Of a stretch of DNA of 64,000 nucleotides, positions 1 to 64,000 are shown one piece after another. A model generated the notes under the pieces. It ran no database searches. It was not told the DNA's origin and worked only from the letters and a program-made list of their open reading frames with translations. Each line of letters begins with the position of its first letter. Position 1 is the first letter of the stretch. The position numbers and the translations under genes are program-made. The DNA lies in contig NZ_JAUSNR010000002.1 of assembly GCF_030656345.1 (NCBI RefSeq), positions 62,001 through 126,000 on the forward strand. Reading direction: 5' to 3'. Source of the DNA: Pseudotabrizicola sp. Its GTDB lineage: Bacteria > Pseudomonadota > Alphaproteobacteria > Rhodobacterales > Rhodobacteraceae.

Positions 1-134
1 GTCGTTGCCAGATCGTCGACCAGCGTGCCCACTCGCGTGATCTGCAGGTCAATTCTGGGGTCGCCCACATCGCCCAAAAGCAAGGGTGTCAGATAGTCCC
101 AATCGCGGAGGGCAAGGCGAACTGTCGGTGCCAT
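1..134 (-). CDS. N-terminal fragment of a binding-protein-like gene (partial)
   Basis: An open frame runs leftward from an ATG at 134 off the window edge. It begins MAPTVRLALRDWDYLTPLL and continues GDVGDPRIDL. This start, with a W-D-Y motif and a following I-D-L strand, resembles the NMT1/4,5-dihydroxyphthalate-decarboxylase-like (Pht5) proteins, which have a periplasmic-binding-protein fold without a signal peptide. The family call is inference from about 44 residues. The gene is divergent from the oligopeptide-type ABC operon that starts at 680, so it may belong to the same catabolic locus. Confidence 0.5.
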   Translation of the reverse strand, partial: MAPTVRLALRDWDYLTPLLLGDVGDPRIDLQITRVGTLVDDLAT

Positions 135-173
135 CAGATATGTCCGCTTCTGCATTTAGGGGCGACGCTGAAC

Positions 174-214
174 CCCTATCGTGCAGCCTGCTGGGCGCAG
201 GCTGCACGATAGGG
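174..214. repeat. Perfect 17-bp inverted repeat, 7-nt loop
   Basis: Left arm 174-190 and right arm 198-214 are exact reverse complements (17 bp) around the 7-nt loop ctgggcg. No T-tract follows on either strand, so it is not a classical intrinsic terminator. It lies 40 bp upstream of the leftward ATG at 134. It could be an operator, an mRNA leader hairpin or a relic of an inserted element. Confidence 0.85.
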
Positions 215-586
215 ACGACAGGAGTATCAACACCTGACAGACATCCCCGCGTCCAATTGAAAATTCTTTTGTAAGTCGTAAAGATTTTTGATCGGTTGTC
301 AGCGCCTGCCCTGGCACTCGGCCAGCCGGAACTTTGATCACATGTCCCTGGGCCGCCTGTTCAGGCACCACAAATCTGCATCGGCGACAACAGACCCACA
401 GACGGGACTCGGCTCCTGCACCTTCAGGTTTACCGGCGACTGCACCGCAGCAGGTATGTTGCGCAACCGATTGTAAATTATGTAAAAAATGCAACGTCAA
501 GATTGACCTTTACAGCATCGGAACAGACTGTTGGCGCCCGTCGGAAAATCGGAGCGGAAAAGAAATCTATCCACCATAAAAGATTT

Positions 587-600
587 TTCGATTGGACATC
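587..600 (+). promoter_or_regulatory. 14-bp motif TTCGATTGGACATC, copy 1
   Basis: The same 14 bases occur again at 9786-9799, upstream of the second ABC operon. Each copy follows an A/T-rich run (here ataaaagattttt). The copy lies 80 bp before the first gene of the operon. A shared operator or promoter element is inferred. Confidence 0.5.
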
Positions 601-679
601 CCCCCCTCACAAGGCTTCGATCCACCGCAAGACGAGGCACAAGCCCGCGACACCCCCATCCAACAGAGACGAGGTTTCC

Positions 680-2227
680 ATGACACCTTCCCTTCCGATG
701 AGCATGATGGCCACGCGCCGCAGCGTTTTGCTCAGCCTGGGCGCTGGCATCACCGCGATGGCATTGCCGCGCGGCACCTGGGCGCAAGCCACTGACGCCA
801 TCCTCAAGTTCGGACTTTCCACCTTCCCCCCCACGGTCAAGCCGTTCGACAATACCGGCGGGGCAGCAAACACTGTCAAACTGATGATCTACCGTGGGCT
901 AATGGGATATGATGCGTCGGGGAAGCTGCTGCCCGAACTGGCAGAAAGCTATGAATGGCTTGAACCCACGGTTGCCGTGTTCAAGCTGCGGGCGAATGCC
1001 ACGTTCCACAACGGCAAGCCGGTTACGGCGGCCGATGTGATCTTTTCCTTGAACGAAATCACCAAAGAAGGCTCCACCGCGTTTCTGAAAAGCGATCTGG
1101 CCATCATCTCAGCGGTGGAAGCGGTTGACGACAAGACGGTCAAGATCACCCTTTCTTCACCCAGCGCGATTTTCATGGATCTGATGGCCAGTTATTGCTG
1201 TCCGATCATTTCCGCCGAAAGCACCGATGGGAATGACATCGGCGCCGGTCCGTTTGTGATGAAATCCTCCGAAAAGGGCGTCTATATCGAGCTGGAGCGC
1301 TACGGGGCCTATTACGACGAAGGCGGGCCCAATTTCGGTGGCATCCGCTTTATCGCTTATGCCGATGAGAACCTGCGCTTTGCCGCTTTGGAGGCGGGAG
1401 ACGTACATCTGATCGAATATCTGCCATGGACCCAGTTTGACGCTGTGGAAGCGTCGGACACGATGCAGATGAAAAGCACGCTAGGGCCGTATATGTTCCT
1501 GCTGTTCAATGTAACTCAAGGCCCGTTTGCCGATGCAAAGGTGCGTCAGGCGGTCGGCTATGCGATCGAACGGCAGGATGTGGTGGATGCGGCCTTTGCC
1601 GGTCGGGGCGTACCGCTTTTTGGCCTGCCCAATCCGCAAGGTTCGCCCTTTGATCTGGCCGACCCGGCGCATGAGTGGACCTATGACATTGAAAAGGCCA
1701 AGGCGTTGCTGGCCGAGGCGGGCTATCCGAATGGCTTCGACTGCCGCCTTCTGGCCACTGCGACCTATGGCATGCACCAGGACACCGCATCCGTGGTGCA
1801 AGCGTATCTGGCGATGATCGGCATCAACGCCACGCTGGATCTGCCCGATTGGGGCACACGTGTCACCGCGGGGAAGGAAGGCAAGTACGATCTGGCCGTG
1901 CATGGCACATCGGGCATCTACAACGACCCTGACTCGCTCTGGTCGCTGCTGTATTCGGGCAACCCGTCCTATCTGCAATCGTTTGGCTTCAAAAGCGCGC
2001 GGATTGACGGCCTGTTGGAGCAGGGCCGCACCGAAGTGGACACCGAAAAGCGCAAGGCTGTTTACCAGGATCTTGCCGCCGCCTATTTCGAGGAAGTGCC
2101 GCAAGTGCCGCTGAACTGGCGGGTTCAGGCCTATGCGATGAAAAAATCGGTCACCGGGTTCGAGGCACTGCCTGGCTTTCTGAACGGATCATCCGCCTAC
2201 GCGCTTGACGAAACCCAACTGGGTTAA
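680..2227 (+). CDS. ABC transporter substrate-binding protein, family 5 (Dpp/Opp-type)
   Basis: The 515-residue protein is a periplasmic solute-binding protein of family 5 (SBP_bac_5), which captures oligopeptides or related amides for an ABC importer. I chose the ATG at 680 because a GAGG ribosome binding site precedes it. From there the protein starts with a twin-arginine-like signal (R13-R14, then a hydrophobic stretch, predicted cleavage near residue 37 after TWAQ). The mature part shows typical family features, such as the L-A-E-S-Y/W-x-W segment and the F-H-N-G-K-P-V-T-A-A-D-V motif. It is first in an operon with two permease domains, two ATPase domains and a creatininase-family enzyme. 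The substrate is unknown; the terminal hydrolase suggests an amide or cyclic amide rather than a plain peptide. Confidence 0.9.
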   Translation: MTPSLPMSMMATRRSVLLSLGAGITAMALPRGTWAQATDAILKFGLSTFPPTVKPFDNTGGAANTVKLMIYRGLMGYDASGKLLPELAESYEWLEPTVAVFKLRANATFHNGKPVTAADVIFSLNEITKEGSTAFLKSDLAIISAVEAVDDKTVKITLSSPSAIFMDLMASYCCPIISAESTDGNDIGAGPFVMKSSEKGVYIELERYGAYYDEGGPNFGGIRFIAYADENLRFAALEAGDVHLIEYLPWTQFDAVEASDTMQMKSTLGPYMFLLFNVTQGPFADAKVRQAVGYAIERQDVVDAAFAGRGVPLFGLPNPQGSPFDLADPAHEWTYDIEKAKALLAEAGYPNGFDCRLLATATYGMHQDTASVVQAYLAMIGINATLDLPDWGTRVTAGKEGKYDLAVHGTSGIYNDPDSLWSLLYSGNPSYLQSFGFKSARIDGLLEQGRTEVDTEKRKAVYQDLAAAYFEEVPQVPLNWRVQAYAMKKSVTGFEALPGFLNGSSAYALDETQLG

Positions 2228-2237
2228 GGGGCGGCAG

Positions 2238-3191
2238 ATGCTGGCATTCCTCCTGCGCCGTGTGGCGGCGGCGATCGTGATGCTGCTGGTCGTGGGCACG
2301 ATCATCTTTTCTCTTCTGGTGATCGTGCCCGGTGACCCGGCAGAGCTGTTGCTGTCGACGGGTGGCGGCAGTGCCACGCAGGAGGCGATCCAGAATCTGC
2401 GCAACGAGATGGGGCTGGATAAGCCCATTCTTGCCCAGTACTTCAGTTTTCTGATCAATACGGCGCAGTTCGAGTTCGGCACATCCATTGTCGATGGCTC
2501 GTCCATCGCGGATGCCATTGCGCTGCGCCTGCCCCGCACTCTGGAGATCATCGGCGTAGGAGCGGTCCTCGCGCTGATTGTGGCGATACCGGTGGGCACG
2601 TTGGCGGGCTTGCGCGGTGGTGGGCGTTTCGATGTTGTCGCCTCGGGGGTAAACGCGCTCTTTACCTCGATCCCGGGTTTCGTAGTCGGCACGCTGTTCA
2701 TCTACTTTTTCGCGCAGGTGCTGCGGGTGCTGCCCGCCGGGGGCTATATCGCCTTTTCCGAAGACCCTGCGCAGCATCTGCAAATGCTGGTGCTGCCTGC
2801 AACCACTGTAGCACTGCATCTGGCGACGATCATCTTTCGGATGACGCGGGCAAGCGTGCTGGAAATGCGCGGGCATGACTGGGTGCGCACCGCCACAGCA
2901 AAGGGCCTGCGCCGCAGTCTGGTGGTACGCCGCCATATCCTGCGCAACGCGTTGGGGCCGGTGATAACCGTTGTCGGCCTGCAGCTCGGGATTCTGCTGG
3001 GATCAACCGTGCTGATCGAGTTTGTCTATAACTGGCCCGGACTGAGCGGAATGCTGGTCACAGCGGTCGAGCAACGCGATTATCCGACGGTTCGCGCCAT
3101 CATCCTGACGGTCGCCGCGATCTTTATCGCGATCAATCTGGTGATCGACATCCTGTATTCCTTGCTGGACCCGAGGATTCGCCTGAAATGA
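2238..3191 (+). CDS. ABC transporter permease, DppB/OppB type
   Basis: A 317-residue inner-membrane permease of the binding-protein-dependent transport family (BPD_transp_1). It has a long first transmembrane helix followed by a periplasmic loop with the D-P-A-E-L motif typical of DppB/OppB. The cytoplasmic EAA-like loop (T-A-K-G-L-R-R..H-I-L-R-N-A) near residues 220-235 contacts the ATPase. The ATG at 2238 is preferred over an upstream frame opening at 2205, which would overlap the binding-protein gene. Its stop overlaps the next ATG (ATGA), so translation is coupled to the fused permease-ATPase. Confidence 0.9.
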   Translation: MLAFLLRRVAAAIVMLLVVGTIIFSLLVIVPGDPAELLLSTGGGSATQEAIQNLRNEMGLDKPILAQYFSFLINTAQFEFGTSIVDGSSIADAIALRLPRTLEIIGVGAVLALIVAIPVGTLAGLRGGGRFDVVASGVNALFTSIPGFVVGTLFIYFFAQVLRVLPAGGYIAFSEDPAQHLQMLVLPATTVALHLATIIFRMTRASVLEMRGHDWVRTATAKGLRRSLVVRRHILRNALGPVITVVGLQLGILLGSTVLIEFVYNWPGLSGMLVTAVEQRDYPTVRAIILTVAAIFIAINLVIDILYSLLDPRIRLK

Positions 3192-5122
3192 CCGCAATCC
3201 CTGTCCCGCAAAAGACCCGCCTGCTGTCTGCCATTCCCCGACGCATGATCCTGCCCAGCATTCTGCTGGCGGCGCTGATCCTCATTCCCTTTGCCGCTCC
3301 GCTGATCACTGGCGCAGATCCGGTACAGATCTCGGTTCGTGACCGGCTGGCGCTGCCAAGCTGGGAGCATTGGCTGGGGCAGGATGAATTCGGGCGCGAC
3401 CGGCTGGCACGGGTGCTGTATGGCGGGCAGGTATCGCTTACCGTGGCCTTTGTGGCCACCACGTTGGCCTGCATCTTTGGCACGCTGCTGGGTCTGATTG
3501 GCGCTTATTTCCGCGGGCCTTTTGAATTTATCACCACGCGCCTGTCGGATGTGGTGCTGTGCTTTCCGCCGATCTTGCTGGCGCTGCTGGTGGTGACACT
3601 GTTCGGCCCCGGTGCGGGAACGTTGGTGGCGGTGCTGTCCGTGCTGTACTTTCCGTCCTTTGCCCGGATCGCCTTTTCCGAGGCGCTGCGCGTCTCGTCG
3701 CTGGACTTTGTCGAGGCGTCGCGCGCCTTGGGCACACCGTCGCACCGGATTGTGCTGGGCACCATTCTGCCCAACATCGCTGGTCCGCTATCGGTGCAAT
3801 ATTCGCTGACCGCCGCCGCCGCGATCACCATCGAAAGCGGGCTATCCTTTCTTGGGCTGGGTGTGGTGCCGCCTGCCCCGTCCTGGGGCCAGATGATCCG
3901 GGGCGCGCGGCAGTTCATGAATCAGGATCCGCTGGGCATCCTGATCCCCTGCGTGGCGCTGATATTGACCATCTACGCCATCAACTTCTTCTGCGACCGT
4001 CTGCGCGATACATTGGACCCTAAGGGAGCATTGGGCGGTGGCAAGGATGAAACCTCGGTGCCGGTTGCTGCGCGCGTTGCCCCGCCGGATGAGACGGCAG
4101 ATGTGGTCGCCTCGATCCGCGATCTGCGGTTGCAACTGATCCGCCCCGGCGGGCCGGTCGATGTGATCCAGGATGTGTCACTGACATTGCGGGCCAACCA
4201 ATGTACAGCCCTTGTGGGCGAAAGCGGTTCGGGAAAATCGCTGTCTTCGCTCGCCCTGATGGGCCTGTTGCCCGGTGCGATCCACCAGGCCGGCGGGGCA
4301 CTGCGCCTGCGCCGAAAATCAGGCCAGATGGTGGATCTGGGTACTCTGACAGCCAAGGCGTTGGAAGATGTGCGCGGCAATGATGTGGCGATGATCTTTC
4401 AGGAGCCGATGACCTCGCTGAACCCGATCCACAAGATTGGTACCCAGATGGTCGAGGCGATCCTGTCACACCGCCCGATGCCCTATGCTGACGCCCGTAC
4501 CCGCGCCATCGACCTGCTGGAGCTGGTCGGCATCAACGAACCGGCCCGTCGGTTTGACGGCTACCCGCATGAGATGTCGGGCGGCATGCGCCAGCGGGTG
4601 ATGATCGCCATGGCGTTGACCTGCGAGCCGCGCCTGTTGATCGCGGACGAACCCACCACCGCGCTGGATGTGACCATTCAGGCCGAGATCATCGAATTGC
4701 TGCAACGCCTGCGTACCGAATATGCAGATGGTCTGAGCCTGCTGTTCATCAGCCACAACCTTGGCATCGTGTCCGAAATTGCGGACCGCGTGGCGGTGAT
4801 GTATTCGGGTCAGGTGGTCGAGGAAGGCCCCGTGTCGCAGGTGCTGAACACCCCGCACCACCCCTATACAGTAGCTTTGCTGGAAAGCATGCCCTCGTCC
4901 CATGAAGAGCTGCACTCGGCGCGGGGTGACCGGCTGCGGGCGATCAGCGGCACCCCGCCTCTGCCGGATGCCCGCCCCTCGGGCTGTGCCTTTCGCGACC
5001 GCTGCCCGATTGCGATCCCGTCCTGTGCTGATGCCCCGCCGCCTCTGTTCAACAGCGCCGATGGGGACCGTCAGGTGCGGTGCTTCCGGGCACCCGAAGC
5101 TGGATTGGAGGCCGCCCGATGA
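3188..5122 (+). CDS. Fused ABC permease and ATP-binding protein (DppC-DppD type)
   Basis: At 644 residues this is about twice the usual length of either partner. Residues 1 to about 285 form a DppC-type permease, including the [11 protein letters not shown] segment and the S-F-L-G-L-G-V signature. Residues about 305-644 form an ATPase with Walker A GESGSGKS near residue 344, the MSGGMRQR signature, Walker [13 protein letters not shown], and the C-terminal oligopeptide-transporter motif S-G-C-A-F-R-D-R-C. The reading frame is continuous, so the fusion looks real rather than a sequencing artefact. Fused permease/ATPase proteins of this class are known in Rhodobacteraceae. Its stop overlaps the next start by ATGA. 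Confidence 0.9.
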
Positions 5123-6081
5123 CCCCGCTGCTGGAGGTTGAGAACCTGAGCAAAAGCTATCCCGTCGGCCGCAAGGGGCTGTTCGGCAAGCGGATGATGC
5201 AGGTCTTGCGCGAGGTCAGCCTTTCGGTGCAGCCCGGCGAGGTTCTGGGGCTGGTCGGGGAAAGCGGATCGGGCAAAAGCACCATCGGCAAGGCAGTGCT
5301 GCGCCTGATCGAGGCGGATAGCGGCACGGTCCGGTTTGACGGACAGGATCTTTCCACTATCTCTCACGCCGATCTGCGTCGCCTTCGCAAGGATATGCAG
5401 ATCATCTTTCAGGACCCTTACGCCAGTCTTGATCCGCGCAAGACCATTCGCGCCGTGTTGTCCGAAGCTTTGGACACCCACAAGCTGCACATGGGCACCG
5501 CCCGCGCCGATAGACTGACCGAACTGATGACCATGGTGGGTCTGAGCCCGGCGTTTCTTGACCGCCGCCCGCATGAGTTTTCCGGCGGCCAGCGACAGCG
5601 CATCGGCATTGCCCGCGCTTTGGCGGTCGAGCCGAAATTCATCGTCTGTGACGAGGCGGTCTCGGCGCTGGATGTATCGATTCAGGCACAGGTGCTGAAC
5701 TTGCTGGCCGATTTGCGCGCCATGACCGGAATCTCGTTGCTGTTCATCAGCCACGATCTGTCGGTGGTGCGCTACATCTCGGACCGAGTGATGGTGCTGT
5801 ATCTGGGCAAGGTGATGGAGGTCGGGCCGGCGGACCAGATCCATTTTGCGCCCAGACACCCCTATACCGCCGCGCTGATTTCGGCGGAGCCTAGCCTCAA
5901 ACATGAAAGCAATCGCATCCGGCTGACGGGTGAGATTCCTTCGCCGCTCACGCCACCCTCTGGCTGCGTGTTCCGCAGCCGCTGCCCCTATGCGCTGCCT
6001 GCTTGCGCCGAAACCGTGCCGCCCCTGCGCGACATTGGCGAAGACCGGCTAAAAGCCTGCATCCGCGACGACATTCTTTAA
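5119..6081 (+). CDS. ABC transporter ATP-binding protein, DppF/OppF type
   Basis: A 320-residue cytoplasmic ATPase, the second of the importer's two nucleotide-binding domains. It shows Walker [10 protein letters not shown] (about residues 54-62), Q-loop F-Q-D-P-Y-A-S-L-D-P-R, signature FSGGQRQR, Walker B F-I-V-C-D-E-A-V-S-A-L-D and the cysteine-containing C-terminal oligo_HPY motif P-S-G-C-V-F-R-S-R-C. The ATG at 5119 overlaps the preceding stop. It is expected to dimerise with the ATPase half of the 3188-5122 fusion. Confidence 0.9.
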   Translation: MTPLLEVENLSKSYPVGRKGLFGKRMMQVLREVSLSVQPGEVLGLVGESGSGKSTIGKAVLRLIEADSGTVRFDGQDLSTISHADLRRLRKDMQIIFQDPYASLDPRKTIRAVLSEALDTHKLHMGTARADRLTELMTMVGLSPAFLDRRPHEFSGGQRQRIGIARALAVEPKFIVCDEAVSALDVSIQAQVLNLLADLRAMTGISLLFISHDLSVVRYISDRVMVLYLGKVMEVGPADQIHFAPRHPYTAALISAEPSLKHESNRIRLTGEIPSPLTPPSGCVFRSRCPYALPACAETVPPLRDIGEDRLKACIRDDIL

Positions 6082-6093
6082 GGAAATACACTG

Positions 6094-6906
6094 ATGATGA
6101 CCGACAAGATCAAGATCGCCGAACTGACCAGCGAAGAAGCGCGTCAGTATCTGAACAAGGATGCCGTGATCCTGCTGCCGATGGGCTCGCTGGAGGATCA
6201 GGGCACGCACGCGCCGATGGGCGACTATCTGGCTGCCGAATGTGTGGCGCTGGACATCGCCCGCGCCGCGCGTGCCGAAGGCGTCCCGACGTTCATCGCC
6301 CCGGTAATCCCGTTTGGCGGGGCCGATTATTTCGGTTCTTCGCACGGTGGCATTGCCATCAGTCAGGCCACACTTTCCGCTTTGCTGGACGACATGTTTG
6401 CCAGCCTCGCGCGGCATGGTCTGACCAAGATTCTTGTCATTAACGGGCATGGGGGCAATGTCGGGCCCATCAATGATGTGTCGCTGAAGTGGCGGCAAAA
6501 AAACGGGATGTTCGTGGCGTCGATGTATCTTTGGCAGATCAGCTATGAGCTGCTCAAAGACATTCTCGGTCCCGAACAGGCGGCGAAATCCTCGGGGCAC
6601 GGCGGCGACCCGCTGACCTCGATCGGGTTGCATTACTACCCGGAGATCCTGCGCCTCGATTTGCGTCAGGCCCCCCCGAACGGCCAGAAGGCCATGGGCT
6701 TAGAGGTGGCCGGGTTTGCCGCGATCAAATACGACGGCGCACGCCTGCAAGCCCCCATCGAAGCGATTGAAAGCGCGCCGCACGGCGTGTGGGGCGGCGA
6801 TCCTGTGCACTGCTCGGCCGAAACTGGCAAGGCCCTGACCGACCGCCTCGTCAAAATCGGTGCCGGCTTCATCCGTGATCACGTCTCCAAAGGCTTTGCG
6901 GCCTGA
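6094..6906 (+). CDS. Creatininase-family amidohydrolase
   Basis: A 270-residue protein of the creatininase family, metal-dependent hydrolases of cyclic amides and related compounds. It has the N-terminal LPMGSLEDQGTH segment (equivalent of G-S-x-E-x-H-G) and the GHGGN motif. Some metal-ligand positions differ from the classical enzyme (E-D-Q-G-T-H instead of E-Q-H-G-x-H), so creatinine itself is not a safe substrate. Two adjacent ATGs (6094, 6097) follow an AAGGAA ribosome binding site 12 bp after the ATPase gene. The position suggests that it hydrolyses what the transporter imports. Confidence 0.8.
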   Translation: MMTDKIKIAELTSEEARQYLNKDAVILLPMGSLEDQGTHAPMGDYLAAECVALDIARAARAEGVPTFIAPVIPFGGADYFGSSHGGIAISQATLSALLDDMFASLARHGLTKILVINGHGGNVGPINDVSLKWRQKNGMFVASMYLWQISYELLKDILGPEQAAKSSGHGGDPLTSIGLHYYPEILRLDLRQAPPNGQKAMGLEVAGFAAIKYDGARLQAPIEAIESAPHGVWGGDPVHCSAETGKALTDRLVKIGAGFIRDHVSKGFAA

Positions 6907-6923
6907 CGCGTCCTCAAAAGGCA

Positions 6924-6943
6924 GGGCGGCACGTGTGCCGCCC
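6924..6943 (+). terminator. Hairpin after the importer-creatininase operon
   Basis: GGGCGGCAC and GTGCCGCCC form a perfect 9-bp stem with a 2-nt spacer, 18 bp after the stop at 6906. There is no T-tract, so termination at this site is plausible but not certain. Confidence 0.5.
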
Positions 6944-7265
6944 CTGACGGCATCGCAAAGAAGAGGGACATAAACCTGTACTCGGATTTCCTGAGCGCCT
7001 TGCGCAAAGCCAGTTTCGAAGGGGATCTGTCCGAACCACCAGCCCCCGCGCCAAGGGATTGCCCATTGGTTCCGGTGCCGCCACCGCGCGGGCGCGGAAC
7101 GATTTGGCCAAAACGGGGGACTGTCAGCAGCCGGGCAATGCATTGCAGATCCGCCGTGTCGCGTGGACCAGAATGCGGCGCTTGCACCTTATGGCTTGGT
7201 CTTTTGCGCCAGAGCGTTCCACCTCGTCCCGTGCCACCATTGGCAGCATGATTTCCACCGATGCC

Positions 7266-7316
7266 CGTGATCAGGGGGCGTGCATGTCTGGCAAGACCAG
7301 TGATCACGTTTTGTTT
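7266..7316 (+). terminator. Hairpin with T-rich tail
   Basis: CGTGATCA (7266-7273) pairs with TGATCACG (7301-7308), and an inner stem CTGG/CCAG lies in the loop. The T-rich run TTTTGTTT follows at 7309. This looks like an intrinsic terminator for rightward transcription, about 360 bp after the last rightward gene. Confidence 0.4.
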
Positions 7317-7592
7317 AAGCGTTACGGTCAACCTGCCAAAGATTGGCTGTTGCGGGATGGCGGGCACCTGGGGGCATGAGGTGCGGAATCAGACGGTCTC
7401 ATCGAAGACCTTTGCGCAAAACTGGGCCGGGCATGTCACCCGCACAGTTCAGACCGATCTGGCCACGGGCTTTTCTTGCCGCTGTCAGACGGCTCTGCGC
7501 GCAGGCGTTCAGAACACCCGTCCGATCGCGCTGCTCAAAACCTGTCTTTCTGCCCGCTGACAGTCGGCTTTCAGAAGCTGCACGACCCATGG

Positions 7593-8510
7593 TCAGTGCG
7601 GCAGAAAGGTTACATAGCGTGGATGCGCGGCCGCCCATTCCTCGGCGGCCTGCCGGGCCAGTTGGAAAATCTGCTCGGTCTGCACCTTGCGCGCCTTGTT
7701 GACGTGAACGCAGCGGATGTCCAACGGGGCCAATCGCACCGTCGTCGGGATCTCGACCAGCATGCCGGTTGCGATGTCATTTTCCAGCGCAGCCAGTGGC
7801 ACTGCAGACGCGCCGTAGCCGCAACGGACCATATCGCAGATCGTGGCGAGAGAGTTGCCGGTGTGGCGGGCGCTTGGCCGCCGGCGCGTTTCCTCAATCA
7901 GCTCTGCCACCGGGCCGAACAACGGCGAGGTGTGCGGATATAGCACCAGAGGAAGTTCGCGCAGCTCATCCGGCGTCAGGGGTCGCAGGATTTCCCCCAC
8001 TACATCGGGCCGGGCCGCCCAGCCGACATGGTACAGCACCGAAAAGCTATTTGGAATTTGCGGCAAGCCCGCTTCGCCTGTCACAAAAGCCATATCGAGC
8101 GCACCCGATTTGACCAGCGGGCGCAGATCGATGTTTCCCCCGGCATAGAAATCTACGAGCGGGGCATCGGGCATGGCGGCGATCTTGCGCCGCAACGTGA
8201 CACCCCATGTCTGGCTGACCATTGCAACCAGACCAATCGAATAACGTTTTTTTTGCTTGGCCTTCAACCGGCTGGTCAGCGTCTCGCTCAGGTTCAGGAA
8301 ATTTTCAGCATATTCGGCGACTTCGTGCCCCTGTTCCGTCAGGGTAAATTCGGATTGCGAGCGATCGATCAGCTGCACGCCGAAGCTTTCTTCCAGGCCG
8401 GAAATACGAGCAGAAACAGCCGGTTGCGTAAGGCCGATGTGATCGGCCACGCGTTGATAGCTTTGCAGGCGGGTCAGCCAGTAAAAGGCTTCAAGCTGTT
8501 TGAAGTTCAT
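7593..8510 (-). CDS. LysR-family transcriptional regulator
   Basis: A 305-residue LysR-type regulator. Residues 1-60 form the winged helix-turn-helix (M-N-F-K-Q-L-E-A-F-Y-W-L start, then T-Q-P-A-V-S-A-R-I), followed by an effector-binding domain to the C-terminus. It is divergent from the hydroxyacid dehydrogenase gene at 8668. The 157-bp gap holds an A/T-rich dyad-like site (ataaaaactttctat, 8545-8559) of the T-N11-A type that LysR proteins bind. It probably controls the dehydrogenase and perhaps the flanking ABC operons; the ligand is unknown. Confidence 0.9.
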   Translation of the reverse strand: MNFKQLEAFYWLTRLQSYQRVADHIGLTQPAVSARISGLEESFGVQLIDRSQSEFTLTEQGHEVAEYAENFLNLSETLTSRLKAKQKKRYSIGLVAMVSQTWGVTLRRKIAAMPDAPLVDFYAGGNIDLRPLVKSGALDMAFVTGEAGLPQIPNSFSVLYHVGWAARPDVVGEILRPLTPDELRELPLVLYPHTSPLFGPVAELIEETRRRPSARHTGNSLATICDMVRCGYGASAVPLAALENDIATGMLVEIPTTVRLAPLDIRCVHVNKARKVQTEQIFQLARQAAEEWAAAHPRYVTFLPH

Positions 8511-8544
8511 GTGGAAGGTCTATCGGGCATGGCGATGATTTTCA

Positions 8545-8559
8545 CATAAAAACTTTCTA
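8545..8559. promoter_or_regulatory. Candidate LysR binding site
   Basis: The 15-bp sequence ATAAAAACTTTCTAT is an imperfect palindrome with T-N11-A character. It lies between the LysR gene and the divergent dehydrogenase. Similar A/T-rich words (ataaaa..ttt) occur just before the 14-bp motif at 587. Confidence 0.4.
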
Positions 8560-8667
8560 TGGACCAGACCAGAATTTTTGCTTTGACGCTGCCGTGCCGC
8601 GTGGGCTGAATAAAGATAGCCCCCAAGCGCCACTCTGCACACGCGCTACAACGCCCAAGGATACCTG

Positions 8668-9600
8668 ATGAGCATTGCCGTTTCCCTGCCCGCCAACGAC
8701 AAGACCGAATGGTGGTGCAAGATGCTTCGCGATCTGATGCCGGATTGGGATATCTATCCCATCAATCAGGTGCCCGATCCCGACGCCATTACCTATTCGG
8801 TGGTCTGGCGGCCAGCCACCGGGGCCATGACGCCGTTCCGCAATCTGAAGGCCATCGTGTCGCTGGGCGCGGGGATCGACCATGTGCTCGCGGACAAGGA
8901 GCTGCCTCAGGATGTGCCGATCATCCGCACCGTGGGTACCGACCTGACACAACGGATGAAGGAATACATCGCGCTGCATGTTCTGCGCCACCACCGGGAG
9001 CTGCCGCAGATCCAGGCCAATCAGGCTGCCCACCTCTGGGATCAGATCATCGTGCCCCCCGCCCCCGAGCGGCGTGTCGGGGTTATGGGTCTGGGAAATC
9101 TTGGGGCCGCCGCCGCGCAGTTGCTGGCACAGATCGGCTTCAACGTGGTGGGATGGTCGCGCTCTGCCAAGATCATCGAAGGCGTCACAACATATTCGGG
9201 CGACGAGGCTTTTGGCGCGTTTCTCGAAGGCACCGAAATTCTTGTCTGCCTTCTGCCACTGACCGAAAGCACATTGGGCATTCTGAACGCTGACACCTTC
9301 AACAGGCTCAAGCGCGGGGCGTGTGTCATCAACGCCGCACGTGGTTCCCACATGGTAGACAGCGATCTGATTGATGCGCTGGGTTCGGGGCAGATCTCTG
9401 GGGCGACGCTGGATGTTTTTCATGTCGAACCACTGCCAAAGGATCATCCGTTCTGGGACCATCCGCGCATCACGGTGACCCCGCATGTCGCCTCGATGAT
9501 CGACGCGCCGACCGGCAGCAAGATCGTCGCCAAAAATATCCGCGCCTTTGAGGACGCGGGTACTGTTGCCGATCTTGCGGACGCAAAGCGGGGCTACTAG
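8668..9600 (+). CDS. ghrA: 2-hydroxyacid dehydrogenase (glyoxylate/hydroxypyruvate reductase A type)
   Basis: The 310-residue protein matches D-2-hydroxyacid dehydrogenases of the GhrA type, which reduce glyoxylate or hydroxypyruvate with NAD(P)H. Visible features are the substrate-loop S-L-G-A-G-I-D-H, the Rossmann motif V-M-G-L-G-N-L-G near residues 133-140, the catalytic Arg in N-A-A-R-G, the acidic residue in D-V-F-H-V-E-P-L-P, and the catalytic His in T-P-H-V-A-S. AAGGA lies 10 bp before the ATG. It is divergent from the LysR gene. The GhrA name is by family resemblance; the substrate in this locus is unproven. Confidence 0.85.
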   Translation: MSIAVSLPANDKTEWWCKMLRDLMPDWDIYPINQVPDPDAITYSVVWRPATGAMTPFRNLKAIVSLGAGIDHVLADKELPQDVPIIRTVGTDLTQRMKEYIALHVLRHHRELPQIQANQAAHLWDQIIVPPAPERRVGVMGLGNLGAAAAQLLAQIGFNVVGWSRSAKIIEGVTTYSGDEAFGAFLEGTEILVCLLPLTESTLGILNADTFNRLKRGACVINAARGSHMVDSDLIDALGSGQISGATLDVFHVEPLPKDHPFWDHPRITVTPHVASMIDAPTGSKIVAKNIRAFEDAGTVADLADAKRGY

Positions 9601-9653
9601 GCGTACCAGCCTGCAGCGACCAGCAGCACCCATCAAAATCACCCTCCCCACCT

Positions 9654-9674
9654 CCGGCCCCTTTCTGGGGCCGG
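9654..9674 (+). terminator. GC-rich hairpin after the dehydrogenase gene
   Basis: CCGGCCCC and GGGGCCGG form a perfect 8-bp stem with a 5-nt loop (tttct), 54 bp after the stop at 9600. The downstream sequence is only weakly T-rich. Confidence 0.5.
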
Positions 9675-9785
9675 CTTCCTGCATTTGACGCAAAACATTA
9701 ACCAAACTTCATATAAATTTCAAAGTATTACATATTTCTCCTCATGGCCCCATCCAAAGTTTCTTTGATGCGCTTGTTAAAAAAA

Positions 9786-9799
9786 TTCGATTGGACATC
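9786..9799 (+). promoter_or_regulatory. 14-bp motif TTCGATTGGACATC, copy 2
   Basis: Identical to bases 587-600, again after an A-rich run (gttaaaaaaa), but 235 bp upstream of the first gene instead of 80 bp. It supports co-regulation of the two ABC importer operons. Confidence 0.5.
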
Positions 9800-10034
9800 G
9801 CGGATGGAAAACCGTTGCATCAGGGGATCAACCGGGCCGTCCAAAGCCTGCAGAAATCGCTATTTGCCCCGAAATGCGGCCGGGGGCACGTGATCCGCCC
9901 GACCTTCGCCAACGCACGGTCAGCCACCGCAAGGGGCCTGTTTCGTGCTGCGCCTTTGACTGCCTGGGCAGTCGTCGCTCGAAACGGCACCTCCGTTCCC
10001 GGAGAGCCTTCATCCAACAGGAGCCTGCTTTAAC

Positions 10035-11084
10035 ATGACATCACGCCTTCTTTGCGCCCTCGCGGCCACGAGCCTGCTGGCCAGCGCAGCCCACGCGCAG
10101 TCAACCGAGGTATCGGGCGAAATCACGCTGTCGGCCTATTCCGGCATCTTTCAGGACAAATACACCGAGGCGGTCATCAAACCGTTTCAAGAGAAATTTC
10201 CGGATGTCACGGTGAACTACTTTGCGTCAAACGCGTCGTCGGTGATGCTGGGCAACCTGCGGTCGCAGGCCAGTGATGTGCAGACCGATGTTGTGATCTT
10301 TGACGTGTCGACCGCGCTTATCGGCAACAAGGAAGAGCTGCTTGCACCGCTTTCGGTGGCCGACATTCCGAACCTGGCCGATCTGCTGCCGCAGGCGACC
10401 GTGCAAGAAGGTTTTGGTCCGGCCGTTACCTTTGACAACCTCGTGCTGGTCTACAACACCGAGGCCATCTCCACCAAACCGGACTCGCTTTCCGTGCTGT
10501 GGGATCCGCAATACGCGGGCAAACTGGCCGTGACCTCGATGCCCTCGATCCTTGGCTCTGGCCTGATGGTGATGACCTCGGCGATGCTGGGCGAAGACTA
10601 TACACAGTCGGTAGAGCAATCATCTGCCAAGCTGGCCGAACTGGCACCTGCCGTGCAGACCTTTGACCCCAAGCCGGATTCCTACACGCTGGTCATCAAC
10701 GGTACTGTTGCACTGGCGACGGGCTGGAATGCCCGCGCGCAATACTATGCCGATGAGTCTGCGGGCAAACTGGACGTTGTTCTGCCCAAGGAAGGCACCA
10801 TCCTGCAGATCAATACAATCAACCTGATCAAAGGCGCCAAGAACGAGGCGGCTGCCAAGGCGTTCATCAACTACGCCCTGTCGCCCGAAGCTCAGGCCGC
10901 CTTTACCGAAGCGATGTTCTATGCCCCGGTCAACGCAAAGGCAGTGGTCAGCCCGGAGGCCACCGCGCGCACTGTAGCTGGTCAGCTGGAGCAGATCCTG
11001 CCGCTCGACTGGGGCTGGGCTGCCACCAAGTCCGAAGAGTGGAACCAGATCTGGAAGCGCCAGATCATCTCGGCCGGCAACTGA
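10035..11084 (+). CDS. Spermidine/putrescine-type ABC substrate-binding protein
   Basis: A 349-residue periplasmic binding protein of the PotD/extracellular solute-binding family 1/6 type. Residues 1-22 are a signal peptide ending A-H-A before Q23. The mature protein starts with the strand-forming G-E-I-T-L-S-A-Y-S-G and contains V-T-F-D-N-L-V-L-V-Y-N-T, typical of Pot-like proteins. AGGAG precedes the ATG. It is followed by an ATPase and two permeases in Pot order. The ligand need not be a polyamine; related proteins bind many small organic compounds. Confidence 0.85.
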   Translation: MTSRLLCALAATSLLASAAHAQSTEVSGEITLSAYSGIFQDKYTEAVIKPFQEKFPDVTVNYFASNASSVMLGNLRSQASDVQTDVVIFDVSTALIGNKEELLAPLSVADIPNLADLLPQATVQEGFGPAVTFDNLVLVYNTEAISTKPDSLSVLWDPQYAGKLAVTSMPSILGSGLMVMTSAMLGEDYTQSVEQSSAKLAELAPAVQTFDPKPDSYTLVINGTVALATGWNARAQYYADESAGKLDVVLPKEGTILQINTINLIKGAKNEAAAKAFINYALSPEAQAAFTEAMFYAPVNAKAVVSPEATARTVAGQLEQILPLDWGWAATKSEEWNQIWKRQIISAGN

Positions 11085-11103
11085 CAGCGAAACGGACGGA
11101 CCC

Positions 11104-12216
11104 ATGAACCTGCGCCCCTCCCCCTTGGCTGACACCGCTCCGCCGCATATCCGCATTGACCGGCTGACCTTTGACTATGGCGGTGCCCGGCCGGCGGTGG
11201 ACGCTTTGTCATTCGATATTGCCAAAGGCGAGTTCATTGGACTTCTCGGTCCGTCCGGCTGCGGCAAATCCACTACCCTGCGCATGTTCGCAGGGTTGCT
11301 GGCCCCCACCTCGGGCCAGATCATGATCGGCGGGCAGGATATCGTGTCGCGCCCACCGTGGGAGCGCAATCTGGGTCTGGTTTTCCAGTCCTACGCCCTG
11401 TTCCCCCACATGACCGTTGAACAGAACGTGGCGTTCGGGCTGCGGCTGCGCAAGGTCAGCAAAGAAGGCCAGCGCGCCCGGGTTGCCGAAGCCCTGCGCG
11501 CCGTCCGGCTGGACAGCTATGGCAGCCGCTGGCCGTCAGAGCTGTCCGGCGGCCAGCAGCAACGAGTCGCCATCGCCCGCGCCATCGTGATCGAGCCAGA
11601 GATCCTGCTGCTTGACGAGCCGCTGTCAAACCTTGATGCCCGTCTGCGCGACGAGATGCGGTTTGAAATCCGCGACATCCAGACGCGCACCGGCATCACC
11701 ACCTTGTTCGTCACCCATGACCAGCAAGAAGCCCTGACAATGTGCGACCGGATTGCCGTGATGAATGCGGGCAGGCTGGAGCAGATCGGCACCCCGACCG
11801 ACGTGTATGATCGCGCAGCAACCCCGTTCGTTGCAAACTTCATCGGGCGGGCGAATAATCTTTCGTCCAAACTTTCCCTCGTTGGGGGCCAGCCTGTCCT
11901 GACGTGCGACGGGCAGACACTGCCGCAACCGCTTCCTGCCGATGTGCCCGAAAACAGTGTCACCGGAAACAGTGTCGCCGCGATGGTGCGCCCCCATGCT
12001 ATCCGTCTGATGCCACCTGCGCCTGAGGGAGTTTCCGGCACGGTCATGCGTCGCGTCTTCGTCGGCAGCATGATCGAGACCGAGATCAGGCTTGATGGCG
12101 GTCAGACCCTGATTGCCGAACTGCGCCCGAACAGCGCAGATGCCGCACTGTCCAACATTGGTGCGCGTGTCACGCTGGACTGGCAGGCCAGCGACATGCG
12201 TCTGTTTGCATCATGA
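11104..12216 (+). CDS. ABC transporter ATP-binding protein, PotA type
   Basis: The 370-residue ATPase energises the Pot-like importer. It has Walker [10 protein letters not shown] (about residues 50-58), Q-loop [12 protein letters not shown], signature LSGGQQQR, Walker [11 protein letters not shown] and H-loop F-V-T-H-D-Q. A C-terminal TOBE-type regulatory domain covers about residues 280-370. Its stop overlaps the ATG of the next permease gene (ATGA). Confidence 0.9.
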
Positions 12217-13079
12217 GCGCCCTTGCCACAGATGGCCGCACGCGCCTGACGCCATGGCTGCTGCTTGCACCGGTGCTGCTGGTGCTGCTGGTGTCGTTCA
12301 TCGCGCCGATCCTGTGGCTGTTCCGCATGTCGCTGAACGAGTCTGATTTCGGCGCGATCATCCCTGCTGTCAGTCTGGGCACCTATATCAAGATCCTCAA
12401 CGACACCTACTATCTGGATCTGCTTGGGCGAACTCTGCGCCTGGCCGTCACATGTTCGCTGGTGGCGCTGGCGATGGCCTATCCGATGGCCCTGTTTCTG
12501 TCGCGGATGACATCGCGCTGGCGGACGCCGCTGACGGTGCTGGCGGCATCGCCGCTGCTGATTTCGGCGGTGGTGCGGTCGTTCGGCTGGATGATCACCC
12601 TTGGCGACGACGGGCTGTTAAACAACCTGCTGCTTGGCGTCGGGCTGATCGCCGCACCGCTGCGGATCGTCAACAATTACTTTGGCGTCGTCATCGGCCT
12701 GTCGGAAAGCATCATGCCCTTTATGTTTCTGACCATCATGGCAGGCTTGGGCAAGCTGGACCGCCGGCTGGACGATGCCGCCATGTCGCTGGGCGCGCCG
12801 CCCCATATCGTCTTTCTGCGCATCATCTTGCCGCTAAGCCTGCCCGCCATCGTGGCAGGACTGACCATCGGTTTTGTACTGTCGGTATCGTCCTTCATCA
12901 CACCAACGCTGCTGGGAGGCGGGCGCGTGTTCCTGCTGGCAACCGAGGTTTATGACCTTGCGCTGATGTCGCTCGACTGGCCGACCGCCGCTGCGCTGTC
13001 ATTCCTGATGTTGGGACTGTTTCTGGTGGCCATGCTCGTGACCGCACTGCTGGTTCGCCTGATGACAAGGACACGCTGA
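12213..13079 (+). CDS. ABC transporter permease, PotB type
   Basis: A 288-residue inner-membrane permease with about six transmembrane helices. The EAA loop reads [12 protein letters not shown] near residues 185-200, where it would contact the PotA-type ATPase. The start overlaps the ATPase stop, and the next permease begins one base after this stop. Confidence 0.9.
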
Positions 13080-13080
13080 C

Positions 13081-13872
13081 ATGACCAGATTGCTTTCCAT
13101 TCTTGGCCGGGCCTACGTGATAGCCATCTTCGGCTTTATCTTCCTGCCGATGCTGATCATTCTGATAATCTCGTTCAGCGCCGACAGCTATCTGTCTTTC
13201 CCGCCCTCGGGCTGGAGCCTGAAGTGGTACAGTACCGTTCTGGGCAACACGACCTTCATGGCCGGGCTGAAAAACAGCGCTATCATCGCGCTGATCGTGG
13301 CAGTGCTCAGCCTGCTGCTGGGCCTGCCCGCAGCTTATGCTCTGGTGCGGATGGAATTTCCGGGCCGCACGCTGATCCGCAACCTGATTCTGGCACCGCT
13401 GGTGCTGCCCGCGATGATGTTGGGGCTGGGCCTGTTGATGGTGTTCACCCCCGCTGGGCTGGTGGCGACCTATCCGGGGCTGGTGCTGGCGCATCTGGTG
13501 ATGACGCTGCCGTTTTCGGTGCGCATTCTTCAAACCACCCTGTCCAATCTGGGCACGGATCTGGAAGAGGCCGCCATGACGCTGGGTGCGCGTCCGCTGC
13601 AGACCTTTCTGCTGATCACACTGCCCCGGCTGATGCCCGGCGTCATCGCCTCCAGCGCCATTGCCGCGATCCTGTCGTTTGACGAAATCGTGCTGTCGCT
13701 GTTCATCGTCGGCCCGCGCCTGCAAACCCTGCCGGTCGCGATCTATCGCTATGTCGATGAACGGACAGACCCGATGGTCGCTGTTCTGGCGGTGCTGCTG
13801 ATCGCGATCTCGCTGGCCATCGTGCTGGTCGTAGAACGCAGCGTCGGCTTTGCCAAAGCCTTCGGGCGCTGA
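13081..13872 (+). CDS. ABC transporter permease, PotC type
   Basis: A 263-residue permease, the second membrane half of the importer. It has six predicted helices and the EAA loop E-E-A-A-M-T-L-G-A near residues 160-170. The neighbouring RraA-like gene starts 31 bp downstream, consistent with one transcript. Confidence 0.9.
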   Translation: MTRLLSILGRAYVIAIFGFIFLPMLIILIISFSADSYLSFPPSGWSLKWYSTVLGNTTFMAGLKNSAIIALIVAVLSLLLGLPAAYALVRMEFPGRTLIRNLILAPLVLPAMMLGLGLLMVFTPAGLVATYPGLVLAHLVMTLPFSVRILQTTLSNLGTDLEEAAMTLGARPLQTFLLITLPRLMPGVIASSAIAAILSFDEIVLSLFIVGPRLQTLPVAIYRYVDERTDPMVAVLAVLLIAISLAIVLVVERSVGFAKAFGR

Positions 13873-13903
13873 ATTTCCTGTCTTAACCATCGAAAGACCT
13901 GAC

Positions 13904-14572
13904 ATGACCTACAAGATCAAACCAATGCCCGCGCAGATTCCGGCGGAACATCTGAGCCTTTTGGCGCAATGCGAAACCGCGACGCTCGGCCATTGGCGGC
14001 AGTTCGGCTTTCTCAGCCGCAAGATCCAACCGCTGATCCCGCGCCGCCGCGTTGTCGGTACTGCGGTGACCATCGCCATTCCCGGCCCGGATTCCACCCT
14101 GCTGCATCACCTGCTCAGCCTGATCAGGCCCGGTGATTTCGTGATTGTCGACCGCCTGCATGATGACCGCTACGCATGTTGGGGCGGCGGCGTGACCGTG
14201 GGTGCCAAAGCGGCTGGCGCGGTTGGTGCAGTTGTCGATGGCCCCTGCACGGATCTGGAAGAGATCGAGGCATCAGATTTTCCGATGTGGTGCCGGGGCA
14301 TCTCTCCGATCACCACCCGCATTTACGATCTGGGCGGGGCGATCAACGTGGCGGTTTCTGTCGGCAACACCGTTGTGATGCCGGGCGACGCGGTGCTGGC
14401 GGATGAAAGCGGCGTTGTCGTGCTGTCCCCGGACGAGGTGGAAGCCGAGGCCCGCAAAGCGATCGAAACTCAGATCAGGGGCAAAGATCGCGAGGCCAGC
14501 GTACGCGATACCGGCGTCAAGCTGGGCGATCTGTCTGGAGCTTCTGCCAAAGTTCTCGCAAAGCTGGCCTGA
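13904..14572 (+). CDS. RraA-family protein (aldolase-like) lacking the usual arginine
   Basis: The 222-residue protein belongs to the RraA/HMG-aldolase family (often annotated dimethylmenaquinone methyltransferase). It contains the family core G-G-G-V-T-V-G-A-K-A-A-G followed by V-V-D-G-P-C-T-D-L-E-E. Aldolase members use a G-X20-R-D-X2-E/D motif; here the R position is Thr (C-T-D-L-E-E) while the Asp and acidic residue remain. The protein may therefore not be a standard pyruvate aldolase. I chose the ATG at 13904 because an earlier in-frame start at 13850 would run into the permease gene. It lies in the Pot-GGT operon; substrate unknown. Confidence 0.8.
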   Translation: MTYKIKPMPAQIPAEHLSLLAQCETATLGHWRQFGFLSRKIQPLIPRRRVVGTAVTIAIPGPDSTLLHHLLSLIRPGDFVIVDRLHDDRYACWGGGVTVGAKAAGAVGAVVDGPCTDLEEIEASDFPMWCRGISPITTRIYDLGGAINVAVSVGNTVVMPGDAVLADESGVVVLSPDEVEAEARKAIETQIRGKDREASVRDTGVKLGDLSGASAKVLAKLA

Positions 14573-14587
14573 TCCATGCACTTGTTC

Positions 14588-14613
14588 TGGCCGGGGCCCA
14601 TGGATCCCGGCCA
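14588..14613 (+). terminator. Intra-operon hairpin
   Basis: TGGCCGGG and CCCGGCCA form a perfect 8-bp stem around a 10-nt loop between the RraA-like and gamma-glutamyltransferase genes. There is no T-tract; it may be an attenuator, an mRNA stabiliser or a weak terminator. Confidence 0.35.
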
Positions 14614-14649
14614 TGCCCCAGCACGTATCGCACCAACCAGAGAGCCATC

Positions 14650-16332
14650 ATGACACGCCCGCGCCTCCCCTTCGTTTGCGAAAAATCACCCGCCAGCGGC
14701 AGCGGTGGCGTCGTGGTGACCAACCATCCGCTTGGATCGGCAGCCGGGGCGGAAATGCTCGCCGCCGGGGGCAATGCGATTGACGCCGCCGTGGCAGCCC
14801 TGTTGGCCTTGACGGTAGTAGAGCCGATGATGGTGGGCATTGCGGGCGGCGGGCTGTCCCATATCCGCCTGGCCGATGGGCAGCATCTGGTGATCGATGC
14901 GCTGTCATCAGCAGCGGCGTCGATGCACCCCGAAATCTATCAGCCGGTTTCAGACGATCCGGCGCAATACATGGATGCCAAAGACAATCGCAACCTGAGC
15001 GGGGCGTCGGCCGTTGCAGTTCCGGGAAACCTTGCGGGCTGGTGCAGCATGCACAGGCGCTTTGGCAAGCTGTCCTTCACGGATGTGGTAGAACCTGCGA
15101 TCCGGCTCGCCGAACGCGGTTTTGTGGTCACGCATTATCTGGCAGGCGCTATCAAGGAGTCCGAGGCGGAACTGGGCCGCGACCCCGAAATGGCGCGGCT
15201 GGTGCTGCGCGACGGCGCGGCCCTTAACCCCGGCGACCGGATGGCAATGGGCGACTACGCGCAAAGCCTGCGACTGATCCAGCAGGAGGGTGCAGCCGCC
15301 TTGCACGGTGGCGCGCTGGGGGCCGCGCTGGCGGCACGCATGAAAACCGGCGGGCCTGATGCGGGCTGGGTCACGTTGGATGATCTGCGCACCTACTGCC
15401 CCGTTGACCGCGCGCCGATCATCGGCACTTACCGTGGGTTCCAGATCGCAGGCCCGCCGCCCCCCGCGTCTTCCGGGGTTCATGTGACCCAGATGCTCAA
15501 CATGCTCGAAGGATACGACGTTGCGGCTATGGGCGTCGGCACGACCGAAGGCCTGCACCTGCTGGCCGAGGTTATCCGCATCGCATTTGCAGACCGCCGC
15601 GCCTTTTCCGGCGATCCGGACTTTGTGGATGTGCCGGTGGGGCGACTGACCTCAAAAACCTATGCCGCCGAGTGCCGCGCGCAGATCCGCAGCAGTGCAG
15701 GCCACCCAGATCCCTTTGCTCGGGGTCGCGAAAGTCAGGACACAACCCATATCACCGTTGCTGACCGCGATGGCAACATTGTCACCGCCACCCACACCAT
15801 CAACGGGCTGTTCGGGGCGCGGTTCGTGGTGCCGGAGACCGGGATCATACCGAACAATTACATGTCAAACTTTGATCCGCGCCCCGGCAAAGCACTGTCC
15901 ATCGTACCGGGAAAACGGGTGCCCACTTCCATGGCCCCGATGATGGTTCTGCAAGATGGCAAACCCGTGTTTGCATTGGGCCTGCCGGGTGGGTTGCGCA
16001 TCTTTCCGTCGGCAATGCAGGCCATTGTCAATCTGATAGACCATCGCATGACCCTGCAAGAGGCCGTCGAGGCCCCACGGATCTGGACCCAGGGCCAGGA
16101 GGTGGAGCTGGAAGAAGGTTACGCCCCACAAAAGCCCGCTCTTGAAGCGTTGGGTCACAAGGTTAAGGTTGTCCCGCATATTGGTGGGGGTATGAATGCT
16201 ATTGCATTTGACGACACCCAGACAGGGGCTGCCTGCTGGCGCGCCGATGGGACAGTTCTTGCTCTCGGTGGCGGCCTCGCCCGCCCCGGCGTCCGCTTTT
16301 GGCCCGACAAGGCACCCGCTGATGCTACTTAA
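14650..16332 (+). CDS. Gamma-glutamyltransferase family protein
   Basis: The 560-residue protein is a self-processing Ntn-hydrolase of the gamma-glutamyltranspeptidase family. The predicted nucleophile is T365 in D-T-T-H-I-T-V-A-D, at the junction of the large (1-364) and small (365-560) subunits. The small subunit carries the family segments N-G-L-F-G-A-R and P-T-S-M-A-P-M. There is no signal peptide, so it would act in the cytoplasm, unlike E. coli Ggt. In this operon it probably cleaves an imported gamma-glutamyl or related amide compound; acylase or oxamate-amidohydrolase-like activity is also possible for this family. Confidence 0.85.
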   Translation: MTRPRLPFVCEKSPASGSGGVVVTNHPLGSAAGAEMLAAGGNAIDAAVAALLALTVVEPMMVGIAGGGLSHIRLADGQHLVIDALSSAAASMHPEIYQPVSDDPAQYMDAKDNRNLSGASAVAVPGNLAGWCSMHRRFGKLSFTDVVEPAIRLAERGFVVTHYLAGAIKESEAELGRDPEMARLVLRDGAALNPGDRMAMGDYAQSLRLIQQEGAAALHGGALGAALAARMKTGGPDAGWVTLDDLRTYCPVDRAPIIGTYRGFQIAGPPPPASSGVHVTQMLNMLEGYDVAAMGVGTTEGLHLLAEVIRIAFADRRAFSGDPDFVDVPVGRLTSKTYAAECRAQIRSSAGHPDPFARGRESQDTTHITVADRDGNIVTATHTINGLFGARFVVPETGIIPNNYMSNFDPRPGKALSIVPGKRVPTSMAPMMVLQDGKPVFALGLPGGLRIFPSAMQAIVNLIDHRMTLQEAVEAPRIWTQGQEVELEEGYAPQKPALEALGHKVKVVPHIGGGMNAIAFDDTQTGAACWRADGTVLALGGGLARPGVRFWPDKAPADAT

Positions 16333-16516
16333 CACCCTCCCGGCGCGCAAACCTAGACCCAGCTTGTCTGGACGCGCAGCCGCCGCCCGGTGATGACACC
16401 TGCAAGTCGTTGGGGTCGCTCTGTCAGCATGCTGTCGGAGGCAACGGCGTCAAGGCGCGCTACAACAATAACAGCGACTTCGTTAGTTGCCCCGGCGAGT
16501 TCTGATTGGAAAGCAC

Positions 16517-17923
16517 ATGCCTTTGCCCCTCGCCAAACCCAAAGTGCCACGCTTTGATGTGGCGATCATCGGGGCCGGGGTCGTGGGCTGCGCGGTGGCA
16601 CGCCGCTTTGCCCGTGAGGGTGCCAAGGTCGTGGTGATCGAAAAAGGGGCAGATATTCTGTCGGGGGCCTCCAAAGCCAACAGCGCAATCCTGCACACAG
16701 GATTTGACGCGCCACCCGGAAGTCTTGAGCTGGATCTGATCAAGGCGGGAAGGGCGGAATATCTGGACATCCATGGCGCACTTGGGCTGTCAATTGTGGA
16801 AACCGGCGCTTTGGTCTGTGCCTGGGCCGATCACGAGGGGGCGCAGTTGGAGTCCATTGCGGTACAGGCACATGAGAACGGCATATCCGAGGTGCACCTT
16901 CTGACCGGACCTCAGGCAAGGCAGGCGGTTCCCGGCCTGTCGAAAGCCCTGCTCGCCGCAGTCGACATAAAGGGCGAACATGTGATCGACCCGTGGTCTG
17001 CGCCGCTGGCCTATCTGACCGAGGCGGTGGCCCTTGGCACCGAGTTCCGCCGCAATACAGAGCTGCTATCCGGCAGCTTTTCGGGTGACTGGCATTTGCA
17101 GACCAGCCAGGGCGACATTCACGCCGCATCAGTCGTCAATGCCGCAGGGCTTTTCGGGGATGAGATCAACGCACGGCTGGGCCTGCCTGTGGATTTCAAC
17201 ATCAGGCCCCGCAAGGGACAGTTCGTCGTGCTCGACAAGGCGGCCGCTGTTCACGTACCGAAAATCCTGCTGCCGGTTCCGAACGAGATCACCAAGGGCA
17301 TCGTCATCTGCCCCACGGCTTTTGGCAATGTGCTGGTTGGTCCCACCGCCGAAGAGCAGGGGGACCGCGATCGCGCCACCGTAGAGACAGCAACGTTGGA
17401 GATGTTGAAGGCGCATGGGGAGAGACTGGTACCGTCTCTTGCCGGTATCGAGGTGACGGCGGTATACGCCGGTCTGCGCCCCGGCACCGAAAAGAAGCAC
17501 TACCGCGTCTCCAGCGACCCAAAAAGCCGCGCGATTGTGCTGGGCGGCATCCGGTCCACCGGACTGAGCGCGGCATTGGGGTTGGCTCAACATGCGGTTC
17601 GGTTGCATGCGGCATTTGCACAGCCGTTTCTCAAGCCAGCCGAAATTCCCCCCGTCACAGTGCCGAACCTGACCGAAACCCGCCCCCGCGACTGGCAGCA
17701 ACCCGGCCATGGCGAAATCCTGTGTCACTGCGAGATGGTCACCCGGCGGGAGGTCGAGACTTGCCTGACCTCGCCCGTGCCGCCCGGCGATTTTGGCGGC
17801 CTGCGGCGTCGCACCCGCGCCGGGATGGGGCGGTGTCAGGGCTTTTACTGTCAGGGCCGACTGGCCGAGATTTCCGCCGGACACTTGGCTTGTCCCCTGT
17901 CCTGCGAGGGGGCCGCGGAATGA
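16517..17923 (+). CDS. FAD-dependent oxidoreductase with C-terminal BFD-type [2Fe-2S] domain (GlpA-like)
   Basis: The 468-residue protein has an N-terminal FAD-binding GxGxxG motif (I-I-G-A-G-V-V-G, residues about 15-22) and a DAO/GlpA-type catalytic domain ending G-L-R-P-G-T-E near residue 325. At the C-terminus, C-H-C-E-M-V and C-Q-G-F-Y-C match a Fer2_BFD iron-sulfur domain. It resembles the anaerobic glycerol-3-phosphate dehydrogenase subunit GlpA but is shorter than the E. coli protein. I used the ATG at 16517, preceded by GGAAAG, rather than an upstream TTG. The stop overlaps the next start (ATGA), implying a complex with the next flavoprotein. Confidence 0.85.
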   Translation: MPLPLAKPKVPRFDVAIIGAGVVGCAVARRFAREGAKVVVIEKGADILSGASKANSAILHTGFDAPPGSLELDLIKAGRAEYLDIHGALGLSIVETGALVCAWADHEGAQLESIAVQAHENGISEVHLLTGPQARQAVPGLSKALLAAVDIKGEHVIDPWSAPLAYLTEAVALGTEFRRNTELLSGSFSGDWHLQTSQGDIHAASVVNAAGLFGDEINARLGLPVDFNIRPRKGQFVVLDKAAAVHVPKILLPVPNEITKGIVICPTAFGNVLVGPTAEEQGDRDRATVETATLEMLKAHGERLVPSLAGIEVTAVYAGLRPGTEKKHYRVSSDPKSRAIVLGGIRSTGLSAALGLAQHAVRLHAAFAQPFLKPAEIPPVTVPNLTETRPRDWQQPGHGEILCHCEMVTRREVETCLTSPVPPGDFGGLRRRTRAGMGRCQGFYCQGRLAEISAGHLACPLSCEGAAE

Positions 17924-19119
17924 CCGTGGATGTGGCCATCGTCGGCGGCGGACCTGCGGGCGTAGCGGCGGCGTTGGAGTTGCGGCACCACGGGCATTCG
18001 GTGATCATTCTGGAGCGCGAAGCATGTCTGGGCGGCGCCACCCGGCATTGCAGTCACTCTCCCTTTGGTATGCGTGAGTTCGGCCGCATTTACCTGGGTG
18101 CCGCCTATGGTCAAAGGCTGCAAAACGACGCCGCCCGCGCCGGGGTCGACCTGCGCTATCACCAGTCAGTGACGCGGATCGGACCGGGTGGCCAATTGGA
18201 AATCGCCAATCCCGACGGCCTGACATCGCTGACGGCGCGCCGTATCCTGATCGCAACAGGCGCGCGGGAAAAGCCGCGTTCCGCCCGGATGCTGCCGGGA
18301 GACCGCCCGGTCGGGGTCATCACCACCGGGACGTTGCAGGCGATGATCGCATTCCAGCACAAGATCCCTTTCCGACGCCCGCTGATCCTGGGATCGGAAC
18401 TGGTGACACTATCGGCCGTTATGACCTGCCGCAGCAACGGCATTTACCCCGTCGCCGTGATTGAAACCCGGCCTTTCCCCTTGGTCTGTGCCCCCCTGTC
18501 GTGGTTTCCGGGCCTTTTGGGCATTCCCTTTCACACCGGGACACAGGTGCTGGACATCATCGGCAAGGGCCGGGTTGAGGCAGTCCGCATTCTCCGAGCC
18601 GGACAGGAACAGGTCATCGCTTGCGACGGCCTGCTTCTGACCGGGCACTTCACCCCAGAGGCTTCGCTTCTGCAGATGTCCGGTCTTGCGCTCTGCCCAG
18701 ATACGGCTGGACCCGTGATTGATCAGACCGGGCGTCTGGCGGCCGGACTTTACGCGGCGGGCAATCTGCTAAGGCCGGTCGAAACGTGCGGCTGGGCTTA
18801 CCGCGAAGGGCGCTGCATCGGTCAGACCATCGCTGCGGATTTGCAGCGAGGCACAGCAACTGCAACAGTCCGCGTCACCCATGACGCGCCCTTGCGCTAT
18901 GTCGTGCCCCAGTTTTTGCAGCGTGGTATGGCAGGTATGCAGCATTTCCAACTGCGTGTCACGCGCCCGGTCGTCGGGGAAATCGCCCTGGAGCTGGATG
19001 GTCGCGCGGTGTTCCGCCTGCAAAACCGCTGGATGCCGGAACGCCGCATCCTTGTGCCAATCCCGAAACAGGCCATGCAGGCGGCCCATGTCCATTTCTC
19101 ATTCCGGGAGTCTGACTGA
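17920..19119 (+). CDS. NAD(P)/FAD-dependent oxidoreductase (NADH oxidase-like partner)
   Basis: The 399-residue pyridine-nucleotide-disulfide-type flavoprotein starts M-T-V-D-V-A-I-V-G-G-G-P-A-G, an FAD motif. It has the second signature A-T-G-A-R-E-K near residue 115 and a C-terminal G-L-Y-A-A-G-N-L near residue 283. About 90 extra residues follow, without cysteines, in place of the small separate Fe-S protein found in related loci. In Thermotoga and Firmicutes a GlpA-like protein, an NADH-oxidase-like protein and a glycerol kinase are neighbours, as here. An electron-transfer role with the preceding flavoprotein is inferred. Confidence 0.8.
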   Translation: MTVDVAIVGGGPAGVAAALELRHHGHSVIILEREACLGGATRHCSHSPFGMREFGRIYLGAAYGQRLQNDAARAGVDLRYHQSVTRIGPGGQLEIANPDGLTSLTARRILIATGAREKPRSARMLPGDRPVGVITTGTLQAMIAFQHKIPFRRPLILGSELVTLSAVMTCRSNGIYPVAVIETRPFPLVCAPLSWFPGLLGIPFHTGTQVLDIIGKGRVEAVRILRAGQEQVIACDGLLLTGHFTPEASLLQMSGLALCPDTAGPVIDQTGRLAAGLYAAGNLLRPVETCGWAYREGRCIGQTIAADLQRGTATATVRVTHDAPLRYVVPQFLQRGMAGMQHFQLRVTRPVVGEIALELDGRAVFRLQNRWMPERRILVPIPKQAMQAAHVHFSFRESD

Positions 19120-20540
19120 TGCGGGTCGCCGCCATTGACCAAGGCACCACGTCGACCCGTGCGCTGGTGATTGACGCACACGGCAACTGGCAGATCGCAG
19201 CCAGCCTCCGGCATGCTCAGCACCACCCGCAGCCGGGCTGGGTTGAACATGACGCCGAAGAAATGATCCGCAACATCCGCGCCTGTCTCAAGGCGACGGG
19301 TGATGTCGATGCGATCGGTCTGGCCAATCAGGGTGAAAGTTGCCTTGCATGGCATGCAGAGACCAAAGCGCCTCTGTCGCCGGTGATCGTGTGGCAGGAT
19401 GCCCGCACGCAGGGCACCCTTTCCGTGCGGCCAGCAGCTGATGCCCAACGGTCGAAAGCGATTTGTGGTCTGCCGCTGGACCCCTATTTCTCGGCATCGA
19501 AACTGGCGTGGCTGCGGCAGAATCTGGCCACTGTGCGCGCTGCAGAAGCAAAGGGAACCCTGCGGCTTGGCACAACCGACGCTTTCTTTCTGGACCGGCT
19601 GGCGGGGGTGTTCGCCACGGATTGCGCCACCGCCTCGCGCACCGGATTGATGAATCTGGCAACGCAGGAATGGAGCGCCGAACTTTGCGCCCTGCACGGC
19701 GTACCAATCGAATGCCTGCCGCCGATCCGGGCGGTGGACGCCGGTTTTGGCACGATTGGCGGCGTGCCGGTCCGGGCCTCAATCGTTGACCAGCAGGCAG
19801 CGCTTTACGGCCACAACGCGCGCCTGCCCGGAGATTGCAAGATCACCTTTGGTACCGGGGCCTTTCTTCTGGCGCTGACAGGGACCGAGCGGCCGATGGT
19901 CGAAGGCCTGTTACCGACACTGGCGTGGAAGCGTCAGGGCCAGCCCGCCCTGTTTGCGGTTGAAGGTGGCGTCTACGACGCAGGCTCTGCGCTGGAATGG
20001 GCCCGCCGGATCGGGCTTTTCTCGACCCTTGACGAGCTTGGCACCTTTCACGGGCCGTCTGCCATATCGCGCGGGTTGGTCTTTGTGCCAGCCCTGTCCG
20101 GTCTTGCCGCCCCCCACTGGGATCGCTTAGCGGCCCCCCTGTTCATTGGCATGGACCACACCACCGACCGTCGCGACATGGTCCGCGCGGTTCTGGAGGG
20201 GATCGCCCTTTTGACGGTTGACCTGATCGAGGAAGCCAGTGGCACCGTCAGCTTGGGCGCGACGATCTCTATCGACGGGGGTGTGTCGCAAAGCGCCTAT
20301 TTCGCCCAATTCCTCGCCTCGGCTGCGGGACGTGCGATCAGCGTGGCACCGATGCACGAACTGACCGCACTGGGTCTGGCCGAACTGTGCGGTCAGGATA
20401 TAAGCGGGGTGCGGATGGGCGGTCAGACCTTCATGCCAGATGCTTCTGTGTCCGATGCGGACCACCGTACTTTTGCCATGGCCCTAGCGCGCACAAGGGA
20501 GTGGCGTCGCTGCCCCCCCGAAAACAGCGAACCAGGCTGA
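19119..20540 (+). CDS. FGGY-family carbohydrate kinase, glycerol-kinase-like
   Basis: The 473-residue ATP-dependent kinase resembles GlpK along its length: A-I-D-Q-G-T-T-S-T-R at the N-terminus, G-W-V-E-H-D, L-D-P-Y-F-S-A-S-K, F-V-P-A-L-S-G-L-A-A-P-H-W and the I-D-G-G-V-S phosphate-binding loop. In GlpK the motif N-Q-R-E-T supplies the Arg and Glu that hold glycerol. Here it reads N-Q-G-E-S (residues 70-74), so the Arg is lost. The substrate may therefore be another polyol. The TGATG overlap ties it to the flavoprotein genes. No phosphate sink or regulator gene is nearby. Confidence 0.8.
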   Translation: MRVAAIDQGTTSTRALVIDAHGNWQIAASLRHAQHHPQPGWVEHDAEEMIRNIRACLKATGDVDAIGLANQGESCLAWHAETKAPLSPVIVWQDARTQGTLSVRPAADAQRSKAICGLPLDPYFSASKLAWLRQNLATVRAAEAKGTLRLGTTDAFFLDRLAGVFATDCATASRTGLMNLATQEWSAELCALHGVPIECLPPIRAVDAGFGTIGGVPVRASIVDQQAALYGHNARLPGDCKITFGTGAFLLALTGTERPMVEGLLPTLAWKRQGQPALFAVEGGVYDAGSALEWARRIGLFSTLDELGTFHGPSAISRGLVFVPALSGLAAPHWDRLAAPLFIGMDHTTDRRDMVRAVLEGIALLTVDLIEEASGTVSLGATISIDGGVSQSAYFAQFLASAAGRAISVAPMHELTALGLAELCGQDISGVRMGGQTFMPDASVSDADHRTFAMALARTREWRRCPPENSEPG

Positions 20541-20789
20541 TACCTCGGGGTTGGCAAGCGTCGTGGACACGGCTGCGACGCTGACGAGTATGTCTGTGTG
20601 AAGCCATACGGATCTTATGGGCAAGCCGATTGCACATGTTGCAAGCATAGCACGCCCGCCGGGCCGTTGTGACGGCGCCCCCCGGAGGAGCGAAGCGATC
20701 TGCACGACGGCGATCGCGGCGGCGGTATCAGGCAGGACAGAAACAACGGCCGGCGTCAAAACGGTCGGGATCAACGGTTGGAACGTCAT
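20484..20789 (-). CDS. Unidentified small ORF
   Basis: A 101-codon frame starts at an ATG preceded by GAGGTG at a suitable distance and runs into the 3' end of the kinase gene. The product is alanine/valine-rich with a moderately hydrophobic first third (V-L-P-D-T-A-A-A-I-A-V-V) and a second one near residues 60-80. I recognise no family. It could be a real small accessory gene divergent from the LexA-controlled gene, or a remnant. Confidence 0.3.
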   Translation of the reverse strand: MTFQPLIPTVLTPAVVSVLPDTAAAIAVVQIASLLRGAPSQRPGGRAMLATCAIGLPIRSVWLHTDILVSVAAVSTTLANPEVSAWFAVFGGAATPLPCAR

Positions 20790-20964
20790 CAGAACACCTC
20801 ATGTTGGGGCAAACGGGAGGGCCGAAGGCGCTCTCGTGCAGCCTTCCAGCTCCCCGCCCCATCCTGCCTCTGCGTCTCTGACCTCGGTCCTTCGCTGAGC
20901 GGTGGTTGATTATGTTCCTGATATGTTCTATACAGCAGTACCAAGTAGCAGAGGAGTTTTTCCG
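20541..20964. other. Accessory intergenic patch with LexA-type promoter
   Basis: Apart from the doubtful leftward ORF, this stretch holds a 7-bp stem (20557-20563/20576-20582) after the kinase gene and the promoter with LexA box near 20906-20934. About 100 bp from 20800 to 20900 show no identifiable gene. Confidence 0.5.
20906..20934 (+). promoter_or_regulatory. Promoter overlapped by a LexA/SOS box
   Basis: TTGATT (-35, 20906-20911) and TATACA (-10, 20929-20934) are separated by 17 bp, close to a sigma-70 consensus. GTTC-N7-GTTC at 20914-20928 is an exact match to the alphaproteobacterial LexA box and fills the spacer. The gene at 20965 should be repressed by LexA and induced by DNA damage. 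Confidence 0.75.
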
Positions 20965-21261
20965 ATGGAAGACACCAGTTTTGCCCTGCCGGTGACGTCC
21001 AAGCAGATCGCCTATGCGCGGTCATTGGCGCTGCGCAACCAGACGCTGTTGCCTTGGGAGGTACAGCAGGATCGGCGAGCCTTGAGTTCCTGGATCGACG
21101 GGCAGGCCAGGTTGAAACCGGTCTCCGCGCTTGACCCGCTGCCGTCGTCGAAACAGGTCGCCTTTGCCGAGCGTCTCGCCCGCATCAAACGGCGCGCCGT
21201 CCCGGACGAGTGCTTCCGCGACAAGGGGCTCATGTCGAAATGGATTGACGGGAACAAGTGA
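20965..21261 (+). CDS. Small protein with two K-Q-x-A-x-A-x-x-L-A...W-I-D repeats, predicted SOS-induced
   Basis: The 98-residue protein starts at an ATG with GAGGAG upstream. It is built of two related units. Residues about 12-45 contain S-K-Q-I-A-Y-A-R-S-L-A and end S-S-W-I-D-G; residues about 60-95 contain S-K-Q-V-A-F-A-E-R-L-A and end S-K-W-I-D-G. Each looks like a helical DNA- or protein-binding module; I do not recognise a named domain. The preceding LexA box suggests a DNA-damage role. Its small size and position next to unrecognisable DNA suggest an accessory or formerly mobile gene. Confidence 0.7.
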   Translation: MEDTSFALPVTSKQIAYARSLALRNQTLLPWEVQQDRRALSSWIDGQARLKPVSALDPLPSSKQVAFAERLARIKRRAVPDECFRDKGLMSKWIDGNK

Positions 21262-21449
21262 CGGGGTGCGGTCACCGATCCTGAGCTGCGTTCGCGAAGA
21301 CGGATTGCAAGCAGTCGAGGCCGCTTGCCGCGAAGCCCTCGACCAAGGCGTCCACTCAGCCCCAGTCGTCATTAACATTCTTGCCCGAAGACGTGATCCG
21401 ATTCCACCGCGCTGCGCCTGACCCACGAACCCGTGGTCGATTGCGCTCG

Positions 21450-22628
21450 CTACGACATCTGAATGTGCCGCGCCAGCAGCCCGCCCAGCGCGCTTTGTTC
21501 CGGGCGTATCCGCAAAACGGCAAGGCTGCTTTCCAGAATGTCGCGCGGGATGTCGCGACCGATCACTACGATCCGGCTGGTGCGGTCACCTTCTGGCCAG
21601 TGCGGCATGCTGACCGGCGGATGAAAGATGTGTTGCGCACCGTGAAAGGCGAAGGGGTGTTGGATGCCCTCTACATGCACGATGCCCTTCATGCGCAAGA
21701 CATCGGGGCCGCGCAGCGCGATCAGGGTATCGAGCCAGAAATCGAAGATGTCCGCCGGGATCGGATCGTCGATGATGGCCGAGACAGACGTGATGCGGCT
21801 GTCGTGCAGGCTGAGAGCGGCAGTCGGCGCAGGCCTGTGAAACCCCATCGAAAGGCCGGCAAACGGGTCTGCGGCGGGGTTCGGGGCGAACAGCCCATAG
21901 GTGGGGTTGCCGTGACCGATGGGCTGGGCAGGCGGCGTGGGTCTGGGTGCCGCATAGGCAGCGACATTGACCCAGGAGAGGGTTTGCGCGGGATCGGCGT
22001 CTGCCTGCAGGCCGCTGATGCCGAACAGGGTGCCGGGTGCCACGCGGCCTTGATTGGCGGTGATGCGGGCGGCACCGGGGTTGATCTGGGCCAGACGGGT
22101 TTCGAACCGGCGCAGCTCGCTTGGGGTGACAAGGTCGGTCTTGGTCAGCACGATCCGGTCGGCAAGGGCAATCTGGTTCACCGCCTCGAACTGCGCGTCC
22201 AAGCTGCGTGGCCCGGTGGCGGCACAGGCCGTGGTGACGACGCCGTCCAGCCGAAAGGCCGCTGCCAGTTCGCGCTCGATCAACAGAGTGTGCAGGATCG
22301 GGCCGGGGTCGGCCAAACCTGTCGTCTCGATCACCACGCGGTCAAAGGCCACTTCGCCCAGCGCCTGACGGCGCAGCAGCGCCAGCATGGCAGTCACCAG
22401 GTCGCCCCGGATCGTGCAGCACAGGCACCCGGATTGCAGCAGGACCATCTCTTCGGTCGCTTCTTCTATCAGGTCGTGATCAAGGCCTATATCACCGAAT
22501 TCATTGATAATCACCGCCACTCGCCCCATGCCGGAATCACGGATCAGGTGGTTCAGAAGTGTGGTTTTGCCAGACCCGAGGAACCCGGTCAGCAGCGTGA
22601 CCGGAATGGGCAATGCGGGGGCTGTCAT
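21450..22628 (-). CDS. COG0523 (CobW/ZigA-type) GTPase, zinc-linked
   Basis: The 392-residue P-loop GTPase of the COG0523 metallochaperone family has Walker A G-F-L-G-S-G-K-T-T near residues 14-22, the metal-binding C-x-C-C motif (G-C-L-C-C-T) near residues 65-69, the guanine-specificity motif T-K-T-D/N-K-x-D as T-K-T-D-L, and a C-terminal CobW_C domain (W-P-E-G near the end). The ATG at 22628 is preferred over an upstream TTG. It is divergent from the hisI-like gene across a Zur-type palindrome. Members under Zur control (ZigA, ZagA) are thought to deliver zinc to priority enzymes when zinc is scarce. Confidence 0.85.
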   Translation of the reverse strand: MTAPALPIPVTLLTGFLGSGKTTLLNHLIRDSGMGRVAVIINEFGDIGLDHDLIEEATEEMVLLQSGCLCCTIRGDLVTAMLALLRRQALGEVAFDRVVIETTGLADPGPILHTLLIERELAAAFRLDGVVTTACAATGPRSLDAQFEAVNQIALADRIVLTKTDLVTPSELRRFETRLAQINPGAARITANQGRVAPGTLFGISGLQADADPAQTLSWVNVAAYAAPRPTPPAQPIGHGNPTYGLFAPNPAADPFAGLSMGFHRPAPTAALSLHDSRITSVSAIIDDPIPADIFDFWLDTLIALRGPDVLRMKGIVHVEGIQHPFAFHGAQHIFHPPVSMPHWPEGDRTSRIVVIGRDIPRDILESSLAVLRIRPEQSALGGLLARHIQMS

Positions 22629-22666
22629 GTCTGAGTGCGCCTTTCGTCCTGTCAATAATCACTTGC

Positions 22667-22679
22667 GTTATATTATAAC
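22667..22679. promoter_or_regulatory. Predicted Zur box 1
   Basis: GTTATATTATAAC is a near-perfect palindrome of the form GTTATANTATAAC, the core of proteobacterial Zur sites. It lies between the divergent COG0523 GTPase and hisI-like genes. The same core recurs at 26425-26437 before the Fur-family gene. It sits within a wider CTTGC...GCAAG inverted repeat (22662-22666/22690-22694). Confidence 0.8.
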
Positions 22680-22719
22680 ATTACATTATGCAAGCCGTTG
22701 ACACAGTCCGGAGCCCGTC

Positions 22720-23184
22720 ATGCATGCCATAGATTTTGCCCCCCGCACCAGCATCGCGCAGGTTGAGGAAGGCATGTGCCTTGCGCCACGGTTCGACGTG
22801 GACGGACTAATCCCGGTTGTCACCACGGACCGAACGACAGGCGAGGTGTTGATGATGGGGGTGATGACAGCCGAAGCCCTGCGCCTGACAATACAGGCGG
22901 GCGAGGCGCATTACTGGAGCCGGTCCCGCAAGTGCGTTTGGCACAAGGGGGCAACCTCGGGTCTTGTGCAGCGCGTGATCGAGATGCGGATCGACGATGA
23001 TCAGGATGCCGTCTGGCTGCGGGTCGAGGTTGCAGGCGGGGCGTCGTGCCATGTTGGTTACCGGTCGTGCTTTTACCGGGCTGTGCCGGTGGGGCAGGCG
23101 GGAGCGCTGCGGTTTGTCGAGCACGTCAAGGTGTTCAATCCGGTCGCGGTTTACGGCGATGCCCCAAACCCGACGGTGCTGTGA
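22720..23184 (+). CDS. Phosphoribosyl-AMP cyclohydrolase paralogue (HisI2-like) with altered zinc site
   Basis: The 154-residue protein matches phosphoribosyl-AMP cyclohydrolase, the third step of histidine synthesis: F-D-x-D-G-L-I-P-V-V, [15 protein letters not shown] and C-H-V-G-Y-R-S-C-F. Normal HisI binds catalytic zinc with three cysteines, the first within I-D-C-D-x-D. Here that segment is I-D-D-D-Q-D (residues 91-96), so Cys93 is replaced by Asp, while C110 and C117 remain. The Zur box upstream and the GTPase neighbour fit a HisI paralogue made when zinc is limiting. Whether it is zinc-independent is inference. Confidence 0.85.
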
Positions 23185-23585
23185 TGACAGTGCACCCTGC
23201 GCCTGCTGCCTGCCACCATGTCTTTGTCTGCACGGCATGTTGCGATGTTGGTGCCGATGATCTGCCGGGCGCAGCCTTGCTGCAGACCTTGCATCAGGCT
23301 TTCGCCGCTTGCGATTTGTCGAACACATTCACGGTGTCCGGCGTGCTCTGCATGGCTGGCTGCACGCGCCCCTGCACGGTGGGATTTGCCGCAAACGGCA
23401 AGGCGGCGTGGTTGTTCGGTGATCTCGGCCCCGCAGATTGCGCCGACATTGTCGCTTTCGCAGGTCTTTACGCAGTGCTGAATGATGGCTGGTGTTCGTC
23501 CACTGACCGCCCCGGCAAGCTGTCACGCAGTGCCCTTGCGCGAATCCCGTCTCTGCCGCTTTGGACGCGTGAGGGCGCACAATGA
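23184..23585 (+). CDS. DUF1636-family cysteine-rich protein
   Basis: The 133-residue protein has early cysteines C-T-A-C-C (about residues 18-22), then C-M-A-G-C-T-R-P-C in the centre and W-C near residue 108. The pattern fits DUF1636, small metal or iron-sulfur binding proteins of thioredoxin-like ferredoxin type with no settled function. Its ATG overlaps the hisI-like stop (TGATG) and its stop overlaps the next ATPase start, so it is in the same operon. It may act with the importer in metal or corrin handling; this is inference. Confidence 0.75.
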   Translation: MTVHPAPAACHHVFVCTACCDVGADDLPGAALLQTLHQAFAACDLSNTFTVSGVLCMAGCTRPCTVGFAANGKAAWLFGDLGPADCADIVAFAGLYAVLNDGWCSSTDRPGKLSRSALARIPSLPLWTREGAQ

Positions 23586-24346
23586 CGGAGCATCTTGTGG
23601 CATCGGGCCTCTCATGGGCACCGCGCGGTGGCACGCCAATCCTGCACAATGTCAGCTTTACCGTGCCACAAGGTCAGGTGCTTGCGATCTGCGGCGCGAA
23701 TGGTGCGGGCAAATCAACACTGCTACGGATGCTTTACCGCTATTTGCGCCCGGATGCGGGGCAGGTGCTGCTGGGCGGCACCGACCTGTGGGCGCTGAAC
23801 CCCCGTGTCGCTGCCCGCCGCGTTGCCGCCGTTCTGCAGGAACAGCCCACGGATTTCGCCCTGACCGTGCGCGAGATGGTGGGCCTTGGCCGCACCCCGC
23901 ACCGCGCAGGCTTTGCCGGGGCAGGGGCACGGGACGCCAAGGTCGTGGCCGCAAGTCTGCACCGGATGGATCTGGTGCGCTTTGCAGCCAAGCCCTTTGG
24001 CACACTGTCGGGCGGCGAGCGTCAGCGGGTGATGGTGGCGCGCGCATTGGCGCAGGAACCGGAACTGCTGGTGCTGGACGAACCGACCAACCATCTTGAC
24101 ATCCGCCACCAGCTGGACGTGCTGACCTTGCTGCGCGGTCTTGGCCTGACGGTAATCCTGACGTTGCACGATCTTACGCTGGCGGCGGAACATGCCGATG
24201 CGGTGCTGATCCTGCACCATGGGCGGCTGATTGCACATGGCGCGCCGCGCAATGTGTTGACCCCCGATATCATCAACCGCGCCTTCGACGTGACCGCGCG
24301 GATCGACACCACGGGACCCAGCCCGCGCTATTCCTTTCATCTTTAA
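23582..24346 (+). CDS. ABC ATP-binding protein, FecE/BtuD type
   Basis: The 254-residue ATPase has Walker A G-A-N-G-A-G-K-S-T near residues 38-46, signature L-S-G-G-E-R-Q-R, Walker B L-L-V-L-D-E-P-T-N-H-L-D and an H-loop in L-H-D-L-T. The T-N-H-L-D form is typical of iron-siderophore/cobalamin (FecCDE, BtuCD) importers. It is followed by a binding protein and a FecCD permease, so the importer is complete. The upstream Zur box suggests a zinc or zinc-chelate substrate. Confidence 0.9.
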   Translation: MTEHLVASGLSWAPRGGTPILHNVSFTVPQGQVLAICGANGAGKSTLLRMLYRYLRPDAGQVLLGGTDLWALNPRVAARRVAAVLQEQPTDFALTVREMVGLGRTPHRAGFAGAGARDAKVVAASLHRMDLVRFAAKPFGTLSGGERQRVMVARALAQEPELLVLDEPTNHLDIRHQLDVLTLLRGLGLTVILTLHDLTLAAEHADAVLILHHGRLIAHGAPRNVLTPDIINRAFDVTARIDTTGPSPRYSFHL

Positions 24347-24357
24347 CGGAGACCCCG

Positions 24358-25287
24358 ATGAAACTTGCCGCCCTTGCCTTGCTTCTGTCCGCCACGTCCG
24401 CCGCCGCGTTCCCCGTCACGGTGAGAAGCTGCGACCGCGACGTGACTTTTGAGGCCGCCCCGGCCCGCGCCGTTTCCAACGACGTGAACCTGACCGAGAT
24501 GATGCTGGTTCTGGGCCTGCGCGACCGGATGGTCGGCTATACTGGGATTTCAGGCTGGAAAACGCTTGATGCGCAGATGCGCGACGGCATTGCCGAATTG
24601 CCGGAACTGTCGGCCAAATATCCGACCAAGGAAGTGCTGGTCGGGGCCGAGCCTGACATTTTCTTTGCGGGCTGGAACTATGGCATGAAGGTCGGCGGTG
24701 AAGTCACGCCTGAAACGCTGGCTCCCTTTGGCATTCAGACCTATGAGCTGACCGAAAGCTGCATCCACATCGGCGCCAAGGACAAGGTTGCGATGGAGGA
24801 CATGTATAGTGACCTACTCAATCTGGGCACGATCTTTGGCGTGTCTGACCGTGCGACGGCGCTGGTTGATGGCTACAAGGCGCGTCTGGCCGAGGTGACG
24901 GCGGGCGTGGACCGCGCCAACCCCCTCCGCGTATTCGTCTATGACAGCGGCGAAGAGGCCCCCTTTACCGCCGGAAGATACGCCATGCCCACAGCCATGA
25001 TCGAGGCGGCGGGCGGCGTGAACATTATGGACGATGTCGAGAAAAGCTGGACCGAGATTGCTTGGGAGCCGGTGGTCGAACGCAACCCCCAAGTGATCGT
25101 CATCGTGAACTACGGCGATGTGACTGCCGAACAGAAGATCGCCTTCATGAAGACCAATCCGGCATTTGCGGGCATTGATGCGGTGGTGAACGACCGTTTT
25201 GTCGTGCTTGAATATGTCGAGGCAACGCCCGGGCCGCGCAATATCGCCGCGGTGGAAAAGCTGGTCGCAGGATTTGCTGCCAACTGA
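24358..25287 (+). CDS. ABC substrate-binding protein, FecB/BtuF type, predicted zinc-linked
   Basis: The 309-residue protein has a signal peptide (residues 1-18, ending A-A-A-F) and a class III binding-protein fold, with two lobes joined by a long helix. The mature protein has two notable cysteines, C24 in V-R-S-C-D-R and one in L-T-E-S-C-I-H, which could form a disulfide. Segments such as A-E-P-D-I-F-F-A-G-W and R-F-V-V-L-E-Y match periplasmic-binding domain PF01497. Histidines are sparse, so direct Zn2+ binding of the ZnuA type is unlikely; a metal chelate is more probable. Confidence 0.85.
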   Translation: MKLAALALLLSATSAAAFPVTVRSCDRDVTFEAAPARAVSNDVNLTEMMLVLGLRDRMVGYTGISGWKTLDAQMRDGIAELPELSAKYPTKEVLVGAEPDIFFAGWNYGMKVGGEVTPETLAPFGIQTYELTESCIHIGAKDKVAMEDMYSDLLNLGTIFGVSDRATALVDGYKARLAEVTAGVDRANPLRVFVYDSGEEAPFTAGRYAMPTAMIEAAGGVNIMDDVEKSWTEIAWEPVVERNPQVIVIVNYGDVTAEQKIAFMKTNPAFAGIDAVVNDRFVVLEYVEATPGPRNIAAVEKLVAGFAAN

Positions 25288-25336
25288 TCACGCGGCCCGC
25301 GCAACCTTTGCGCGGGCCATACCCCCGGAGGGCACC

Positions 25337-26386
25337 ATGATTGACAGCACGTTGACCCATGCCGCATCCCGTCGCCTGACCCTTGGTGTCGGGGCCTTGA
25401 TCGGCCTTTGCACCCTTGGCGCATCCATCCTTCTGGCCGTGGCGGTGGGCGCGGTGTCCATCCCGCTGCCAACGGTCGTGGGCGTTCTGGTGGGCAAGCT
25501 GATGCCGGGGATGGTCGAGGCCACATGGACCACAGGTGCCTCGGCGATTGTCTGGGAAATCCGCTTTCCCCGCGCGCTGCTGGCGGCGCTGGTGGGGGCG
25601 GGGCTGGGGCTGGTGGGAGCGGCCTTGCAAGCGGTGACGCGCAATCCGCTGGCGGACCCGCATCTGTTGGGTATCTCATCCGGGGCAGCGTTTGGAGCCA
25701 TTCTGGCGCTGTTGCACACCGGGTTGTTTCTGGGACTGCTGACGGTGCCTTTGCTGGCCTTTGCTGGCGCACTGGTGGCGGCGATGCTGGTGGTAGGGGT
25801 GGCGCAACTGGCGGGGGCGACCAGTGCGGACCGGCTGGTTCTGGCAGGCGTTGCCGTCAGCTTTATCGTGATGGCCGGGGCCAACGTTCTGATCTTTCTG
25901 GGTGATCCGCGCGCGACGCATACGGTGGTGTTCTGGATGCTTGGCGGCCTTGGCCTTGCGCAATGGGCGCATCTGATCTGGCCGCTGGCGGTGCTGGTGC
26001 CCACCGGCCTGTGGCTGTGGCTGCGCGCGCCCGAGATGAACGCGATGACAGTGGGTGATGAAACCGCCGCCACCCTTGGCATCGCACCTGCCCGGTTCCG
26101 GTTGCAGGTGTTTGTCGCAGGTGCGCTGATCACCGGAGTCATGGTGGCGTTTTCCGGGATCATCGGCTTTGTCGGCCTGATGATGCCGCATATTGTGCGC
26201 CTTGTGATGGGGGGCAACAACGCCCGCGTGCTGCCGTTTTCGGCCCTGTTCGGCGCGATTTTCCTGATCTGGGCCGATATCGTGGCCCGTGTTGTCATGG
26301 CGCCCGAAGATATGCCGATCGGCGTTGTGACGGGCCTGATTGGCGGCGTGTTCTTTGTCGGCCTGCTGGCGCGGCGCAGGATGTAG
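25337..26386 (+). CDS. FecCD/BtuC-type ABC permease
   Basis: The 349-residue permease has about ten hydrophobic helices. The family markers G-A-G-L-G-L-V-G-A-A-L-Q and the coupling segment R-N-P-L-A-D-P-H-L-L-G-I-S-S-G lie near residues 85-120, and G-F-V-G-L-M-M-P-H near residue 280. The ATG at 25337 follows GGAGGG and avoids a longer frame overlapping the binding-protein gene. Together with the ATPase and binding protein it completes a FecBCD-type importer. No TonB-dependent receptor gene occurs in the window, although a chelate importer would normally need one. Confidence 0.9.
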   Translation: MIDSTLTHAASRRLTLGVGALIGLCTLGASILLAVAVGAVSIPLPTVVGVLVGKLMPGMVEATWTTGASAIVWEIRFPRALLAALVGAGLGLVGAALQAVTRNPLADPHLLGISSGAAFGAILALLHTGLFLGLLTVPLLAFAGALVAAMLVVGVAQLAGATSADRLVLAGVAVSFIVMAGANVLIFLGDPRATHTVVFWMLGGLGLAQWAHLIWPLAVLVPTGLWLWLRAPEMNAMTVGDETAATLGIAPARFRLQVFVAGALITGVMVAFSGIIGFVGLMMPHIVRLVMGGNNARVLPFSALFGAIFLIWADIVARVVMAPEDMPIGVVTGLIGGVFFVGLLARRRM

Positions 26387-26424
26387 CGTTGCAAGGTGAC
26401 GCGTCGGTGCTTGTGGGATGTTAT

Positions 26425-26437
26425 GTTATAGTATAAC
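26425..26437. promoter_or_regulatory. Predicted Zur box 2
   Basis: GTTATAGTATAAC is a perfect 6-1-6 palindrome, 25 bp before the GTG of the Fur-family gene. Its core matches box 1 at every position except the centre. It probably autoregulates zur and the downstream GTPase unit. Confidence 0.8.
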
Positions 26438-26462
26438 CATCTTGCCGAACCGAGAGGCTGCC

Positions 26463-26903
26463 GTGACCAAGTCGATCCCGCCCCATCCAGTGACCGCTGT
26501 GCTGTCCGGCAACGATTTGCTGGTCTTTGATGTGCTGCGTGCAGCCAACGGCCCGGCTTCGGCCTATGACATTCTTGATCGCCTGAAGCCGGAACGCCCC
26601 CGCATTGCGCCGACGACAATTTACCGCGCGTTGGAGCACTTGATCCGTGCGGGGCGTGTGCGTCGCATTGAATCACTGAACGCCTATCTTGCGGCCACGG
26701 AGGCAGGTGACCGGGCGGTTGTCTTCGCGATTTGCGATGATTGCGGCCGGGTGCAAGAGCGCGATGCTGGTACCGAAGTGGGGCGCATCACCAAAGCGTT
26801 GGCACGCGATGGATTTCGCCCGACCCATCCGGTCGTCGAGGTGCACGGCCGCTGTGGCGATTGTGAAGCGGGCTCTAACAGCGTGGCAGGGGGCAAGCCA
26901 TGA
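26463..26903 (+). CDS. zur: Fur-family regulator, predicted Zur
   Basis: The 146-residue protein has an N-terminal winged helix (P-T-T-I-Y-R-A-L-E-H-L near residues 46-56) and a dimerisation domain with the two C-x2-C pairs of the Fur structural zinc site: C-D-D-C near residue 91 and C-G-D-C near residue 133. The histidine in P-V-V-E-V-H is conserved in Fur/Zur proteins. I chose the GTG at 26463 after CGAGAGG; the longer frame would start inside the Zur box. The palindrome before the gene and the zinc-sparing neighbours support Zur rather than Fur or Mur. Confidence 0.85.
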   Translation: MTKSIPPHPVTAVLSGNDLLVFDVLRAANGPASAYDILDRLKPERPRIAPTTIYRALEHLIRAGRVRRIESLNAYLAATEAGDRAVVFAICDDCGRVQERDAGTEVGRITKALARDGFRPTHPVVEVHGRCGDCEAGSNSVAGGKP

Positions 26904-27241
26904 CCGGCTTCAGCCTGATCGTGGCGGGGCTTGGCCTGCGGCTGGCTGTGGCAGCCCTTGTATCGGGCCTGCTCTGGGCGGCTTTTGCGCTGGGTGGCCT
27001 GAGCCATGCCCGCGATGTGGCCGCACTGATCACACAGATGAAGGCCGAGTCCATCACGGCCGTTTTCGTCGAAAACACCCCGGACAGTCGCCTGCTCGGG
27101 CAGATTCCTGCGGAAACCGGGGCAAAGGTTGGCGGCACGTTGTTTTCCGACGCGCTGTCTGGCCCGGATGGACCGGCCAGCACCTACCTGAACATGATGC
27201 GCCACACCACCGCCACCCTCACCGCCGCTTTGAAGGAATGA
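26900..27241 (+). CDS. Chimeric protein: membrane segment plus C-terminal lobe of a ZnuA/AztC-like binding protein
   Basis: The 113-residue frame starts at an ATG overlapping the zur stop. Residues 1-33 form a hydrophobic helix that matches no binding protein. From about residue 34 on (A-R-D-V-A-A-L-I, then A-V-F-V-E-N-T, A-E-T-G-A-K-V-G-G-T-L-F-S-D-A-L-S and T-Y-L-N-M-M-R-H) it matches the last third of cluster A-I zinc/manganese binding proteins, which are normally about 300 residues. Only the final Asp ligand (S-D-A-L) of the metal site is kept. It may be a decayed znuA/aztC or a membrane-tethered remnant with a new role. Confidence 0.7.
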   Translation: MTGFSLIVAGLGLRLAVAALVSGLLWAAFALGGLSHARDVAALITQMKAESITAVFVENTPDSRLLGQIPAETGAKVGGTLFSDALSGPDGPASTYLNMMRHTTATLTAALKE

Positions 27242-27243
27242 CC

Positions 27244-28206
27244 ATGTCCGCACAAATCCCCGTTACCGTTCTCACCGGCTTTCTGGGTGCCGGAAAGACG
27301 ACGCTCCTGAACCGTATCCTGACCGAAAACCATGGCCGCAAGTTCGCCGTCATCATCAACGAGTTTGGTGAGACCGGCATCGACAACGACCTTGTCACCC
27401 ATGCCGATGAAGAAGTGTTCGAGATGAACAACGGCTGCATCTGCTGCACCGTGCGCGGTGATCTGATCCGCATCATCGGCGGACTGATGAAGCGCAAGGG
27501 GCTGGATGGTATCCTGATCGAGACCACGGGACTGGCTGATCCTGCCCCGGTGGCGCAGACCTTCTACGTCGATGCCGACGTCGCCGCCCGCACGCGGCTG
27601 GATGCGATCCTGACGGTTGCAGATGCGGTAAACCTTTCCACCCATCTGGACGAAAGCCACGAGGCTGCCGAGCAGATCGCCTTTGCCGACATCGTGCTGC
27701 TGAACAAGACCGACCTTGTGGATGCCGAAACGCTGACCGCGGTCGAGGCCCGGTTGCGCGCGATCAACCCAACGGCAAAGATCATCCGCACCGCGCGCTG
27801 CGACGTGGACCTTGATCAGGTGTTGGGCCTGAAAGCGTTTGAGTTGGACCGTGTGCTGGAGATCGAGCCGGATTTCCTGACCGAAGACCATGCGCATGAA
27901 CATGATGACGCGGTCACAAGCATCTCGCTGCATTCGGATGTGCCGATGAACCCCGACGCCTTCCAGATGTGGTTCAGCCGCCTTCTGCGCGAAAAGGGGC
28001 AAGACCTGCTGCGGTCCAAAGGCATCATCGACATGGCGGGCGAGGATCAACGCTATGTCGTTCAGGGCGTGCATATGCTGATGGACGGCAACCTCTTGGG
28101 TCCGTGGCCGACCGACAAGCCGCGCCAGACCAGACTGGTGTTCATCGGCCGCAATCTGGCCAGCATGGGTCTGCGCGAGGGATTTGAGTCGTGCAAGGCG
28201 GCGTGA
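27244..28206 (+). CDS. COG0523 (CobW/ZigA-type) GTPase, second copy
   Basis: The 320-residue GTPase is closer to canonical COG0523 proteins than the 21450 gene. It has Walker A G-F-L-G-A-G-K-T-T near residues 12-20, the C-x-C-C motif (G-C-I-C-C-T) near residues 64-68, N-K-T-D specificity motif near residue 156, and a histidine-rich linker (E-D-H-A-H-E-H-D-D) before the CobW_C domain. That linker is a common metal-binding feature. It lies 2 bp after the binding-protein-fragment gene in the predicted Zur unit 2. Two paralogues in one cluster suggest different client proteins. Confidence 0.9.
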   Translation: MSAQIPVTVLTGFLGAGKTTLLNRILTENHGRKFAVIINEFGETGIDNDLVTHADEEVFEMNNGCICCTVRGDLIRIIGGLMKRKGLDGILIETTGLADPAPVAQTFYVDADVAARTRLDAILTVADAVNLSTHLDESHEAAEQIAFADIVLLNKTDLVDAETLTAVEARLRAINPTAKIIRTARCDVDLDQVLGLKAFELDRVLEIEPDFLTEDHAHEHDDAVTSISLHSDVPMNPDAFQMWFSRLLREKGQDLLRSKGIIDMAGEDQRYVVQGVHMLMDGNLLGPWPTDKPRQTRLVFIGRNLASMGLREGFESCKAA

Positions 28207-29243
28207 CGCTTCCACCACCGCTGACCCGCCCGCCTGAGCCCACTGCCATCGAAAAGGTAGGCCGGTATTTCGATTGCGACGCGGTTCCGACTGGGGCGGT
28301 GGCTGTCGGTGACAGCGTCTATGCCAGCTTCGGCGATGGGCAGATCCGGGTGTTCCGCCCGAACCTGCCGGTGCAGGAGGTCCCAGCGCACAGGGGCGCA
28401 ATCCTGTGCGTAGCCCGCCACACCTCGGGCGTTCTGACGGGGGGCGACGATGGCCGCGTCCTGCATCTGGATGCGGACAAGGGGATGACCGAACTGGCCC
28501 GGCACGGCGGCAGTTGGGTCGATTGTGTCGCCACGCACCCAAAGGGTGCGTGGGCAGCCTCGGTCGGCAAGACCGCGCATCTGACGGACGTTGGGGGCCG
28601 CGTTTACGCCCTTGATCACCCCAGCACAGTTGGCGGCATGGCCTTTGACCGTAAGGGCGGGCGGCTGGCCGTGGCGCATTATGGCGGCGTCACGCTCTGG
28701 ACCCGTGGCCGGCGCGACTGGAAGGCATCATCGCTGAAATGGGCAGGCAGCCATGGGGCGGTGACGTGGAGCCCGGACAACCGGTTTCTTGTCACCACGA
28801 TGCAGGAAAATGCCCTGCACGGGTGGCGGCTGCGCGACAAGGCCGACATGCGGATGTCGGGCTATCCGGCCAAGGTCAAGTCGATGGACTGGGTCGGAAA
28901 ACTGCCCCACCTCGCCAGCAGTGGCGCGCAAGAGGCAATCTGCTGGCCCTTTGATGGCGCAAATGGCCCAATGGGGAAGCGACCGTTGACGCTGTGCCAT
29001 GACGGCGACGCCCTGGCGACCGCAGTTTGCGGCTTGCCGGGCCACGACGCCGTGCTGACCGGGTTCGAGAACGGCGTCGTGCTTTACAGCGAACTCGACA
29101 TGGGTTTCGATCCCTGTGTGATCAAGCGCCGCTCCGGGGCTGCGATCACCCATCTGGTGGTGACGCCCGACACCGGCTGGATGCTTGCCGCCGCCGAGGA
29201 CGGGCTGGTGCTCTGGGCTCCCTTGGGCAGGACAGACCGCTGA
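28191..29243 (+). CDS. WD40 beta-propeller protein linked to the zinc cluster
   Basis: A 350-residue cytoplasmic protein without signal peptide or membrane segment. Repeated units of about 40-45 residues end in aromatic/acidic turns of WD40 type (for example G-G-D-D-G-R-V-L-H-L-D, A-V-T-W-S-P-D-N-R-F-L-V, A-A-A-E-D-G-L-V-L-W), giving about seven blades. The GTG at 28191 overlaps the end of the GTPase gene; GTG at 28203 is an alternative. Its coupling to a COG0523 GTPase suggests that it is a scaffold or client receptor for metal transfer. This is inference from position; no enzymatic motif is visible. Confidence 0.8.
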   Translation: MQGGVTLPPPLTRPPEPTAIEKVGRYFDCDAVPTGAVAVGDSVYASFGDGQIRVFRPNLPVQEVPAHRGAILCVARHTSGVLTGGDDGRVLHLDADKGMTELARHGGSWVDCVATHPKGAWAASVGKTAHLTDVGGRVYALDHPSTVGGMAFDRKGGRLAVAHYGGVTLWTRGRRDWKASSLKWAGSHGAVTWSPDNRFLVTTMQENALHGWRLRDKADMRMSGYPAKVKSMDWVGKLPHLASSGAQEAICWPFDGANGPMGKRPLTLCHDGDALATAVCGLPGHDAVLTGFENGVVLYSELDMGFDPCVIKRRSGAAITHLVVTPDTGWMLAAAEDGLVLWAPLGRTDR

Positions 29244-29524
29244 TGTTTGGCCTGTTCAAACGCAAAGCCCCCGCCGATCCGGTCGTGACAGACCGCGTGA
29301 AGCTGTGGGTCGCCAGCGCGATGGGTTTGTGCGACCGCGACACCATCATGCTGGCCGAACTGGACTGCCGCGACCCCGGCTGCCCCGATCTGGAGACTGT
29401 GGTCACTGTCATCCTCTCCGACCGCCGCCAGTTCGTCCTGCGGTTTCCCGGCCCGATGGCGCGCGTGACCGAAGAAGGTGTGCAGTCGCTTTTTGCCCAA
29501 GGCCCGGTCGGCCACACCGAATGA
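29243..29524 (+). CDS. Small conserved-looking protein of the zinc cluster
   Basis: The 93-residue protein starts with a basic segment (M-F-G-L-F-K-R-K), then D-R-V-K-L-W, a cysteine-containing core with M-G-L-C-D-R-D-T-I-M-L-A-E-L-D-C-R-D-P-G-C-P-D-L-E-T, and a beta-rich tail. The three cysteines (C-x12-C-x4-C) could bind metal. The ATG overlaps the WD40 stop (TGATG). I recall similar small proteins beside COG0523 genes but cannot name a family. It is the last gene before the insertion-sequence debris, so the unit may once have been longer. Confidence 0.7.
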   Translation: MFGLFKRKAPADPVVTDRVKLWVASAMGLCDRDTIMLAELDCRDPGCPDLETVVTVILSDRRQFVLRFPGPMARVTEEGVQSLFAQGPVGHTE

Positions 29525-29656
29525 GCTGCCGATGCAGGCGGGCCAAGGGCCCGGGGCATCGCGCTCTTGTCTTCCCGTGCCAGCAAATGTGTTTAGGTGA
29601 CAGTGTTTTGTTCCCACGGTAATCCGCCCCGTTTTGGCGGGGCACGACCGTAGAAC

Positions 29657-30474
29657 CTACGCGGACATTTTCAGTTTCTGAGCGGGGTGAACCCGCCACT
29701 GCCCATGTTGGGGGCTCGTTGTTATAGGTCCATAGCCAGTCGGTGGCGATCTGCTGTGCCTCATCGATGGTTTCAAACTCTGATCGCCAAAGGCTTGCCA
29801 CGCCATTCGATGATCTGGTTCAGGGAACGGATGACCCGCTCTGCCGGCAGCGAGAAGTCGACCGTGATGTCCAGACCCTCACGGTCGAAATCGTCCAGCA
29901 CGTTCAGCAGCCGGAAATGGCGCCCGTCGCCGCGGTTTGAAGCGCAGGTTCAGCTCCAGCTCGCAGCATATCCTGTGGACCCGCTTGTGGTTCCAGATAT
30001 GGCCGTTGACGTTCCGCAGGTGCAGGAAGCACAGCCCGAGCCCCCAGGTCCTGTGGACATTCGTCAGCCCAACCAGCAGGTCGGCGATCATCTCGTTCTC
30101 TTCGTCGCGCTCCGGTCTGCAGCTCAAACAGGTCTCGCTGACGCCAAGCGCCCGGCGGGCCAGCGCGATGCTGTTCCCCTTCGTTGCCACCGCCTTCTCG
30201 GCCAGCTCCCGGCGCTGAGCAGGCGGCGTCACTTTTTCCAAGTGTCTCGAGAAGCAGGTCAGCCTGCATGCTCAGATCGGCAAACATGTGCTTCAGCCGC
30301 CGGTTCTCATCTTCCAGCGCCTTCATCTGGCTGATCATGGACGCATCGATGCTGCCATATTTCGCGCGCCATTTGTAAAAGGTCGTACTGCTGATCCCAT
30401 GCTCACGGCAAAACTCAGACGCGGCCAAACCGCCCCCGGCTTTCGGTGAAACGGCCCTTCTTCATCGGCATCAT
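29657..30474 (-). pseudogene. Degraded IS3-family transposase (OrfA/OrfB)
   Basis: Leftward fragments of an IS3-family (IS407/IS51-like) element. OrfA keeps E-F-C-R-E-H-G-I-S and F-Y-K-W-R-A-K-Y-G, but the N-terminal part after K-K-G-R-F-T-E is deleted with a frameshift. OrfB keeps its start (L-A-E-K-A-V-A-T-K), then jumps over the first catalytic Asp to [13 protein letters not shown] second deletion removes the residues between L-A-I-R-V and E-T-I-D-E-A-Q. The tail (T-Y-N-N-E, then N-M-G, then A-Q-K-L-K-M-S-A) needs two frameshifts. The element is clearly inactive. Confidence 0.85.
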
Positions 30475-30533
30475 CAGCCCGATGGCGCTTGCCGCCAAAC
30501 ACGCGCTCGGGCGCGACAAAATCCATGCCCCGA

Positions 30534-30767
30534 CTGACAAAGGCTGTTGCAACGGACAATGGAGACTACAGTTGTGTCGAGATCGCCACCTGCGACAAGG
30601 CCGCGATCACGGTGACCATGTCGCGCCCCGAGACCTCGGGCAATCGCAGCGCGGGCATGCATGTGAAGGCCGACTTCAAATATGACGTCGCACGGGACGT
30701 CTATATCTGCGCGACCGTGGATGAACTGACCCTTCGCTATACGCGCGAGGAAGACGGGCTCCTTGGG
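30534..30767 (+). pseudogene. IS1182-family transposase fragment
   Basis: About 78 residues (30534-30767) match the central part of IS1182-type transposases: T-D-N-G-D-Y, A-A-I-T-V-T-M-S-R-P-E-T-S-G-N-R, K-A-D-F-K-Y-D-V-A-R-D-V-Y-I-C and L-R-Y-T-R-E-E-D-G. Both ends of the protein are missing, including the C-terminal catalytic region, so it cannot transpose. A continuing open frame to 30974 does not match the family. Confidence 0.8.
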
Positions 30768-31005
30768 TCACCGACTACAACCGAACCGCCCACTTCGGCC
30801 CTTGGCTGCCAGAACCGGGGCGGATTCGCCCTGCACCTGAACATCGCAATCGCCCGACCCGCTGTACGCGATGACAGTTCCGCGCGCCGCCCGGTGGCAG
30901 GACAGAAGTCGCAACGCGCTATGAGACTGTTCCCCTTTTGCCTCAAACGCAGGCAGTCGGACATCAATCGTTGACTTGGACTCCGCAGGCCCGCACTGGA
31001 AGTGA

Positions 31006-33129
31006 ATGCAAAAAATTAACTATTTTCACGGATCCGGAATGGGAGACGGTATGGGCATGCTTCATCTGCAAGGAGGACGCGTGTCGCAGGCCGTCGGCTT
31101 GAGCCTGGGGGCGGTTGTCACGCTGTCCTGCATGGGCGCAACAGCTTTTGCGCAGGACCTGGTGTGCGATAGCGCGGCCCCGGTCGGGACAGAGGCATAT
31201 GAAATCTGTGATCTTGGCACGCTGGACACCGGAACGCGCAGCGGCGCATCGGGCATCAGTGCTGACGGGACTGTCGTGATCGGGTACGCCAACACCAGCG
31301 ACGGCATGCGCCCGTTCCGTTGGACGCAGAGTGGCGGAATGCAAAACCTTGGTGTGCTGTCCAACGCCCACACCACGGCAAGAGGCGTCAGTGCAGATGG
31401 TACTGTCGTGGTGGGTACCAGCTGGGATCGCGGATTCCGATGGGTTGAAGGTGTGGGACTGTCAGATATTGGCACTCTGGCCGGGGGGGACACCACGGCG
31501 AATGCGGTCAGTCCGGATGGATCTGTCGTTGTCGGATACAGCATGGTTTCAGATATCAAGCGTGCCTATCGCTGGACTGAAACCTCGATGGAAGCTCTCT
31601 TCGGCGGAGACCACAGCGAGGCCTTGGGCGTCAATTCTGATGGTACCGTCATCGTGGGACACTACTCCACCGGGTGGTGGGTCGCCTTCCGTTGGGTCGA
31701 AGGCGTTGGGATGCAGTCTTTGGGAAGCCTCGGTGGGTATGTCCGGAGTCAAGCGAACGCGGTGACCCCGGATGGTTCTATTGTTGTGGGTTCCGCTGCC
31801 ACCCCCGATGATTCAACACATGCCTTTCGCTGGGTCGCGAATGGCACAGGCGGTGTTTCCGGCAACCCCCAGATGGAAGACCTCGGCACGTTTGAGGGCG
31901 GAAGCAACAGCGACGCCACGGCTGTGAATGCCGATGGCACTGTCGTGGTGGGATCTTCCAACAATGGCGCATCAACCTGGGCATTCCGATGGGTTGAAGG
32001 CGAGGGCATGCAGAACCTTGGTGGATTGACCGGAGCATCCGACAGCATTGCCACCGGCGTGAGTGCCGACGGGTCTATCGTGGTGGGGGAGAGTGCAAGT
32101 TACGGAGATGATCACTTTGATATGGGGACAACCAGAGCCTTCATCTGGCGCGCTGGGAGCGGGTCGGATGGCGGTGGCACGATGGAAGACATTGCCAACC
32201 TCACCGCCTCTGTCCCGATCCTTGGCAATGACAGTGCGGTCGCACAAGCCGAACAGCAGTTTGCGCTGGGTCAGACCATGGGGCAGCAAGCTTTTGTGCA
32301 ATCCGGTCAGATGGTCATGTCTGCTCAGACCAATATCCAGCACACCGGGCGCAACCCGACGACGGTTGGCGCGCGCAATTCTTCGGTTGGCGCGATCAGC
32401 TTCGGGCGCGGGATCAGTGGCACAGTCACACTGGGCGCGACGCTCAGCCTGAGCGGCACCAGCCTGAAAAACAACGCGTTCGACATGGATACGGATGTGG
32501 GCGCAGCCCTGTGGGGCCAGTACAGCGCAGGGGGTGCCGCGCGCACAGGCCTGCAATTCAGCGGTGCAATCGGCTATATGACATCCGAGGGTGAAATCGC
32601 CCGTGGCCGTCTGTTGACAGATGTGCTTCTGGCGACAGGCTCTTCCACAGTCGAAACCCGGGCCGTACAGGCGAGCATTGGCCACGGGCTTGAGCATGGG
32701 GACTGGCTGATCACATCGCAGATTGGCATCGCGCATTACGACACCCGCCGCGAGGCCTATGCCGAAACCGGCGCCAGCTTTAACGCCAGCTATGACGAGA
32801 TGCGCAGCAGCCGGACCGTGGCAACGTTGGGTGTGACCGGCGCGTTTGACGTAAGTGAGCGTGGCCGTCTGGCACTCGGAGTTGGCGTCGACCGGGAACT
32901 GAACCCGGAACGTCCGCGCCTGACCGGGGCATCCGACATTCCCGGGCTGGCCACTTTCGATTTTGGTGGCACCTTCACACCGAACCGCACCCGCGGTTTC
33001 GCAACCGTTGACTACACCTATGCCTTTGAGAACGGGTCAAGCCTGACGGGAAATCTGCGGGTCGGCGACGCTGTCTATGGGACCACGCGTTCGGTGGGCG
33101 TTGGGGTCTCCTACAGCATGCAATTCTGA
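31006..33129 (+). CDS. HAF-repeat autotransporter (type V secreted outer-membrane protein)
   Basis: The 707-residue protein has a long N-terminal signal region (hydrophobic A-V-G-L-S-L-G-A-V-V, cleavage near A-F-A-Q, about residue 50). The passenger consists of seven to eight HAF-type repeats of about 40-45 residues with the pattern (A/S)-x-G-x-S-x-D-G-x-x-V-V-G followed by F-R-W (or A-F-R-W). From about residue 460 it becomes a beta-barrel translocator ending in S-Y-S-M-Q-F with a terminal Phe. It is probably a surface-exposed adhesin or passenger protein. It follows transposase fragments and ends at a hairpin, consistent with accessory DNA. Confidence 0.9.
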   Translation: MQKINYFHGSGMGDGMGMLHLQGGRVSQAVGLSLGAVVTLSCMGATAFAQDLVCDSAAPVGTEAYEICDLGTLDTGTRSGASGISADGTVVIGYANTSDGMRPFRWTQSGGMQNLGVLSNAHTTARGVSADGTVVVGTSWDRGFRWVEGVGLSDIGTLAGGDTTANAVSPDGSVVVGYSMVSDIKRAYRWTETSMEALFGGDHSEALGVNSDGTVIVGHYSTGWWVAFRWVEGVGMQSLGSLGGYVRSQANAVTPDGSIVVGSAATPDDSTHAFRWVANGTGGVSGNPQMEDLGTFEGGSNSDATAVNADGTVVVGSSNNGASTWAFRWVEGEGMQNLGGLTGASDSIATGVSADGSIVVGESASYGDDHFDMGTTRAFIWRAGSGSDGGGTMEDIANLTASVPILGNDSAVAQAEQQFALGQTMGQQAFVQSGQMVMSAQTNIQHTGRNPTTVGARNSSVGAISFGRGISGTVTLGATLSLSGTSLKNNAFDMDTDVGAALWGQYSAGGAARTGLQFSGAIGYMTSEGEIARGRLLTDVLLATGSSTVETRAVQASIGHGLEHGDWLITSQIGIAHYDTRREAYAETGASFNASYDEMRSSRTVATLGVTGAFDVSERGRLALGVGVDRELNPERPRLTGASDIPGLATFDFGGTFTPNRTRGFATVDYTYAFENGSSLTGNLRVGDAVYGTTRSVGVGVSYSMQF

Positions 33130-33149
33130 CGGCGGAGAAGCTCTCGGAC

Positions 33150-33173
33150 CCGGCCCTCGTGTGTGAGGGCCGG
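33150..33173 (+). terminator. Hairpin after the autotransporter
   Basis: CCGGCCCTC and GAGGGCCGG form a perfect 9-bp stem with a 6-nt loop (gtgtgt), 20 bp after the stop. There is no T-tract, but the position favours a terminator. Confidence 0.5.
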
Positions 33174-33254
33174 AGGACGCGCGGGGACTCTACCCCGCTT
33201 CCGGCTCAGCCGTGCGCGAGGCCTGCCATCTCTGGGCAGGCCCGCAGACATCTG

Positions 33255-33662
33255 TCAGCGAACCACATGGACCGAGCATTGCGCGTGGCGCACGACCCTT
33301 CCAGCGGTGCAGCCAAGGAAATAGTCCTGCAATCCGGGCCGGTGCGACATGATCACGATGCAATCCACCTGATTTGCCTCGGCCCATTCCAGAATTGTCT
33401 GACCCGAATGCCCCTCGATCAACACGCCCGCGCCATTTGCAAACTGCGCGGCCAGGCCGTTCAGCTGATCACGGATCGCCAGTTTCAGATCGGCGTCATA
33501 ATCCGAAGGGATGTATGACATCGCATAGCCCGGGATCTTCTCCTTCACATGCAATACAGTCACCTTGCCATCGGGCGACAACAGGTTCTTTGCGGCCTGA
33601 AAGGGCCGCTCCGGCGCGTGATCGGTGTCAAGAGCCACGGCCACAAGAATATGCTGATACAT
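33255..33662 (-). CDS. Universal stress protein, UspA family
   Basis: The 135-residue protein has the Usp fold: H-I-L-V-A-V-A-L-D at the N-terminus (nucleotide-binding strand and Asp) and G-C-T-A-G-R-V-V-R-H-A-Q-C-S-V at the C-terminus, a variant of the G-2x-G-9x-G-S/T ATP-binding motif. ATG at 33662 follows GGGAGGG; longer starts are unlikely. It is the last gene of a leftward series, 123 bp after the PHA synthase gene, and similar pairs occur in oxygen-limited stress regulons. Confidence 0.85.
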   Translation of the reverse strand: MYQHILVAVALDTDHAPERPFQAAKNLLSPDGKVTVLHVKEKIPGYAMSYIPSDYDADLKLAIRDQLNGLAAQFANGAGVLIEGHSGQTILEWAEANQVDCIVIMSHRPGLQDYFLGCTAGRVVRHAQCSVHVVR

Positions 33663-33785
33663 TTCACCCTCCCAGGATTGTGTTTCATCTACACTTTCAG
33701 CTTTGACCCGGCCGCGCATTGACACGGATCAAACCGCGTTCATCTGGCGGCGAGGGTCAGGCTGTCATCCTGACGTCGGGAGACG

Positions 33786-35585
33786 TCAGGGCTGCATCAC
33801 ATAAGTGCCGGGGGCGGGACAAAGCGGGGCAAGGCCGTTATCCGGGGCACCCAGTGCAGGCGCTTGCACCAGACCACCGCCCTGCGCTGCCAGCCAGTCG
33901 GCCCAATGCGGCCACCACGAGCCGGGCTCTGGTTCGGTTTCTGCCAGCCAGGCGTCGGGGCCGACATAATGCGCCCCTGCCGGGCGGTGCGCGCTGCGGT
34001 AGTGCCGCCGCTTGTGGCCCGGCTCGCTCAGGATGCCGGTGTTGTGGCCGCCCTTTGTCAGCACGAAGGTCAGGTCGCAGTCGGTGAACAGCTTGGTTTT
34101 GTAGACTGACCGCCATGGCGCAATGTGGTCGGTTTCGGTGCCGATCACGAACAGCGGCACAGACAGATCCTTCAGCGCGATCACCCGGCCCTCGACGGCA
34201 AAGCGCCCCGCCGTCAGCCGGTTTTCCAGAAACAACCCACGCAGATATTGCGAATGCATGCGGGCCGGCATCCGCGTCGTGTCCGACAGCCAGACCCCTA
34301 TATCGGTGGGCACATCCTCGCGACCCAGAAAATAGCGCTGGACGGCACGGGTCCAGATCAGGTCTTCGGCGCGGATTGCCGCAAAGGCGCGGGCCATCTG
34401 CGGGCGGTCAAGATAGCCCTGTTCCCACATCAGATCTTCCAGAAACGCGACCTGACTTTCGTCGAGAAACAACAAAAGCTCGCCCGCTTCGGCGAAATCC
34501 ACTTGCGCGGCCATCAGGGTGACCGAGCCAAAGCGGTTGTCGCCGTCCCGGGCCATCGTCGCCGCTGTAATCGCCAGAATGGTGCCGCCAAGGCAGTAGC
34601 CGACGGCCTGAACCGGGGCGTCCGGCACGATTGTGGTCACAGCGTCAAGCGCGGCCATCACCCCGCGCTTGCGGTAATCCTCCAACGACAGGTCGCGCTG
34701 ATCAGAGGTCGGGTTGGTCCACGAGATCATGAAGACGGTGAAACCCTGCCCGACCAGATAGCGCACCATCGAGTTTTCGGGCGACAGATCGAGGATGTAG
34801 TATTTCATGATCCAGGCCGGGACGATCAGGATCGGGCGGGCATGGACCTGCGGCGTTTGCGGCGTGTACTGGATCAGCTCCATCAACTCATTGCGATAGA
34901 CGACCACGCCGGGCGTGCAGGCGAGATCCTTGCCAACCTGATAGCCTTCGGGGGCCGGGTCGCGCTGGCCGGTCAGGGTCTTGATCGCGTCATGGGCAAA
35001 ATGCGCTGCACCTTCGGTCAGGTTGCGGCCCCCGGTCCTGACCGTTTCGGCAATGATCTCGGGGTTAAGCAACGGCGCGTTCGAGGGTGACAGAACATCC
35101 AGCGTCTGGCGGGCCAGAAAACGCGTGCGCTCGGCGTCATCGGGGCGCAGGCCGCGCATCGGTTCGGTGGCATGGTCCCACCAGTCCTGCATCGCCAGAA
35201 ACCCCTGCTGCCACATCTGGAACGGCGGCTTTTGCCAGCCGTCATGGTTAAAGCGGTGGTCATAGGGCTTTGGGGCAAAGGGCGGGGCACCGCCGGGGCT
35301 GGTCGCCAGAGCCATCAGCTTCAACAGGCTGCGCTGTGCATGTTCGGCCAGTTCCAACTGACGGCCGGGCGCACGGCCAAGATGCTGGGCCCAGTCGCTC
35401 CACGCCTCGATGAAGGCATGGGTGGAGGTCCCGCCGGACAGCCGCGCAAACGCTGCTCGGGCGGCGCGGTCAAAATTCTGATGCGGATGTTCGGCTGGTT
35501 GTGGTGTCTCGATCACTGCCGGAAGCCCGGCGACCACCGGCGGGGAAACGGGGGGCAACTGCGGGGTTTTCCTGAGTCTGGTCAT
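33786..35585 (-). CDS. phaC: Poly(3-hydroxyalkanoate) synthase, class I (PhaC)
   Basis: The 599-residue cytoplasmic enzyme polymerises 3-hydroxyacyl-CoA into storage polyester. The alpha/beta-hydrolase domain has the lipase-like box G-Y-C-L-G-G with the catalytic Cys near residue 328, the Asp in T-E-T-D-H-I near residue 488 and the His in G-G-H-N-T-G near residue 517. Length and the N-terminal domain fit class I. The ATG at 35585 is preceded by AAGGAAAGAGG. No granule-associated (phasin, PhaR) genes are adjacent; instead it lies with ion transporters and Usp genes, suggesting that polymer synthesis here is tied to a redox or oxygen stress response. Confidence 0.9.
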   Translation of the reverse strand: MTRLRKTPQLPPVSPPVVAGLPAVIETPQPAEHPHQNFDRAARAAFARLSGGTSTHAFIEAWSDWAQHLGRAPGRQLELAEHAQRSLLKLMALATSPGGAPPFAPKPYDHRFNHDGWQKPPFQMWQQGFLAMQDWWDHATEPMRGLRPDDAERTRFLARQTLDVLSPSNAPLLNPEIIAETVRTGGRNLTEGAAHFAHDAIKTLTGQRDPAPEGYQVGKDLACTPGVVVYRNELMELIQYTPQTPQVHARPILIVPAWIMKYYILDLSPENSMVRYLVGQGFTVFMISWTNPTSDQRDLSLEDYRKRGVMAALDAVTTIVPDAPVQAVGYCLGGTILAITAATMARDGDNRFGSVTLMAAQVDFAEAGELLLFLDESQVAFLEDLMWEQGYLDRPQMARAFAAIRAEDLIWTRAVQRYFLGREDVPTDIGVWLSDTTRMPARMHSQYLRGLFLENRLTAGRFAVEGRVIALKDLSVPLFVIGTETDHIAPWRSVYKTKLFTDCDLTFVLTKGGHNTGILSEPGHKRRHYRSAHRPAGAHYVGPDAWLAETEPEPGSWWPHWADWLAAQGGGLVQAPALGAPDNGLAPLCPAPGTYVMQP

Positions 35586-35839
35586 CTTGGCCTCTTTCCT
35601 TCTGGACTGGGGGCACTGATCGGGGAATCGAAGAAAATCTGGTTACTCCGGCTGTGTCACAGGTCACCATTTCACCCCGGGTTTGATCTGCTTTTCATGG
35701 GGCGCACGAAGGCGGCGGCACGGACCCCTCTGTGCCCTGGCACCACAACCCTCGGACCCAATGATCGGCGGCCCTTTCTGGCCTGTCGTTGATTTATGTC
35801 ATGTTGCCCCGCAGGGTCGGCAAATGTCCTGCAACCCTG

Positions 35840-37414
35840 TCACACCCGGTGCGCGGTCCCAATCTGCGGGCCTGCCGCCTGTGCACCGTAGTGGGCGATC
35901 CTCTCGGCATGTTCTGCGACCCGGTCCAGCCAGCGCAGCGCATCGGTTTCCCGAAACACGTCCGCCGGGCTGATCAGGTCCGCATGGTTGCGCAGGAATG
36001 CCCCACGCCGGTGCTGCAGTGTGATGTCGCGGATGCGGTCAGACAGCCTGCTGGCCTGACCCGGCTTTGGTGGCCTGGACAGGGCTGCGGCAATGGCACG
36101 GGCAGGTCGTGCCAGTCGCGGGTTGTCGGCCAGATGGGCGATGCGGCCCCGCTCTTCGCTGCGCGCGGTCAGCCGGGTGATATGGTCGGTCAGATGCATC
36201 AGCGCGGCCATCCGGTTCAGCGGATCTGGCCGGTCCGGGGCCAGTTGCAGCCGTGAAAGCCAGGTTTCCAGCGCCTTGCGGGCTGGCTCTACCCGGCCGG
36301 GCAGCGCGGCCAGCGGGCGCAGGTCGCGTGCGCCCTGGGGGGCCAGTGCCGCCTGCAACGCCTGACCAATGGCCTCGGTGATGGCCGTCGCTGTGCGCGC
36401 GGCGGCATCCAGCGCGGTGCCGCTGTCTGCCAGAAGCTGCGGGTCCAGCGCCGCCGCCAGCGTAACCGGCCTGTCCGGCACCAGCCAGATCACCAGCGCG
36501 GCAAAGGGTCTTGTCAACGGCAGGAACAGGGCTGCGCCCAACACATTCAATCCGGTGTGAAACAGGACCAGTGCCGTCTGGTCATCCGGCCCGGTAAGCG
36601 GGTTGTGCAGCAGCGGTGCCAGCACGCTGATCAGCGGAAACGCCAGCATGGCCGAGATGGAATTGAACAACAGGTTGGCAACGGCTGCCCGCTGCATCTC
36701 GCTGCCGCCCCCCAGACTGGCCAGAAACCCGGTCAGCGTGGTGCCCATGTTCATGCCCACCACCATCGCCGCCGCCTGCCCGAAGGTCAGCGCACCAGAC
36801 CCCAGAAGCACAAGCGCCAACGCTATCCCCGCCGACGAGCTTTGCATGATCGCCACGAGGATCAGACCCGTCGCAACCATCACCAGCCGTCCGGCCCATG
36901 TGTCCCCGGGCAACCAGTCGGGTGTCACATAGGTCTCAACCCCCGCTGATGCGGCCTGCATCAGGTCCAGCCCGATGAAAAGCAGCGACAGCCCTGCCAG
37001 CATCCGGCCCAGCCGTGCGAGCTGGCCCTCACCAAGAATTCCCATCAGGGATGCCACAAACAGGACAGGCAGGGCCACGATCCCCAGCTTGAGCTTTACC
37101 CCGACCAGCATGATGATCCAGCCGGTCATCGTCGTGCCGATGCTGGCCCCATAGATCACACCCAGCGAATGCGAAAAACTGATCAGCCCCGCGCCGACAA
37201 AGCCGATGGTCATGACCGTGACGGCCGTCGAGGATTGCACAACAGCGGTGATGCCCGCCCCGGTCAGAACGCCGCGCAACGGGCTGGAGGTCATGCGCAA
37301 CAGCCAGCGTCGCAATCCATCCCCGGCAAGCGACCGCAACGCCGCTGTCATTGTCTCCATGCCGAACAGAAACAGTCCGATTCCGCCCAAGAATCCCAGC
37401 ACTCCGCCTGTCAT
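35840..37414 (-). CDS. Na/Pi cotransporter family protein
   Basis: The 524-residue protein starts with G-F-L-G-G-I-G-L-F-L-F-G and contains two inverted repeats, each with the NptA-type Q-S-S-S/T signature (Q-S-S-T-A-V-T near residue 60 and Q-S-S-S-A-G-I near residue 192). These form the sodium/phosphate transport core. Residues about 350-524 are a cytoplasmic helical PhoU-like domain. It is an inner-membrane transporter, and the substrate (phosphate) is by family. It follows the P-type ATPase gene after 85 bp, in the same direction. Confidence 0.9.
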   Translation of the reverse strand: MTGGVLGFLGGIGLFLFGMETMTAALRSLAGDGLRRWLLRMTSSPLRGVLTGAGITAVVQSSTAVTVMTIGFVGAGLISFSHSLGVIYGASIGTTMTGWIIMLVGVKLKLGIVALPVLFVASLMGILGEGQLARLGRMLAGLSLLFIGLDLMQAASAGVETYVTPDWLPGDTWAGRLVMVATGLILVAIMQSSSAGIALALVLLGSGALTFGQAAAMVVGMNMGTTLTGFLASLGGGSEMQRAAVANLLFNSISAMLAFPLISVLAPLLHNPLTGPDDQTALVLFHTGLNVLGAALFLPLTRPFAALVIWLVPDRPVTLAAALDPQLLADSGTALDAAARTATAITEAIGQALQAALAPQGARDLRPLAALPGRVEPARKALETWLSRLQLAPDRPDPLNRMAALMHLTDHITRLTARSEERGRIAHLADNPRLARPARAIAAALSRPPKPGQASRLSDRIRDITLQHRRGAFLRNHADLISPADVFRETDALRWLDRVAEHAERIAHYGAQAAGPQIGTAHRV

Positions 37415-37499
37415 GGACCGACCACGGCAACGGCATTCAGGTGCCGCAGGTCATGCTGACGGGTCATCGGCGGGCGATTTTCGTATGCGGCGATCTTTT

Positions 37500-40106
37500 T
37501 CATCCCCTCAGGCCCAGCCGGATTTGCTTTTCGATCTCGGCTATTGCAAAGAACGCGACGCCGACGCCGACGATCAGCAATCCGTCGGTCAGCGAGACTG
37601 CATGCGTGCCAAGGACGCTTTGGAACAGCGGCACATAGGTGACGGCGAATTGCGCCGCAGTGACGGCGATGACCACGCCCCAGATCACCTTTGTCCCGCG
37701 CAAGGCCGCCCATGTCAGCGAGGTGCCGTGCATGTTGCGCACGAAGAACAGGTTGAAAATCTCAAGCACCACCAAGGTGTTCATGGCGATGGTCTGTGCC
37801 AGGGCCAGCGGATAGCCGCGTGACAGCGCATAGCTGAACATGCCAAAGATCGCGACCACGAACAGAAAGCCCACGAACACCACATACCAGACCAATGCGC
37901 CCGAAAGCACCGGCGCATGGCGTGCGCGGGGCGGACGGACCATGGTGCCTGCCTCGGTCGGCTCGAACGCGAGCGCGAGGCCAAGGGTGATCCCGGTGAT
38001 CAGGTTGACCCACAGGATCTGCACCGCCGTGACCGGCAGGGCCATGCCCGCGATCAGCGCCACTATGATCACCAGAGATTCGCCTGCGTTGGTGGGCAGG
38101 GTCCAGCTGATCACCTTTTTCAGGTTGTCATAGACCGTGCGTCCCTCGCGCACGGCTGCGGCGATAGAGGCGAAGTTGTCATCGGCCAGCACCAGGTCGG
38201 CGGCTTCTTTCGCCGCCTCGGACCCTTTCAGCCCCATGGCAATGCCCGCATCGGCGCGTTTGAGCGCCGGGGCGTCATTCACCCCGTCGCCGGTCATCGC
38301 CACGGAAAGGCCATTGGCCTGAAGCGCCGTGACAAGGCGCAGCTTGTCTTCGGGGCTGGTGCGGGCAAACACATCGACCGAGGCGACTTCCAGCGCCAGC
38401 TGGGCGTCGTCCAGCTTGTCCAGATCGGCACCGGTCAACACCCGGCCGGGGTTTTCCAGCCCGATCTGCGCTGCAATGGCCGCAGCGGTGCCAGCGTGGT
38501 CGCCGGTGATCATCTTGACCCGGATACCGGCCGCCCGGCATTCCGCCACGGCGGCAATCGCCTCGGGGCGCGGCGGGTCGATCAGGCCGACAAGACCAAG
38601 GAAAGTCAGCCCGCCCTCCAGTTCTGCCGGGTCAATCCGGTCACCCGTCTCGGGACGTTCTGCCAGTGCCAGCACGCGCAAACCCCGCCGCGCCAGCGCT
38701 TCGGCGCGGTGGTGCCAGTGCTGCAGGTCAATGTTGCCGCACATTCCCAACACGCGTTCCGGCGCGCCCTTCACATGGGTCACGCGGCCCTGTGGCCCGT
38801 CGATCAGCACTGCCATGAAGCGGTGGCGGCTGTCGAAGGGGATGGAGTCCAGCCGGCGCTGCCTGTGATCGCCACCGACCTTGCCTGCAAAGGCCAGAAG
38901 CGCGCCCTCCATCGGGTCACCCTCGACGATCCAATCCCCATCCTTGCGATGCAGGCTTGCATCGTTGCACAAGGCTGCCGCCCGGGCGAGCGGCGTCAGG
39001 TCGCCCGCCGGAGTGATCTCCCCTTCGGGCGCATATCCTTCGCCACGGATGACAAAGGCTCCCTCTGCCGTTTCAACCGCGGCCACCACCATTTCGTTGC
39101 GGGTCAGCGTGCCGGTCTTGTCGGTGCAGATCACCGAAACCGACCCGATGGCCTCGATCGCGGGCAGGCGGCGGACGATGGCGTTGCGGCGCGCCATGGC
39201 CTGCACGCCGATGGCAAGGGTGATTGTCATCACTGCAGGCAAGCCTTCGGGGATCGCCGCGACGGCGACGCCGACCACGGCCATGAACAGATCGGCAAAC
39301 GGCATCTGGAGTACGTAGGTGCCCCAGGCCAGCAAAAGCCCCGCCACCAGCAGGATCAGGAATGACAGCCAGCGTGCGAAGTGGTCGATCTGCGCGACCA
39401 GAGGGGTGGTCAGCTGTTCGACCCCGGCCAGAAGCCCGCCGATGCGCCCGATCTCGGTGGCCTGACCCGTCGCCACCACCAGACCGCGGGCGGTGCCTTG
39501 CGTGATCAGCGTGCCTGACCATAGCATCGAACGGCGGTCGCCAAGGGCGGCATCGGTGGCAACCGGGGTCTGGCCCTTTTCCACTGGCACCGACTCGCCG
39601 GTCAGGATGGCCTCTTGCGCGGCCAGCCCCCGCGCCTCGATCACCCGCAGGTCGGCGGGAACCTTGTCGCCCGCCTCCAGCAGTACGATGTCGCCGGGGA
39701 CAAGGTCGGCCCCGTCCACCGATGCCCGCTGCCCATCGCGCAAGACGGCGGCCTTTGGCGCAAGCATGTCGCGGATCGCCGCCATCGCCGCCTCGGCCTT
39801 GCCCTCTTGGATAAAGCCGATGATAGCGTTCGCCAGCACCACCGCCAGGATCACGCCGGTATCCACCCAGTGCTGCAACGCACCCGTAACCACCGCCGCG
39901 CCGATCAGAACGTAGATCAGCACGTTGTGAAACTGCCGCAGGAACCGGACCACCGGCCCCCGCGCGCGCACTTCCGGCAGGCGGTTTGGCCCGTGTTCGG
40001 CCAGCCGCCGTGCAGCCTCGGGCGTGCCCAGTCCTTCGGGTGTTGCGGCAAGTCCGGCAAGGCAGTCGGCGGCTGGGGTGGCGTGGGGGTGCGTCAGTTC
40101 CATCAT
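37500..40106 (-). CDS. P2-type cation-transporting ATPase
   Basis: The 868-residue pump has an N-terminal cation-ATPase domain, the actuator motif L-T-G-E-S near residue 170, the phosphorylation motif C-T-D-K-T-G-T near residue 335, M-I-T-G-D-H near residue 510, the hinge T-G-D-G-V-N-D-A-P near residue 600, and P-E-G-L-P in transmembrane helix 4. There is no heavy-metal HMA or C-P-C motif, so it is a P2 pump (Ca2+, Na+ or Mg2+-like) rather than a copper/zinc pump. Its ATG overlaps the SDR stop (ATGA), so the two are translationally coupled. Confidence 0.9.
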   Translation of the reverse strand: MMELTHPHATPAADCLAGLAATPEGLGTPEAARRLAEHGPNRLPEVRARGPVVRFLRQFHNVLIYVLIGAAVVTGALQHWVDTGVILAVVLANAIIGFIQEGKAEAAMAAIRDMLAPKAAVLRDGQRASVDGADLVPGDIVLLEAGDKVPADLRVIEARGLAAQEAILTGESVPVEKGQTPVATDAALGDRRSMLWSGTLITQGTARGLVVATGQATEIGRIGGLLAGVEQLTTPLVAQIDHFARWLSFLILLVAGLLLAWGTYVLQMPFADLFMAVVGVAVAAIPEGLPAVMTITLAIGVQAMARRNAIVRRLPAIEAIGSVSVICTDKTGTLTRNEMVVAAVETAEGAFVIRGEGYAPEGEITPAGDLTPLARAAALCNDASLHRKDGDWIVEGDPMEGALLAFAGKVGGDHRQRRLDSIPFDSRHRFMAVLIDGPQGRVTHVKGAPERVLGMCGNIDLQHWHHRAEALARRGLRVLALAERPETGDRIDPAELEGGLTFLGLVGLIDPPRPEAIAAVAECRAAGIRVKMITGDHAGTAAAIAAQIGLENPGRVLTGADLDKLDDAQLALEVASVDVFARTSPEDKLRLVTALQANGLSVAMTGDGVNDAPALKRADAGIAMGLKGSEAAKEAADLVLADDNFASIAAAVREGRTVYDNLKKVISWTLPTNAGESLVIIVALIAGMALPVTAVQILWVNLITGITLGLALAFEPTEAGTMVRPPRARHAPVLSGALVWYVVFVGFLFVVAIFGMFSYALSRGYPLALAQTIAMNTLVVLEIFNLFFVRNMHGTSLTWAALRGTKVIWGVVIAVTAAQFAVTYVPLFQSVLGTHAVSLTDGLLIVGVGVAFFAIAEIEKQIRLGLRG

Positions 40107-40873
40107 CGCGCGGTATAGCCGCCGTCGATGACAATCTCGGTCCCGGTGACGAACTTCGCCTCGTCCGACGCGAGCCAGACCACGGCCCAGGCGATGTCAT
40201 CGGGCTCGCCCATCGTGCCGATGGGATGGGCCGCGCCCGCAGCCGCCTTTGCCGCCTCCAGATCGGGAGAGGTGGCGCGCAGATGGTTTTCCACCATCGG
40301 TGTCCAGATATAGGCCGGGTGAACCGAGTTCACCCGGATCTTCTCGGGGGCATAGGTGATCGCGTCGTTCTTGGTCATCAGCCGCACCGCGCCTTTGGAG
40401 GCGTGATAGGGCGCGATGCCACCGATGCCGACCAGACCGGCAATAGAGGACAGGTTGATGATCGACCCCTTTCCCGCCGCGCGCAGATGCGGGATCGCGT
40501 GTTTGGTGCCAAAGAACACGCCCTTCACGTTCACGGCCAGCACAATATCCCATTCCGCCTCGGTCACCTGATCGGTGGGCTTGGGGCTGCCGGAAATGCC
40601 CGCGTTGTTCACCAGCACATTCAGGGCACCGAACCGGGCGGCTGCGGCGTCGATGGCGGCTTTCATCGCGGCCTCGTCCGTCACATCCACGCGCCAGAAT
40701 CCGGCGTCATGGCCCTTGGCGGTCAGTTCAGCGGCCAGCGCTGCGCCCTCGGCCTCAAGCATGTCAAGGATCGCAACCTTGGCACCTTCTTCGGCCATAC
40801 GGATAACGCATGCGCGACCGATGCCGACGGCACCCCCGGTCACGAAGGCGGTCTTGCCTGCAAGTCGGTTCAT
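40103..40873 (-). CDS. SDR-family oxidoreductase
   Basis: The 256-residue classical short-chain dehydrogenase has the cofactor motif T-G-G-A-V-G-I-G near residues 12-19, N-N-A-G near residue 88, catalytic Ser in N-L-S-S-I-A-G and the Y-x-x-x-K pair in Y-H-A-S-K. The acidic residue after the second strand (I-L-D-M) suggests NAD preference. Substrate unknown. It lies between a CPA2 antiporter gene (39-bp gap) and the overlapping P2-type ATPase gene. Confidence 0.85.
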   Translation of the reverse strand: MNRLAGKTAFVTGGAVGIGRACVIRMAEEGAKVAILDMLEAEGAALAAELTAKGHDAGFWRVDVTDEAAMKAAIDAAAARFGALNVLVNNAGISGSPKPTDQVTEAEWDIVLAVNVKGVFFGTKHAIPHLRAAGKGSIINLSSIAGLVGIGGIAPYHASKGAVRLMTKNDAITYAPEKIRVNSVHPAYIWTPMVENHLRATSPDLEAAKAAAGAAHPIGTMGEPDDIAWAVVWLASDEAKFVTGTEIVIDGGYTAR

Positions 40874-40912
40874 ATCAATCGTCCTTTCGTTGGTTTGGTT
40901 GTCGTCGGGGCG

Positions 40913-42628
40913 TCATCCCGTTGCCCGGCCCTCGGCCGCGATTTCGGGAAAATCTGTTCGGTCTTCGGCCACAGCACCGGACAAAAGCTCCACGGCGCGG
41001 TCTGCCGCATCCTGAAACGGCTCCAGCACCAGATCGACACCCGCGCCGGACAGGGCCTCGCTGTCGCCGCTGCTGTGCGAGGCCGCCGCGATCCGGCCCG
41101 AGAAACCGGCCGTGCGCGCCAGCTGGATCAGGGTCCGCCGGGTGTCTTCGTGGCTGAGGCCGGTCGGGTGGATCGGCACCGTCGAGACCATCCACTCGGC
41201 CCCCCGGAACGGCAGTTCAGCTACAAATTCAGGGTCACTTGCATCGCCGAAATCGGCCTCAAGCCCAAGGTCCCGCCAGCGCCGCACCGCCTGCGGGTTG
41301 AAGTCCACGCCCAGCACGCGGATGCCGCGTTTGTGCAACCGCAGCCCGATGGCGGTGCCAAAGCGGCCCAGCCCGAAAATGATGATCCTGTAGCTGCTGG
41401 GCGCATGTGCCCCCGCTTCGGATGGCTCTCGCGGCGTGTTCTTTCGCTCGAAGACTCCAAGCAACGGCTCGAAGCGTGCGTAAAGCTGATGCGAATAGGT
41501 GATCATGTAGGTCGATGCCGCGATGGTCACGAGGCCCACCATGGTGACAAGGCCAAGTGCGTCTTCGGTCACATGCCCGATCGACACGCCCATGGCGACA
41601 AAGATCAGGGAAAACTCGCTGATCTGTGCCACCGTCAGACCGGCAAGGAAGCCGGTGCGCTTGCGGTAGCCCATTGCCCCCATGATCGCCAACACGATCA
41701 AGGGGTTGCCGATCAGCACGAACAACGAGAACAGGATCGCTCCGATCACATGGGTCCCCAGAAGCGACAGGTCCAGCGTGGCCCCAAGGGCGATGAAGAA
41801 GAACAGAAGCAGGAAGTCGCGCAACGGCGCCAGCCGGGCGGCAATGGTCTCGCGATAGGGGGTGGAGGCCAGCGCTATGCCCGCCATCAGGCCACCCACC
41901 TCTTTGCCCAGACCCACGAAATCGCCGACAGCCGCAAACATCGCGGCCAGCGCGATGGCGAAAATCACCAGAAGTTCCGGCGCGCGGGCGAGCCGTTCGG
42001 TCAGCGGGTTCGCGGCATAACGGACGAACAGGACCACCACCGCCACCAGTGCCAGCCCGGAGGCCAGCACCATGACCACCGACCCGCCGCCATGCCCGGT
42101 ATCCGAGGCACCGATACCGATCGCCGACAGCACGATCATCGCCAGCACCACGACAAGGTCCTGCACGATCAGGAACCCCAGCGCGATCTGGCCATGCAGG
42201 GCGTCGATCTCGCGCTTGTCGGACAGCAGTTTGACAATGATGATGGTCGAGGAAAACGTCAGCGCGACCGCGACGTACAGGCTGGTTATGTGCCCCAGTC
42301 CCAGCGCCAGACCGATCAGATAGCCAAAGAACGCCGTGAACATGACCTGCCCCAGCCCGGTCATCACCGACACCACACCCAGCGACCGGATCAGCTTTAC
42401 GTCAAGTTTTATGCCGACCAGAAACAGCAGCACCGCGATGCCCAGCTCTGACAGCAGGTCAATCTGCGCATCCGACCGCACGACATCCAGCGCCGACGGC
42501 CCCGCGATCAGCCCGACCGCGATGAAGCTGACGATCAGCGGCTGCCGCGCCAGCGTGCCGATCAGCCCGATGCCGGCAGCCATGGCCAGAAGCAGGGCCA
42601 CTTCGGCAAAAGAGGTCAGTATCGGCAT
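40913..42628 (-). CDS. CPA2-type cation:proton antiporter with TrkA-N domain (Kef/YbaL-like)
   Basis: The 571-residue membrane protein has about 12 hydrophobic helices (residues 1-385) of the Na+/H+ exchanger CPA2 fold. A cytoplasmic TrkA-N regulatory domain with I-F-G-L-G-R-F-G follows near residues 412-420. It probably exchanges K+ or Na+ for protons, gated by NAD(H). The ATG at 42628 overlaps the stop of the HTH-protein gene (TGATG); an upstream TTG was not used. No glutathione-gating partner gene (KefF/G) is present. Confidence 0.9.
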   Translation of the reverse strand: MPILTSFAEVALLLAMAAGIGLIGTLARQPLIVSFIAVGLIAGPSALDVVRSDAQIDLLSELGIAVLLFLVGIKLDVKLIRSLGVVSVMTGLGQVMFTAFFGYLIGLALGLGHITSLYVAVALTFSSTIIIVKLLSDKREIDALHGQIALGFLIVQDLVVVLAMIVLSAIGIGASDTGHGGGSVVMVLASGLALVAVVVLFVRYAANPLTERLARAPELLVIFAIALAAMFAAVGDFVGLGKEVGGLMAGIALASTPYRETIAARLAPLRDFLLLFFFIALGATLDLSLLGTHVIGAILFSLFVLIGNPLIVLAIMGAMGYRKRTGFLAGLTVAQISEFSLIFVAMGVSIGHVTEDALGLVTMVGLVTIAASTYMITYSHQLYARFEPLLGVFERKNTPREPSEAGAHAPSSYRIIIFGLGRFGTAIGLRLHKRGIRVLGVDFNPQAVRRWRDLGLEADFGDASDPEFVAELPFRGAEWMVSTVPIHPTGLSHEDTRRTLIQLARTAGFSGRIAAASHSSGDSEALSGAGVDLVLEPFQDAADRAVELLSGAVAEDRTDFPEIAAEGRATG

Positions 42629-42855
42629 CAAGGCTTCCCTTCGGCATCAGGACCGGCTGGTCCATCATTGTGCTCCCTCGGTGCTGTCTGATGCAGCCGC
42701 AGGAAGTCGTTCAGATCGGCATTGGCAATGCGCCAGCCCTTGCCGATATTAATTGCGCGCAAACGGCCCAGCTTGATCCAGTGGCGCACGGTCGCCTCGG
42801 CGACTTGCAGGCGGTCAGCGACTTGCCTGACGGTTTGATACTGGTCCTGCGGCAT
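42628..42855 (-). CDS. Small helix-turn-helix protein, excisionase/MerR-like
   Basis: The 75-residue protein carries one HTH_17/excisionase-type domain (residues about 7-52: V-R-Q-V-A-D-R-L-Q-V-A-E-A-T-V-R-H-W-I, then L-R-A-I-N-I-G-K-G-W-R-I). There is no integrase nearby, and the gene heads a metabolic series with TGATG coupling to the antiporter gene, so it is more likely a regulator of this unit than a phage excisionase. The FNR box lies 57 bp upstream of its ATG. Confidence 0.8.
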   Translation of the reverse strand: MPQDQYQTVRQVADRLQVAEATVRHWIKLGRLRAINIGKGWRIANADLNDFLRLHQTAPREHNDGPAGPDAEGKP

Positions 42856-43205
42856 GGCGTTCTGTGTCCCGTGGGCTTTTGTGCAGAATAGCGAAGGACA
42901 GTCGCTTTTGATTGATCTGGATCAATTCACAAGACGATCCTGAGTGATTTACTCGCCTTAGGCGAAGGGCAGGGGGGACAAACCATCAAAAAGACCATGT
43001 TTGCGACTGGCTTCCCGGAACGGTCTGATCCGGGCGTTCAGGCGCGCGGTCAACCGCACTCCGGGCGAAGGTTCTGGTCAGCGTCGGCCGCCAGACCCTG
43101 AAAGACGCAGATTGTAACGTCCTCGTCCTTCCGGACGAAGCCGCATGTTTGATGCAGTACCACCCGCAGGAATTCTGCACCGCACCTGTCAAAGGAGACT
43201 AAACC
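42856..43205. other. Divergent regulatory region with FNR box
   Basis: The 350-bp region separates the leftward HTH gene from the rightward Usp gene. It contains the FNR box at 42912-42925. A 57-codon open stretch without ATG (43029-43202, ending Q-Y-H-P-Q-E-F-C) runs up to the Usp gene and may be a gene remnant; I do not annotate it as coding. Confidence 0.6.
42912..42925. promoter_or_regulatory. FNR/Anr/FnrL box
   Basis: TTGATCTGGATCAA is a perfect match to TTGAT-N4-ATCAA. Its centre is about 63 bp upstream of the leftward HTH-gene ATG and 287 bp from the rightward Usp ATG. The distance favours activation of the leftward series (HTH, antiporter, SDR, ATPase) at low oxygen. Confidence 0.85.
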
Positions 43206-44042
43206 ATGCCGGATCGCATTGCCTACATCCCCCTGAATACCTATCCGCAAGCGGCCTCCGACGCTGCAGTCCTGCGCGCGATCAGCTTTGCAGGCGCGCT
43301 CGGATGCAAGGTGCATGTCTCGACGTTCGCGGCGAAGTTTCCGCCGGTTCCGTCGCCGGTCGGGGGGTACCTCATCAACGTCGAGGCTCTTTCGCGCGCA
43401 GCAGAGGCGCGCAGTGAAGCAGAGTGCAAACGTCTGCAAACCCTTGTCGGGACCGCTGGCGGGTCAGGTGCCGGGGTTTCCGTCACCAGTCATGACGTCG
43501 TGGCGGGTGAAGCGCTGACATTGGCTGTGACGGAATCGCGCTACTTCGATCTGTCATTGGTAATTTGGTCGGCCGAAGCGGTTGCGACGCAGGACATGGC
43601 ACAAGGCCTGATCTTCGGCTCAGGCCTTCCCGTGATCCTTGTTCCCCCAACGGGCCCAATGGACGTCGTCGATCACATTGCCATTGCTTGGGATGAAAGC
43701 CGTGTTGCCGCGCGCGCTCTTGGCGATGCCTTGCGGATCTTGCGGCCAGGGGGAAGGGTCTCTGTCCTGACGGTGCAGGATGAAAAGGCGCTGAACGGGA
43801 CCGGACTTGCGCAGACCCTTGCATCGGCCCTTGTTTTGCGAGGCTACGATGCAAAAGCGGTCGATCTGACACTGGACGGAAAAAGCATCGCAACCGCCCT
43901 TCAGGATGCGGCGCTTGCCGAGGGCGCACAGCTTTTGGCGATGGGCGGCTTTGGCCATTCCCGCCTTCGCGACTTTATTCTTGGCGGCGCTACGAAGGGT
44001 ATTTTGGGCGATTTGCGCATTGCCAGTCTGCTGGCGCATTAG
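43206..44042 (+). CDS. Universal stress protein with two Usp domains
   Basis: The 278-residue protein is about twice a single UspA domain. The second half (residues about 150-278) has I-A-I-A-W-D-E-S-R and the ATP-loop G-G-F-G-H-S-R-L-R-D-F-I-L-G-G-A-T-K-G; the first half keeps the fold but has a weaker motif. AAGGAG precedes the ATG at 43206. It lies downstream of the FNR box, divergent from the HTH-antiporter series. Confidence 0.85.
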   Translation: MPDRIAYIPLNTYPQAASDAAVLRAISFAGALGCKVHVSTFAAKFPPVPSPVGGYLINVEALSRAAEARSEAECKRLQTLVGTAGGSGAGVSVTSHDVVAGEALTLAVTESRYFDLSLVIWSAEAVATQDMAQGLIFGSGLPVILVPPTGPMDVVDHIAIAWDESRVAARALGDALRILRPGGRVSVLTVQDEKALNGTGLAQTLASALVLRGYDAKAVDLTLDGKSIATALQDAALAEGAQLLAMGGFGHSRLRDFILGGATKGILGDLRIASLLAH

Positions 44043-44439
44043 GGTTCAATGTACACTGAAAGGGCGTGCTGGTGCCGCGCCAGACGTTTCGGTTGCGGCG
44101 CAGAACGACGCTTTTCCGGCTGACCGATCAGGTCGGCACCTGCGAGGTTGCGCTGCGCCCCTCCATGACTTGATACGAGCGCATTTCCTTGGTGCCGAAC
44201 GATTGGGCCGCAACACCTACACGCACCGGCCTGCATCAGTGACCCGATCCTCGACTTGCCCGGACAATCCGTGTGGTTCGACTCTGACATTCCAAGCCAT
44301 CGCCACACACCATCTGCTCACAGTCAGGACGGCAAGATGCTTCCGCCCACGCGCATGTCTTGTGCCCGTAGGCCAAGCCGTTATGACAACAGGGCAGTCC
44401 CGCTGACGCCAGACTGCGCGAAACGGCGGAGATCCGGTC
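44043..44439. other. Intergenic region with IS66 remnant
   Basis: The 397-bp gap between the Usp and ClC genes holds a short, frameshifted IS66-type transposase fragment (44119-44206). I see no other gene and no strong terminator. Confidence 0.55.
44119..44206 (+). pseudogene. IS66-type transposase (TnpC) fragment
   Basis: Two adjacent frames give L-T-D-Q-V-G-T-C-E-V-A-L-R-P, then, after a one-base shift, P-L-H-D-L-I-R-A-H-F-L-G-A-E-R-L. This order matches the IS66 TnpC segment T-D-x-V-G...A-L-x-P-L-x-D-x-I-R-A-H...A-E-R-L. Nothing before or after it can be aligned, so it is a tiny relic. Confidence 0.6.
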
Positions 44440-45804
44440 ATGCACGATCACAGCTTTTTGCAGCGGCAATGGCGCAAGGTATTGCGTCTGGCCTTCTGGC
44501 TGGCGGTTCTGGTCCCACTGTCGGTGGGGATCGGCTCGGCTGTCGCGTTGTTTTTGTGGTCGCTGGAGCGGGCCACGCAGGCGCGCTTTGATCTGCCATG
44601 GCTGATCTGGCTGATGCCGGTGGCAGGCTTTGCGATGGTCTGGGCCTACCAGAAGTTTGGCGGCGCATCGACTGGCGGCAACAATCTCATTGTGGATGAA
44701 ATCCATCAGCCCGGCGGCGGCGTGCCGTTGCGCATGGCACCGTTCATTCTGGTCTCGACCGTGCTGACCCATCTGGTCGGAGGCTCGGCGGGGCGTGAGG
44801 GCACTGCTGTGCAGATCGGTGGGGCGCTGGCGGGTGGTCTGGGGCGGCGGTTTGATCTGGATGCGCCGTCGATGCGCATCCTGCTGATCTGCGGCATCGC
44901 GGCAGGGTTCGGCGCGGTGTTTGGCACCCCGCTGGCCGGCGCAATCTTTGCGCTCGAGGTGCTGATGATCGGGCGCATCCAATATGACGCCCTGCTGCCT
45001 GCGCTGCTGGCGGCGCTGGTGGGTCACTGGACGGTGCTGGCCTGGGGCGTGGGCCATGTGCATTACGAGATCAGCTTCATCCCCAGCGACGTCACCGGCT
45101 GGTTTGGTGTGGATATCGTGCTGTTTGCCAAGGTCGCCGTAGCCGGGCTGATCTTTGGCCTGTGCGCCCGCGCCTTTGCCGAAACGTCGCACGGGCTGGC
45201 GGCGCTGTGGGCGCGCTTTGTCCCCTATGCGCCATTGCGCCCGGTCATCGCCTCGGGGCTGATCATCGGGCTGGTCTACCTGCTCGACACCCGCGCCTAT
45301 CTGGGCCTTGGGGTCTGGAGCGCGATTCCCGGCGATCCGACGCTGATCGGGTTTCTGCAGCCGGATCAGACCGACCACACCAGCTGGTTCTGGAAGTTCC
45401 TGTTCACCGTGATCACCTTGTCAGCCGGGTTCAAGGGGGGGGAGGTGACACCTTTGTTCTTCATCGGGGCGGCCCTTGGCGTGGCGCTTGGGTCGCTGAT
45501 GGGGGTGCCGACCGACCTGATGGCCGCCATCGGTTTCGTCGCGGTGTTTGCCGGGGCCACCAACACGCCGCTGGCCTGCGTGATCATGGGGATCGAACTG
45601 TTCGGCGCAACCCATGCTGTGTCGTTGGCCATCGGCTGTTTCATGGCCTATGCCGCCTCGGGCCATGCATCGATTTACGGCGCGCAACGGATCGCGGTGG
45701 CCAAGACGCGTGTCGCCTGGCAGCCCGACCCCGCCGTGCCCCTGCACCAGTGGCGCAAATTGCGCCGGTCGAAAGCAAAAGGGCGAAAGCCCGCCGACGA
45801 CTGA
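44440..45804 (+). CDS. ClC-family voltage-gated chloride channel/antiporter
   Basis: The 454-residue membrane protein belongs to the ClC family: G-S-A-G-R-E-G-T near residues 109-116 (canonical G-x-x-G-R-E-G-P, with Pro replaced by Thr), [10 protein letters not shown] near residue 163, and G-G-E-V-T-P near residue 335 where classic members have G-x-F-x-P. These deviations place it in the EriC-like subgroup with variable selectivity (fluoride, nitrate or chloride). There is no C-terminal CBS domain. The basic tail (R-R-S-K-A-K-G-R-K) is cytoplasmic. Confidence 0.85.
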
Positions 45805-45953
45805 TCAGGCGACACAACAGGGCGGGTTGCACGACCCCTTATGCCTTCTGCGCAGGCCGTGGGGGCGTCATGCCAAGGGTCTTCCTGTCATTGGCTGCCG
45901 CATCAGGGCGCATTGCCGGTTTTGATCGCCGCAATGACCATCCCTGACCGCGT

Positions 45954-46988
45954 TCAGCCGATGGTGCGGCGCAGCACGTCCAGCCAGTTTCCCCAACACA
46001 GCCGCGCAATCAGATCCGTACCATAGCCTGCCTTTTCCATTGCATGGCCAAGCGCGGGCAGGCCTGCCGCTGACCCCATGAAGTGCGGGATCATCGTGCC
46101 GTCGAAATCCGACCCCAGCGCCACGCCGCCCTCGCCCAGTCGGGCGATCAGATGGTCGATGTGGCGCAGCATCACCTCGGGGCCGGTGTCGGCGTTCTTC
46201 ACGCCATCCGTGCGGAGAAAGGCCACTCCGAAGTTCAGCCCCACCAGCCCCTTGCTTTCGGCAATCGCGTCAAGCTGACGATCCGTCAGGTTGCGGGTGG
46301 CGGGTGTCAGCGTATGTGCGCCGGAATGGGTGGCAACCATCGGCGCATCGGTCAGCTTTGCCACATCCCAGAACCCCGCCTCGTTCAGGTGGCTGAGGTC
46401 GAACAGGATGCGCAGGCGGTTACAGGCGGAAAGCAACTGCCGCCCCGCCGCTGTCAGCCCCGGCCCGGTATCGGGCGAGGCCGGAAAGTTGAAGGGAACG
46501 CCATGGCCAAAGATGTTGTCACGGCTCCAGACCGGGCCGAGGGAGCGCAGGCCTGCGGAGTGGTACAGGTACAATTCGTCCAGATCAGGGCCGATCCCCT
46601 CACAGCCTTCGATATGCAGCAGGGCGGCGATTGCGCCGGCCGCCTGCGCGGACTCGATCTCGGCAACACTCCGGCACAGGCGGATGGCATCGGGCCGGTC
46701 TGCGGACATGCGGTGCAGGATCGCGGCCTGTTCCAGCGTCACCTGCCGCGCCATCGTGGTGTCGACGGGTTCAAACGCACGGCAGGTTGCCATCGGGTCG
46801 GGGGCCGTCGCCGGATCGCCCGGAACCCAGACCGCGAAAAAACCGCCCGCAAAGCCACCTGCGCAGCACTTTGCCAGATCGACGTCGCCGTCTGTCCCAT
46901 TGAAAAACGCGGCCCCCGTGCGGTCGCCAGCCGCCCAGAGTTTACTCAACAGGTCATTGTGGCCATCGAAAACCGGGCGCATCGGCAT
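45954..46988 (-). CDS. Membrane-dipeptidase-type (peptidase M19) hydrolase, copy 1
   Basis: The 344-residue protein resembles renal dipeptidase/M19 zinc hydrolases: F-D-G-H-N-D near residues 7-12 (first metal His and Asp), the acidic E-G-C-E-G near residue 128, L-S-H-L-N near residue 200, T-H-S-G-A-H near residue 220 and G-S-D-F-D-G near residue 285. ATG at 46988 follows AAGGAGAGA. It is divergent from the Dpp-type operon at 47122 and presumably cleaves the imported dipeptides. There is no signal peptide. Confidence 0.9.
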   Translation of the reverse strand: MPMRPVFDGHNDLLSKLWAAGDRTGAAFFNGTDGDVDLAKCCAGGFAGGFFAVWVPGDPATAPDPMATCRAFEPVDTTMARQVTLEQAAILHRMSADRPDAIRLCRSVAEIESAQAAGAIAALLHIEGCEGIGPDLDELYLYHSAGLRSLGPVWSRDNIFGHGVPFNFPASPDTGPGLTAAGRQLLSACNRLRILFDLSHLNEAGFWDVAKLTDAPMVATHSGAHTLTPATRNLTDRQLDAIAESKGLVGLNFGVAFLRTDGVKNADTGPEVMLRHIDHLIARLGEGGVALGSDFDGTMIPHFMGSAAGLPALGHAMEKAGYGTDLIARLCWGNWLDVLRRTIG

Positions 46989-47121
46989 GGGTCTCTCCTT
47001 CTTTGTGACAGCGTTAAGACTCGCCTTGACAGGGGGGCACAAAAATTGCCCAGTTGGTCAAAGTTGCGTCTGCCCGGTCCGGGTATAGACGCATACCAAC
47101 AAGAGAGACAGGGAGTCTTCC

Positions 47122-48726
47122 ATGAAGCTTGACCTTACCCTTCGCCGTGCCGGTGCATTTGCGCTGGCGTCTTTTCTGGCCGGGACCGCCCCTGCCGCGC
47201 TGATGGCGCAAACCCCCGCCGATACGCTGGTGATCGCGGATGCGATCGACGACATCGTGTCCATCGACCCGCATGAAGCGTTCGAGTTTTCCGGCACCGA
47301 TCTGGTAAACAACACCTATGACACGCTGGTAGAACTGGACCCGACGCAACCGGGTGACCTCGTCCCCGGGCTGGCCGAAAGCTGGGACGTGGCCGAAGAT
47401 GGCGTGACCTACACCTTCAAGATGCGCCCCGGCGTCACCTTTGCTTCGGGGAATCCAGTGCGGGCCGAGGATGCGGCATTTTCCCTGCAGCGTGTGGTCA
47501 AACTGAACAAGACCCCGGCCTTCATCCTGACCCAGTTCGGCTTTACGCCTGAAAATGTCGAGGAAATGATCACCTTTGACGGTGACACGGTCACGATGAA
47601 AACCGACCAGCCCTATGCGCCCAGCTTTGTCTACAACTGCCTGACCGCTGCCGTCGGGTCGATTGTCGACAAGGAAACCGTCATGGCCAACGAGGCCAAT
47701 GGCGACATGGGCAATGAATGGCTGAAGTCGAACACGGCGGGGACGGGGGCCTATGTGCTGCTCTCGTACAAACCATCCGACAGCTATATCCTTGAGGCGC
47801 GGGAAGGCCATTGGCGTGGCGATGCCAAGCTCAAGCGCGTGTTCATGCGTCATATCCCCGAGGGCGCGACCAACCGCCTGCTGCTGGAGCGTGGTGATAT
47901 CGACGTCAGCCGCGAAGTGACTTCGGTCGACATCGAAGGCATGGAGGGCAATGCCGATATCCGCGTGGAAACCGACCTTGCAGGCTATATCTACTATATC
48001 TCCGCCAACCAGAAGAACGAAGCACTGGCCAATCCCAAGGTGTTGGAGGCGATGCGCTGGGCCATCGACTACCAGGGCATGACTGAAAGCTTCCTCAAGA
48101 ACGAACAGACCGTGCATCAGGCCTTCCTGCCGCTCGGCTATCTGGGTTCGATCGACGAAACGCCCTATTCGCTGGATATTGAAAAGGCCAAGGCGCTGCT
48201 GGCGGAATCCGGGGTAGACCTGCCCCTGAACATCAAGATGTCGGTGCGCAACAGCCAGAACCGCACCGATATGGCGCAGTCGGTGCAGAACACTTTTGCA
48301 CAGGCCGGGATCAACCTGACACTTTCCATCGGTGAGGGCGCGGAAGTGCTGGGCGAATATCGCGCCCGCCAGCATGACCTGACGCTGCAAAGCTGGGGGC
48401 CAGATTATCCTGACCCGCATACCAACGCATCGACCTTCGTGATCAACGGCGACAATTCGGATGAGGCACAGCTGACCGGCAGTCTTGCCTGGCGCAACGC
48501 ATATGATCCGGGCGAGCTGATGACCATGACGGAAGCGGCCGTGATCGAACGCGATACCGACAAGCGCCGCGAAATGTATGAGGAAATTCAGCGGGTACAC
48601 CGCGATACCTCGCCGTTCATCACCATGTTCCAGGAAAACAACCGCACCGCGATGCGCTCCAACGTCAAAAACTTCTACACTGGCGGCACCGTGGACTCGG
48701 TGACCTACTGGCTGGTCGAAAAGTAA
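47122..48726 (+). CDS. ABC substrate-binding protein, family 5 (dipeptide-type)
   Basis: The 534-residue binding protein has a signal peptide (first about 30 residues, ending A-L-M-A-Q). Segments such as L-A-E-S-W-D-V and A-I-D-Y-Q-G-M match DppA/OppA-like family 5. It is followed by permease, permease and two ATPase genes, and flanked by two M19 dipeptidases, so a dipeptide substrate is likely. A hairpin after its stop would give higher expression than the downstream membrane genes. Confidence 0.9.
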   Translation: MKLDLTLRRAGAFALASFLAGTAPAALMAQTPADTLVIADAIDDIVSIDPHEAFEFSGTDLVNNTYDTLVELDPTQPGDLVPGLAESWDVAEDGVTYTFKMRPGVTFASGNPVRAEDAAFSLQRVVKLNKTPAFILTQFGFTPENVEEMITFDGDTVTMKTDQPYAPSFVYNCLTAAVGSIVDKETVMANEANGDMGNEWLKSNTAGTGAYVLLSYKPSDSYILEAREGHWRGDAKLKRVFMRHIPEGATNRLLLERGDIDVSREVTSVDIEGMEGNADIRVETDLAGYIYYISANQKNEALANPKVLEAMRWAIDYQGMTESFLKNEQTVHQAFLPLGYLGSIDETPYSLDIEKAKALLAESGVDLPLNIKMSVRNSQNRTDMAQSVQNTFAQAGINLTLSIGEGAEVLGEYRARQHDLTLQSWGPDYPDPHTNASTFVINGDNSDEAQLTGSLAWRNAYDPGELMTMTEAAVIERDTDKRREMYEEIQRVHRDTSPFITMFQENNRTAMRSNVKNFYTGGTVDSVTYWLVEK

Positions 48727-48734
48727 GGGTTGTT

Positions 48735-48762
48735 CGGCGGGCGGGGTCACTCTCGTCCGCCG
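48735..48762 (+). terminator. Intra-operon hairpin after the binding-protein gene
   Basis: CGGCGGGCG and CGTCCGCCG pair over 9 bp, with one G-T pair, around a 10-nt loop. It lies between the binding-protein gene and the first permease gene, a common place for a partial terminator or mRNA-stabilising hairpin. Confidence 0.45.
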
Positions 48763-48775
48763 ATGACTGCCGCGC

Positions 48776-49852
48776 ATGACCGCATCCCCCGACACTCCCG
48801 CCCCGCCCGCCGGTCGCTTGTCCGGTCTTCCCCGTGTGCTGCGCCTGATCGGCGGCACCGCGCTTTCGCTGGCGATCACCATTCTGGGCCTGCTGCTGGT
48901 GACCTTCATCATCGGGCGCGTGGTGCCCATCGACCCGGTTCTGGCCATCGTCGGCGAGCGCGCTACCACAGCGCAGTATGAGGCGACGCGGCTGGCGCTC
49001 GGCCTCGATGAACCGATGTGGAAGCAATTCGCGATCTATGTCAGCAATGCCGTGCAGGGCGATCTGGGCCAGTCGCTGCGCACCAAGCGCGAGGTGTCGG
49101 CCGATATCATCCGCTATTTCCCCGCAACGCTGGAACTGGCGACCATTGCCACGCTGTTTGGTGTGCTGGTCGGCGTGCCTGCGGGTGTCTTGGCCGCCAC
49201 CAGACCCGGCACATGGGTGGATCAGGTTGTGCGGATCGTGGGGCTGATGGGCTATTCGATGCCGGTGTTCTGGCTGGGGCTGCTGGCGCTGCTGGTGTTT
49301 TATGGCATTCTTGGCTGGGTCGGCGGGCCGGGGCGGCTTGATGCCGGGTTCTCGATGATGTTCGAACTGGATGTAAAACAGCGCACGGGCATGATCCTGA
49401 TCGACACCGCGCTGGCCGGTGAATGGCCGATGTTCCGCAACGCGGTCAGCCATATCATCCTGCCGTCTGCGGTGCTGGGCTATACCTCGATGGCCTATAT
49501 CAGCCGCATGACCCGCAGTTTCATGATGAATGAGCTTGGGCAGGAATACATCACCACTGCGCGGGTGAAGGGCATGCCCGAATGGCGGGTGGTCTGGGTG
49601 CATGCGCTGAAAAACGTGATGGTGCCGCTGATCACGGTGATTGCGCTGTCCTATGCCTATCTGCTGGAAGGGTCTGTGTTGACCGAGACAATCTTTGCCT
49701 GGCCGGGGCTGGGCAGCTATATCACCGATGCCCTGTTTGCCGCCGACATGCCTGCTGTTCTGGGCGGTACGGTGGTGGTGGGCGTGGTCTTCGTGACGCT
49801 GAACATGGCGTCAGATCTGTTGTACCGCCTTGTCGATCCGAGGGCGCGCTGA
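48776..49852 (+). CDS. ABC transporter permease, DppB type
   Basis: A 358-residue permease with a hydrophilic N-terminal tail of about 25 residues, six helices and the EAA-like loop T-A-R-V-K-G-M-P-E-W-R near residue 262. Its stop overlaps the next start (TGATG). It forms the membrane pore with the DppC-type product downstream. Confidence 0.9.
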   Translation: MTASPDTPAPPAGRLSGLPRVLRLIGGTALSLAITILGLLLVTFIIGRVVPIDPVLAIVGERATTAQYEATRLALGLDEPMWKQFAIYVSNAVQGDLGQSLRTKREVSADIIRYFPATLELATIATLFGVLVGVPAGVLAATRPGTWVDQVVRIVGLMGYSMPVFWLGLLALLVFYGILGWVGGPGRLDAGFSMMFELDVKQRTGMILIDTALAGEWPMFRNAVSHIILPSAVLGYTSMAYISRMTRSFMMNELGQEYITTARVKGMPEWRVVWVHALKNVMVPLITVIALSYAYLLEGSVLTETIFAWPGLGSYITDALFAADMPAVLGGTVVVGVVFVTLNMASDLLYRLVDPRAR

Positions 49853-50757
49853 TGGCCACAATGACCGAATGGCTGCGCGACCCCAGCCCCGCCTCGCGCA
49901 CGCAGGCGCGGCTGGGGCAAAGCTATCTTGCCTGGCTGCGGATGCGGCGCAATCCGCTGGCGATGGTGGGGCTTTTCATCATCCTTGTGCTGCTGTTCAT
50001 CGCGGCCTTTGCCCCTTGGGTTGCCACCCATGACCCGCTGGCGCAGAACCTGTCACAGCGTCTGCTGCCGCCCGGCACAGCGGGGCATTGGCTGGGCACC
50101 GATGATTTCGGACGCGATATCTGGAGCAGGATCGCCTACGGCTCGCGTATCACGCTGTATATTGTGACGTTGGTCGCGGTGACGGCCCCGGTGATCGGAC
50201 TGCTGATCGGCACGGTTGCGGGCTATTTCGGTGGCTGGGTCGATCAGGTGCTGATGCGGATCACCGATATTTTCCTCGCCTTCCCACGGCTGATCCTTGC
50301 GCTGGCACTGGTCGCCGTTCTGGGGCCGGGGATTGAAAACGCGGTTCTGGCCATCGCGCTGACAGCATGGCCACCCTATGCAAGGGTGGCGCGGGCCGAA
50401 ACGCTGACGGTGCGCACATCGGACTATATCGCCGCCGTGCGCCTGCAAGGGGCCGGGGCAGGGCGGATCATCTGGGGTCATGTGATGCCGATGTGCCTGC
50501 CGTCGGTGATCATCCGCGTCACGCTGGACATGGCTGGCGTGATCCTGATTGCCGCCGGTCTGGGCTTCCTTGGCCTTGGCGTGCAGCCACCGACCCCGGA
50601 ATGGGGCTTGATGATCTCATCCGGACGCAAGTTCCTGTTTGAACAGTGGTGGGTCGCGACGATGCCGGGGCTTGCGATCTTTATCGTGTCGCTGGGCTTC
50701 AACCTGTTGGGCGACGGGTTGCGCGATGTGCTGGACCCAAGGAGCAGCGGCAAATGA
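49852..50757 (+). CDS. ABC transporter permease, DppC type
   Basis: A 301-residue permease: the N-terminal cytoplasmic segment is followed by a first helix, then G-T-D-D-F-G-R-D-I-W-S-R, the DppC/OppC hallmark, and G-L-G-F-L-G-L-G-V near residue 245. The ATG at 49852 overlaps the DppB stop, and its own stop overlaps the next ATPase start. Confidence 0.9.
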   Translation: MATMTEWLRDPSPASRTQARLGQSYLAWLRMRRNPLAMVGLFIILVLLFIAAFAPWVATHDPLAQNLSQRLLPPGTAGHWLGTDDFGRDIWSRIAYGSRITLYIVTLVAVTAPVIGLLIGTVAGYFGGWVDQVLMRITDIFLAFPRLILALALVAVLGPGIENAVLAIALTAWPPYARVARAETLTVRTSDYIAAVRLQGAGAGRIIWGHVMPMCLPSVIIRVTLDMAGVILIAAGLGFLGLGVQPPTPEWGLMISSGRKFLFEQWWVATMPGLAIFIVSLGFNLLGDGLRDVLDPRSSGK

Positions 50758-51584
50758 CCTTGCTTTCGGTAAAAGACCTGCGCGTGACCTTCGACACCGA
50801 AGCCGGCCGCGTCGAGGCCGTGCGCGGCGTGTCCTTCAGCCTTGGCCGCGAACGGCTGGGCATTGTAGGCGAAAGCGGATCGGGAAAGACCATGACGGGC
50901 CGGTCCGTGCTGCGGCTGATCCGCCCGCCAGGCCGGATCGAGGCGACCGAGATGGTGTTTGACGGCACCGATCTGATGGCTGCTTCGGAACGCGAGATGC
51001 GCGCCCTGCGTGGCCAGCGGATCGCCATGGTGATGCAGGACCCGAAATATTCGCTCAATCCGGTGATGAAGGTCGGCGCGCAATTGACCGAAGGTCTGCG
51101 GCTGCGCGATGGCATGTCGGCCAAGGCGGCGCGCTTCAAAGCCATCGAGGCGCTGGAGGCCGTGCAGATCCGCGGGGCCGAGCGCGTGATGGAGGCCTAT
51201 CCGCACGAGTTGTCGGGCGGCATGGGTCAGCGCGTGATGATCGCGATGATGCTGATCCCCAACCCTGACCTGCTGATCGCGGATGAACCGACCTCGGCGC
51301 TGGATGTGACCGTGCAGGCCGAGGTGCTGACCATCCTTGACGGGCTGGTGCGCGACCGGGGCATGGGGCTGATATTTATCAGCCACGACCTGCGGCTGGT
51401 GGGGCGGTTCTGCGACCGGGTTCTGGTGATGTACAAGGGCCGGGTGGTCGAGGAGCTGGAGGCAAAGAACCTGATGCAGGCACAGCATCCCTATACAAGG
51501 GGTCTGCTGAACTGCCTGCCCCGTATCGGCGGCAGCCGGGCCCCGTTGCCGGGGCTGGACCGCGCTGCGGAATGGGCGGAGTAA
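50754..51584 (+). CDS. ABC ATP-binding protein, DppD type
   Basis: A 276-residue ATPase with Walker A G-E-S-G-S-G-K-T near residues 39-46, signature L-S-G-G-M-G-Q-R (Gly in place of Arg/Gln at the seventh position) and Walker [13 protein letters not shown]. Unlike many DppD proteins it lacks the C-terminal cysteine-rich oligo_HPY motif, so it is shorter than usual. Confidence 0.9.
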   Translation: MTLLSVKDLRVTFDTEAGRVEAVRGVSFSLGRERLGIVGESGSGKTMTGRSVLRLIRPPGRIEATEMVFDGTDLMAASEREMRALRGQRIAMVMQDPKYSLNPVMKVGAQLTEGLRLRDGMSAKAARFKAIEALEAVQIRGAERVMEAYPHELSGGMGQRVMIAMMLIPNPDLLIADEPTSALDVTVQAEVLTILDGLVRDRGMGLIFISHDLRLVGRFCDRVLVMYKGRVVEELEAKNLMQAQHPYTRGLLNCLPRIGGSRAPLPGLDRAAEWAE

Positions 51585-51588
51585 AGCG

Positions 51589-52347
51589 ATGGCACTGATC
51601 GAGGTTGAAAATCTGTCGGTCCATTACGGGATCAAGGGTCAGTTGGTGCGCGCTGTGGAAAGCGTCAGCCTGAGTGTGGACACGCGCGAAAGCTACGGGC
51701 TGGTGGGCGAAAGCGGCTCGGGCAAATCGACCATCCTGCGCGCCATCTGCGGGCTGGCACCCATGACGGCGGGCCAGATCCGCATCGGCGGGCAGACCTT
51801 GCCCACCCCGCGCGGCCGGGCCTTCAGCCGCCGGGTGCAGATGGTGTTTCAAGACCCCTATGCCAGCCTGCATCCGCGCCACACGCTGGACCGCACGCTG
51901 TCGGAACCGCTGGCGATTCATGGCATCGGCGGCAGTGATGCGCGGGTGGTCAAGGCGCTGGAAGATGTGGGATTGCCCGCCAACTTCCGCTTCCGCTATC
52001 CGCATCAGCTTTCCGGTGGCCAACGCCAGCGGGTGGCGATTGCCCGGGCGCTGATGCTGGAACCGGAGATCCTTTTGCTGGATGAACCGACCTCGGCGCT
52101 GGATGCCTCGGTGCAGTCCGAAACGCTGAACCTGTTGAACCGCTTGCGCGCCGAACGCGGGCTGACCTTTCTGATGGTCAGCCATGACCTTGCCGTGATC
52201 GACCATATGTGTGACCGCGTGCTGGTCATGCAGCATGGCCGCGCGGTCGAAGAGCTGACGCGCGACCAGCTTGCCGGTGCGCAGATGACCACGGATTATG
52301 CCCGCACGCTGTTTGATGCCAGTGCGGACCGGATGCTCGAGGCCTGA
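51589..52347 (+). CDS. ABC ATP-binding protein, DppF type
   Basis: A 252-residue ATPase with Walker [10 protein letters not shown] near residues 42-50, Q-loop F-Q-D-P-Y-A-S-L, signature L-S-G-G-Q-R-Q-R and Walker B L-L-L-D-E-P-T-S-A-L-D. Like its partner it ends without the cysteine motif. Four bases separate it from the DppD-type gene, and the second dipeptidase follows after 18 bp. Confidence 0.9.
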   Translation: MALIEVENLSVHYGIKGQLVRAVESVSLSVDTRESYGLVGESGSGKSTILRAICGLAPMTAGQIRIGGQTLPTPRGRAFSRRVQMVFQDPYASLHPRHTLDRTLSEPLAIHGIGGSDARVVKALEDVGLPANFRFRYPHQLSGGQRQRVAIARALMLEPEILLLDEPTSALDASVQSETLNLLNRLRAERGLTFLMVSHDLAVIDHMCDRVLVMQHGRAVEELTRDQLAGAQMTTDYARTLFDASADRMLEA

Positions 52348-52365
52348 GCGGGCCCCGGAAAGGAT

Positions 52366-53448
52366 ATGATGGATTTCCCGGTTTTTGACGGACATAATGA
52401 TTTTCTGCTGCGGCTCTGCAACGCGCCTGACCGGCGCGAGGAATTGTGGCTGACGGGCGAGGTGGATGCGAACGGCAAAGCGGTCGGCCATCTGGACCTG
52501 CCCCGTATGCGACAGGGCGGGTTTGCAGGCGGGTTGTTCGCAATCTACATCCCGTCGCCCGTGGCGCATGACAGTGTCGACTATCAGGCGATGATGAATG
52601 CGCCCCCCTATGACCTGCCGCTTCCCGATCTGATCGACGCCAAGGGCGCGCAGCCGGTGGCGCTGTCGATGGCCGCGCATCTGCACTGGATGACGCGCGC
52701 CGCCCCCGATGATTTCAGCCTGTGCACCACCGCCACCCAGATCCGCGCGGCAATGGCCGCAGGCCGCATCGCGGGCGTGATGCACATGGAAGGGGCCGAG
52801 GCGATCAGCCCCAGTCTTGACGAGCTGCCGCTGTGGCACGCGATGGGGCTGCGGTCCATCGGGCCGGTCTGGTCGCGCCCCACAGTGTTCGGTCATGGCG
52901 TGCCGTTCCGCTTTCCGGGCGACCCGGATACCGGGCCGGGGCTGACCGATGCGGGCCACGCATTGGTGCGCGCCTGCGACGAGATGCGGATCATGCTGGA
53001 CCTGTCCCACATCAACGAAGCCGGGTTCAACGACGTGGCCCGCATCTCAACCGCCCCGCTGGTTGCGACGCATTCCAACGCCCATGCGGTGTCGCAATCG
53101 ACCCGCAACCTGACCGACCGCCAACTGGCGATGATTGCGGAAAGTGGCGGCCTTGTGGGGCTGAACTTTGCGACATCGTTTCTGCGCCCTGATGGCCGGC
53201 AATCCCCCGCCATGGACTGGGACCCGGTGATGCGCCACCTTGACCATCTGCTGTCCCATCTGGGCGAGGAGGGTGTCGGGCTCGGGTCCGATTTCGACGG
53301 TGCGACCATTCCCGAAGGCATCGGCGACGTTACTGGCCTGCCCGCGCTGCTGCAGGCGATGATCCGGCACGGGTTCGGTGCGGATCTGGTGGAAAAGATC
53401 GCGCACCGCAACTGGCTGGCGCTGCTGCACCGGATCTGGGGCATGTGA
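52366..53448 (+). CDS. Membrane-dipeptidase-type (peptidase M19) hydrolase, copy 2
   Basis: The 360-residue protein carries the same M19 landmarks as the 45954 gene: F-D-G-H-N-D near residues 6-11, E-G-A-E-A near residue 143, L-S-H-I-N near residue 209, T-H-S-N-A-H near residue 230 and G-S-D-F-D-G near residue 306. AAGGATATG forms the ribosome binding site and start, with two ATGs in tandem. It is co-transcribed with the importer, whereas its paralogue is divergent; the two may differ in substrate. Confidence 0.9.
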   Translation: MMDFPVFDGHNDFLLRLCNAPDRREELWLTGEVDANGKAVGHLDLPRMRQGGFAGGLFAIYIPSPVAHDSVDYQAMMNAPPYDLPLPDLIDAKGAQPVALSMAAHLHWMTRAAPDDFSLCTTATQIRAAMAAGRIAGVMHMEGAEAISPSLDELPLWHAMGLRSIGPVWSRPTVFGHGVPFRFPGDPDTGPGLTDAGHALVRACDEMRIMLDLSHINEAGFNDVARISTAPLVATHSNAHAVSQSTRNLTDRQLAMIAESGGLVGLNFATSFLRPDGRQSPAMDWDPVMRHLDHLLSHLGEEGVGLGSDFDGATIPEGIGDVTGLPALLQAMIRHGFGADLVEKIAHRNWLALLHRIWGM

Positions 53449-53930
53449 CCGGGGTGTTTGGTGCCGGGATCCGATGGATCGGGAGGAACTGCTCCGGCAC
53501 TTATGTCCGGATTGACTTTCCGAACGGGCGGCCACCTTGCGTCGTTGTGACAGAAGCCTGCGGCGGCACACATCATATCGGCCGATTTTGCCTGCTGCAT
53601 GGCCACGGGCAGCTGATGGCACCCCTCTACGCCCGACCCTCAGTCAAGGTCCACAGGAACGACGACCACGATGAGCAGGCTTCTGGCGGTTTTGTGGACA
53701 CGAAGACAGGTTCGTGACCAAGGATGTCCTCGCCCGGCACGCCGGGAAATTCGGCCAGCGTTTAATGGACCGTCAGGTCAACGGGTTTCTGCCGCTCTGC
53801 GTCTAGCGGATCGCGCGGGACCGGGGACGTGGATATAGCGACCGCCCCTCGCCACCCCGTTCCCGACCCGGGAACAATTTCCCCCCTCAGCAGGTTCGAC
53901 CGGAAGGAAGGCAAAGAAGGGGGAGCCGGG
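53449..53930. other. Region with IS110 remnant
   Basis: After the dipeptidase gene, a decayed IS110-type fragment occupies 53490-53714. The remaining bases up to the small membrane-protein gene show no other gene. Confidence 0.55.
53490..53714 (+). pseudogene. IS110-family transposase fragment
   Basis: The frame contains V-V-V-T-E-A-C-G-G-T-H-H, then H-G-H-G-Q-L-M-A-P-L-Y-A-R-P-S-V-K and R-N-D-D-H-D-E, and finally F-V-D-T-K-T. This matches the N-terminal DEDD-type region of IS110 transposases (E-A-C-G-x-A-H-H...M-A-P...K-N-D-A-x-D-A-E-A). Residues near the A-D-A-E-A site are altered, both ends are lost, and no serine-containing C-terminal domain remains. Confidence 0.75.
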
Positions 53931-54176
53931 ATGCTGCGGAAGACATGGGGTACGCTGCCCGTTCTGGTCAGGTTCATGCTGTCGCAGTTCGCGAACGGGG
54001 TGGCGATGGGATGGTCTTTTGGCTTGATGGTGATCTGGCTTGACCTTGGCGGCTTTGGCACGCTGCTGGCCCGTGTTGACAGCGCTGCGCTGACCGCACT
54101 GTTTTTTGCCAACGGCGGGCTGTTGTTCGGCACGACTGCGGCCAGTGTGGCGATCATGAGCCTGGGTGACGATTGA
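53931..54176 (+). CDS. Small two-helix membrane protein
   Basis: The 81-residue protein starts at an ATG after GGGGGAG. It has two hydrophobic segments (residues about 15-35 and 55-75: F-A-N-G-G-L-L-F-G-T-T-A-A-S-V-A). I do not recognise a family. A longer in-frame start at 53829 is less likely because the extra sequence is charged and low-complexity. It converges with the SSS symporter gene. Confidence 0.6.
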   Translation: MLRKTWGTLPVLVRFMLSQFANGVAMGWSFGLMVIWLDLGGFGTLLARVDSAALTALFFANGGLLFGTTAASVAIMSLGDD

Positions 54177-54218
54177 TCCGGACCCTGCGCGACGCGTCTT
54201 GCGCCGGTCCGGCCTTGC

Positions 54219-55799
54219 TCAGACAAAGAAGGCGATTGTGGCCAGCGTTGCCAGCACCACAGCCAGACCCAGATACCGAGTGTTCTGATACCACGGCTTT
54301 TCAGCCATCTCGCGGCTTTCGTCGTCCCAGGTCTTGCGGCTGAACACCATGTCCTCCTCCAGCTCCGGCGGATCAGAGGTGAAGGTGATGAACAGAAAGA
54401 TGCCAAGCGACAAAAGCAGCATCAGGCCGGTCCCATAGAGAAACTGCAGGTCGATTACCTCCATCACCTCGATCAGGGCAAAGCTCGCCAGACCCACCGG
54501 AATGCCGATGGCCAGCGTCGGAAAGGCGGCGTGGCGCGGCGGGCGGGCCCAGAACAGGCCGCCCAGAAACACCACCACCACAGGCATCGTGATGTAGCCG
54601 AGGAAAGACTGGAAATACGCCACGATCCCGTCGAAGTTCTGGATCATCGGGGCCCACAGGGCGGCAATGATCATGAAAACGCCCACCAGGACACGGCTGA
54701 TCAGCAGCAACCGCGCTTCGCTCAGGTCTTTGTACCGGCGTTTGACGAAGTCGTTCACCGCGATGGACGCACTGCCGTTCAGCACGGAATCCATGGTCGA
54801 CATCAGCGCCGCAATCAGCGCCGCAAGCGCCAGCCCGCGCAAGCCGGTCGGCAGAAACTCAAATACCAGCGCCGGCCAGATATGATCGCTTTCCTCAAGG
54901 TCGGGAAAAAGCGCACGGCCCATCAGGCCCGGCAAAACAAGGATGAACAGGAACGGCACTTGCAACGCGCCCGCCATCAGAGCCCCCCAGCGACCATGGT
55001 CGAGCGACTTGGCCGCCAGCACCTTCTGAACCACCACATGATTGGTCGTCCAGTAGTAGAACCCAAGCCAGAGCACGCCGGTAAAGATGCCGGGCCATGG
55101 CATGAAATCATCATCCGCGGGCTTGATGACCGACATGCCGCCTTCGGGCGCGGCATCGTTTACCGCCTGCCAGGTGCCGCCGATTTCGATGAAGACCATG
55201 ACAAAGATGACGGTGCCGACAATCAGCAGCAGGATGCCCTGAACCGTGTCGGTGACCATCACAGCCTTGAGCCCGCCGAAAATGACATAAAGCCCGCCCA
55301 GCAGGGCGATGCCGGAAATCAGCATCCACAATGAAAATTCGGGAAACAGCAGTTGCAGCGTCATCGCGCCGGCAAAAAGCGCGCCCGCACTGTCGATAAA
55401 AATGGCGGTAAAGACCGAAAACCCTCCGAACAGGCTGCGCGCCTTGCTGTCATAGCGATGCTCAAGAAACTGCGGCATCGTGTTGACCTTGGAGCGCAGA
55501 TAGAACGGCAGAATGAATATGGCGAAGAACACCAGAACCAGCGTGCCCATCCATTCATAATTCCACACCGCGATCCCGTCGCTGTAGCCCGACCCCGCAA
55601 GCCCGACGTAGGAGGTGCCGGAAAGGTTTGCCGACATCAGCGACAGGCCCACAATCGGCCACATCGCAGATCGACCGCCCAACAAAAAGCCTTCGCTGTC
55701 CTTTTGCGCGCGGCTGATCCAGAGCCCGAGGCCGATCACCGCGACAATGTAGATACCCGCAACGGTCAGGTCGATTGCGCCAATTTCGAAGTCTGGCAT
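54219..55799 (-). CDS. Sodium:solute symporter (SSS family)
   Basis: The 526-residue membrane protein has about 13-14 helices and the SSS features G-L-W-I-S-R-A-Q-K-D-S-E-G-F-L-L-G-G-R at the N-terminus, S-A-N-L-S-G-T-S-Y-V-G near residue 58, and D-S-V-L-N-G-S-A near residue 340. It resembles SGLT/solute symporters rather than PutP; substrate unknown. It is divergent from the MscS gene at 55921. Confidence 0.9.
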   Translation of the reverse strand: MPDFEIGAIDLTVAGIYIVAVIGLGLWISRAQKDSEGFLLGGRSAMWPIVGLSLMSANLSGTSYVGLAGSGYSDGIAVWNYEWMGTLVLVFFAIFILPFYLRSKVNTMPQFLEHRYDSKARSLFGGFSVFTAIFIDSAGALFAGAMTLQLLFPEFSLWMLISGIALLGGLYVIFGGLKAVMVTDTVQGILLLIVGTVIFVMVFIEIGGTWQAVNDAAPEGGMSVIKPADDDFMPWPGIFTGVLWLGFYYWTTNHVVVQKVLAAKSLDHGRWGALMAGALQVPFLFILVLPGLMGRALFPDLEESDHIWPALVFEFLPTGLRGLALAALIAALMSTMDSVLNGSASIAVNDFVKRRYKDLSEARLLLISRVLVGVFMIIAALWAPMIQNFDGIVAYFQSFLGYITMPVVVVFLGGLFWARPPRHAAFPTLAIGIPVGLASFALIEVMEVIDLQFLYGTGLMLLLSLGIFLFITFTSDPPELEEDMVFSRKTWDDESREMAEKPWYQNTRYLGLAVVLATLATIAFFV

Positions 55800-55920
55800 G
55801 GCTACCTCTGCTGGCTTGAAGGCAATTCGGGAACCAAGAAGCGCCGAAAAGGTTCCCGCAGAAGATGTTTTTTGCGCGGCCCGGCCGCCTTGGGCCTGAG
55901 GTCAGTTCCGTTGGAGTGTC

Positions 55921-57114
55921 ATGCCAGAGTGGATGGAAGCGGTTGTTGTCTTTGTTGCTGCCCTGGCCCTGGCCTGGGTGCTGGGATTGTTGTTCTACCG
56001 CCTTGTGCTGAAGGCTTTGGCGCGGGTCGATACCTTTTGGCAAGAGCTGCTGGCGCGCACCCGGGGCCCGGTGCAGATGGCCCTGATCATCGTTGCGTTG
56101 GGGGTTGCCGGCAATCTGGCTCCGCTGTCCGTGCGGGTCACGGCAACCCTGCAACATGCGGTGTTGATCGGTCTGATCGCCTGTCTCACATGGGTGGTAA
56201 AGACCGCGCTGGATATTTGGATCATCCTGCATCTGAAGCGCTATCGCATTGATGTTGAAGACAACCTACTGGCGCGCAAGCATGTCACGCAGTCCAGAAT
56301 CCTGCAGCGTGTCGGCACGATCCTGATCATCGCGGTCGGGACTGCAGCAGTTCTGATGACCATCGAGGCGGTGCGGCAGGTCGGGGTCAGCCTTCTGGCT
56401 TCGGCAGGGGCCGCCGGCATTGTGATCGGCCTGGCGCTGCAATCGGTTCTGCGCAATCTTCTGGCCGGCATCCAGATCGCGCTGACCCAGCCGATCCGTA
56501 TCGATGACGCGGTCATCGTCGAGGGACAGTGGGGCAATATCGAGGAAATCAACGCAACCTATGTGGTCGTCCGCATCTGGGATCTGCGGCGGCTGGTGGT
56601 GCCGCTGACTTACTTTATTGAACAACCGTTTCAGAACTGGACACATAAAGATGCCACGCTCATCGGCTCGGTCATCCTTTACGTGGACCACGAGGTTTCC
56701 ATTGCCGATCTGCGCCGCGAAGCCGAGCGCGTGGTCTCTCAATCAGCGCTGTGGAACGGGCAGGTCTTTGCGCTGCAGGTGACGGATTTTACCGAGCGTC
56801 AGGTCGAGATCAGGGTTCTGGCAAGTGCGCCCTCGTCAGGAAAGGCGTTTGATCTGCGCTGCGAAATCCGCGAGGCGCTGCTGGCCTATCTGCAGCACCA
56901 GCAGCCGAGCGCCTTGCCCAAAACCCGCATCGACCGACTTGCGCGCATTGGCCCCGGGGCGCGCGCCCCGGTGAGCCATGATTCAGGGCAACGCCGACAT
57001 GAGGAGCCAAAGACACCGCAATCTGCCCTGACCGAACTGGTCGATGAGCCCCGGCAAATCGAAGATAAAGCCACCCGACCGGACCCGCCCGCCGATCAGA
57101 AACCTGAGCATTGA
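55921..57114 (+). CDS. Mechanosensitive ion channel, MscS family
   Basis: The 397-residue protein has N-terminal helices, then the pore-lining helix with small residues (S-A-G-A-A-G-I-V-I-G-L-A-L-Q) near residues 160-175. The MscS beta domain follows, starting I-R-I-D-D-A-V-I-V-E-G-Q-W-G near residue 193. It opens under membrane tension during hypo-osmotic shock. The C-terminal tail (about 60 residues after R-I-D-R-L) is polar and probably disordered. Confidence 0.9.
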   Translation: MPEWMEAVVVFVAALALAWVLGLLFYRLVLKALARVDTFWQELLARTRGPVQMALIIVALGVAGNLAPLSVRVTATLQHAVLIGLIACLTWVVKTALDIWIILHLKRYRIDVEDNLLARKHVTQSRILQRVGTILIIAVGTAAVLMTIEAVRQVGVSLLASAGAAGIVIGLALQSVLRNLLAGIQIALTQPIRIDDAVIVEGQWGNIEEINATYVVVRIWDLRRLVVPLTYFIEQPFQNWTHKDATLIGSVILYVDHEVSIADLRREAERVVSQSALWNGQVFALQVTDFTERQVEIRVLASAPSSGKAFDLRCEIREALLAYLQHQQPSALPKTRIDRLARIGPGARAPVSHDSGQRRHEEPKTPQSALTELVDEPRQIEDKATRPDPPADQKPEH

Positions 57115-57161
57115 AAAGCACCACGCGCCCTCCCCGGGCCGTCGGTCAACGCGGCCTTGAT

Positions 57162-59444
57162 TCAGTCAGCGACCACCCGGACAGGTACGCCCTTTGATGC
57201 AGGGGTCTTCGATGCCTTATCGTGCAGGTCAAGCGGAACCAGTGGGTTGGCCTCGGGATAATAGGCCGCCACACATCCGCTTGGCAGATCGTAGGGCACG
57301 ATCCGCAGCCCGCCCAACCGACGCTCGAACCCGTCGTCATGGTCCGAAACCAGCGTCACCATCTGGCCCTCGGCCAGCCCGGCCCGGGTCACATCGCCGG
57401 GCGACATCAGCACGATCATCCGGTTGCCTTTCAAACCCCGCAGCCGGTCGTTGTCATCATAGATGGTGGTGTTGAACTGGCCATTCGACCGCAGGGTCAT
57501 CAGCGTGAAGACACCGGCCCCCGGCACCTCGGCCAAGGCGGTCATGCGATCTGGAACGGTGAAGATCGCCTTGCCGTTTTCGGTTTTCCAGTCGCGCTCC
57601 CGGGCGCTGTTGCCGCGATAGAAGCCACCGGCCTGAAACATCCGTTCGTTGAACCGTCTGAACATGTCGGGATAGGTTTTCTCGATCTCGTCGCGGATCA
57701 GGCTGTAATCTGCGCACCACGCGTCCCAGCGCAGTTTGGGATTGGCAGTTCCCAATGTTGCCTTGGCCAGCCCGGTCACGATGGCGGGTTCAGACAGCAG
57801 CTGCGGCGAAGCGGGCGTGCGGCGGCCCACCGATCCATGAATATGGCTCAGACTGTCCTCGACCGTCACCGTCTGGCGGCCAGTCGCCTGCCGATCCTCT
57901 TCGCTGCGCGCAAGGCAGGGCAGCAGCCAGGCCCCATCGCCCACCAGCACATGCGACCGGTTGAGCTTGGTGGCAATCTGCACGTTCAGCGCCAGGTTTT
58001 GCCAGCACGGGTCCAGCCGCCCCTGATCGGGAATGGCCCGGGCAAAATTGCCACCCAGACTGAGAAAACCCTTCATCCGCCCGTCCAGCAGCGCCTCGGC
58101 CACAGAAACCGTGGTCCAACCTTCGTCGCGCGGGGGCTCAAACCCGAACTGTTCGGCAAGCTTGTCCAGTGGCACGAGGTCGGGCTTTTCCGAAATGCCG
58201 ACCGTCCGTTGCCCCTGCACGTTGGAATGGCCCCGTACCGGGCAGATGCCTGTCCCTTCTCGCCCGATCATGCCGCGCATCAGCAGCAGATTGATCAGGG
58301 TTCCGATGCTTTGCGAGCCATGCACATGCTGCGTCAGACCCATGCCGTACAGGGCTATCGTCCGTTCAGAGCGGGCGCAGATATCGGCTGCCGCTTCCAG
58401 GTCCTGCCGCGACAGGCCCGAGAACGCCTCGATCTCGGCCCAGTCCAGCGCCCGCGCCCAGGCCTCAAACCCGGAAAACTCCGCCGTGTGCTCTTCGATG
58501 AAGGTCCGGTCCACAACCCCGCCGCGCTGATCCTCCAGCGCGAACAGGTGTTTGGCGATGCCGCCCATGGCGGCAATGTCGCCACCCGGGTTCAGTTGCA
58601 GATAAAGGTCAGACATCGCGGTGCTGGGCCCGGCCACCATCTGCGCCGGGTTCTGCGGATTGACGAATTCCAGCAGGCCCTTTTCGCGCACCGGGTTGAA
58701 CACCACCACCTTGCAGCCCCGCTTGCGCGCCTGTTGCAGCGGATGCAGCAGGCGTGGGCTGTTTGATCCGGTGTTCTGGCCGAAGAATAACATCACGTCG
58801 CAGGTTTTGAAATCCTCCCAGACGCAGGTGCCCACCGAGACACCGATCACCTCTTTCAGCGCCACCGAGGTTGTCTCGTGGCACATGTTGGAACTGTCGG
58901 GCAGGTTGTTGTGACCATAGGCGCGCGCGAAAAGCGACCATAGGTAGGATGTTTCCAGACTGGCCCGGCCCGAGGTGTAGAAAACCGTCGATCTCGGATC
59001 AAGCGCGCGCAGGCTGGCCCCGATGCTGGCAAAGGCCTGATCCCAGCTTGCCGGTACATAACGGTCGCTGGCCGCATCATAGCGCATCGGATGCGTCAGC
59101 CGACCGGTCTTTTCCAAGGCGTGATCGCTCCAGCCCCGCAGTTCGGTGACGCTGTGCTGCGCGAAGAACTCCGGCGTGCAGCGGTCGCGCGTCAGCTCCC
59201 AAAGCGTCGCCTTCGCCCCGTTCTCGCAGAACTCGGCCGGATGCGGCGCGGGCGGCTTGGTCCAGGCACAGGACGTGCACATATGCCCGGCGGGTTTGTT
59301 CTGGCGCGCCAGCGTCATCAAGGCGCCGGGGGTAGGCCGATCCTGCAGAAACTGGCGCATGACGCTGTACAGCGATCCCCATCCGCCGGTGGCGTTCTTG
59401 TAATGCGGTGTTCCGGGGTCCTGGGTTTTCGGCGTGTCGTTCAA
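57162..59444 (-). CDS. Molybdopterin oxidoreductase, FdhF/YdeP type
   Basis: The 760-residue protein belongs to the molybdopterin-dependent oxidoreductase alpha-subunit family TIGR01701 (E. coli YdeP is of similar length). Near the N-terminus it has C-T-S-C-A-W and F-C-E-N-G, then D-S-S-N-M-C-H-E-T-T-S near residue 190, and a C-terminal MopB dinucleotide-binding domain (S-N-G-Q-F-N-T-T-I-Y). I chose the TTG at 59444 because AAAGGAAG precedes it; the longer GTG start at 59636 adds a low-quality extension. The substrate of this family is not settled; formate dehydrogenase activity should not be assumed. Confidence 0.85.
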   Translation of the reverse strand: MNDTPKTQDPGTPHYKNATGGWGSLYSVMRQFLQDRPTPGALMTLARQNKPAGHMCTSCAWTKPPAPHPAEFCENGAKATLWELTRDRCTPEFFAQHSVTELRGWSDHALEKTGRLTHPMRYDAASDRYVPASWDQAFASIGASLRALDPRSTVFYTSGRASLETSYLWSLFARAYGHNNLPDSSNMCHETTSVALKEVIGVSVGTCVWEDFKTCDVMLFFGQNTGSNSPRLLHPLQQARKRGCKVVVFNPVREKGLLEFVNPQNPAQMVAGPSTAMSDLYLQLNPGGDIAAMGGIAKHLFALEDQRGGVVDRTFIEEHTAEFSGFEAWARALDWAEIEAFSGLSRQDLEAAADICARSERTIALYGMGLTQHVHGSQSIGTLINLLLMRGMIGREGTGICPVRGHSNVQGQRTVGISEKPDLVPLDKLAEQFGFEPPRDEGWTTVSVAEALLDGRMKGFLSLGGNFARAIPDQGRLDPCWQNLALNVQIATKLNRSHVLVGDGAWLLPCLARSEEDRQATGRQTVTVEDSLSHIHGSVGRRTPASPQLLSEPAIVTGLAKATLGTANPKLRWDAWCADYSLIRDEIEKTYPDMFRRFNERMFQAGGFYRGNSARERDWKTENGKAIFTVPDRMTALAEVPGAGVFTLMTLRSNGQFNTTIYDDNDRLRGLKGNRMIVLMSPGDVTRAGLAEGQMVTLVSDHDDGFERRLGGLRIVPYDLPSGCVAAYYPEANPLVPLDLHDKASKTPASKGVPVRVVAD

Positions 59445-59658
59445 GGGGACTTCCTTTCCGAAGATCGGGCTCTGTAAGGGGAAGCATCCAGACGCGGATT
59501 TGTTCCACCCGACGCGCCCCGGGCTGGCCGGTTTGCGCCGGGCCCCATGTGCTTCGACCCTGCCGTCGGGGACAGTTTCGCCGTTCAAGGGTTTTCCGAA
59601 GGGAACAGAACCGCGCCGATCTGGTTGCACTTGCACCTACAGAAAGGAAAGCCACGCC

Positions 59659-59877
59659 ATGACCAGCAACAAGCACCCGAAATCCGACAAGACGGTCGGT
59701 GCCGATCATCGTGACGATCTTGAGAATGACCCCGGTATCGGGTGTTCGAAGGGCCGGTTCGCCATGACGAACGAACCGCCACTTGAGGGGGAAAACACGT
59801 TCGAGGGTGATGTGAAGAACGACACCACCGCGCAAGGTGGGGTCGATCCGGAACAGCGGGGCCGGACCAACAAGTAG
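59659..59877 (+). CDS. Small hydrophilic protein
   Basis: The 72-residue protein starts at an ATG with AAAGGAAAG upstream. It is very polar and rich in Asp, Asn, Gly and Lys (K-S-D-K-T-V-G-A-D-H-R-D-D), with G-D-V-x-N-D-T-T-x-Q-G-G-V-D near the end. I do not recognise a domain; it looks intrinsically disordered. It is divergent from the YdeP-type gene and lies just before the bd-oxidase genes. Confidence 0.6.
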   Translation: MTSNKHPKSDKTVGADHRDDLENDPGIGCSKGRFAMTNEPPLEGENTFEGDVKNDTTAQGGVDPEQRGRTNK

Positions 59878-60004
59878 CGGCCCCAACACCCGGCGGGGAG
59901 CCTGAGCTTGCGCCGACCGCCCCTCCGCCCCGGATGGATTTTGCAGGAACACAAAGGGTGTGGTAGACTGACCCCCCGACAGAACACAAAGGGAAAGGCC
60001 TGAA

Positions 60005-61462
60005 ATGTTCGAGAACGTGGATGCCATCCTGCTGGCCCGCATCCAGTTTGCCTTTACCGTCAGCTTCCACTTCCTGTTCCCGGCCTTCACCATCGGCCTT
60101 GCCAGCTATCTTGCCGTTCTGAACGGGATGTGGCTGCGCACAAAGGACGCGCAGTATCTTGATCTCTTTCGCTATTGGGTAAAGATCTTTGCGCTGGCCT
60201 TTGCCATGGGCGTGGTTTCCGGCATCGTCATGTCTTACCAGTTCGGCACCAACTGGTCGGTGTTTTCAGACCGCGCAGGCCCGGTGATCGGCGCGCCCAT
60301 GGCCTATGAGGTGCTGTCGGCCTTCTTTCTCGAGGCGGGGTTCCTCGGCATCATGCTGTTCGGGCGGGAACGGGTCGGGCCGGTGCTGCATATGGTCGCC
60401 TGCGTGGCGGTTGCTGTTGGCACAGCGATGTCGGCTTTCTGGATCCTCAGCGTCAACAGCTGGATGCACACCCCCGCCGGATTCGAGATTGATCCGGAAA
60501 CCGGGCAGTTTCTGCCGACGGATTTCTGGGCGGTGATCTTCAACCCCTCGTTCCCGTACCGGCTGGCCCATACGGTGACCGCCGCCTATCTGACCACCGC
60601 CTTCATCGTCGGCGGGGTTGCCGCCTGGCACTTGCTGCGCGCCCGCACCAGCGGCGGGCCGGGTACGGCCACGCGCACGATGTTTTCGATGGCGATGTGG
60701 ATGGCGGCGTTGGTCGCGCCGGTGCAGATTTTTCTGGGTGACCTGCATGGGCTGAACACACTTGAACACCAGCCGGTCAAGGTCATGGCGATGGAGGGCC
60801 ATTTCAACAGCTACCCCGAGGGTGCGCCGCTGTATCTGTTTGGCCTGCCCAATCAGGCAGAGCAGCGGCTGGACTATGCCATCGGCATCCCGAAGCTCAG
60901 TTCCCTGATCCTGCTGCACGATCTGAATGCACCGCTGGACGGGCTGAACACCGTGCCGGTCGAGGATCAGCCGCCGGTCGCCATCGTATTCTGGGCGTTC
61001 CGGGTGATGGTCGTCATTGGCTTCGCCATGCTTGGTCTGGGGATATGGTCGCTCTGGGCGCGCTGGCGGGGGCGGTTGTTCGACTGGCCGGCGCTGCACC
61101 GCGCGGCGCTGATCATGGGCCCTTCGGGTCTGGTCGCCGTTCTGGCGGGCTGGATCACCACAGAGGTCGGTCGCCAGCCCTTTACGGTCTATGGATTTCT
61201 GCGCACGGCCGACAGCGCCGCACCGCTGGACGCGGCGGCGGTGGGGGCGTCGCTGATGGCTTTTGTCATTGTCTATTTCGCGGTCTTTGGCGCAGGCACC
61301 TTTTACATCCTTCGACTCATGGCCAAGGCTCCCGCCGTTTCCGAGCCGTCGATCACCGACAGCATCGACGGCCCGATCCGCACCGCAGGCACAACGCCGG
61401 CGCAACAGTTTGAAACCCGCCGCGACGACCGGCCCGGCCCGAAGGCGGGTCACAGGGATTGA
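60005..61462 (+). CDS. cydA: Cytochrome bd-type (CIO-like) quinol oxidase subunit I
   Basis: The 485-residue inner-membrane subunit contains heme-ligand segments: R-I-Q-F-A-F-T-V-S-F-H-F near residues 12-23, the G-x-x-M-S-A-F-W-I segment near residue 140, and the quinol loop (E-H-Q-P-V-K-V-M-A-M-E-G near residue 252, then short). The short Q-loop and the V-F-W-A-F-R-V-M region match cyanide-insensitive oxidases (CioA) rather than E. coli CydA with its long loop. It oxidises quinol and reduces oxygen at low concentration. AAAGGGAAAGG precedes the ATG. Confidence 0.9.
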   Translation: MFENVDAILLARIQFAFTVSFHFLFPAFTIGLASYLAVLNGMWLRTKDAQYLDLFRYWVKIFALAFAMGVVSGIVMSYQFGTNWSVFSDRAGPVIGAPMAYEVLSAFFLEAGFLGIMLFGRERVGPVLHMVACVAVAVGTAMSAFWILSVNSWMHTPAGFEIDPETGQFLPTDFWAVIFNPSFPYRLAHTVTAAYLTTAFIVGGVAAWHLLRARTSGGPGTATRTMFSMAMWMAALVAPVQIFLGDLHGLNTLEHQPVKVMAMEGHFNSYPEGAPLYLFGLPNQAEQRLDYAIGIPKLSSLILLHDLNAPLDGLNTVPVEDQPPVAIVFWAFRVMVVIGFAMLGLGIWSLWARWRGRLFDWPALHRAALIMGPSGLVAVLAGWITTEVGRQPFTVYGFLRTADSAAPLDAAAVGASLMAFVIVYFAVFGAGTFYILRLMAKAPAVSEPSITDSIDGPIRTAGTTPAQQFETRRDDRPGPKAGHRD

Positions 61463-61490
61463 TCGCAGAGACCGACCACGGAGACTGAGC

Positions 61491-62522
61491 ATGCCCATCA
61501 CCCAAGGCGTTTCCTTTGACCTCACCCTGATCTGGGCCTTCGTGCTTGCCTTCGCGGTGCTGGTCTATGTGGTGCTTGACGGTTTTGATCTTGGCATCGG
61601 GATGCTGTTCGCCACCGAACCGGAAAGCCGCGACCGCGATGTGATGATGAATTCGGTGGCCCCGGTCTGGGACGGAAATGAGACATGGCTGGTGCTGGGG
61701 GGTGGCGCGCTGTTCGCCGCCTTTCCGCTGGCCTATGCGCTGATCCTGCCCGCGCTCTATGTGCCGGTGACCGTGATGCTGCTGGCGCTGGTGTTTCGCG
61801 GCGTTGCCTTTGAATTCCGCTGGCGGACGGTACGTTGGCGGGGTGTCTGGGATGCGGCCTTTGTCGGGGGGTCGGCCATGGCGGCAATGGCGCAGGGCAT
61901 TGCGCTGGGTGCCCTGTTGCAGGGCATCACCATTGACAAGGTCGCGCGCAGCTATGCCGGTGGCTGGTGGGACTGGCTGACGCCGTTTTCGGTGATGGTC
62001 GGGTTCGGGGTCATGGTCGGATACATGCTGCTTGGTGCCACCTGGCTGGTGATGAAGACCGAGGGCCCGCTGCAGGACAGGATGCGCAGGCGGGCCTGGG
62101 CACTTGGCATCGGAACGCTGGCATTCATCGCCCTTGTCAGCCTGTGGACACCGTTCCTGCAGGATGGCTATTACAGCCGCTGGTTTGGCGGGTGGAACAT
62201 ATTGCTTGCCGGTGCTGTCAGTGCTGCGGTGATGGGCGTGGCTTTCGGCCTGTATCGGTCGCTGACAGTCCGGCATCATGATTACTGGCCGTTCCTGCTG
62301 TCGCTTGCCCTGTTCGGGCTGAGTTTCGGTGGCCTCGGATACTCGATGTTTCCCTATATCGTGCCGGTCGAGGTGACGATCTGGGAAGCCGCCGCGCCCG
62401 AGAACAGCCAGCTTTTCATGCTGGCGGGTGCTGCGGTGTTGATCCCGGTCATTCTGATCTATACCGCGTATTCCTACTGGGTCTTCCGCGGCAAGATCGA
62501 CCCGGATGAAGGCTATCACTGA
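61491..62522 (+). CDS. cydB: Cytochrome bd-type quinol oxidase subunit II
   Basis: The 343-residue membrane subunit begins with F-D-L-T-L-I-W-A-F and contains Y-V-V-L-D-G-F-D-L-G-I-G-M-L near residue 25, plus V-W-D-G-N-E-T-W-L near residue 56, both typical of CydB. The ATG at 61491 is preferred; an earlier frame overlaps cydA. Its stop overlaps the ATG of the small third subunit (TGATG). Confidence 0.9.
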   Translation: MPITQGVSFDLTLIWAFVLAFAVLVYVVLDGFDLGIGMLFATEPESRDRDVMMNSVAPVWDGNETWLVLGGGALFAAFPLAYALILPALYVPVTVMLLALVFRGVAFEFRWRTVRWRGVWDAAFVGGSAMAAMAQGIALGALLQGITIDKVARSYAGGWWDWLTPFSVMVGFGVMVGYMLLGATWLVMKTEGPLQDRMRRRAWALGIGTLAFIALVSLWTPFLQDGYYSRWFGGWNILLAGAVSAAVMGVAFGLYRSLTVRHHDYWPFLLSLALFGLSFGGLGYSMFPYIVPVEVTIWEAAAPENSQLFMLAGAAVLIPVILIYTAYSYWVFRGKIDPDEGYH

Positions 62523-62626
62523 TGCGGCAGTCTCTGCGCCGATTGGGCTGGTTCGTGGCCATCTGGCTCGCCAGTGTCATCGTGCTGGCTGTGGTGGCCA
62601 TGCTTTTGCGGGCGTGGATCGGCTAA
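62522..62626 (+). CDS. DUF2474-type small bd-oxidase subunit (34 aa)
   Basis: The 34-residue protein has one transmembrane helix: M-R-Q-S-L-R-R-L-G-W-F-V-A-I-W-L-A-S-V-I at the start, then V-V-A-M-L-L-R-A-W-I-G. It starts at an ATG overlapping the cydB stop. The positive N-terminal tail, W-F-V/W-L motif and position directly after cydB match the DUF2474/CydX-like accessory subunits that stabilise the oxidase. Confidence 0.75.
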   Translation: MRQSLRRLGWFVAIWLASVIVLAVVAMLLRAWIG

Positions 62627-62929
62627 GGCCTCAGGTGCCAATCGCCACCGGACTCTGCGCATGGGGATCAGACGGACCTGCGTTTCCCTTGCCCCTGTGT
62701 TACAGGGAAAGGATGTTCGGTAGTTCACGCAGACACCCCGGGCCGCATCGACGCCTGACGATCTTGACCCTGTGTTGCGTGCCAACATCGCCCTGATTAA
62801 GCATTTGTTGATCCAGCCCGGAGTGTTGTATTATCGCGCGTGCAGAAGATGGCAGAGCAGCTCTGTCAGGTGGCACCGCCCCCGCAGGGCATCAAACACC
62901 TGTGGCCTGCAGCAGAAAGAGAGCGCTAG
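62627..62929. other. Intergenic region before luxR
   Basis: The 303-bp gap holds a small hairpin (CCCTGT 62693-62698, ACAGGG 62702-62707), flanked by TTTCCCT and AGGGAAA that could pair alternatively. It could serve as the bd-oxidase operon terminator. No gene is seen. Confidence 0.5.
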
Positions 62930-63637
62930 GTGACCGCCGATCTGATCGACCTTGGCAGCGAAAGCCGGAATGCCGGAAGCTTCGTCACCTTCCTTGATCA
63001 GATCTGCGCCCGCTTCGAACTTGATCACGCCGCCTATGCCGGAACCAACCCGGTGTCTGGCGGGGTGCATGGTTATGTGAACTACCCCGACGCCTGGAAA
63101 CGGCATTATTCCGAAAACGGCCTGCACCGGATTGATCCGACCCTGCTGGTCGCCAGCCGGTCGATCGCCCCGGTGGACTGGAGCCGGCTGGACCATACCG
63201 AGGGGTTTGAGAAGACCTTTCGCGATGCCCGCGATTTCGGCATCACCAACCGGGGCCTGACCATTCCGGTGCGCGGGCCGTATGGCGATATCGGCATGCT
63301 CAGCGTGACCCGCGATTGCAGTGTCGAGGAATGGGAAAAGCTGTCACGGCAGATCCTGCCGGATCTGCAATCGGTTGCGGTGCATGTGCATGACACGGTG
63401 ATGCGGTCGGATGTGCTGTCGCGCGCCTTGCGCTATCCGGCGCTGTCCACGCGCGAACGCGAGATCCTGCAATGGATCGCCGCCGGCAAGTCGCAGCAGG
63501 ATGTCGGGGACATTCTGGGCATTTCGCACCGCACGGTCGAGGTGCACCTGCGGTCCGGTCGCGAAAAGCTGTATGCGCTTACCACCCCGCAGGCCGTAGG
63601 CCGCGCGATCATGCTGGGCCTGATCTACCCGCTTTAA
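62930..63637 (+). CDS. LuxR-family quorum-sensing regulator
   Basis: The 235-residue protein has an N-terminal autoinducer-binding domain (residues about 10-160, with W-K-R-H-Y near residue 50 and D-P near residue 65) and a C-terminal LuxR HTH (L-S-T-R-E-R-E-I-L-Q-W near residue 171, then H-R-T-V-E-V-H-L). The GTG at 62930 follows AGAAAGAGAG. A LuxI gene begins 102 bp downstream, so it is the cognate receptor of an acyl-homoserine lactone. Confidence 0.85.
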   Translation: MTADLIDLGSESRNAGSFVTFLDQICARFELDHAAYAGTNPVSGGVHGYVNYPDAWKRHYSENGLHRIDPTLLVASRSIAPVDWSRLDHTEGFEKTFRDARDFGITNRGLTIPVRGPYGDIGMLSVTRDCSVEEWEKLSRQILPDLQSVAVHVHDTVMRSDVLSRALRYPALSTREREILQWIAAGKSQQDVGDILGISHRTVEVHLRSGREKLYALTTPQAVGRAIMLGLIYPL

Positions 63638-63688
63638 CGCCTGATCGGGCGTGATCTTACGGGATTCCCCTCATAGTCTAATCCCTCT

Positions 63689-63709
63689 CCAACACGTTAA
63701 CCTTGTTGG
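63689..63709. promoter_or_regulatory. Candidate lux-box-like inverted repeat
   Basis: CCAACA (63689-63694) and TGTTGG (63704-63709) form an inverted repeat with a 9-bp spacer, 30 bp before the luxI ATG. It could be the LuxR operator for luxI, although it does not match the canonical Vibrio lux box. Confidence 0.4.
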
Positions 63710-63738
63710 GGGAAGACCACTCATGTCAGGGGATAGAT

Positions 63739-64000
63739 ATGATTATCGTTATTGATGCACTGAACAAAGATCGTTTCGGCGATCTGCTGGATGAAATGTT
63801 CAAACTTCGCGCACGTGTTTTTGGCGACCGCCTGGGGTGGGAAGTCGAAATCATCAATGGGCGCGAGATTGACCAGTTTGACCGGCTCGATCCGGCCTAT
63901 GTCATCGGGTTGGACGACGAAGGTCACGTCGTGTCCTGCGTCCGCGCGCTGCAGACCACGGGGCCGCACATGTTGTCAGACGTGTTTCAGGTTCTGCTGG
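63739..64000 (+). CDS. LuxI-family acyl-homoserine-lactone synthase (partial)
   Basis: The frame is cut by the window end after 87 codons. The LuxI invariant residues are in place: R24 (L-R-A-R), F28, W34 (R-L-G-W), D45 and D48 (I-D-Q-F-D) and R69 (C-V-R-A-L). It makes an AHL signal from acyl-ACP or acyl-CoA and S-adenosylmethionine. It is read in the same direction as the luxR gene, which fits a LuxR/LuxI circuit. The acyl chain cannot be predicted. Confidence 0.85.
   Translation, partial: MIIVIDALNKDRFGDLLDEMFKLRARVFGDRLGWEVEIINGREIDQFDRLDPAYVIGLDDEGHVVSCVRALQTTGPHMLSDVFQVLL

Follow-up and report, generated by a model that had tools for sequence, protein, structure and literature searches.

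COG0523 proteins have long been suspected of being zinc chaperones, and their partners are unclear. In the account of this family by Haas in 2009, as far as its text was accessible, genes of subfamily 5 cluster with znuABC and with WD40 genes, and several of them have Zur sites upstream (PMC2770081). In Paracoccus denitrificans, a COG0523 gene with a Zur motif and the next two hypothetical genes were reported to increase 13.2-, 10.6-, and 8.6-fold under zinc depletion (PMC5387054). The locus described here is of this general type, which is already known; it is set apart by the loss of sensing ligands in a Zur paralogue and by the scar of a deleted importer. The window is the whole 64-kb stretch of DNA that was analyzed, and it is a well-supported prediction that positions 21450-29524 form an accessory zinc-limitation island. 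The preliminary description had drawn these limits correctly, and the families it named were borne out by Pfam (two COG0523 GTPases, PRA-CH [HisI], DUF1636, ABC ATPase, Peripla_BP_2, FecCD, FUR, and WD40). Its gene list was also right, except that it overlooked an open reading frame (ORF) at 26900-27241. Gene starts were read off the sequence.

The two palindromes claimed in that description were confirmed as exact copies of GTTATANTATAAC at 22667-22679 and 26425-26437. They were the only 2 matches with up to two mismatches in the whole window, compared with a shuffled mean of 0.04, and 0 of 100 shuffles gave two. The whole 4.7-Mb genome contained 3 perfect sites, none with one mismatch, and 7 with two mismatches, and the third perfect site lies between znuA and the divergent zur-znuC-znuB genes. 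Because the operators of the island are the same as the znuA/zur/znuC operator, the locus is read as a zinc-limitation island. Operator 1 (GTTATATTATAAC, 22667..22679) is located between the divergent cobW1 and hisI2 genes, 38 nt from the cobW1 start and 40 nt from the hisI2 start, and operator 2 (GTTATAGTATAAC, 26425..26437) is located 25 nt 5' of zur2. The promoters of the island carry Zur-type operators of the znu/zur pattern, as expected of Zur regulon members. The boxes were said to flank two transcription units; they are present but head the units, which number three.

Operators were also counted in 33 loci fetched by the WD40 gene, that is, all loci so fetched minus four set apart as cyanate-type. 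This set includes L021 and L057, which are on one contig and both lack a box with up to one mismatch, as well as two fragments and a Caballeronia locus. At up to one mismatch, 21 boxes were found, spread over 13 of the 33 loci, against 0.2 expected from 10 shuffles per locus. The other 20 loci had no such box, which weighs against our preferred reading, and none was found in the four cyanate-type loci.

The first COG0523 GTPase gene, cobW1 (21450..22628, minus strand, 392 amino acids [aa]), matched Pfam cobW and CobW_C and has the motifs GFLGSGKT, CLCC, and TKTD. Its start was taken as ATG 22628; TTG 22655, further upstream, is also possible. All other genes of the island are on the plus strand. 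The second GTPase gene, cobW2 (27244..28206; Pfam; a YjiA relative), has GFLGAGKT, CICC, and NKTD, so that both proteins contain CobW domains, the P-loop, CxCC, and [NT]KxD. The frame of the WD40 propeller (28191..29243; Pfam WD40; WD40 structures; AF2 mean pLDDT of 83.6) overlaps the 3' end of cobW2, and the protein has a conserved stretch at residues 205-228; the gene is followed by p93 (29243..29524), which encodes a small alpha-beta protein (AF2 mean pLDDT of 79.5). The p93 protein reached no Pfam cut-off and matched no NCBIfam model, and its Cys42/Cys47 pair was invariant in an alignment of 21 sequences. The neighborhood of cobW2 is that of subfamily 5, with WD40 in the window and an azt importer that is a scar here and intact in relatives. 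Of the 34 loci that could be assessed, 33 had cobW2 directly 5' of wd40, and of the 23 close loci that could be assessed, 20 had p93 downstream. L057 was omitted from these counts as a copy of L021. Of the 19 plasmid records matched by WD40, 6 were covered, plus one record matched by p93, and genomes of the family were sampled at WD40 E values no higher than 1e-20. This fixed order of GTPase, WD40, and p93 offers a testable set of partners. The preliminary description had proposed the WD40 protein as an undescribed partner, but the association of COG0523 with WD40, znuABC, and Zur sites was already in print in 2009 (PMC2770081); the link of WD40 to COG0523 and zinc genes is not new.

The third unit begins with zur2 (26463..26903), whose product reached 30.4 bits for the Pfam FUR domain (cut-off, 23.1). 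Its best NCBIfam match was the Zur equivalog, at 83 bits against a cut-off of 167. The four cysteines of structural site A (CCCC) and the base contacts Tyr45 and Arg65, which read DNA, are kept. In the ligand columns of the alignment, however, the positions of H77, C88, H96, and E111, the sensing ligands of Escherichia coli Zur (EcZur; PMC4219657), are R, A, R, and E in regulatory site B, so that three of the four ligands are lost. Downstream of zur2, the overlooked ORF (26900..27241, 113 aa) is chimeric: a hydrophobic front of 36 residues, a small membrane peptide, continues in the same frame into the 76 C-terminal aa of AztC, a C terminus of the AztC/ZnuA type by Pfam and NCBIfam. Pseudorhodobacter antarcticus carries an intact zur2-aztABC-cobW2-wd40-p93 operon. 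Because aztABC is intact between zur2 and cobW2 in that species, the ORF is, on this comparison, the scar of a deleted aztABC importer, with the deletion junction placed within 26990-27020. The window contains the AztC C terminus only and no complete AztA, AztB, or AztC. No AztB-like permease was found in the genome; its ABC-3 permeases number three, namely ZnuB and two found together on C49.

The deletion of aztABC and the lost Zur2 ligands, together with transposase fragments near the island at 29879-30428 and the occurrence of the island cobW2 in only 1 of 16 genomes of the genus, could also mean that the island is decaying, with the scar, a degenerate zur2, and the transposase pieces as traces of a system being lost. 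The rarity of cobW2 in the genus weighs against our preferred reading in its own right, as does the estimated contamination of the assembly (7.8%). However, the other ten frames are intact, with dN/dS values against P. antarcticus of 0.065 to 0.24 (0.166 for cobW1), ratios that are rough at dS values of 0.8 to 2.3, and both operators are perfect. In addition, the loss of H77 and C88 is common to the window and P. antarcticus, where aztABC persists, and is therefore older than the azt deletion. Decay of the island is thus considered unlikely.

The second unit encodes, after hisI2, a DUF1636 protein (23184..23585; Pfam), a fecE-type ABC ATPase (23582..24346; Pfam ABC_tran), a fecB-type periplasmic binding protein (24358..25287; Pfam Peripla_BP_2; PDB relatives 4mlz and 4n01), and a fecCD-type permease (25337..26386; Pfam FecCD), which together provide all three domains of a FecBCD-type importer. 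The PA2911-14 importer of Pseudomonas is FecBCD-like. We infer that zinc is the substrate of the importer of the island. Among the NCBIfam models listed, none exceeded its cut-off for the FecBCD-type proteins. Their nearest models were those for F420-0, corrinoid, heme, and B12, and for the fecE-type ATPase the closest models were those of importers for F420-0, corrinoid, and heme, none of which reached its cut-off. DUF1636, a reported relative of thioredoxin-like [2Fe-2S] proteins (PMC4520260), adjoins CobW and a CobN-like gene (CobN by eye) in the cobalamin cluster of the same genome, and cobalamin genes adjoin the island of Gemmobacter. The closeness to F420-0- and corrinoid-type models and the DUF1636 neighborhood weigh against our preferred reading and would suit an island that serves mainly for uptake of cobalt, corrinoid, or iron chelates, with an incidental link to zinc. 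However, the operators are Zur-type and like the znu operator, aztABC is present in the islands of relatives, neither GTPase reached the NCBIfam cut-off of the CobW equivalog, and PA2911-14 is a zinc-linked ABC importer in Pseudomonas (PMC10393844). We consider a cobalt, corrinoid, or iron function quite unlikely.

It is very improbable that Zur2 acts as a conventional zinc-sensing repressor with local control of the island, even though zur2 stands behind its own operator within the island, belongs to the FUR family with Zur as its best, albeit subthreshold, NCBIfam match, and keeps site A, Tyr45, and Arg65, since R, A, and R occupy the H77, C88, and H96 positions, six island-borne rows without C88 cluster in the tree, and the C88S variant of EcZur binds one zinc, loses DNA binding, and abolishes repression (PMC4219657). 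From its residues, Zur2 probably does not serve as the zinc sensor of the island, and by the C88S precedent its DNA binding may be absent altogether. C88 was missing in 7 of 39 alphaproteobacterial Zur rows, a nonrandom sample consisting of the best loci of the search (up to 30) and the island loci, from which four copies were removed before the tree was built. The six island-borne rows, including that of the window, grouped together (ultrafast bootstrap, 88; SH-aLRT, 67), and the seventh stood apart. A second Zur was present in all five C88-less genomes checked, with an intact site (H-C-H-E) in four and a near-intact one (H-C-Q-E) in one. It is possible, though we propose it only tentatively, that Zur2 is a working, zinc-blind Zur made only under starvation. 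It would share the operators of the zinc-sensing Zur and would either provide a built-in brake or, as a dominant partner, hold that Zur off DNA. Two observations weigh against our preferred reading: among the ten intact genes, zur2 had the highest dN/dS (0.24), and one relative lacks Arg65 as well as C88. The loss of sensing ligands in a local Fur-family protein looks new. Alongside a normal Zur, a paralogue that lacks site B would mean that the zinc response is wired in a new way, and it would serve as a natural experiment on Fur-family function without the sensing metal. If true, a zinc-blind Zur2 would make a two-Zur circuit carried by azt/COG0523/WD40 islands; in the accessible part of the open-licence literature, no paper was found on such a system or on a Zur paralogue lacking site B.

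The hisI2 gene (22720..23184) encodes a second phosphoribosyl-AMP cyclohydrolase, with 97.1 bits for the Pfam PRA-CH domain and 145.6 for the HisI equivalog NF000768 (cut-off, 126). It matched eight relatives at 65 to 75%, compared with 49% for the HisI of its own genome. The cysteines of the catalytic zinc in MtHISN2 are Cys126, 142, and 149 (PMC8102479); HisI2 lacks this three-cysteine site and has Asp at the Cys126 position. Among the loci returned, all 18 distinct HisI2-type rows had Asp at this position, and all 18 ordinary HisI rows had Cys. HisI2 is thus, as far as its residues indicate, an alternative ligand type (D-D-D) with one thiolate zinc ligand fewer. In a class-wide draw, 84 of 385 genomes, including its own, had a HisI2-like match with an E value no higher than 1e-35. 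The best 29 HisI2-like loci outside the family, a nonrandom set chosen by likeness to HisI2, all had Asp at the Cys126 position, and no box with up to one mismatch was found in the stretches read, which weighs against our preferred reading. Three HisI2-like genomes of at least 95% completeness had a single HisI candidate. The idea that HisI2 is a locally evolved zinc-sparing enzyme was dropped, as the Cys-to-Asp change is common to the closest matches in other alphaproteobacterial families. Of the "zinc-scavenging and zinc-sparing system" proposed previously, a zinc-limitation island is supported by the operators, but zinc sparing by HisI2 is unproven because its closest relatives outside the family also lack that cysteine. 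In Zur-linked HisI paralogues, the zinc ligands are described as conserved (PMC2770081).

Altogether, we consider it probable that the locus is an accessory zinc starvation island with a deletion of azt and a putative tuning role for Zur2. In the presence of zinc, the zinc-sensing Zur linked to znu would repress the three units through the two palindromes, as the identity of the operators suggests, and under zinc starvation the three units would be expressed. The FecBCD-type importer and DUF1636 would then bring in a metal chelate, presumably of zinc, and the two COG0523 GTPases would act as metal chaperones. CobW2 may partner the WD40 protein as a scaffold, as well as p93 in most close relatives, a contact suggested by the gene order. 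HisI2 would be an extra cyclohydrolase, possibly easing histidine synthesis. Zur2 would be made only once the zinc-sensing Zur lets go and would most likely tune the response in a zinc-blind manner, either by repressing weakly or by poisoning heterodimers with Zur. The comparison with P. antarcticus shows that the island once contained an AztABC zinc importer, whose deletion left the 113-aa scar.

In the subfamily 5 clusters (PMC2770081), as in the island, COG0523 adjoins WD40 and is linked to znuABC and Zur sites, whereas a Zur without the sensing site, p93, D-D-D HisI, DUF1636-FecBCD, and the scar are island features not mentioned in the accessible text of that account. The Zur regulon of Paracoccus denitrificans (pden1338-1344, aztABCD, and zur-znu; PMC5387054) likewise has a COG0523 gene with a Zur motif and two hypothetical genes downstream, an azt importer, and a divergent znuA/zur pair, but one Zur is described in the accessible text and aztD is present. 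If pden1339 and pden1340 correspond to WD40 and p93, induction of this module by zinc depletion has already been measured. In AztD neighborhoods (PMC6689063), a beta-propeller gene is near genes for a ZnuA-type binding protein and Fur- and CobW-family proteins. AztD is periplasmic, in contrast to the island WD40 protein, which has no signal peptide by eye and is encoded by a gene overlapping a GTPase gene. The 14 PDB sequence matches of the WD40 protein did not include AztD. EcZur (4mtd) and Zur2 share the family by sequence, the structural cysteines, Tyr45, and Arg65 and differ in the replaced sensing ligands. Among named relatives, the gene set is more complete in Pseudorhodobacter antarcticus and on a plasmid of Gemmobacter aquarius (NZ_CP028920.1). 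The latter carries cobW1, hisI, Fur, metal ABC, cobW2, WD40, p93, DUF1636, and a FecBCD-type importer as the island does, but it has kept the azt importer, has a partly rearranged gene order, and contains a third COG0523 gene with DUF1826.

The two predicted Zur-type palindromes of the window were exact, and their occurrence was far above chance expectation. The whole genome (4.70 Mb) contained three perfect sites, no one-mismatch sites, and seven two-mismatch sites. The third perfect box is intergenic, between the divergent znuA and zur-znuC-znuB, which is the classical location of a Zur operator. Box 1 (22667-22679) lies between the divergent cobW1, a COG0523 GTPase gene, and hisI2-DUF1636-fecE-fecB-fecD, in which hisI2 encodes a HisI paralogue. 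Box 2 (26425-26437) is located 25 nt upstream of the Fur-family gene zur2 (26463-26903), followed by a chimeric ORF, the second COG0523 gene cobW2, wd40, and p93, which encodes a 93-aa protein. In addition, contig C3 of the same genome has a two-mismatch box directly upstream of yet another gene for a COG0523 protein (G000:C3:51638; position 9639 of locus L085). Boxes with at most one mismatch numbered 21 against 0.2 expected and were spread over 13 of 33 WD40 loci (four cyanate-type loci were set apart).

The residues of Zur2 were compared with those of Escherichia coli Zur, in which C103, C106, C143, and C146 bind structural zinc, H77, C88, H96, and E111 bind regulatory zinc, and Tyr45 and Arg65 read bases; a C88S variant keeps one zinc, and its DNA binding and repression are abolished (PMC4219657). 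All four ligands of the structural zinc and both base-reading residues were retained in Zur2, and its regulatory positions read R, A, R, and E. The Zur tree comprised 41 rows (best loci among the matches listed, plus island loci), of which 39 were alphaproteobacterial after removal of E. coli Zur and Zur1, the znu-linked Zur of the same genome. C88 was absent in seven of the 39 rows, H77 was absent in the same seven, and two further rows had lost H77 only. Six of the C88-less rows, including that of the window and all from COG0523-WD40 islands, formed one group (ultrafast bootstrap, 88; SH-aLRT, 67; branch not starred). The seventh (G203), whose gene precedes aztABC and a COG0523 gene, branched apart, and the loss of C88 required two changes on the tree. 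The other 32 rows retained C88, including Zur2 of other islands (L013, L014, L018, L024, and more). In each of the five genomes searched for a second Zur, another Zur was present in addition to the C88-less Zur2, with H-C-H-E in four and H-C-Q-E in G233; Pseudorhodobacter antarcticus and Gemmobacter were outside this search. Three observations count against a functional Zur2. The dN/dS of zur2 against P. antarcticus, a rough value at dS of 0.8 to 2.3, was 0.24, the highest of ten intact genes (others, 0.065 to 0.17); the N-terminal backbone contacts looked weak by eye; and Arg65 was also gone in the C88-less L062 and in two C88-retaining rows. Within the literature searched, this putatively sensor-less Zur2 group, as judged from sequence, is new.

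The preliminary description had missed a 113-aa chimeric ORF (26900-27241), whose 5' end overlaps the end of zur2 and whose stop lies just upstream of cobW2. Its C-terminal 76 residues matched AztC/ZnuA up to the profile end (PF01297; NF040870). At the equivalent position, the P. antarcticus locus (L011) has the genes aztA, aztB, and aztC, preceded by one for a hydrophobic peptide of 34 aa. AztA scored above the NCBIfam cutoff (233.8 versus 220); AztB and AztC had the eponymous best models, yet fell below the cutoffs (265.4 versus 280 and 317.8 versus 350, respectively, the latter with its first residues absent from the scan). Relative to this arrangement, approximately 2.4 kb is missing from the window, which retains the peptide start and the part of AztC that begins near residue 255 of 330. 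Because the three ABC-3 permeases of the genome are ZnuB and a pair on contig C49, which we read as part of a gene set of manganese-importer form, no AztB-like gene remains. A small hydrophobic ORF (about 32 to 46 aa) ending at or just before aztA was found, without a chance control, in 8 of 10 AztA loci (L011, at 6335-6439, L054, L062, L090, L091, L192, L020, and L064) and was not found in L094 and L193; the manganese-type ATPase locus of the window's genome, listed twice, was set aside. The window retains this ORF as the front of the chimera; its product may be a membrane peptide belonging to the azt importer. The azt deletion scar is new within the literature searched, and the small membrane peptide is a candidate novelty, the literature searched having covered other topics.

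The cobW2-WD40-p93 neighborhood was examined in 14 loci of named genomes fetched by the WD40 gene, in 22 of 295 family genomes with WD40 matches (close, with E below 1e-90, in 10, own genome counted), and in 6 opened of 19 plasmid records with a match. Among 36 distinct WD40 loci (L057 excluded as a copy of L021), cobW2 was immediately upstream on the same strand in 33; two others were contig-end fragments, and the sole assessable exception was Caballeronia L095. There, the WD40 relative (7800-8900) has no COG0523 gene and lies upstream of a methane/alkene monooxygenase-type cluster. The pair also occurs in Sinorhizobium, Skermanella, Devosia, and Lichenicola. Of the 23 close loci that could be assessed, 20 had p93 downstream of WD40, and it was not found in L016, L021, and L055. 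None of 10 distant loci had p93 downstream; in one of these, L068, a weak match lies upstream of the GTPase gene. A p93 relative was also seen on a Calothrix plasmid (L096, 7989-8255), in the vicinity of smtB and of genes for a CDF protein and a cation ATPase. No Zur boxes were found in four loci with distant cobW2-WD40 pairs (L064 to L067). By eye, these four pairs were read as lying within cyanate-use gene sets (cyanase, ABC importer, and HupE/UreJ-like gene). Within the genus, the island cobW2 was found in 1 of 16 genomes, with a top-scoring match elsewhere of 46% identity over residues 4 to 212, and transposase fragments lie directly behind the island (29879-30428). We infer from these neighborhoods that the island was acquired. 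The window also encodes a 707-aa autotransporter beta-domain protein (31006-33129) and, in series on the minus strand, a PhaC-type synthase, a Na/Pi cotransporter, and a P-type cation ATPase (33786-40106).

The WD40 protein was modeled as a propeller (mean pLDDT, 83.6) whose structure matches were WD40 proteins in general. In residues 205 to 228, 22 positions were invariant among 12 close sequences and the model was uncertain (block means of 64, 45, and 51), which together suggest a binding surface; only a few residues stayed invariant once distant sequences were added (28 in total). In p93, modeled as a helix, three strands, and a helix with weak fold matches, the Cys42-Cys47 pair was invariant in 21 sequences. 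As a family, p93 is a candidate novelty, given that the literature searched covered other topics.

Three cysteines, Cys126, Cys142, and Cys149, coordinate the catalytic zinc of MtHISN2 and are said to be universal among cyclohydrolases (PMC8102479). In HisI2, the Cys126 position is occupied by Asp. Asp was present in 18 of 18 distinct HisI2-type rows; Cys was present in 18 of 18 ordinary HisI rows among the 30 loci listed. The copies L097, L099, and L100 were removed beforehand. HisI2-type genes were found in 12 of 295 family genomes. By eye, two of their loci, L196 (G139) and L199 (G083), carry a cysteinyl-tRNA synthetase paralogue. Outside the family, the Asp type was present in all of the 29 best-matching loci (L200 to L228; the best 29 of 83 such genomes matched), with no Zur box nearby. 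These sequences contradict the stated universality of the catalytic-zinc Cys. Because the Asp type is the sole HisI candidate in three of these genomes and no box is nearby, it seems to be an ordinary HisI there.

The WD40 protein had been proposed as an undescribed partner; its link with COG0523, znuABC, and Zur was already published (PMC2770081). In Paracoccus denitrificans, a COG0523 gene and two hypothetical genes behind it are under Zur-motif control and were induced 13.2-, 10.6-, and 8.6-fold (PMC5387054). The zinc-linked ABC importer PA2911-14 of Pseudomonas is covered in a review (PMC10393844). Zur-linked HisI paralogues were reported in 2009 by Haas et al. to keep the zinc ligands (PMC2770081); in contrast, this conservation fails for the Asp type of HisI2.
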